A stretch of 23,287 bases of DNA from a virus: positions 1 to 23,287 of IMG/VR virus record IMGVR_UViG_3300037191_001847. The stretch is one strand, 5' to 3'. A program made the translations under genes and the position numbers. The notes under the pieces are model-generated. The model saw only the letters and a list, made by a program, of their open reading frames with translations. It was not told the DNA's origin and did no database searches. Numbering within the stretch: position 1 is the stretch's first letter; every line of letters starts with the position of its first letter. Shown here piece by piece: positions 1 to 23,287 of this stretch.

Positions 1-331
1 CACTGAAATCCGGATGGCCCTCAATTGGGAATTCCCCAGCGGAATTCGAGAGTTCATAGAGCGGCTCGCTGTCATTTCCGTCGATCCCGAAGAATTCCGC
101 CTCGATCAACACGAATGCGCCGTGCGTTCGCATGGAGTATTTATCCATTTCCAGGTAAGAAAAGTAGGGATGCGCTTGGAATGGCCCCGGAATGGATGCC
201 TTGTAGTCTTCCGGGGTGGTCATCCACACACAGCTCCCGTGAAACATACCAAAGCGATCCTGCGTCACATCGTAAGCGCGATGCAGCCAGGCGTTCCCAT
301 CGCTGCCGAATTTATATTGAATATCACTCAT
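1..331 (-). CDS. Tail-region protein, partial (cut by window edge)
   Basis: An open minus-strand frame begins with ATG at 331 and runs off the left edge after about 110 codons. The start overlaps the tape-measure stop by one base (TAATG), the usual sign of translational coupling in phage operons. The visible protein begins MSDIQYKFGSDGNAWLHRAY and is rich in aromatic residues and prolines; the last visible part reads PIEGHPDFS. I do not recognise a named family. Its place directly after the tape measure suggests a distal-tail or tail-tip component, but that rests on gene order only. The plus-strand ORFs over the same bases look like shadows. Confidence 0.7.
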   Translation of the reverse strand, partial: MSDIQYKFGSDGNAWLHRAYDVTQDRFGMFHGSCVWMTTPEDYKASIPGPFQAHPYFSYLEMDKYSMRTHGAFVLIEAEFFGIDGNDSEPLYELSNSAGEFPIEGHPDFS

Positions 332-3273
332 TACATTGGCCCCCTGTCATCTAGGATTTCGCCAAGTTTCTTGTTTGTCTCTTTTTGGGCGGCGACCATG
401 CGATCGCGGGCACGCTGGGCGGGATCGCTCCCCGAGGCGTGCCCACCAAGTCCAAGTCGCTGGAACTGATCAGCTACGACCTGCGAGCCCTTGCCTTGCT
501 CTTCGGCACCCACTCGCGCGGACATTTGGCGCTCCGCCATTGCCTGAGCCTCTTCAGCGCCCATGCCCCCTTGGGTGATGTTGGCTTGCACTAGCTTGCG
601 TAGCGCCTCGCCGTCCTCGATCGCCCGCGCCTGCTTCGGGCGCCCACCGATACGCGCCTCATTGGCTGCGATGTCGAGTGCCTGGTCGCGGCGGAATGTG
701 TCTTGGCGGGTCTTCTTATCCGTCTCCGTCGTGGAGTATTCTGCCTCAGCGCGGAGCTTGGCCTCACTCGAAGTCATGTCAGTCGAGGATTGGAGTGCGC
801 GAATACGTTGCTGGATGAAGAGCTGCTTCTCGGCGTCTTCGCGGATCGTTCGCATCGCGTCGGCTTCGTCCCACCTCCCTTTTGCGATGGCCTCGGCGGC
901 ACGGGCGGACAGGTTGGAGATTTGCAGTTTCCGATCAGCATCACCGCTCGCTTCGCCGCTGGACTTGTCAGCACTCGCCTGCTGCTGGGCGAGGCTTTCT
1001 TTTTCGGTCTCTAGGGAGTTGAGATTGCCAAGGTCGTTGTTCGCCTTGATGTCAGCATCAGTCCAGACCGACTCGCTGGTTTCGTCGAGTCGCTTGTTTT
1101 GCTTTTCCTTTATGAGCGCAATTTCCTTCTTGAGTATTTGCATTCGGGCATCAGCGGCGACTGCGGCTTTAATTTCCTCCTGAGTGGCCGCCTTCTTGAC
1201 CTTCCCGTTGAGGACATTGCTCTCAACATAGTCTTTCTCTACATCAAGTTTTCCCTGTGCCGCCTTTAACTCGTTTGCGAGGACAGTGTCTTTGTCTTCT
1301 TCTGCCTGATCGCCGTCGCGCTTGTTGATGGCGGCAGCGATGCGCTCTTCCAGCTCCTTTCTTCGCTGCGCAATTAGAAATGCCTTCTCTTCGCCGGTGC
1401 CGCGTTGCATAGCTCCCTGGAAAACGACATCCGCAATCTGCTGTTCCAGCTTAATTTGCCGCGTTTTATCCGCGCGCTTACGCTCGTCGGGCTTGCGGTC
1501 TTCGGCCTTATTTTCTTCGAGCGCCTTCTTAGCCTTCTCAACTCCGGTTTCGGCTTGCTTGATCCCATCCTTGTTGCCCCGCCAATTATCCTTATCCTTC
1601 TTCTTCGCTTCGGCTAGGTCGCGATATGCTTTAGTCAATGCGGCGATCAGTGTGGTTTCGTTCTTCTGTTGATCCTGCAATGTCTTCGCGGCCGCCGCCA
1701 TCTTCACTGCCTCGTCGCGGGAGTCACGCTGAGCCGCTCGTAGCTCTTTGAGATACTGAGTCTGTTGCTGGGTGGAGCGATTCCAGAGATACCAAGTGGC
1801 GAGTAAGAGCCCCACGCCAGCGGAGGCGGCGCCAAGGGTTGTGGCGAGCACTGCAAACGCTGCTGTGAAGGCTGATCCGACTAATCCGACCACGCCGCCG
1901 AGTAGTTTAAGGACGCCTTGTAGCGCCCTACCGCCGAGCGAAGCACCAATCATCGCCTTCCCGGCCTTGTTCGTGCGTAGGATGGTCGAGGCTTTAGCGC
2001 TGTTTAGCGCAGCGAGGCTCAGCGCTCGCTTCTTATCCGCAACCGTCGCGGCAGTCTTGGCGAATGCTTCTAGTCGAGTCGCGCGGGCGCTTAAAATACT
2101 CGCACTGGTGGCAGCCTTGGATGCCTTTACGAAATTAAAGTTGTAGCGGGCGGCGAGTTTAAGGGCGGACTTGAGCGATCCGAGGTTGCCAATTAACCCT
2201 GAGATCCCGCGAAAGGTGACGGCAGCTTGCGCGAAGAGTGCGGCAGTTCCAAAGAGGATGAAGGCGTGCATCGCGGTCGTCGTGGCGGCGGCGACCGCCT
2301 CCATTGCGGCCTTGTTCTGCTTGATCTTATTGGAGAGATCGCCAAGGACGGACAGCTTGCGAAGATGCTCACCTAGCTCTGCGATGACGGGCGTGAACGC
2401 TTCAGTCACAACGATCGCGGCCTTGATTCCATCCTTCTCACGCTCTAGGAAGTTATTGCCAAATCCGCGTGCCATCGCATCCCGCGCGTCGGCCAGTGTG
2501 GAAGTGAGGCCGGTTGCGGTCTGAGAGAGCGACTTCATGCCGCCCTCGTTGCGCCTAAGCTCCTTTTCAACGAGCGCCCATGTGCTACGAGCGCTTGCTC
2601 CCGCAGTTGTGAGCTGTTCGATCTCACGGCGAACTGAACCTGACACGACGCCCATTTCCTGCAAGCGCATCATCGCCTCACCCGTCGGGCCGCCGCTATC
2701 CATCGCGTCTTTTAATCGGCCGACCCAGAATGCGACCTCTTCAAGTGGGCGACCAGCCACGGCGGCGGCGTCTCCGATCATACGGAGCCCCGCTGAAGTG
2801 GAGAGCGCCCCGTTTGTCATGATCTCAAGCAAGCGCGATGCTTCCGCAATGCCTTTAATTGAGAATGGAGTGGAAGCGGCAAATTGAAACAGCTCAGCTA
2901 GCCGATTTTTCGCAGCCTGAATGCCGCCGAGTAGCGGCTTGAATTGAGTGATGAGATTTTCCATCCCCTTCGCTTCTTTCAGCCCGTCGGCCATGAGCCG
3001 CGTTTGCCCAACGACCATTTTTAAGGCAAATCCGATGCCGAGCACCACGCCTGAGATCAGGCCGAGTGGGCCGAGCACACGAGAGATCAGCACGCCACGC
3101 AGTCCGCCCCACGCCGCCTGAGAGGCCGTGCCACCAGCCGCGAGGATGATGCCAGGTTCAGCCAGATCGCCCGCTAGATCGCCGAGGCTATTCTTGAATG
3201 CGGCGGCACCTACCAGCTTTGGTTTAACGGACGCCTCGATCGGCACTTTTTTCGGTGTATTAGATTCATCCAT
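331..3273 (-). CDS. Tail tape measure protein
   Basis: This 980-residue protein sets tail length and is placed inside the tail tube. Near residues 125-150 it carries the block FQFAASTPFSIKGIAEASRL, typical of tape-measure N-terminal cores. Hydrophobic stretches lie at about residues 50-90, 335-355 and 445-495; the last ends in a tryptophan-rich segment. The C-terminal half is charged, lysine/glutamate/alanine-rich and likely coiled coil. It starts one base after the stop of the 249-aa gene and its stop overlaps the next start. At about 1.5 angstrom per residue, a rule of thumb from other siphoviruses, it would fit a tail near 150 nm; this is an estimate only. The order tail tube, small gene, tape measure is the standard siphovirus layout. 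Confidence 0.93.
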   Translation of the reverse strand: MDESNTPKKVPIEASVKPKLVGAAAFKNSLGDLAGDLAEPGIILAAGGTASQAAWGGLRGVLISRVLGPLGLISGVVLGIGFALKMVVGQTRLMADGLKEAKGMENLITQFKPLLGGIQAAKNRLAELFQFAASTPFSIKGIAEASRLLEIMTNGALSTSAGLRMIGDAAAVAGRPLEEVAFWVGRLKDAMDSGGPTGEAMMRLQEMGVVSGSVRREIEQLTTAGASARSTWALVEKELRRNEGGMKSLSQTATGLTSTLADARDAMARGFGNNFLEREKDGIKAAIVVTEAFTPVIAELGEHLRKLSVLGDLSNKIKQNKAAMEAVAAATTTAMHAFILFGTAALFAQAAVTFRGISGLIGNLGSLKSALKLAARYNFNFVKASKAATSASILSARATRLEAFAKTAATVADKKRALSLAALNSAKASTILRTNKAGKAMIGASLGGRALQGVLKLLGGVVGLVGSAFTAAFAVLATTLGAASAGVGLLLATWYLWNRSTQQQTQYLKELRAAQRDSRDEAVKMAAAAKTLQDQQKNETTLIAALTKAYRDLAEAKKKDKDNWRGNKDGIKQAETGVEKAKKALEENKAEDRKPDERKRADKTRQIKLEQQIADVVFQGAMQRGTGEEKAFLIAQRRKELEERIAAAINKRDGDQAEEDKDTVLANELKAAQGKLDVEKDYVESNVLNGKVKKAATQEEIKAAVAADARMQILKKEIALIKEKQNKRLDETSESVWTDADIKANNDLGNLNSLETEKESLAQQQASADKSSGEASGDADRKLQISNLSARAAEAIAKGRWDEADAMRTIREDAEKQLFIQQRIRALQSSTDMTSSEAKLRAEAEYSTTETDKKTRQDTFRRDQALDIAANEARIGGRPKQARAIEDGEALRKLVQANITQGGMGAEEAQAMAERQMSARVGAEEQGKGSQVVADQFQRLGLGGHASGSDPAQRARDRMVAAQKETNKKLGEILDDRGPM

Positions 3274-3274
3274 A

Positions 3275-4024
3275 TCAGTCGTCTAAGGTCAAATCTGGGA
3301 TCATCGAGACGAGGGAACGTAGGAGCATCTTGCGCTTCCCGCCCTTGGCTGATTGCCACTGCTCGACGGCATTAAAACAGGACTTCGCTATGAGCTTTTC
3401 CTCCCTCAGCGCGCGCGCTGGAGTGAGCGCATCCCCGCCCGCCTTGATGGCTCCACAGAGCGCGGCCATTTCCACTCGCAATAAATCGAGCTTCGCCAGT
3501 GCTTCGGGCGGCTCGGGTTGAATAAAGTCAAGGTCATCGCCGTTATGCACGCCACGGGCTGCCTTCATCCATTCCCCTCGGCCAACGGGGTAGTTCCACG
3601 CCTCTGCCTCCGACTTGCCCAATAGCATCAGAGCCGAGACCCCAGAGAGTGCATTGGGCATTTGTCCGCGAGCGATACCTGCCTCTCCGGAGATCCAGAA
3701 CTCAGGGCGCTGTGTGTGGAATTGAATATACTCCGCAAACTTGAGCGCATCTGGGTGGAGTGTGCGAAAGCGCCATACCGTAAGGCGACTGAGCCAACGC
3801 GGGCACGGCTTGGCAGTATGGGGGTAGCGGGTGCGGCAAATTCGCACGGCATTATCCAATGCGCGCGCTAGGATCGGAGTGTCATCGAGCCCCACGCAAT
3901 TAACAAACGGGGAATCACATGCCTCTAATTGCAAGAGGTGCCAATACGAAAAAGGCCGGAGTGACCGGCCTAGTATCGTGAATCGCCCCCCTAGAATAGA
4001 GTCGCTGAAGCGGGTGTTTTGCAC
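3275..4024 (-). CDS. Protein at tail-assembly-chaperone position (249 aa)
   Basis: The frame opens with GTG at 4024, six bases after the tail-tube stop, and ends one base before the tape-measure start. Position suggests the tail assembly chaperone slot (lambda G/GT), but at 249 residues it is long for that role and I see no obvious slippery site. The segment LGRSLRPFSYWHLL near residue 20 looks like a conserved block I have seen at the N-terminus of phage proteins I cannot name. That supports the GTG start, even though a terminator-like hairpin lies in exactly this part of the gene. If initiation were downstream of the hairpin, TTG near 3940 would be the candidate. The role is unproven. Confidence 0.75.
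   Translation of the reverse strand: MQNTRFSDSILGGRFTILGRSLRPFSYWHLLQLEACDSPFVNCVGLDDTPILARALDNAVRICRTRYPHTAKPCPRWLSRLTVWRFRTLHPDALKFAEYIQFHTQRPEFWISGEAGIARGQMPNALSGVSALMLLGKSEAEAWNYPVGRGEWMKAARGVHNGDDLDFIQPEPPEALAKLDLLRVEMAALCGAIKAGGDALTPARALREEKLIAKSCFNAVEQWQSAKGGKRKMLLRSLVSMIPDLTLDD
3949..3971 (-). terminator. Intrinsic terminator-like hairpin inside the start of the 249-aa gene
   Basis: The arms AGGCCGG and CCGGCCT form a 7-bp GC-rich stem with a 5-nt loop, followed on the minus strand by five T. It lies about 60 nt after the tail-tube stop. It would lower transcription of the tape measure relative to the tail tube, which is needed in far more copies. Unusually, it is inside the coding sequence of the 249-aa gene, encoding the GRSLRPFS block. 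Confidence 0.6.
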
Positions 4025-4030
4025 ATCCGT

Positions 4031-4387
4031 TTAGCCCGAAATTCCTTCGTAGCCCTTGGCAGTGATTGAGACCTTTTTCCAGTCGCGCTCGCCCCAAGAC
4101 GTCTCAACGCCAGTGATGAACATTGTATTGCCATCAATATCAAAGTTCGTGCCTACCTCTGGCGGATCGCCTAAGACCTTCCCGCTTACGGTGACTTCGA
4201 ACTGCAAGCCGCCAATTGCGTAGGCTGCGACCAGCCCGAGGTTATTCGTGCCTTCTTCGTCGATTTGGACGGAAGACCGAAGTGTAGCGCTTTCAGCAAC
4301 GACACCGGTGATTTCAATCTGATCGGTATCAATGCCAAATGTATATGCTGTGCCGTGAACTGTTGCTGGAGTATCTGAAGTAGCCAT
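4031..4387 (-). CDS. Probable tail tube (major tail) protein, small
   Basis: A 118-residue protein with alternating beta-strand patterns, glycine turns and no long helix, as expected for a compact tail-tube fold. It lies after a tail-terminator-like gene and before the tape-measure pair, the usual tube position. It is shorter than lambda gpV, so it would be a minimal single-domain tube protein. The leader has GGTTGAC at 4402-4408, 14 nt before the ATG, a heptamer also seen before three other genes here. A terminator-like hairpin follows at 3949-3971, consistent with high expression ending after this gene. The assignment rests mainly on order and size. Confidence 0.6.
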   Translation of the reverse strand: MATSDTPATVHGTAYTFGIDTDQIEITGVVAESATLRSSVQIDEEGTNNLGLVAAYAIGGLQFEVTVSGKVLGDPPEVGTNFDIDGNTMFITGVETSWGERDWKKVSITAKGYEGISG

Positions 4388-4415
4388 ATCCCTATATTGG
4401 TGTCAACCGAGGCGC

Positions 4416-4853
4416 TTAGGTCTCCTGCACCGCGCATACGATCCTCATCCCATCGCCTACATAATCACCCGAGTCATCGCTACCGATTGACTCGATATAC
4501 CACCCGCGAAGATAGACACCTTCGTTCTGCGGAGACGGCTCAGCCCAGACAGGCGGGGGCAGTTTAAAGATTCCTTGTATTTCCCCCACCGCGACCTTGC
4601 GCTCTTCGTGTGTCTGGTGGTTGTAGTAAGCCATTCGGATCACATCGACTTCGACATTGTAGATCGGCCCCCTCGCGAGCTGCGGGCTCGCTCCACTACC
4701 CTCGGGGATAGTGACTGAAATGTAAACGGGGTGGGGCAACTCGACTTGATCGGATCCCTCGATGACGATGTCGCGGGTTGCCGGGTTGCAGGTCTTGATG
4801 ATCTGAGCGACAAGCTCTTCGACTCGTAGTGTAATGGGTTGGTTATATGCCAT
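4416..4853 (-). CDS. Probable tail terminator / tail completion protein
   Basis: A 145-residue protein with an N-terminal helix (LRVEELVAQIIKTC) followed by strands. The central stretch YNVEVDVIRMAYYNHQTHEE resembles gpU-like or minor tail completion proteins, which cap the tail tube and join it to the head. The ATG has AAGGA about ten bases upstream, one of the few recognisable Shine-Dalgarno sites here. The upstream 64-aa gene overlaps it by 11 bases. Gene order (connector, small protein, this, tube) fits the tail terminator slot. No catalytic motif is expected or seen. Confidence 0.6.
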   Translation of the reverse strand: MAYNQPITLRVEELVAQIIKTCNPATRDIVIEGSDQVELPHPVYISVTIPEGSGASPQLARGPIYNVEVDVIRMAYYNHQTHEERKVAVGEIQGIFKLPPPVWAEPSPQNEGVYLRGWYIESIGSDDSGDYVGDGMRIVCAVQET

Positions 4854-5037
4854 GCTTATTCTGTTCCTTCCGTCGGTTAGAGCGTTCGATGCGTTTTGCT
4901 TCCCTTGAAATCGATTGTGCCACAGGAGAGCGTTTGTCTAAATTCTTGAGGCGATCAGACACCCCCTGCAATGCTCGCTCCACAGGGCGGAAGTCGGTCG
5001 ACTTCTCGAAAGTGATACTTAGGCCGCGGCCACTCAT
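4843..5037 (-). CDS. Small basic protein in connector cluster (64 aa)
   Basis: A short, strongly basic protein ending RIERSNRRKEQNKHGI. Its ATG overlaps the preceding stop (ATGA at 5034-5037) and its end overlaps the next gene by 11 bases, so it is tightly packed in the operon and probably translated by coupling. HK97 gp10-like neck proteins usually occupy this slot but are about twice as long. This could be a shortened relative or an unrelated small connector. I cannot assign a function from sequence. Confidence 0.6.
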   Translation of the reverse strand: MSGRGLSITFEKSTDFRPVERALQGVSDRLKNLDKRSPVAQSISREAKRIERSNRRKEQNKHGI

Positions 5038-5348
5038 GCGCCGGTGCCTTCAATGTTAAATTTAGCCACGCTGAGAGTGAGGCTTGGCTTGCTTGAGATT
5101 CGAGCCACGCCATCAGGCACGGTGATCGTGCTACCTTCCTTGGCGCCGGACGCTGACCAGTCGGAAAGCTTCATGGTGACGACCCCTCGGATCACAGTCC
5201 TGCGTCCGCCGCGGGCTCCGCGCTCGGTGCCTGCATCGTCAACCTCAAGGACTGCTTGATACGCGTTGCCGTTTAGAGTGACTGGATCGCCCATGCCCAT
5301 AGCGAGCGATTGGATTAGTGATTTGCCGATAAAGGTGTCGAAGCTCAT
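5034..5348 (-). CDS. Head-tail connector-like protein (104 aa)
   Basis: I place the start at ATG 5348 (MSFDTFIGKSLIQS), not at the in-frame ATG 5417. The longer form would have to be read through a strong terminator hairpin at 5367-5405. The chosen ATG has GAGGG four bases upstream. The protein is beta-rich with GDPVTLNGNAYQAVLEVDD near residue 20 and a basic loop ERGARGGRRT. Size and position after the capsid genes resemble lambda FII-like or stopper proteins that join the tail to the portal. Its stop overlaps the next start as ATGA. Confidence 0.6.
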   Translation of the reverse strand: MSFDTFIGKSLIQSLAMGMGDPVTLNGNAYQAVLEVDDAGTERGARGGRRTVIRGVVTMKLSDWSASGAKEGSTITVPDGVARISSKPSLTLSVAKFNIEGTGA

Positions 5349-5366
5349 TGCCCTCGGATCATTGTC

Positions 5367-5405
5367 AAAAAAAAGCCCGCCCCCGATTGAACGGAAGCGG
5401 GCTTT
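5367..5405 (-). terminator. Rho-independent terminator after the capsid gene cluster
   Basis: AAAGCCCGC and GCGGGCTTT form a 9-bp stem around a 16-nt loop, followed on the minus strand by a run of eight T (plus-strand A at 5367-5374). It lies about 35 bases downstream of the 134-aa gene stop and just upstream of the connector start at 5348. It separates highly expressed capsid genes from connector and tail genes. Confidence 0.9.
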
Positions 5406-5439
5406 AACGACATGCAACTAACAGGTCTTATGAAACAAA

Positions 5440-5844
5440 TTACACTGTTGGGTCGTAAACTGCGTCCACGCTTAGGACAGTATCGACGCCGCTCGCATTG
5501 GTAACAAAGAGAGCGGTGATGTCGGTAGTGATTGCGGCCGGATCGGTGTCCGCCCATACCTCACCCTGCGAGGCAGGGAAGATATAGGGCGAATTCGCGT
5601 CGAGCGTAAACGTGTTGTCGGGAGCCCCCGCGCTGTTCGTCTTCACGACAATGTCCTGAGTCGCCTTGAGGGCGAAGAACTTGACTTGAGAGACGTCGAG
5701 CACGCAAGCGACTTCGAGATCGGTGGCTCCATCGGCGATTGGTTCGCTGATTACTACCTGGCCCCCTCCAGCTACGGAGAAGTCCTTCGAGTAAGCTCCT
5801 TTCGGATCGCCGGAGATTGTGGTTCGAATAGTTACGCTAGGCAT
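5440..5844 (-). CDS. Small virion-like protein after the major capsid gene (134 aa)
   Basis: A beta-rich 134-residue protein, threonine/valine/alanine-rich and acidic overall, with segments such as GGGQVVISEPIADGATDLEV and ALFVTNASGVDTVLSV. No membrane segment, coiled coil or catalytic motif is visible. It lies between the major capsid gene and a strong terminator, so it is probably made at levels close to the capsid protein. A decoration, fibre-like or neck structural role is plausible. I do not recognise the family. Confidence 0.65.
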   Translation of the reverse strand: MPSVTIRTTISGDPKGAYSKDFSVAGGGQVVISEPIADGATDLEVACVLDVSQVKFFALKATQDIVVKTNSAGAPDNTFTLDANSPYIFPASQGEVWADTDPAAITTDITALFVTNASGVDTVLSVDAVYDPTV

Positions 5845-5889
5845 AAGGCTTGGATTGCTTTCAGGTTAAGGTCGAATGACTCTTACGGA

Positions 5890-6876
5890 CTATGAGCGGC
5901 CAGTAGGGATCAAGATGCCGCAATTCTCATTGACGATCTTCTCGTCAGTGTTGTGGCGAACGCGAACCATTTCAGAACGGATGTTCTCTTCACGGTAGGA
6001 CTCTGTGACGAAGAAGCCTGGAGAGTCTTCTTCCCAAACGATTGTGCGTCCAGCGCCACCCATTTCAAGGAGACCACCAGCGACACAACCCATCCAGATA
6101 TGAGTGTCAGGCCAAACCCAGCTCATGTCGGAGGAAGCGGCTTTGCCAGCCTTCTTCTTAGTGTCCTCGTAGGCCGCTTGACCGACGAGCAAGTTGATTG
6201 GCATCTGCAACATTTCAGAGAGGTAAGCCGATACTGCGCCTGCACCCATGATCTTGTTGCTGGAGTTCACACCGAACATGCGCTCGGAGAGAAGCTTGGA
6301 CATGCTGATCACATCCCAAAGCTCATCGGACATTGCGATGGTGTTTGGACGTTCGCCCATTTTTACCATGCCACGCTTGGCGTTCTTGATGTCCTGAAGG
6401 AAATCAATAGTTGCCGAGTTCGCTTCGTCGTAAGCGACGACTGGATCTTGTGTCGGGAAGACATTTGTGTCCATGATCTTGTCACGAACGCGGATCTCGT
6501 GATCGAGGCGCATGGTGCGAGTCACACGTTTCAGTGCGACAGCTTCAAGCTGGTAGAAGCGAGCCTTGTCAGCTTTCTCCGTATCGTCGACAGCCTCTTC
6601 GAGACCGCGATCCTTACAGGAGAAGTTATCAGCCTCGTCTGTTCCAGTGATGCGAGGATACGCAGTGCGCGGAGCGCGAAGAGTGCCAGTGCCGTCCGTC
6701 TTGCGGAGCAGTTGGCCAGTGCGTAAGCGCAGGCGCTTGTATTCGCCCGTGCGTGTCGAGTAACCGACATAGGGTAGGAGAGCTTGACCGATGTAGCCTT
6801 CGTCGGCTGACATCGCATCTTCCACGACTGCTTGAAGGTCGGGACGGATTTCGGCGGTATTGGTATCGTAGGACAT
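5890..6876 (-). CDS. Major capsid protein, lambda gpE-like
   Basis: The 328-residue protein is close in length to lambda gpE (about 340). It begins MSYDTNTAEIRPDLQAVVED and contains an early conserved block LLPYVGYSTRTGEYKRL, a basic N-arm region and a late block GAGRTIVWEEDSPGFFVTES typical of gpE-type capsid proteins. It directly follows a decoration protein and a protease/scaffold gene, the lambda C-Nu3-D-E order. AAGGA lies about eight bases before the ATG. It would form the icosahedral shell around the packaged DNA. A 134-aa gene and a terminator follow. Confidence 0.93.
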   Translation of the reverse strand: MSYDTNTAEIRPDLQAVVEDAMSADEGYIGQALLPYVGYSTRTGEYKRLRLRTGQLLRKTDGTGTLRAPRTAYPRITGTDEADNFSCKDRGLEEAVDDTEKADKARFYQLEAVALKRVTRTMRLDHEIRVRDKIMDTNVFPTQDPVVAYDEANSATIDFLQDIKNAKRGMVKMGERPNTIAMSDELWDVISMSKLLSERMFGVNSSNKIMGAGAVSAYLSEMLQMPINLLVGQAAYEDTKKKAGKAASSDMSWVWPDTHIWMGCVAGGLLEMGGAGRTIVWEEDSPGFFVTESYREENIRSEMVRVRHNTDEKIVNENCGILIPTGRS

Positions 6877-6912
6877 AGAATTTTTCCTTGGAGGTGAGTG
6901 CGGATGTGGAGA

Positions 6913-7260
6913 TTAAGTGAGGAGACACTCAATCGTGTCACCATCAGCGGCGGAGGCGTCTTTGTTGACTCCGATGACGATTGCGGAACCAGCGTCAGTG
7001 CCGGAAATCTTGCCATTGTCTGCGGCGTAGATCACTGCGTTGGCTGCGATAGCTTCGTTCGCTTCGAAAGCGAACGAGCCAGTGTCATTGAGAAGGCGAA
7101 CGCCAATCGTTGAGCCGCTTGCGACGGTTGCCGTGGTTACCCCGATTGCTTTGTCGGTAGCGTCTGCATAGACGACTGTGCCAGCATTGAGCTTAACGAG
7201 GCGTTGAACCACGAGCACTTCGCCCGCGATGAATGTTTGTTTACTTGAGTGGTTTTCCAT
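6913..7260 (-). CDS. Capsid decoration protein (lambda gpD/DUF2190-like)
   Basis: A 115-residue beta-rich protein with the pattern of capsid cement proteins: FIAGEVLVVQRLVKLNAGT, then AIGVTTATVASGSTIGVRLL, and a C-terminal SAIVIGVNKDASAADGDTI. Such proteins bind the outside of the expanded shell and stabilise it. The gene lies directly upstream of the major capsid gene, as gpD does. No clear Shine-Dalgarno site precedes the ATG. A 10-bp inverted repeat with a 3-nt loop lies inside the gene at 7055-7077. Confidence 0.85.
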   Translation of the reverse strand: MENHSSKQTFIAGEVLVVQRLVKLNAGTVVYADATDKAIGVTTATVASGSTIGVRLLNDTGSFAFEANEAIAANAVIYAADNGKISGTDAGSAIVIGVNKDASAADGDTIECLLT

Positions 7261-7298
7261 GATCGTAAAAAGTTAAAATGAGATTTATGAGGCGGGCG

Positions 7299-8633
7299 TT
7301 AGAGTGTTTGAACTGCACCCTTAGCGCGGAAGTCGGAGTAACCGGCAGGGTCTTGAGCGATCAACTGTTGCCATGCCTGCGCACCGGCAGCCTTAGCAGA
7401 GAGGTTGGTGTTAGCGGCTTGAAGCTCTGTCGCGATAACAGCGACACGGCTTTCAAATGCGTTCACATCATCGTTCGGAAGCATGCCCGCAGCGGTGAAG
7501 TTTGTCTTGATCGGAGCGCGTCCAGCACCCGCGAGTGCCTTAACCAAACCAGCGTTGGTGGCTTCAAGCTCAGTCACCTTGGAAGCTTGGGCTTCGAGGT
7601 TGGTGATCTTCTCGTTGGTCGAAGCAAACTCAGCGTCAACGACAGCTTTCTGCTTTGCCAATTCATTGCCGCGGATGATTGCAGTCAGCTCAGTGATCTG
7701 AGAAGCCATCGCGCTCATCGCAGTTGCGGTTGCGGGGCCAGCTTCAGCAGCGACTGCTTCGCCGAGGCCTTCGCCTTCGGCAGCGCCTTCAGCTTCGCCA
7801 GTGAATTCGCCAGCTTCAGCACCATCACCACTCTCAGCGATTTCCGCTTGAGTGTTTTGCTGGATGTTGGAAAGGGCTTCTTCGCCATGAACCTCAGCAA
7901 TGAATTCCTGAGCGGCTTGGAGATCAGCAAGGTCGATGCCATAAGCTTCGGCTTGCTCTTCTGTGAGCCCTGCGATTTGCAGCGCTTCCTGCTCTGCATC
8001 GTTGGACTGCTGTTGTGCGATATATTCGCCTTGTGCAGTGACCTGTGTTGTCAGCGCTTGAACGGCTGTCATGAGGTCTGCGAGAGTAGGTTCTTGGATT
8101 GGATCTGGCATCTTATGGTTTGGTTGGTTGTCAACTTGCTTTGCTGTGAAGAGACCGGTTGGATTTGCTGCTGGGTGAATGACGTAGTCGGTCGAGAGTA
8201 GAATTTCGCAACGTGCCTTGGTGCGGCCATCGACGATTTCAGGGGCGTCTGGCCCCTTGAATGAAACGCTAAGGCCGACCGTCTCAGGTTGCTCTTCTGC
8301 CGTTTCGAGGATCTGCGAAAACATCTTGTGGTTCTTCAGGAGCTTCCAGTCGGCCAATACTTGATCGTCCTTACGGCGAAAGTTCACTAGGTAGCCGCAA
8401 ACAGCATCGACACCCGAACCGTGATTGATCTTCACGGGAATCTTGCCAGCCGTGTTTCCTTGCAGCTCGATCTGGTTGAGCGTCGTGTCGTCAATGTCGA
8501 GCGCGTGGCCGATGGCAGTGACGTTGCCAGTGATGACAGAGACCCCTCGGATCATTCCGTCGGTGTGATCGACCTTCGCTTTGCTAGAGTCGAGCTTAGA
8601 GTAAAATTGAATGAGATTAGTATCGTCTGCCAT
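7299..8633 (-). CDS. Prohead maturation protease fused to scaffold
   Basis: I place the start at ATG 8633 (MADDTNLIQF, 444 aa). The in-frame ATG at 8681 lies inside the arm of a terminator. The N-terminal 180 residues look like a prohead protease: VKINHGSG supplies the candidate catalytic His, VGLSVSF the candidate Ser, and a late block DYVIHPAANPTGLF is typical. The rest is acidic, alanine/glutamate/glutamine-rich and coiled coil, as in scaffolding proteins, so protease and scaffold are one polypeptide as in lambda C/Nu3. It would cleave head proteins and shape the prohead, then leave. Residues 7-10 (LIQF) match a motif repeated in the upstream virion proteins. The leader has GGTTGAC at 8652-8658. 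Confidence 0.85.
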   Translation of the reverse strand: MADDTNLIQFYSKLDSSKAKVDHTDGMIRGVSVITGNVTAIGHALDIDDTTLNQIELQGNTAGKIPVKINHGSGVDAVCGYLVNFRRKDDQVLADWKLLKNHKMFSQILETAEEQPETVGLSVSFKGPDAPEIVDGRTKARCEILLSTDYVIHPAANPTGLFTAKQVDNQPNHKMPDPIQEPTLADLMTAVQALTTQVTAQGEYIAQQQSNDAEQEALQIAGLTEEQAEAYGIDLADLQAAQEFIAEVHGEEALSNIQQNTQAEIAESGDGAEAGEFTGEAEGAAEGEGLGEAVAAEAGPATATAMSAMASQITELTAIIRGNELAKQKAVVDAEFASTNEKITNLEAQASKVTELEATNAGLVKALAGAGRAPIKTNFTAAGMLPNDDVNAFESRVAVIATELQAANTNLSAKAAGAQAWQQLIAQDPAGYSDFRAKGAVQTL

Positions 8634-8668
8634 TTCAAAGATCGGAATGGCGTCAACCTCGCGGGCAC

Positions 8669-8702
8669 AAAAAAGCCCCACTCGGCGAAGAATGGGGCTT
8701 TT
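8669..8702 (-). terminator. Rho-independent terminator before the protease gene
   Basis: AAAAGCCCCA and TGGGGCTTTT form a 10-bp stem with a 12-nt loop; on the minus strand the descending arm runs into six T. It lies 12 bases after the 95-aa gene stop and about 35 bases before the chosen protease start. The symmetrical A and T flanks could make it work in both directions. Confidence 0.88.
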
Positions 8703-8713
8703 GAAAGTGTGTG

Positions 8714-9001
8714 CTATCGGCGGTATCTTGATGGGTCGCGGCCAGTTGCGAGGGCTGCCTTGTAACGCTGAGCGTCGGCCGAGCTCCCTGCCTTAAACTC
8801 CGTCGGAGCCGCTTTCGGTTGCGGGCGATTGAGACGTTCACGCAACGGCTGAACGTAGGCCTTGCGCATCTTGTCTGGGTTCGTGTCCGAGGTATCGGAA
8901 AACTGCCCCATGTCGTCGCGCGGGCGTTCGAAGTTTATCAAGCCGTCGAGCCGACGACTTAGGCGGCGGACGTGTGACATTCTGTGTGATGTGAGATCCA
9001 T
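8714..9001 (-). CDS. Small basic companion of the polyvalent protein (95 aa)
   Basis: A 95-residue, arginine-rich protein of unknown family, placed between the 307-aa gene and a terminator. Residues 21-24 are LINF, followed by ERPRDDMGQF. The same pattern (hydrophobic-I-[QEN]-F, then an acidic stretch ending in an aromatic residue) occurs in the two genes upstream and the protease downstream. It has no hydrophobic segment, unlike its neighbours. The C-terminal half is basic and proline-rich (LNRPQPKAAPTEF) and likely disordered. It may be a packaged internal head protein; that is inferred from the shared motif and position. Confidence 0.7.
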   Translation of the reverse strand: MDLTSHRMSHVRRLSRRLDGLINFERPRDDMGQFSDTSDTNPDKMRKAYVQPLRERLNRPQPKAAPTEFKAGSSADAQRYKAALATGRDPSRYRR

Positions 9002-9011
9002 AATAAAGATT

Positions 9012-9935
9012 TTAGCGGTTCAATAGACGAGCGGCGCCCATAAGGCCTTTGCGCAAGAAGCCTCCCTTGGCTTGTTGGCCTCCAACTTTCGCTAGCCGAT
9101 CACGGAGACCGCGACGACCTTTGACCATGCCCTCACGGAAGCGAGTGCGCGTGTCGCTGCGGGGCGACTGCCCGGGGATCGTTGCGGGCGGGCCTGAAAC
9201 TCCAGGCGCCAATGGAGCCATTGGCGCGGACGAACCGCGTGGGGTTCCTTTGAAGCGATCACGTAGGCTCCCAACACCTTCGCGCACGCCGTTTTCAAGG
9301 CTAGAGGCTTTGACCGCGCCGCTCGCACGTCCACGGGCGTATAGGCCAGCGCCGACTGCGCCAGCCGCCGCAACACCTTCCTTCATGCCGGGGCCGTCCG
9401 AGCCTTCGATGTAACGGCCGTATTCATCGCGGCCAAAGTTGATAGTCTGAAGAAGGGAAGCCATGTAGAAGCGATCGGCATCTTTGCCGTAGAATCCTTT
9501 CATCGATCCATAAACGCTACCAGCTCCAGCTCCAATAGCAGCGCCAATGAGTGCCGTCCGTCCTCTCCCTAAAGGGCGACGTGGACGCTTGAATGGAACA
9601 ATCGCCGTCTTTGCTGCGCTGCGCATCGCTGATCCATTCGTGAGTGCCAGTTGACCGGACTTGCGAGCTGAGCGCTCCATAGCTACGGCCGCAACTGTGC
9701 CGGCTCCTGCTCCGATGACAGCACCCTTGCCAGTGCCTTTCGCGTCTTCCTTCAAGACGTGCTTATAGGCGTTCAGCTTCTCGCCTTTCTTCGCCGAGAA
9801 AACTCCGCCAACCGTGCGTTTCATCAGCTTGCGGTCTGGCTTTTCGCCGTCGGCAAATTCGATCGCACTAAGGCGTGAGTGAAGCGCGGTTGCTTTGCGA
9901 GCGCGGTATTGAGTTAAGTTCGTGGAATAATTCAT
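9012..9935 (-). CDS. Glycine-zipper protein, companion of the polyvalent protein (307 aa)
   Basis: The protein is basic and has three glycine/alanine-rich hydrophobic segments: GKGAVIGAGAGTVAAVAM (about 70-88), ALIGAAIGAGAGSVYGSM (about 127-145) and KEGVAAAGAVGAGLYARG (about 186-203). Such segments resemble glycine zippers that insert into membranes. AIEF at 24-27 and TINF at 164-167 (the latter followed by GRDEYGRY) are the motif shared with neighbours. The C-terminus is proline-rich then strongly basic. The architecture is like the C-terminal half of the giant gene upstream, as if one module family had split between two ORFs. A role as an ejected internal protein acting at the host membrane is inferred. 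A palindrome lies in its leader. Confidence 0.75.
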   Translation of the reverse strand: MNYSTNLTQYRARKATALHSRLSAIEFADGEKPDRKLMKRTVGGVFSAKKGEKLNAYKHVLKEDAKGTGKGAVIGAGAGTVAAVAMERSARKSGQLALTNGSAMRSAAKTAIVPFKRPRRPLGRGRTALIGAAIGAGAGSVYGSMKGFYGKDADRFYMASLLQTINFGRDEYGRYIEGSDGPGMKEGVAAAGAVGAGLYARGRASGAVKASSLENGVREGVGSLRDRFKGTPRGSSAPMAPLAPGVSGPPATIPGQSPRSDTRTRFREGMVKGRRGLRDRLAKVGGQQAKGGFLRKGLMGAARLLNR

Positions 9936-9989
9936 GAGCGTGGTGGTGAGGTTGGTTGAGTTTTAAAGCCTTTTTAGGATGTCAAAATC

Positions 9990-10008
9990 ATCATTAAATT
10001 AATGATAG
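9990..10008. promoter_or_regulatory. Palindromic element, second copy
   Basis: The 19 bases ATCATTAAATTAATGATAG lie directly against the stop codon of the giant gene, in the 74-bp gap before the 307-aa gene. They are the exact reverse complement of 22818-22836 in the TerS divergent region. The core arms ATCATTA/TAATGAT surround an AAT centre. Such an AT-rich dyad in GC-rich DNA looks like a protein-binding operator. Confidence 0.6.
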
Positions 10009-10009
10009 A

Positions 10010-13000
10010 CTAGGCGTGTCTAGGGAATTGGATGACGGCCTCTGGTGCCTTTGGCGTGAGGGGTTTCTTTGGTCGGCGAGCGAGTTTCTCTGCTACTGTT
10101 TCGCGACCACGGAGGATCCCTTTGCGCATTCCTTGGCGGATGGCTCTAGGAGCGACTGCACTTGAGCGAGCGAGGTATGCAGTTCCACCGAGCCCCAGTG
10201 TGGCGACTCCGATCGCGACATTGCGCACCTTGCGGATGTGCTCAACGCGCTCACTCTTCTTCTTCTCGCGACGAGTGCGAGGGCGAGAGCCCGGTGTGAA
10301 GACACGGGCGCTACGGCCACGAGCATCACGCACGTCCCATCCTGCGTCACGGCTTTCGTCCGAGTCGCGATAGGAGGAAAGTTCCGTGACGGTCTGATTG
10401 GCGGAGAAGATTGGAAGGTTCTGCCCGTGGATCTCATTGATCTTCTTTATGATCCGAGTGTTGGCCCCTGCCTTGATTTGATACCCCGTTCGAGCCATCT
10501 GTCTCGATCCATACATAGTCCCTCCGAGCGCCGCCGTTGCGAGTCCGTTCTTGAACCAGCTCTTCTCGTAGAAGCGCTTCTTCTTTGGATCGCGAGGCCG
10601 ACGGCTCACCATATCGTCGAGGTCTTTGCCTACCCCGCCAGCACGTCCAGCCCACTTGCGAGTCGTCTGAGCTTTGCGCATCGTGGACTTCAAGCTGAGC
10701 GAACCCGCAAATTGATTGTCGTATTCTGGGTTGGGCAAATTGAAGTTGATGACGCCGCGATTGCGCTGAGTGAATAGCTCGCCCTGCTTAGGCTTCTTAG
10801 ACTTCTTCGGCTTCTTGATCGCGTCAGGGGATCCACCGACTCCGCCATTCATGACGGGGCGCTTACGCTTAGGTGGAGTCTTAATGAAGTCGTTATTGGC
10901 GACCTTCTTCTTGGCGACTTTCTTCGCGGTCTTCTTCGCGGTCTTCTTCGCTGCCTTCTTGGCAACTTTCGCTGGGGGAGCCTTCACCGCTTTCTTCTTG
11001 GCAACCTTCGCGACTGTCGCTTTCGCTGCCTTATTGGCCGTAGCCTTCTCGGCGGCTCTTGCTGTCTTACGAGCGGCTGCGTCGGCGACCTTCTGGTTTG
11101 CCTTAGCGGTTGCCTTGGCGGTGCGGGAAGCCGCAATTGCCGCGACACGTCCCGCCTTGACCTTAGCTGGCTCGAAGATCGTTCCAGCCGCCCAGTGCAA
11201 CCCTTTCTGGAAGGGCACTTTAGGCCGACCCATCGAAAGTAGAGCCATGCCAGTCCCCGCAGCCAGCCCAGCACCGATGATCGATGGTAGAGCCTTCCGA
11301 GCTGGGTGGCGGTTGTCTTCGAATCTGCGTGTCTTCGGGTTCATCCCGGTGGTGCCGTCCCATTCGCCATTCGCGCGGAATTCAATGAGCGGGCGACGAG
11401 CATCGAACAACATTACGCGGCCACGAGTCACGGCACGCACGGCGCGATTGGCGAGCTTGCCGGTTGCCCAGTTTTTCGGGTTGGCCGAGGCCTTGATGCG
11501 CTTCTTGGCAAGGTAAGTCTTTACCGTCGCGCGCTGCGTTGCTTTATCGACCCGTCGCGCAACGTTTTTTGCGTGCCGCGAGGTCTCCTTGGCGTTCTTT
11601 AAAATTGGTTCCACATCGGCGTGCATCTTATCGAGCACTCGGTCGGTGTTGGCCGCGGTCTTCGTTGCGTTGCGTGCGGCTCGCATTCCGTAAATAGAGC
11701 TGCCGACACCACCGATGAGGGCGGCGCTACCAGCTACGGTTTTAATCCGATCCCAATTGCGCTCACCCTTTTTTGTGGCTGGATCGAATGACGCATTAAA
11801 GTTGTGTGAGCGGCGCTTCTTTTTGTCCTGCTGATTACCAGCGGCCACGCCCGCTCCGCCTGCAACCACCAATGCGGGTGCGGCTAATGCTTTACGTGCA
11901 TAGGTCTTTGCGGCCCCGCTCTTGTCAGCAACGGCACGGCGCAAGTATTTCGCCTCGTTGGGAGTGAAGTCTGACTTGGCGATGGACTTCAATGAGTTTC
12001 CGTAGCTCTTGCCGTGAGTGCTCATTGCGTCCTGCTGACGGCGCTGGACACCCTTGCGGCCTTCGTTCCAATCCTTGAATTTCTTGTTTCGGTTCGGGTA
12101 TTTTACGCCGTTCTTCTTGAGGTTGTTTTTGATGCCGCTGCCGACCTCCCAATCCCAATGATCTTGAGCGATCTTATCGCCATGCAAGAAGCGCTGAGCG
12201 TGTGAACCCTTGAAGTGCTCTGCTCCTGCTTTATCGCCCTTGAGCTTGCGCCCCAGGAAGCTCTTACCCTTGGCTGCATTGCGAACGGTGCGACTGCTCG
12301 CTCCAGCCCACGCTTTGCCGATCGGATGATTTGCTAGGTTCTTGGATGACTTCATGTAGTCGCCCATGAATAGCGCGGATTCCTTCGTGCTCGGGGTCTT
12401 CCTGTTACCATAGCCCATCTTCTTTGCGGTCTTCGGCATGTTGCGAGCAACAGCGCGACGGCCTGCAATTCGCAGCATTGGGATCGCTGCGGGCAATGCC
12501 GTGACTCCTGTTAGTAGGGCAGCACCGCCCGCGAGTTTAAGCGCGAGCCCGGACTTCTTTTTCTTCTTATCTTCGGCGAATTGGATGAGTGGGCGATTCA
12601 TAGTAAGGTTGGTGACGTCAAAATGTGAGGCTGAGTAATCGCGGATCACCTTCACATTGGCACCACGAGGGATGCCCGCTGGAGTGAACCCTCGATGAGT
12701 GATGGTGGCTTGCTTGCCGGTGGCGCCTTTCACGGTATGGGGCGAGCCCTGCACCTTGAAGGTTTTGCCGCTAGGAGTCTTTGCGGTGTAGATGCCCTTT
12801 TTCTTACCTAAAGAAGACCCGACAATAGGGAACTCTCGGTCGTGGATCGGCTTACGTTTGAAGCTTCCGCCTTGCGTGCGAATGACCGTGCCCTCGTAGC
12901 CGTGCTTTAGGGCGCGGTTGTGTAGGCGGTCTAGGTGCTTTTGGTTTTGGGCAGTGTGCTCCGGAATCGGACTCACTGACCCACGGGAGGTTTTTACCCC

Positions 13001-15187
13001 ATTGTCGGGAAAGAGACGCAAGCGCAGTGGCTTGCCTTGGCGCATGTCGCTCACTTGGTTGCCCAGCGCGCGGCCTTTGCCGTGTTTGTAGAGTTCCCCG
13101 CGCAAAACAGCATCGGGGTTCTTCTTGAAAGTTTTCTTGAGCGAGCGCTCGATACGGTGCTGGCCGGTTACTGCCTTGCCGCTCTTGGTCTTGAGGCCGT
13201 GCTTGTTGGCTTCGACGAATACGCCATCGAGCTTCGGGCTGACCTGTGCGGGGAATTGCATGGCTTGGCCTTCACGGTATTCCTTGAGCCCTGACTTGAA
13301 TTCAGTGACGCGGCGTAGTGCGCTCATGCCGACCCAACTATTCTTCTTGTAGATCCGCTTGGCCTCATCGATGCCGAGAGGGTTGCGCGCCCCCGATGAT
13401 GCAACATGGAAGCTAGGATTAAGCATGTGTTTCCCATTACCTCGGTTGAGTGGGTTCTGTTGCATGTCCCTCTTATTTCCGTCATAGACCCTCTTTAGTG
13501 TGGGCTTATCGAGATTCATCTTAAACCCCATCTTGGCTTTGCGGGTTTCTGCCTGTCTGACTTGAACGCGAAAGCTCTTGCCCGCCGAAAAGCCAGGATT
13601 AGCGGCGCGCTCCATCCCGACTGCATGGCTCCATGCGTTCTTCTTGTATGTCCGGTAGTTGGGCTTTTGAGCTTTCCCGTATTCACGCCGGTCGGCCTTC
13701 GTGGTGCCTGCCTTCTTCATGATGCGGAAGCCGTTGTGGTTCGCCTCGCGCTCCTTGGCTAACTTCTTTTTGAGGACTCCCTTCAAAATTGTGCGATCTT
13801 CCTTTTGGCGGTATAGCCCCGGATAGTGGTTCTCTGCTGCCTCGTGAAAGTTGTCATCATACCCGCTATTACGTCGGACGTGCCCAGCGCGTCGGTGTCC
13901 CGATTCGTGGATGAGGTCGTGGAATGGCTTGCGGTTAGATCCTCGCTCGATGCTGATATTACCATCGGATCTTAGCGATGAAGGTTCGCCCTTCACTCGA
14001 CTGATCTTTGCGCCCGATTGCTTCACACTGCGAAGGATGCTCTTGGCCGCTCCGAGTCGCATGAATTCAGTGATATTGTGGAGTGCCGCAAAATCATTGA
14101 AGCGGGTATAGCTACGCTTCCGGAATCCGCCACGAACAAGGGCAGTGCGCTCGCGGATTTGCTGGGCCGGGAAGTTGCGCATCGTAATTTCCTGCTCTGC
14201 CCCGAGAGCTCGATTCATGGTATAGGCCTTGCTGGTTGAAATCATCTTCTTCAATCGGGATAGAGGGTAAACCGCCTTGCCTTGGTATTTCATCCCAGCG
14301 TGCGATGCTGTTCCGTTCGGCCGTGTTGTTGTCGAGACGTAATTACCCGATGACACTACAGCGTGCTCCTTGGCGCTCGCTCCCGTGTTTAAGCCGCCCT
14401 GCGCCCATCGCTGGGTAACTGCCTTTTTGGTGTTTGCGTGGCGAGTGACTACAACCGACGGCTTCCCGTTCTTATTAACGAAGCGGGGTAGTGATTCTAT
14501 TTTATTCGATCGCCCGCGCGTAGGGTAACCGAGAGCGTTCATAGCGCCTTTTTTTGCGGCAACCTTTGTCATCCTGCGACTGTCGACGGTGTGCGCTCCA
14601 GGGTTCTTCATCGCGCTGTCCACGCTATTTTTGATGAAGCCCTGCTTGAACTTACGGCGGACACTCTTGCGAGCCGCGATGCTAAGTGGGCGCATTGCCA
14701 ATTCAATGGCATCTTGTTCCATCGCGAAACGAACAGGCGCCATCTTGCGGCCTGAGCGCACCCACTTCTTAAATTGATCGACCCCCATTGTAGCGGCGGA
14801 TCCCATGCCCTTCCAGCCAGCCGCGTAGGCCTGCTTGTAAGCGCGGATCGCCTCATCCTTGGTAAAGAAGCCGAGCATACATTTATGCTCGTCGAACTCG
14901 CGTGTCTTCGGATCCACCTGATTGATGATCGTGACCAGCTCGCTGCGACTGTGCGGCCCCATGAATACATCGATGTGATCGCCATCCTTACCCATCGTGC
15001 CACGGATATAACCGTAGTCGTAAGGCATGATAGACGACCACGCTTTGCCCGTCTTATCCTTCCCTCGGCGCGCGCTGCCTGCTGGGTTCTCGATCGAGAT
15101 CGGGAGCCCCTGCCAGCGGACTTTCTTCATGCGGTAATTGCCCGCGCGTTTACGTGCTTGAGAGGGATTCGGGTCGGTGTGATTCAT
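10010..15187 (-). CDS. Polyvalent virion protein: pyrophosphatase, ART-like, zincin, DNA ligase, glycine zippers
   Basis: I start at ATG 15187 (1725 aa); GTG 15250 and ATG 15220 are alternatives that would overlap the 75-aa ORF. Residues 20-154 resemble inorganic pyrophosphatase (PYDYGYIRGT, metal Asp 68/70/73 in DGDHID, then D92, D99, K102). Residues about 245-345 look ADP-ribosyltransferase-like (RHANT, YVSTTT, EQE at 331-333). HESGH at 427-431 is a zincin motif. Residues about 645-850 are an ATP-dependent DNA ligase: KLDG (K652), GELY (E698), EGTVIR (E765), FKRKP (776-780) and an OB-like end with PAGIPRG. After that come six hydrophobic glycine-rich segments, a histone H1-like tract (about 1340-1433) and four hydrophobic-I-[QEN]-F motifs. 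The protein is basic throughout. Known phage polyvalent proteins combine such domains and are thought to be ejected with DNA. Position between portal and protease fits an internal head protein. Confidence 0.88.
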   Translation of the reverse strand: MNHTDPNPSQARKRAGNYRMKKVRWQGLPISIENPAGSARRGKDKTGKAWSSIMPYDYGYIRGTMGKDGDHIDVFMGPHSRSELVTIINQVDPKTREFDEHKCMLGFFTKDEAIRAYKQAYAAGWKGMGSAATMGVDQFKKWVRSGRKMAPVRFAMEQDAIELAMRPLSIAARKSVRRKFKQGFIKNSVDSAMKNPGAHTVDSRRMTKVAAKKGAMNALGYPTRGRSNKIESLPRFVNKNGKPSVVVTRHANTKKAVTQRWAQGGLNTGASAKEHAVVSSGNYVSTTTRPNGTASHAGMKYQGKAVYPLSRLKKMISTSKAYTMNRALGAEQEITMRNFPAQQIRERTALVRGGFRKRSYTRFNDFAALHNITEFMRLGAAKSILRSVKQSGAKISRVKGEPSSLRSDGNISIERGSNRKPFHDLIHESGHRRAGHVRRNSGYDDNFHEAAENHYPGLYRQKEDRTILKGVLKKKLAKEREANHNGFRIMKKAGTTKADRREYGKAQKPNYRTYKKNAWSHAVGMERAANPGFSAGKSFRVQVRQAETRKAKMGFKMNLDKPTLKRVYDGNKRDMQQNPLNRGNGKHMLNPSFHVASSGARNPLGIDEAKRIYKKNSWVGMSALRRVTEFKSGLKEYREGQAMQFPAQVSPKLDGVFVEANKHGLKTKSGKAVTGQHRIERSLKKTFKKNPDAVLRGELYKHGKGRALGNQVSDMRQGKPLRLRLFPDNGVKTSRGSVSPIPEHTAQNQKHLDRLHNRALKHGYEGTVIRTQGGSFKRKPIHDREFPIVGSSLGKKKGIYTAKTPSGKTFKVQGSPHTVKGATGKQATITHRGFTPAGIPRGANVKVIRDYSASHFDVTNLTMNRPLIQFAEDKKKKKSGLALKLAGGAALLTGVTALPAAIPMLRIAGRRAVARNMPKTAKKMGYGNRKTPSTKESALFMGDYMKSSKNLANHPIGKAWAGASSRTVRNAAKGKSFLGRKLKGDKAGAEHFKGSHAQRFLHGDKIAQDHWDWEVGSGIKNNLKKNGVKYPNRNKKFKDWNEGRKGVQRRQQDAMSTHGKSYGNSLKSIAKSDFTPNEAKYLRRAVADKSGAAKTYARKALAAPALVVAGGAGVAAGNQQDKKKRRSHNFNASFDPATKKGERNWDRIKTVAGSAALIGGVGSSIYGMRAARNATKTAANTDRVLDKMHADVEPILKNAKETSRHAKNVARRVDKATQRATVKTYLAKKRIKASANPKNWATGKLANRAVRAVTRGRVMLFDARRPLIEFRANGEWDGTTGMNPKTRRFEDNRHPARKALPSIIGAGLAAGTGMALLSMGRPKVPFQKGLHWAAGTIFEPAKVKAGRVAAIAASRTAKATAKANQKVADAAARKTARAAEKATANKAAKATVAKVAKKKAVKAPPAKVAKKAAKKTAKKTAKKVAKKKVANNDFIKTPPKRKRPVMNGGVGGSPDAIKKPKKSKKPKQGELFTQRNRGVINFNLPNPEYDNQFAGSLSLKSTMRKAQTTRKWAGRAGGVGKDLDDMVSRRPRDPKKKRFYEKSWFKNGLATAALGGTMYGSRQMARTGYQIKAGANTRIIKKINEIHGQNLPIFSANQTVTELSSYRDSDESRDAGWDVRDARGRSARVFTPGSRPRTRREKKKSERVEHIRKVRNVAIGVATLGLGGTAYLARSSAVAPRAIRQGMRKGILRGRETVAEKLARRPKKPLTPKAPEAVIQFPRHA

Positions 15188-15201
15188 TCCTGGGTCGTGG
15201 C

Positions 15202-15429
15202 CTAATACCACCAGCTCCATGCAGTTGCGGTCAGCGGAATCGCGAACCACGCCAGCAAGGTGAGAGTGAGTAGTGAGAGCAGGAGGTTAATCCTCGCTTG
15301 GATCGGGCTGGCTTGCGGGCGATTCTGCATCCGCTCCAGTAGTTCCGCTGCTCTTGGCAGGTTTCCCGCTAGGAGTGCTTCGCGCACCTGTTCCTTTGCT
15401 CGTTCGTCTTGGCTTTGGTTTTCTGACAT
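15202..15429 (-). CDS. Small membrane protein, holin-like size (75 aa)
   Basis: The N-terminal 40 residues are charged and helical (DERAKEQVREALLAGNLPRA). The C-terminus is one membrane segment, LLLSLLTLTLLAWFAIPLTA, ending WSWWY. It overlaps the 115-aa ORF by about 143 bases in another frame of the same strand and ends 15 bases before the chosen start of the giant gene. A single-segment membrane protein among head genes could be a holin-like or virion membrane component, but nothing else here points to lysis. The clean helix and anchor make it more credible than chance. Confidence 0.55.
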   Translation of the reverse strand: MSENQSQDERAKEQVREALLAGNLPRAAELLERMQNRPQASPIQARINLLLSLLTLTLLAWFAIPLTATAWSWWY

Positions 15430-15634
15430 ATCGTTTGTTAGTTGCTGGGCCTAAGACCCATTGGTTGCCGTTCTTCTGAACGTGGTGGTAGAGTGACTCG
15501 CCTTCGGGGCTCTCTGCGGGAACGAGCGCGAGCTGGTTCGGCGCGAGTTCGACGGGGCCGAGTGCCCCGTAACCTTCCGGCATTTCAAGATCGCGGCGTG
15601 TTGGGAGTCCGAAGACTAGGTTTGAATCGTTCAT
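15287..15634 (-). CDS. Small protein after portal (115 aa)
   Basis: The ATG overlaps the portal stop (ATGA at 15631-15634), a strong coupling signal. The first 65 residues are protein-like (LGPVELAPNQLALVPAES, YHHVQKNGNQWVLGPAT). The rest is low-complexity, basic then acidic, and is the part overlapped by the 75-aa frame. I do not recognise it. Lambda-like phages often carry small head genes here. The N-terminal domain is probably real; the disordered tail may persist because it tolerates a second coding frame. Confidence 0.6.
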   Translation of the reverse strand: MNDSNLVFGLPTRRDLEMPEGYGALGPVELAPNQLALVPAESPEGESLYHHVQKNGNQWVLGPATNKRYVRKPKPRRTSKGTGARSTPSGKPAKSSGTTGADAESPASQPDPSED

Positions 15635-17373
15635 GATTGGTTCGGTTGGATTTGCGGAGTGGGGGCGGTTGGCACATCAGCATCGCCTTGCTTGGGGACG
15701 ATGATCTCAGCCTTGCCGCGAGGCATTTGGTAAGTGTAAACGAGTAGCTCGATTGCTTCTTCGCGCGGTAGTGCGCCCTCGGCCACGTTGTTGATCAGCT
15801 CAAGGATCTGCTTTGCGACCTTATCTCCAGCTTGCTGGATCGTCGGCTTGAGTTTCGGCTCTGGATTCTGAGCGGCGGCGAGATCAGCAAAGAGGCTCGT
15901 GCCGTTCTGGAATTCGGGTGACAGCATTTCAACTGGCACTTGATACTTGATCGCTGCTGCATGGAGCTTGCCGATCTCCTTAGCGCGAGCATCCACCAGC
16001 TCGTCGTAGTCGTAGCCTTGTGCGGCTGCGAGCTTAGCGGCGCTGGTCAGGTTGTAGCGCAGAAGTGTGATGTCGGCATTCGTTTGGTAACCGAGATCCG
16101 CGGTGATGTGTGGGCCGAATGTCCATGAGCCATTGCTCATGTCCGGGGCAGGGGGGAGGTGCCCCAATTGCACGGCCTTGAAGAACACCATATCGCGAAG
16201 CGGGTTGAGCACCGCACGGCGTAGAAGGTTCTGCCAATTATTGATCTTGCGTTGAATCTGGTGCGCTTCGAGTCGTGACGACGCTCCGCCAAATCCGCGC
16301 ATATCGAAGAAGCCGAACGGTAGGTCGACGCCCATTGCAATGTCGCGAATGGTGGCATCGATCAAAGCGATGAATGCCCCAGAAGGGCGGTTCGATGGTG
16401 GGAAGGCTTCGACCGATTCACCTGAGCTCAAGCGCAGCAATTTGTTCGCTTGAACCTCTTGGGTTGGTGTGCCTTCGGCTGTGACGCCGTCGAATTCAGC
16501 AGCGCCTGGGCCGCGAGCATCTTTCTCGTAAACGATACCAGCATAACTGGATGCCCACTTGGCCGCGCCGCGCTCCATCGAGAAAGACTCGTAAAGGTCA
16601 TTGGCTTGATCGAGCACACGGCAGAACATTGTTACGCCGCGCAACTGATCGGAGGTTTCGAGGCTCATCAATGGGAGCATCTGCTCGGCAGGAATTAGCC
16701 CATCCTTGTTGGCCGAATACATTCCGTTCTTGTCGCGATCGAATACCTCATACGCGAGCGGGCGCCCTGCGTCATCGATGTGAACGCCAGAAATCTTGTG
16801 GGGATCAATATCGCCGCCCGCTCTGTCGGGGTGTCCGACTCGATCACTCTCAATACACTGAAGTTCGTAGCCGTCTTCAGTGTGGACTGGGTGGATAAAG
16901 AAATCGCCATCAACGAGCATCTGAATGAATGCCACTCGAAGGAGTCCCGCGAGGTCGGTGCGGCCTGTCATGTCGGCGCTGTGAGTCGCCCACTTCTTCC
17001 AGTATGCCTCGTAGAGCGTATCAAGCTCATCGTCGCCCGTGTTGGATTGATACATGACTTGCGGCACCACGTAGTCAGCGAGCCGATTCACCACGCACGA
17101 GATCACCGGCATATTGCGGTATGCCTTGCGAGCATCCCAGATTAGCTTAACGCGATCGCGCTGGCTAGCTGGGCTCTGTGTCGTCGCATTCTGACTGCGA
17201 CCACCGGATCCCTGGCGGCGTGTGCCGGGGTTCGCTGCACGCCATTGGAATTCGAGCATCGAGTGGCGCGCCTGCATTCGGGTCATGGCCTTCTCAGGGG
17301 AGACCACTGTGAGGGCGCGTTCGAAGCGAGTCGGCGCAAGCGCCTGCACCTTTTGTTTGAGTGAAATGCTCAT
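15631..17373 (-). CDS. Portal protein, lambda gpB-like
   Basis: The 580-residue length fits lambda-type portals (about 530). Recognisable blocks are RKAYRNMPVISCVVNRLADYVV, WKKWATHSADMTGRTDL, the block LVDGDFFIHPVHTEDGYEL, QCIESDRVGHP, SGVHIDDAGRPLAYEVFD and DQLRGVTMFCRVLDQANDL, all in the family order. It forms the dodecameric ring at one capsid vertex through which DNA enters and leaves. The start overlaps the gpW-like stop (ATGA at 17370-17373) and the stop overlaps the next gene. The C-terminal 60 residues are helical and charged, a usual place for the crown and barrel. Confidence 0.95.
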   Translation of the reverse strand: MSISLKQKVQALAPTRFERALTVVSPEKAMTRMQARHSMLEFQWRAANPGTRRQGSGGRSQNATTQSPASQRDRVKLIWDARKAYRNMPVISCVVNRLADYVVPQVMYQSNTGDDELDTLYEAYWKKWATHSADMTGRTDLAGLLRVAFIQMLVDGDFFIHPVHTEDGYELQCIESDRVGHPDRAGGDIDPHKISGVHIDDAGRPLAYEVFDRDKNGMYSANKDGLIPAEQMLPLMSLETSDQLRGVTMFCRVLDQANDLYESFSMERGAAKWASSYAGIVYEKDARGPGAAEFDGVTAEGTPTQEVQANKLLRLSSGESVEAFPPSNRPSGAFIALIDATIRDIAMGVDLPFGFFDMRGFGGASSRLEAHQIQRKINNWQNLLRRAVLNPLRDMVFFKAVQLGHLPPAPDMSNGSWTFGPHITADLGYQTNADITLLRYNLTSAAKLAAAQGYDYDELVDARAKEIGKLHAAAIKYQVPVEMLSPEFQNGTSLFADLAAAQNPEPKLKPTIQQAGDKVAKQILELINNVAEGALPREEAIELLVYTYQMPRGKAEIIVPKQGDADVPTAPTPQIQPNQS

Positions 17374-17618
17374 CGGAATTGGGAGAAGTCTGCTACACCG
17401 TGACGCGGCGTGTTCTTAGTTGAGCGCTCGCGCTGAATCTGCACGGCGGCGGATAGTCGGGAGCGATCCTCAACGGTAGAGCGAGTATAGCCGCGCTGGC
17501 CTTCGCTCTGAGTTACATACGGGTTCGCAATCCGTTCCTTCAATAGTGTGATCTCAGACGCCAGATCGACGTCCGAGTAACTATCATAAATTTCTACCCA
17601 ATCTGATTTCGCTCCCAT
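17370..17618 (-). CDS. Head completion protein, lambda gpW-like
   Basis: An 82-residue protein with two predicted helices, DVDLASEITLLKERIAN and EDRSRLSAAVQIQRERS, joined by a short polar turn. Size and pattern fit gpW (68 aa), which plugs the portal after packaging. It directly precedes the portal gene with a four-base overlap, and the TerL gene lies upstream, the A-W-B order of lambda. The leader contains an 8-bp inverted repeat ending two bases before the ATG, which could control its translation. Confidence 0.7.
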   Translation of the reverse strand: MGAKSDWVEIYDSYSDVDLASEITLLKERIANPYVTQSEGQRGYTRSTVEDRSRLSAAVQIQRERSTKNTPRHGVADFSQFR

Positions 17619-17620
17619 AC

Positions 17621-17642
17621 GGTTGACGGGTATTCGTCAACC
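17621..17642. promoter_or_regulatory. Inverted repeat in the gpW-like leader
   Basis: GGTTGACG and CGTCAACC form a perfect 8-bp inverted repeat with a 6-nt centre in the 32-bp gap between the 293-aa gene and the gpW-like gene. As RNA it would fold immediately before the start codon. It contains the GGTTGAC heptamer found in three other leaders. Confidence 0.55.
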
Positions 17643-17650
17643 TCGGCGAG

Positions 17651-18532
17651 CTACGCAGTGATGATGCGCTTGGCTTGCTGGCCGAATGGAGTGGCCGCCC
17701 GCTTGGGCTTTTTGGGCGCCGTAACCTCTTCGGTGATTGCGACCGAGGCATCGATGGCGCGTTGGCGTTGGTTGCGGCGCTCATTCGCGCGGTCTTGATC
17801 GGCTTGGCCGTCTTGCACCCATGAGTCGGGCGATCTGTATATCCTCTCCCTCTGCGCACCGTTGCCGTAGAAATCGTTGGCGCTGCGTTGGCGCGATGGC
17901 TCTGGGTTGGTTAATTCAATCGATACCGAGTTGGCATAATAGCGGGGGAGCCGACTTGTCCGCGCGCTTATGTTTTCGACGGCACCGCCTCGAACCTTGA
18001 ACGTCGCGACACGACCCATCCCTTCGTGAAAGCTTTGTGTTACTTCCTCTACAACTCCGCAAAAGTGCTGGCCGTCCCTCCCGTGCCCATAGGAATAGGA
18101 GACATTGATCACTTGGCCTACTTCGCTCATGACATTGCGCCCCTCGGACTCGTCGCTGAAATGAACGTCGAACGTGCCAGTGTGATCCATCGATGGCGGC
18201 ACCTCTGCCACTGGCGGAGTCCAATCGTCCCATACTTCAATCGGTGGATCGATATTGATCAGCTCGGCGATCTCCCGCCCCGCAGCGATGGGATAACCCG
18301 GCACTGGGCTTCCTTGAGCCGTAAGTGTAACGATGGTGCCTCGGCGCGCATGGTCTCGATCAAGTTGAACCGAACTAACCACGCCGCGAAACATACGTCG
18401 CGCCGCGATGTCATCGAAGGTGACTTCCTCTCCGCGGCGGTATTCCCATCGGCGCGCATGGGGGCGATCTTCATCAGTGTAGAACGCCGTGAACCTTGCG
18501 GTATGCGTGAACCCTTCATCATTGTTTGCCAT
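17651..18532 (-). CDS. Beta-rich protein with an internal repeat, unknown function (293 aa)
   Basis: Two stretches share the pattern F-x-GVV-x2-V ... R-x-[AT]-x-[FT]: RGVVSSVQLDRDH through TIVTLTAQG (about 49-74), and CGVVEEVTQSFHEG through ATFKVRGG (about 155-182). This suggests two copies of a small beta-barrel-like domain, of the kind found in some baseplate and hub proteins. The C-terminal 90 residues are polar, arginine-rich and likely disordered. It lies between the LmbU-like gene and gpW, unusual for a structural protein. GGTTGAA lies eight bases before the ATG. I cannot assign a function. Confidence 0.6.
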   Translation of the reverse strand: MANNDEGFTHTARFTAFYTDEDRPHARRWEYRRGEEVTFDDIAARRMFRGVVSSVQLDRDHARRGTIVTLTAQGSPVPGYPIAAGREIAELINIDPPIEVWDDWTPPVAEVPPSMDHTGTFDVHFSDESEGRNVMSEVGQVINVSYSYGHGRDGQHFCGVVEEVTQSFHEGMGRVATFKVRGGAVENISARTSRLPRYYANSVSIELTNPEPSRQRSANDFYGNGAQRERIYRSPDSWVQDGQADQDRANERRNQRQRAIDASVAITEEVTAPKKPKRAATPFGQQAKRIITA

Positions 18533-18590
18533 GACTGAAATTCAACCGTGGCAAAATAAACTCTCAAGAGCCCGCCGTGAGCTATTTCAG

Positions 18591-19256
18591 CTAGGCGAAA
18601 AGGCGATCGATGAACTTCTGGAGCTGCTGGAAATCCAGTTGCATCTGCTCGCGGACTTCAACTGGCCATGTGTCGATCGCGCCGTGCTTATCTTCGGCGT
18701 CCTCTGTCCATCGAGTGAGCTTTAGCAGGGTAACGGAATGCGGCTCGGTGCCGCGCTCATCGTGGTTCTTTTTAATCAGAGCCTTCTCACGTTCGATGTC
18801 GGCATGAGTCGTCACTTGGCCGCGCTTGATAGAGACTTCCAACTCGCGGCTACTAAGGCCGCGAGCGGAAGCCGTGTTTATCCAGTCACGGCGATCATCC
18901 TCGGTCTTAACCTTTGCGGCTATGATCTTGTGGTGAGTGAAATCAAGGTCGTCGTTGCGCAGCGACAACGGAATGTTTTTTGCTACGCTGGCAATATCTC
19001 GGAGCGACTGATAGCTCATGCCCGTGAGCACGATCCAATCGTTATACTTACTGCCGTGCTCGTGCTCGGCGAAGTTGATCAAATCCCCGAGGCAGAATTG
19101 AGCACTTCGAGCCATGCGGCCGATCTTGCCAATGGCTGCTTTCAGCGCTTCGAAGTCCGGGCGGACTGAGTTATCAAAAATGACGCCAGTAGAAGTAAGT
19201 TCCATGCCGGTTGTCAGTGAATCGTGAGTGTTAGCTAGTTGCATGGTTGTGCTCAT
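18591..19256 (-). CDS. LmbU-like putative DNA-binding regulator
   Basis: The central 90 residues (CLGDLINFAEHEHGSKYNDW, then SYQSLRDIASVAKNIPLSLR and LDFTHHKIIAAKVK) match my memory of the LmbU-like regulators and related ParB/HTH-like domains of actinobacteria. In these the pattern GD-x2-N ... YG ... L-x-N-x-A-x-VA ... LSF-x-HH is conserved. The following SARGLSSRELEVSIKRG looks like the recognition-helix end of the same domain. The C-terminus is helical and charged. It sits four bases after a duplicated-HTH gene inside the packaging block, so both may be co-expressed regulators or packaging accessories. The family call is by eye and moderate. Confidence 0.6.
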   Translation of the reverse strand: MSTTMQLANTHDSLTTGMELTSTGVIFDNSVRPDFEALKAAIGKIGRMARSAQFCLGDLINFAEHEHGSKYNDWIVLTGMSYQSLRDIASVAKNIPLSLRNDDLDFTHHKIIAAKVKTEDDRRDWINTASARGLSSRELEVSIKRGQVTTHADIEREKALIKKNHDERGTEPHSVTLLKLTRWTEDAEDKHGAIDTWPVEVREQMQLDFQQLQKFIDRLFA

Positions 19257-19259
19257 CGG

Positions 19260-20114
19260 TCAACTGGACAACTGGCTCAAGCTTCGGATCCTAGCCTTCC
19301 GATACGTCTCACACTGCGCCATTGAGCGCATGAACTGACTGGGTCGAATCTTGATCAACTTTGCCAGCTTCTTGCAGCGTTTCGATACTGCGGCGCGCTC
19401 GATCCCGTAGTTGCGAGCGATGGCCGCTTGGGACGGGGACTTCAGCCCTCCAAAGCCAGCCACGAGGCGAAAGCACTCCGCTTCGAGCCGCGCGTTGGGA
19501 GCCGCTAGAATGATGTCGAGGATTAGGCGTAATGCGTGCCAAGCTCGATCCTCTTCGATCGTCCTTTTGTCGAGCCCATTCGATTGCCCTTCGGGGGACT
19601 TTAAACACATGAGCCGACTAGGCTTCATCCCCAGCTCTTTAGGCAGCCGAGTGCAGACTCTCGAAATGGTGCCGATCGCTAAACCGTGCTTGCTTGCGAT
19701 GGAGGCTTTAGTGATTCCATCGAACTTCCCGAAACCACTACAGACACGAAAGCACTCAGCCGCCAAGCGCGCATTCCGAGCCTTGATGATCATGCCGATC
19801 GCCTGGCGAATAACAGACCAAGCCAGCTCTCCCTCCTGCGACTTTGGCGCTTCCTGTTGGGCGATCGGTAACTCGTCGACTGGAGTGCCCGTATGGGTTT
19901 GATAGTCGTCGCCCTTCGCCGTGATGCCCTTCGAGTGGGCGTCTCGCTTCTCATCCAACGATAACCGATTCCAAGATGCGCGGGGGATGACGTGGAGCTT
20001 TTGAGCCTTGTATTTATCTAGGTCTCGCTTCGAGAGGCCAATGAGGAAGCGAGCCATTTCTAGGCCCGACTGTATATCCCTTTCTGCGTCTCGTTTATGC
20101 CCTCCCACGGGCAT
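19260..20114 (-). CDS. Tandem HTH-repeat protein (284 aa)
   Basis: The protein is built from two copies of a roughly 75-residue unit, about residues 98-172 and 190-264. Each has AECFR followed by GFG, an HTH-like helix pair (ASIASKHGLAIGTISRVCTR; AAIARNYGIERAAVSKRCKK), then MKPSRLMCL or IRPSQFMRS. The duplicated design suggests binding to two half-sites on one DNA molecule. The N-terminal 90 residues are polar and carry no obvious motif. It lies between TerL and the LmbU-like gene. Roles as a late-gene regulator or a packaging-site binding factor are both possible. TTGACA occurs 24 bases before the ATG but has no convincing -10 partner. Confidence 0.7.
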   Translation of the reverse strand: MPVGGHKRDAERDIQSGLEMARFLIGLSKRDLDKYKAQKLHVIPRASWNRLSLDEKRDAHSKGITAKGDDYQTHTGTPVDELPIAQQEAPKSQEGELAWSVIRQAIGMIIKARNARLAAECFRVCSGFGKFDGITKASIASKHGLAIGTISRVCTRLPKELGMKPSRLMCLKSPEGQSNGLDKRTIEEDRAWHALRLILDIILAAPNARLEAECFRLVAGFGGLKSPSQAAIARNYGIERAAVSKRCKKLAKLIKIRPSQFMRSMAQCETYRKARIRSLSQLSS

Positions 20115-20166
20115 GAATTTTTACAGTCGGAATTTCGTGTCAAGGGGGAGGCGTGAGCGAATGTGA

Positions 20167-21951
20167 CTATCCGAGATTCGGTGACTCAACGAGCCCCGCG
20201 ATCATGGATAGAACGATAATCATACGGGTGGTGGATCCAAAGTGGTCGTCATGTCTCATCTGGTGCCAATTGATCGTCTGCACTCCGAACCGATCATGGT
20301 TCTCAACGCGGCGGTATGCGGTCACCTGAAGCTTGTAGTCGTGCAGTTCAAAGGCATCGACTCCGCGAGGGTTCTCCGCCGACTTCGCTTTCGGGATCAA
20401 CCACTGAGCCGACAGGCCGCGCATAAGCAGCTCTTGGCGCTCAAGCATGATGCTCTTCTTGAATAGATAGAGCTTGATCGGGTTACTGGCTTGATAGCGG
20501 TTCGTGCCGTAGAAGGTCTCAAGGAAGCTGATCTGATACGGCATTCGAACGCCGTCGATATTGTAGGCGTCTCCCTTATCGCCCATCATCGCTTTCCAGT
20601 TGTAAGAGCCGTCGGCCATGAGTCCGCTTTCGACGATATACTCGGCAACCTCTTCTGGGGCGAAACGCGCATCGATGCCGAACTGCGACGGCGGCACATC
20701 GTATTGACTTTGTAGGCCGCGCAGCTCGGATGCTGTCCACGCTTTGCCCCACGCAACAAGACGACTGCCGCCGCCTGGGATCACGTCGCGAATCTCCCAC
20801 ATGAAATGTCGGCCGCCCTTGGCCTGCACGTCGGCGGTCATGAATCGCCGCGGCTTGGCATGTTCGCGCGGATCGGTCAGGTGCCGTCGCATGGCTGCCT
20901 CGAATGGTTCCCACGGCGCCCGCGGATCGTAGGCCACTTCGCGTTGATCGATAAAGCCGTCATCATGCTTGAACTTGAGTTTGTCCTCCCACGGCTGGCC
21001 GAGCGTCTCGTTAATGAAGTCCTTGTATGGCTCGTGCTCGCCGATCTCCAGCGCCGCGGTCGCCTTGATAAAGTCCTCAACCATTTCAGTCCACTTCGTC
21101 CACCACGGAAGAATAGCGTTCCAGCAATACGATGTGCGGTGCTTCGGGGCCTTATTGTTATGGATGACCCACTCTCCTTGACTCTGAAAGGCCTTGCGGT
21201 CGGTCGCGGTATCTTCCCATCGGTGATCGCACTCAGGGTTACGGCAGTCGTAGCGGATCGTGCGGAAGACCTCTTCGAAGTCCCACTCGCCAGACGGGCA
21301 AGTTGTCTCGTTACGATCCCAAGTGATTCCACCCTTGGTATCCTCGCGACCGAATTCCACCGGCTGCGAATCCTTGCAGCACGGGCAAGTCACATAATAC
21401 AAATTTTGAGTTCCCGACTTATAACCACGGTGCAGGTGATCTTCCTCCATGTCTGGAGTGGAGATAATGACTCGCTTATAATTCGGATAGGAGCGCGTGC
21501 GCTTGCTGAACATTTCCAGCGCTCCCTTTGGCCATGAGCGAACCTCATCCCCGAACGTGTAACGGTAGGGCGTTTGTTGAAGGGTATTCTCATTGTTGGC
21601 CGAGCCGATAATGAGCTGCGCACCGGGAAAATAGACCTCCAGTGTGTTCTTTGAGCCGCGCTCTGTCGGCAGCGCATCTTTCACCGGCTGGCACTTATCG
21701 ACCATCGGCCACAAGCGACCTTTCGCAAACTTCTTGGCTTCCTGCTCATTCGAGGTTGCCCATAGCGTCGGCCCCGGATCCATCGCGATGATGTAAAGTA
21801 GCATCACCATCACCAGCACGGTCTTGCCAGACTGGGCACTACACATGCAGTAGATTTCGTGAACCTCTGGATTCTGGAAATCTTCGAGTATTTTACGCAG
21901 CCAAATAGCGTCCTCGGAATCCCAAGGCGTGCCCTGCGGCGTGTTGGGCAT
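20167..21951 (-). CDS. Terminase large subunit, lambda gpA-like
   Basis: The motor and nuclease for packaging, 594 residues from ATG 21951. The ATPase has Walker A AQSGKT (K43) and a Walker B-like TFGDEV near 135. A zinc-ribbon-like set follows (CPCC, CPSG and CRNPEC, about 195-245). The nuclease half shows acidic positions in MTADVQAKG and FGIDARFAPEE, and ends HDDHFG. The frame stays open upstream to 22062 and encodes AKVVIWKWAEKYIR just before the ATG, which fits the conserved gpA N-terminus. No ATG, GTG or TTG lies in that stretch. The true product therefore probably starts upstream by a -1 frameshift from terS or a rare start (ATT 22032 or CTG 22029, after AGGGGA). Confidence 0.93.
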   Translation of the reverse strand: MPNTPQGTPWDSEDAIWLRKILEDFQNPEVHEIYCMCSAQSGKTVLVMVMLLYIIAMDPGPTLWATSNEQEAKKFAKGRLWPMVDKCQPVKDALPTERGSKNTLEVYFPGAQLIIGSANNENTLQQTPYRYTFGDEVRSWPKGALEMFSKRTRSYPNYKRVIISTPDMEEDHLHRGYKSGTQNLYYVTCPCCKDSQPVEFGREDTKGGITWDRNETTCPSGEWDFEEVFRTIRYDCRNPECDHRWEDTATDRKAFQSQGEWVIHNNKAPKHRTSYCWNAILPWWTKWTEMVEDFIKATAALEIGEHEPYKDFINETLGQPWEDKLKFKHDDGFIDQREVAYDPRAPWEPFEAAMRRHLTDPREHAKPRRFMTADVQAKGGRHFMWEIRDVIPGGGSRLVAWGKAWTASELRGLQSQYDVPPSQFGIDARFAPEEVAEYIVESGLMADGSYNWKAMMGDKGDAYNIDGVRMPYQISFLETFYGTNRYQASNPIKLYLFKKSIMLERQELLMRGLSAQWLIPKAKSAENPRGVDAFELHDYKLQVTAYRRVENHDRFGVQTINWHQMRHDDHFGSTTRMIIVLSMIAGLVESPNLG

Positions 21952-21980
21952 ACGGATATACTTCTCCGCCCACTTCCAAA

Positions 21981-22793
21981 TTACGACCTTGGCAGGAGGG
22001 GAAATAGCTTCTCGCAGATTCTCTTCCAGAATTCCCGACTGTCCCCTTCGTTTTTTTTTTGATCAGGGATCGCCACGTTCTCCAATAGCTCGCGCATACG
22101 AGCATTGAGAATGTTCTCGATCTTCCCTTGATCCTGCCCAGACAGGCGCTCGGAGTTGCGCTGCCCGAAGGTCAGGCACTCTTGCTTGATGTCGCCAAGG
22201 ATCGCCCCGACCACTTCAATCACTTCATTGAAATTCGCGGAGTCGCCGAGCATACGCTTCAGCTTCTCTTCCTTTAATCGAGCGTCGGCTTCAGCGCTAC
22301 GGGCACGCGCATTCTTGCCGTCCTCGGTGGTGTCCTTGAAGTCTTTGCCCTCGGCGGTGATCCATTTTAGCCACGAGGGCACATGGAACTGCTTCGTGTC
22401 GTCGCGCCCCGGATTGCCAACCTGCTTGCTCCATGTCTGGATGGATCCCAAGTCACGCGAGAGCCGTGCCGCCAGACTGCGCATCGTCGGCGCATGATCG
22501 GCCGTTGCTGCCACTCGGCCACTACCGAAAGGTCGGCCGCCCTGTGATTTCTCGGCGACCTTCTTCGCCACTTTTTTGGCTGCGACTTTCTTGGCCGCGC
22601 GCTTCTTGACGGCCTTCTTGGCTGCCTTCTTCACGGGCTTGGCCGCGCGCTTCAACGGCTTAGAGGCAACCTTCTTAGCTGCCTTCTTAGTCGCTTTCTT
22701 AGCGGGTGTTTCCTTCGGAGTTCGCTTCGTAGCCACCTTTTTCTTAGCGGTGGTCTTCTTGGCGGCGGGTGTAGTTGCATTCTTTTTTGCCAT
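21981..22793 (-). CDS. Terminase small subunit (Nu1-like) with histone H1-like N-terminal tail
   Basis: Residues 1-85 are almost only lysine, alanine, threonine and arginine, in AAKK-type repeats like eukaryotic histone H1 tails or bacterial H1-like proteins. A winged-helix-like DNA-binding segment follows (TMRSLAARLSRDLGSIQTWS and FHVPSWLKWI, about 104-147), then a charged coiled coil (ARSAEADARLKEEKLKRML) and a C-terminal helical domain. Nu1-type small subunits have this HTH-plus-oligomerisation layout and choose the packaging site. Position directly before TerL confirms the call. The tail is unusual and probably adds non-specific DNA binding. Near the end the gene contains ten consecutive A, forming the slippery heptamer A AAA AAC in its own frame. 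Confidence 0.8.
   Translation of the reverse strand: MAKKNATTPAAKKTTAKKKVATKRTPKETPAKKATKKAAKKVASKPLKRAAKPVKKAAKKAVKKRAAKKVAAKKVAKKVAEKSQGGRPFGSGRVAATADHAPTMRSLAARLSRDLGSIQTWSKQVGNPGRDDTKQFHVPSWLKWITAEGKDFKDTTEDGKNARARSAEADARLKEEKLKRMLGDSANFNEVIEVVGAILGDIKQECLTFGQRNSERLSGQDQGKIENILNARMRELLENVAIPDQKKNEGDSREFWKRICEKLFPLLPRS
22050..22060 (-). other. Slippery A10 site at the terS-terL junction
   Basis: On the coding strand ten A are followed by C. In the terS frame codons read CAA AAA AAA AAC, so the heptamer A AAA AAC (22050-22056) is a canonical -1 slippery sequence. A -1 shift enters exactly the open frame leading into TerL, 33 codons before its ATG. AGGGGA, three bases downstream, can pair with TCCCCT about 45 bases later. 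Confidence 0.55.
22561..22793 (-). repeat. Low-complexity lysine/alanine codon tract in terS
   Basis: The terS N-terminal coding region is a degenerate run of AAG and GCC-type codons. It is a protein-level low-complexity tract rather than a DNA repeat array. A related tract lies in the giant gene at about 10890-11170. Confidence 0.7.
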
Positions 22794-22817
22794 CGGGTTC
22801 TGCCGATCGTCAACCCG
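22794..22817 (-). promoter_or_regulatory. Leader hairpin directly before the terS start
   Basis: CGGGTT and AACCCG are complementary 6-base arms around a 12-base loop, ending against the terS ATG. The loop side carries TTGACGATCGGC. As RNA it could hide the ribosome landing site, and no other Shine-Dalgarno sequence is visible. Together with the gpW leader this is the second hairpin containing GGTTGACGA. Confidence 0.45.
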
Positions 22818-22839
22818 CTATCATTAATTTAATGATAGC
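22817..22839. promoter_or_regulatory. 23-bp perfect palindrome, probable operator
   Basis: Arms GCTATCATTA and TAATGATAGC flank a 3-base centre. It lies between terS (start 22793) and the divergent gene (start 22880). A repressor or activator dimer bound here could act on both. A -10-like TACTAT (22855-22860) for the plus-strand gene would place its -35 over the palindrome. A 19-base copy lies at 9990-10008. Confidence 0.65.
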
Positions 22840-22879
22840 CCATTCCTTATTTTCTACTATCCGTGCCTATAAGGTAACC

Positions 22880-23233
22880 ATGAATAATAAAAACAAAAAA
22901 CCAACCAACCTACCAACGCCGGAAGCTCTTGCGGCTCTAAAGAATATCTGCGATGCCGCCAGTGGATCTTGCAGCGGGGAGCGCATCGGCGACTTCAATT
23001 TCAGCGACCCCGAATGCTACGGCGGCGAGATCGCCCGTGACGATTGGCCGAAGGGATTAGCCGCATTTCTCGACGGGTGCGATTGGGAGCTCAGCGCGAG
23101 CGAGCACAATCTGATCCTCAGCACACTAGAGAAGCACTGGGAAATGCCGCGGGAGTGGGGCGTGAACATTTGGCCGAAAGAGCGCTCCATTGATGCAGCT
23201 CCGGTTGATGATCCAGATACCCAGGAGCGGTAG
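22880..23233 (+). CDS. Small acidic protein, divergent gene of unknown function
   Basis: I choose ATG 22880 (117 aa, MNNKNKKPTNLPTPEALAAL) because AAGG lies five bases upstream; an in-frame ATG at 22775 would run back through the palindrome and into terS. The body is acidic and tryptophan-rich (DDWPKGLAAFLDGCDWELSA, EKHWEMPREWGVNIWP), with three cysteines. No DNA-binding or membrane motif is visible. It is the only gene on the plus strand and may be the last gene of another transcription unit or a single regulated gene. Family not recognised. Confidence 0.65.
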   Translation: MNNKNKKPTNLPTPEALAALKNICDAASGSCSGERIGDFNFSDPECYGGEIARDDWPKGLAAFLDGCDWELSASEHNLILSTLEKHWEMPREWGVNIWPKERSIDAAPVDDPDTQER

Positions 23234-23260
23234 ATCGTGCAGCGGGTAGATCGTGCAGCG
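23229..23260. repeat. Two perfect 16-bp tandem repeats
   Basis: The unit GGTAGATCGTGCAGCG occurs twice head to tail, the first copy covering the stop codon of the 117-aa gene. It is followed by two A runs (23264-23271 and 23274-23282) up to the window edge. Repeated 16-bp sites close to terS recall the R sites of lambda cosB, but this is only an analogy. Confidence 0.8.
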
Positions 23261-23287
23261 GTTAAAAAAAAGCAAAAAAAAATCAAA

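Follow-up and report, generated by a model that had tools for sequence, protein, structure and literature searches.

The window, by which we mean the whole stretch of DNA analysed, is a 23.3-kb IMG/VR virus fragment whose likely genes lie on the minus strand in a head-tail order, with the tail genes beyond the capsid gene. IMG/VR scans with the portal, capsid and terminase also identified a sister phage, represented by two contigs of 63.9 and 35.9 kb, whose proteins are 73% (portal), 80% (terminase) and 77% (capsid) identical to those of the window. The gene order in both phages is small terminase subunit, large terminase subunit, portal, giant protein, small basic proteins, predicted protease and predicted capsid protein. 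The giant gene, with the terminase upstream, sits between the portal and capsid genes in each, a place that matches expectation for polyvalent phage proteins. Several of these proteins carry a short tag of the form [IVT][DENQ]F.

331-3273, minus strand, putative tape-measure-like protein (gene order and appearance)
5890..6876, minus strand, predicted major capsid protein (position, 77% sister identity; no Pfam match)
7299..8681, minus strand, predicted prohead protease with acidic scaffold-like tail (tags LIQF 8604-8615 and KTNF 7497-7508)
8714..9001, minus strand, 95-aa basic protein with two tags (LINF 8930-8941; PTEF 8795-8806)
9012..9935, minus strand, 307-aa basic protein of two tagged modules (AIEF 9855-9866; TINF 9435-9446)
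10010..15187, minus strand, giant modular protein (ATG start; 1725 aa)
15631..17373, minus strand, portal protein (Pfam PF05136, 1.2e-40)
20167..21951, minus strand, terminase large subunit, gpA type (Pfam PF05876, 2.1e-35)
21981-22793, minus strand, terminase small subunit (PHROG 57, 2e-8)

The small terminase subunit begins with a Lys/Ala tract of about 75 residues (AAKKTTAKKK...) that resembles the histone-like tract of the giant described below, and the sister's small subunit does likewise. The gene after the terminase (19260-20114; L030:1246-2106 in a near-identical contig) has a seemingly duplicated helix-turn-helix-like half with weak matches to such domains; the sister has a single copy.

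The giant gene is a single open frame, as originally predicted. The minus-strand frame at 10010-15250 runs uninterrupted for 1746 codons from a GTG, and residues are numbered here from that GTG at 15250. The ATG at 15187, the upper limit of the stretch as originally described, is codon 22 of this frame. This methionine is also where the homologue in the sister begins, so 10010-15187 is the likely gene. Its product is a very basic protein of 190 kDa (pI 11), and G+C content is even across 10-15 kb. A short frame at 15202-15429, coding for a hydrophobic end, overlaps the giant's frame in its upstream portion and terminates shortly before the giant's ATG, in an arrangement shared with the sister; its likely product is a small membrane protein made by coupled translation. 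The features of the giant are as follows, in order from the N-terminus.

14759..15157, minus strand, InPase (pyrophosphatase) domain, residues 32-164 (Pfam PF18823, E=3.8e-51; 79% identity to sister)
14126..14470, minus strand, ADP-ribosyltransferase-like segment, unproven, residues 261-375 (motif pattern only)
14063..14074, minus strand, tag ITEF, residues 393-396, between the ADP-ribosyltransferase-like and zincin-like segments
13781..13978, minus strand, zincin-like segment, residues 425-490, HESGH at 448 (13895-13909; motif only)
13298..13309, minus strand, tag VTEF, residues 648-651, just N-terminal of the ligase
12632..13288, minus strand, ATP-dependent DNA ligase, adenylation domain and OB-fold, residues 655-873 (PHROG 114, tblastn, aligned motifs)
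12578..12589, minus strand, tag LIQF, residues 888-891, directly C-terminal of the ligase
12473..12523, minus strand, Gly/Ala-rich hydrophobic stretch, residues 910-926
11840..11890, minus strand, Gly/Ala-rich hydrophobic stretch, residues 1121-1137
10013..11791, minus strand, C-terminal module block in common with the sister, residues 1154-1746 (blastp E 9e-28 and 2e-95)
11687..11737, minus strand, Gly/Ala-rich hydrophobic stretch, residues 1172-1188
11378..11389, minus strand, tag LIEF, residues 1288-1291, where the sister has an extra module of ~100 aa between two tags
11231..11281, minus strand, Gly/Ala-rich hydrophobic stretch, residues 1324-1340
10865..11161, minus strand, histone-H1-like Lys/Ala tract, residues 1364-1462 (27 Lys and 33 Ala in 99 residues)
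10742..10753, minus strand, tag VINF, residues 1500-1503 (sister equivalent VIEL)
10502..10552, minus strand, weaker hydrophobic stretch, residues 1567-1583 (by eye; under the cut-off, with a sister counterpart over it)
10169..10219, minus strand, Gly/Ala-rich hydrophobic stretch, residues 1678-1694
10025..10036, minus strand, tag VIQF at the C-terminus, residues 1739-1742 (sister equivalent VIKF)

Two of the four predicted enzyme domains, the pyrophosphatase and the ligase, stand. The pyrophosphatase is certain from its sequence: it scores 172.9 bits against a curated Pfam cut-off of 26.8, with the signature DGDHIDV at residue 89 and the acidic metal-binding residues present. Among solved sequences, the nearest is a phage portal that also has this domain (PDB 9b41, 4.5e-29). 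Iyer et al. (PMC5512222) describe a precedent in which a virion InPase is fused to the portal, and suggest that InPase could clear pyrophosphate early in infection.

Sequence comparison gives good support for an ATP-dependent DNA ligase. PHROG 114 matches residues 640-885 (E=9.2e-18), and tblastn of the segment against phage ligases gives E-values down to 2e-14. Alignment with four phage ligases places motifs I, III, IV and V at K673, E719, E786 and the K797/K799 region, which indicates that the catalytic residues are kept, and also extends over the OB-fold part. Pfam matches on this segment are marginal and below their cut-offs (DNA_ligase_A_M 0.059; OB_2 0.016). Matching records in the phage collection number 58, annotated as ligase, as hypothetical protein or not at all. 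Stand-alone phage ligases, including those of Caulobacter phage Cr30 and Alteromonas AD45, share a homologous core and OB-fold at ~22-29% identity over most of the segment. However, the four inspected are separate proteins of 371-394 aa and carry an N-terminal part, whereas the ligase of the giant is a module in a head-gene product and does without that part. A non-exhaustive text search of PMC5512222 and follow-up literature, covering portions of these sources, found no DNA ligase domain in polyvalent proteins; of three mentions of ligase in PMC5512222, the passage inspected concerns RNA ligases.

The other two enzymes are candidates only. The predicted ADP-ribosyltransferase has no match in Pfam, NCBIfam, PHROGs, PDB sequences, phages or plasmids, and what is left of that claim is a motif pattern (VVVTRHAN at 266, STTTR at 306 and AEQEIT at 351) that is suggestive only. 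The HESGH motif of the predicted zincin is present, followed by a later HEAAE, but homology searches found no zincin homologue, and at least one HExxH arises by chance in 3.7% of shuffles of the giant. AlphaFold, run on residues 185-896 without relatives, gives a pLDDT of 41, too low for the model to be used. Searches of IMG/VR found no close relatives of the ADP-ribosyltransferase-zincin segment or of the ligase segment. With at least two unrelated domains, InPase and ligase, in one frame coded among virion genes, the giant nevertheless fits the class of polyvalent proteins described by Iyer, Aravind and colleagues, to which it had been assigned.

The Lys/Ala tract at 1364-1462 confirms the histone-like tract of the original prediction. 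The six glycine-zipper segments also predicted correspond to five clear Gly/Ala-rich hydrophobic stretches and the weaker one near 1567. "Glycine zipper" is a loose term for these stretches because the strict pattern GxxxGxxxG occurs only twice in the protein, in neither case within a hydrophobic stretch, and a strict zipper is rejected. A DUF948 match at residues 1186-1240 falls far under its cut-off.

The giant of the sister has a different cargo. It is 771 aa long and comprises an InPase, a DUF948-like module and C-terminal modules; the whole ADP-ribosyltransferase-zincin-ligase region is absent, so that a cargo of ~970 residues, including the ligase, is found only in the window. The two phages have a fixed frame in common, an N-terminal InPase and C-terminal Gly/Ala-hydrophobic and Lys/Ala modules. 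Thus, the cargo is exchangeable. No ligase was found elsewhere in the sister records, including the 63.9-kb contig, by a family search that detected the ligase in the window and in control genomes. Blastp aligns sister residues 169-303 with giant residues 1154-1295 (9e-28), and sister residues 399-771 with giant residues 1288-1746 (2e-95). The gap between these blocks shows that the sister holds ~100 extra residues, between the tags VTEF and VTNF, both of which align to a single tag of the giant, LIEF.

One sister lineage was found. The IMG/VR scans also gave two fragments: one, of 5.7 kb, is near-identical, and the other has a portal stretch of 61% identity but breaks off short of the giant gene. 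Terminase patterns, which reach near relatives only, detected no prophage relatives among 84,980 genomes. The sister encodes a tyrosine-type phage integrase (L044:13103-14305; Pfam Phage_integrase 1.2e-13), so the lineage is probably temperate. It also encodes a reverse transcriptase (L045:8434-9357; Pfam RVT_1 3.5e-21), which may be part of a diversity-generating element or of a defence system.

The tag is enriched in the giants and in the small basic proteins beside them. Six tags are seen in the giant of the window against 1.26 expected from shuffles. In the small basic proteins of both phages, tag strings (LINF, TINF, AIEF, TTDF and PTEF) occur near the start, ~20-40 residues from the N-terminus, and the predicted protease carries tags toward both of its own ends. 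We ranked three-residue class patterns by scanning the small proteins together with the predicted protease, keeping the giants out. [IVT][DENQ]F came first among 35,937 patterns (15 seen against 1.69 expected), in a scan that was partly blind, as the tag had been spotted by eye in the giant beforehand and the residue classes were author-chosen, and in which several training proteins were homologous pairs. The two giants together have 9 tags against 1.70 expected (p=7e-5). Among 19 control head, tail and packaging proteins, there is no enrichment (7 seen against 6.92 expected).

Module gains and losses fall at tags in both phages. All three borders of the sister blocks lie within 4 residues of a tag, an outcome reached in 25 of 2,000,000 random placements of three tags, for a rule that rests on two phages. 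The ligase is enclosed by VTEF (648) and LIQF (888). Two borders are without an exact tag: the end of the InPase and residue ~1150. Outside the giant, the second module of the 307-aa protein is a separate gene in the sister, whose stand-alone product, which bears a tag close to its N-terminus, is homologous to the 307-aa protein's second half from the internal tag on. The 95-aa protein is 58% identical to a 59-aa sister protein with the same N-terminal tag. As far as we have searched the literature, the tag-at-border rule is undescribed. The tag, the modular exchange with the sister and the presence of the tag in small basic neighbours were missed by the original prediction, and seem to be the main point. 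They favour a view of the giant as separable head modules strung together over that of a single multi-enzyme.

We judge the chances about even that this gene belongs to the late head genes of an uncultured tailed phage, that its product is packaged and enters the host with the DNA, and that the tag is a sorting or cleavage signal. The giant resembles a string of parts packaged in the head, which may be cut from one another before the enzymes enter the bacterium. We infer that the tag is either a capsid-sorting signal or a cleavage signal for the prohead protease; on that footing, the giant would be carried in the head and, as the head matures, would probably be cleaved into individual proteins, in the way that the proteases of T4 and SPN3US trim head proteins. 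The prohead protease is itself predicted, from its position between portal and capsid and from two conserved motifs, KINHGSG and VGLS, in a protein 62% identical to its sister counterpart; searches found no profile support for it, and its AlphaFold model has a pLDDT of 32, again too low for use. Short motifs, such as AXE in SPN3US, are the sites at which prohead proteases cleave many head proteins (PMC10052503).

In its fullest form, which we hold tentatively and at less than even chances, this reading describes a head polyprotein of injected enzymes and membrane modules, most of them started by a tag and cut by the protease in the capsid, with whole tag-to-tag units such as the ligase swapped between phages. 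On the main reading, the Gly/Ala-rich modules would help in crossing the inner membrane. With ATP as its cofactor, the predicted ligase would close nicks, or joined ends, in the injected genome, in place of the NAD+-dependent ligase of the host. Self-adenylation of a ligase yields pyrophosphate, which a pyrophosphatase removes, and the pair would therefore suit incoming DNA; the predicted pyrophosphatase could clear the pyrophosphate of both ligase adenylation and early polymerases. The ADP-ribosyltransferase-like and zincin-like segments, if real, would act on host proteins or on the chain itself, by modification or cleavage.

It is rather unlikely, though it fares best among the alternatives, that the giant is a conventional polyvalent protein injected intact, with the tag acting as a binding motif that recruits modules to the scaffold, the protease tail or the portal. 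The tag statistics mark module starts equally well on this account and say nothing on cutting, and the position of the tag in the small proteins is like that of a sorting signal. Furthermore, Schitoviruses such as N4 expel a polymerase of ~3,500 residues as a giant protein (PMC12633501). However, tags also occur inside the chain, at its extreme C-terminus and toward both ends of the protease, which suits cut sites.

The zincin within the chain could be the cutter in place of the prohead protease. Zincins are the commonest polyvalent domain and have been proposed by Iyer et al. (PMC5512222) to process such proteins, and HESGH is followed here by HEAAE. Self-cutting is nonetheless improbable: HESGH is a motif only, of a kind that shuffles yield at the chance frequency given above, the searches found no homology for the segment, and the sister giant is tagged without having the zincin segment, so the tags cannot depend on it. 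We give a similarly small chance to decayed enzymes, with the giant as a basic, DNA-condensing, membrane-active internal protein in which the InPase and ligase folds have only DNA-binding or structural roles. The very high pI, the Lys/Ala tract, the hydrophobic stretches and the InPase built into a portal of solved structure all agree with such a role, but the ligase and InPase keep their catalytic residues, and the InPase is 79% identical to that of the sister. Fusion of separate genes by a metagenome assembly error is very improbable: although the full cargo version occurs on one contig only and the near-identical contig L030 ends at the portal, the frame is free of stops over 1746 codons with even G+C, and both flanks are homologous to a single gene of the sister.

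The preferred reading, a packaged chain of tagged modules, has several known parallels. Phage heads package and inject enzymes, with T4 Alt (PMC5512222) and the N4 polymerase (PMC12633501) as examples, and polyvalent proteins are already known, InPase among their domains. The InPase group of Iyer et al. 2017, as described in PMC5512222, has the same InPase family, several unrelated domains and portal-adjacent head genes; the giant differs by its DNA ligase, its border tags and its Gly/Ala and Lys/Ala modules. Portal-InPase fusions (PDB 9b41, L006 and others) likewise place an InPase in a portal-region virion protein, whereas here it is N-terminal on a separate large protein. DarB-like giants (L004 and L005; 3,600+ aa) are also giant chains with an InPase. 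The one in L004 (1024-12447) joins it in one frame to MutS domain I, ddrB-ParB and a methylase-like domain, and has few tags, with no evident enrichment. As a general trait of InPase polyvalent proteins, the tag is rejected, since it is absent as a feature from the others compared. The T4 internal proteins and Alt, and the SPN3US ejection proteins, would resemble the giant, under our working model, in having short signals in injected head proteins; the motif of the giant differs, its enzyme cargo lies in one chain, and its cutting is a proposal.

These findings bear on how the giant proteins that phages inject are loaded into the head, pass through the tail and emerge as active enzymes. A tag common to small head proteins and to the modules of a giant would yield a rule, open to testing, that predicts which proteins enter the head and at which points they are cleaved, and would help in locating cargo in other phages. 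If the ATP-dependent ligase is indeed injected, it would allow immediate repair or circularisation of the phage DNA without the NAD+-dependent ligase of the host.
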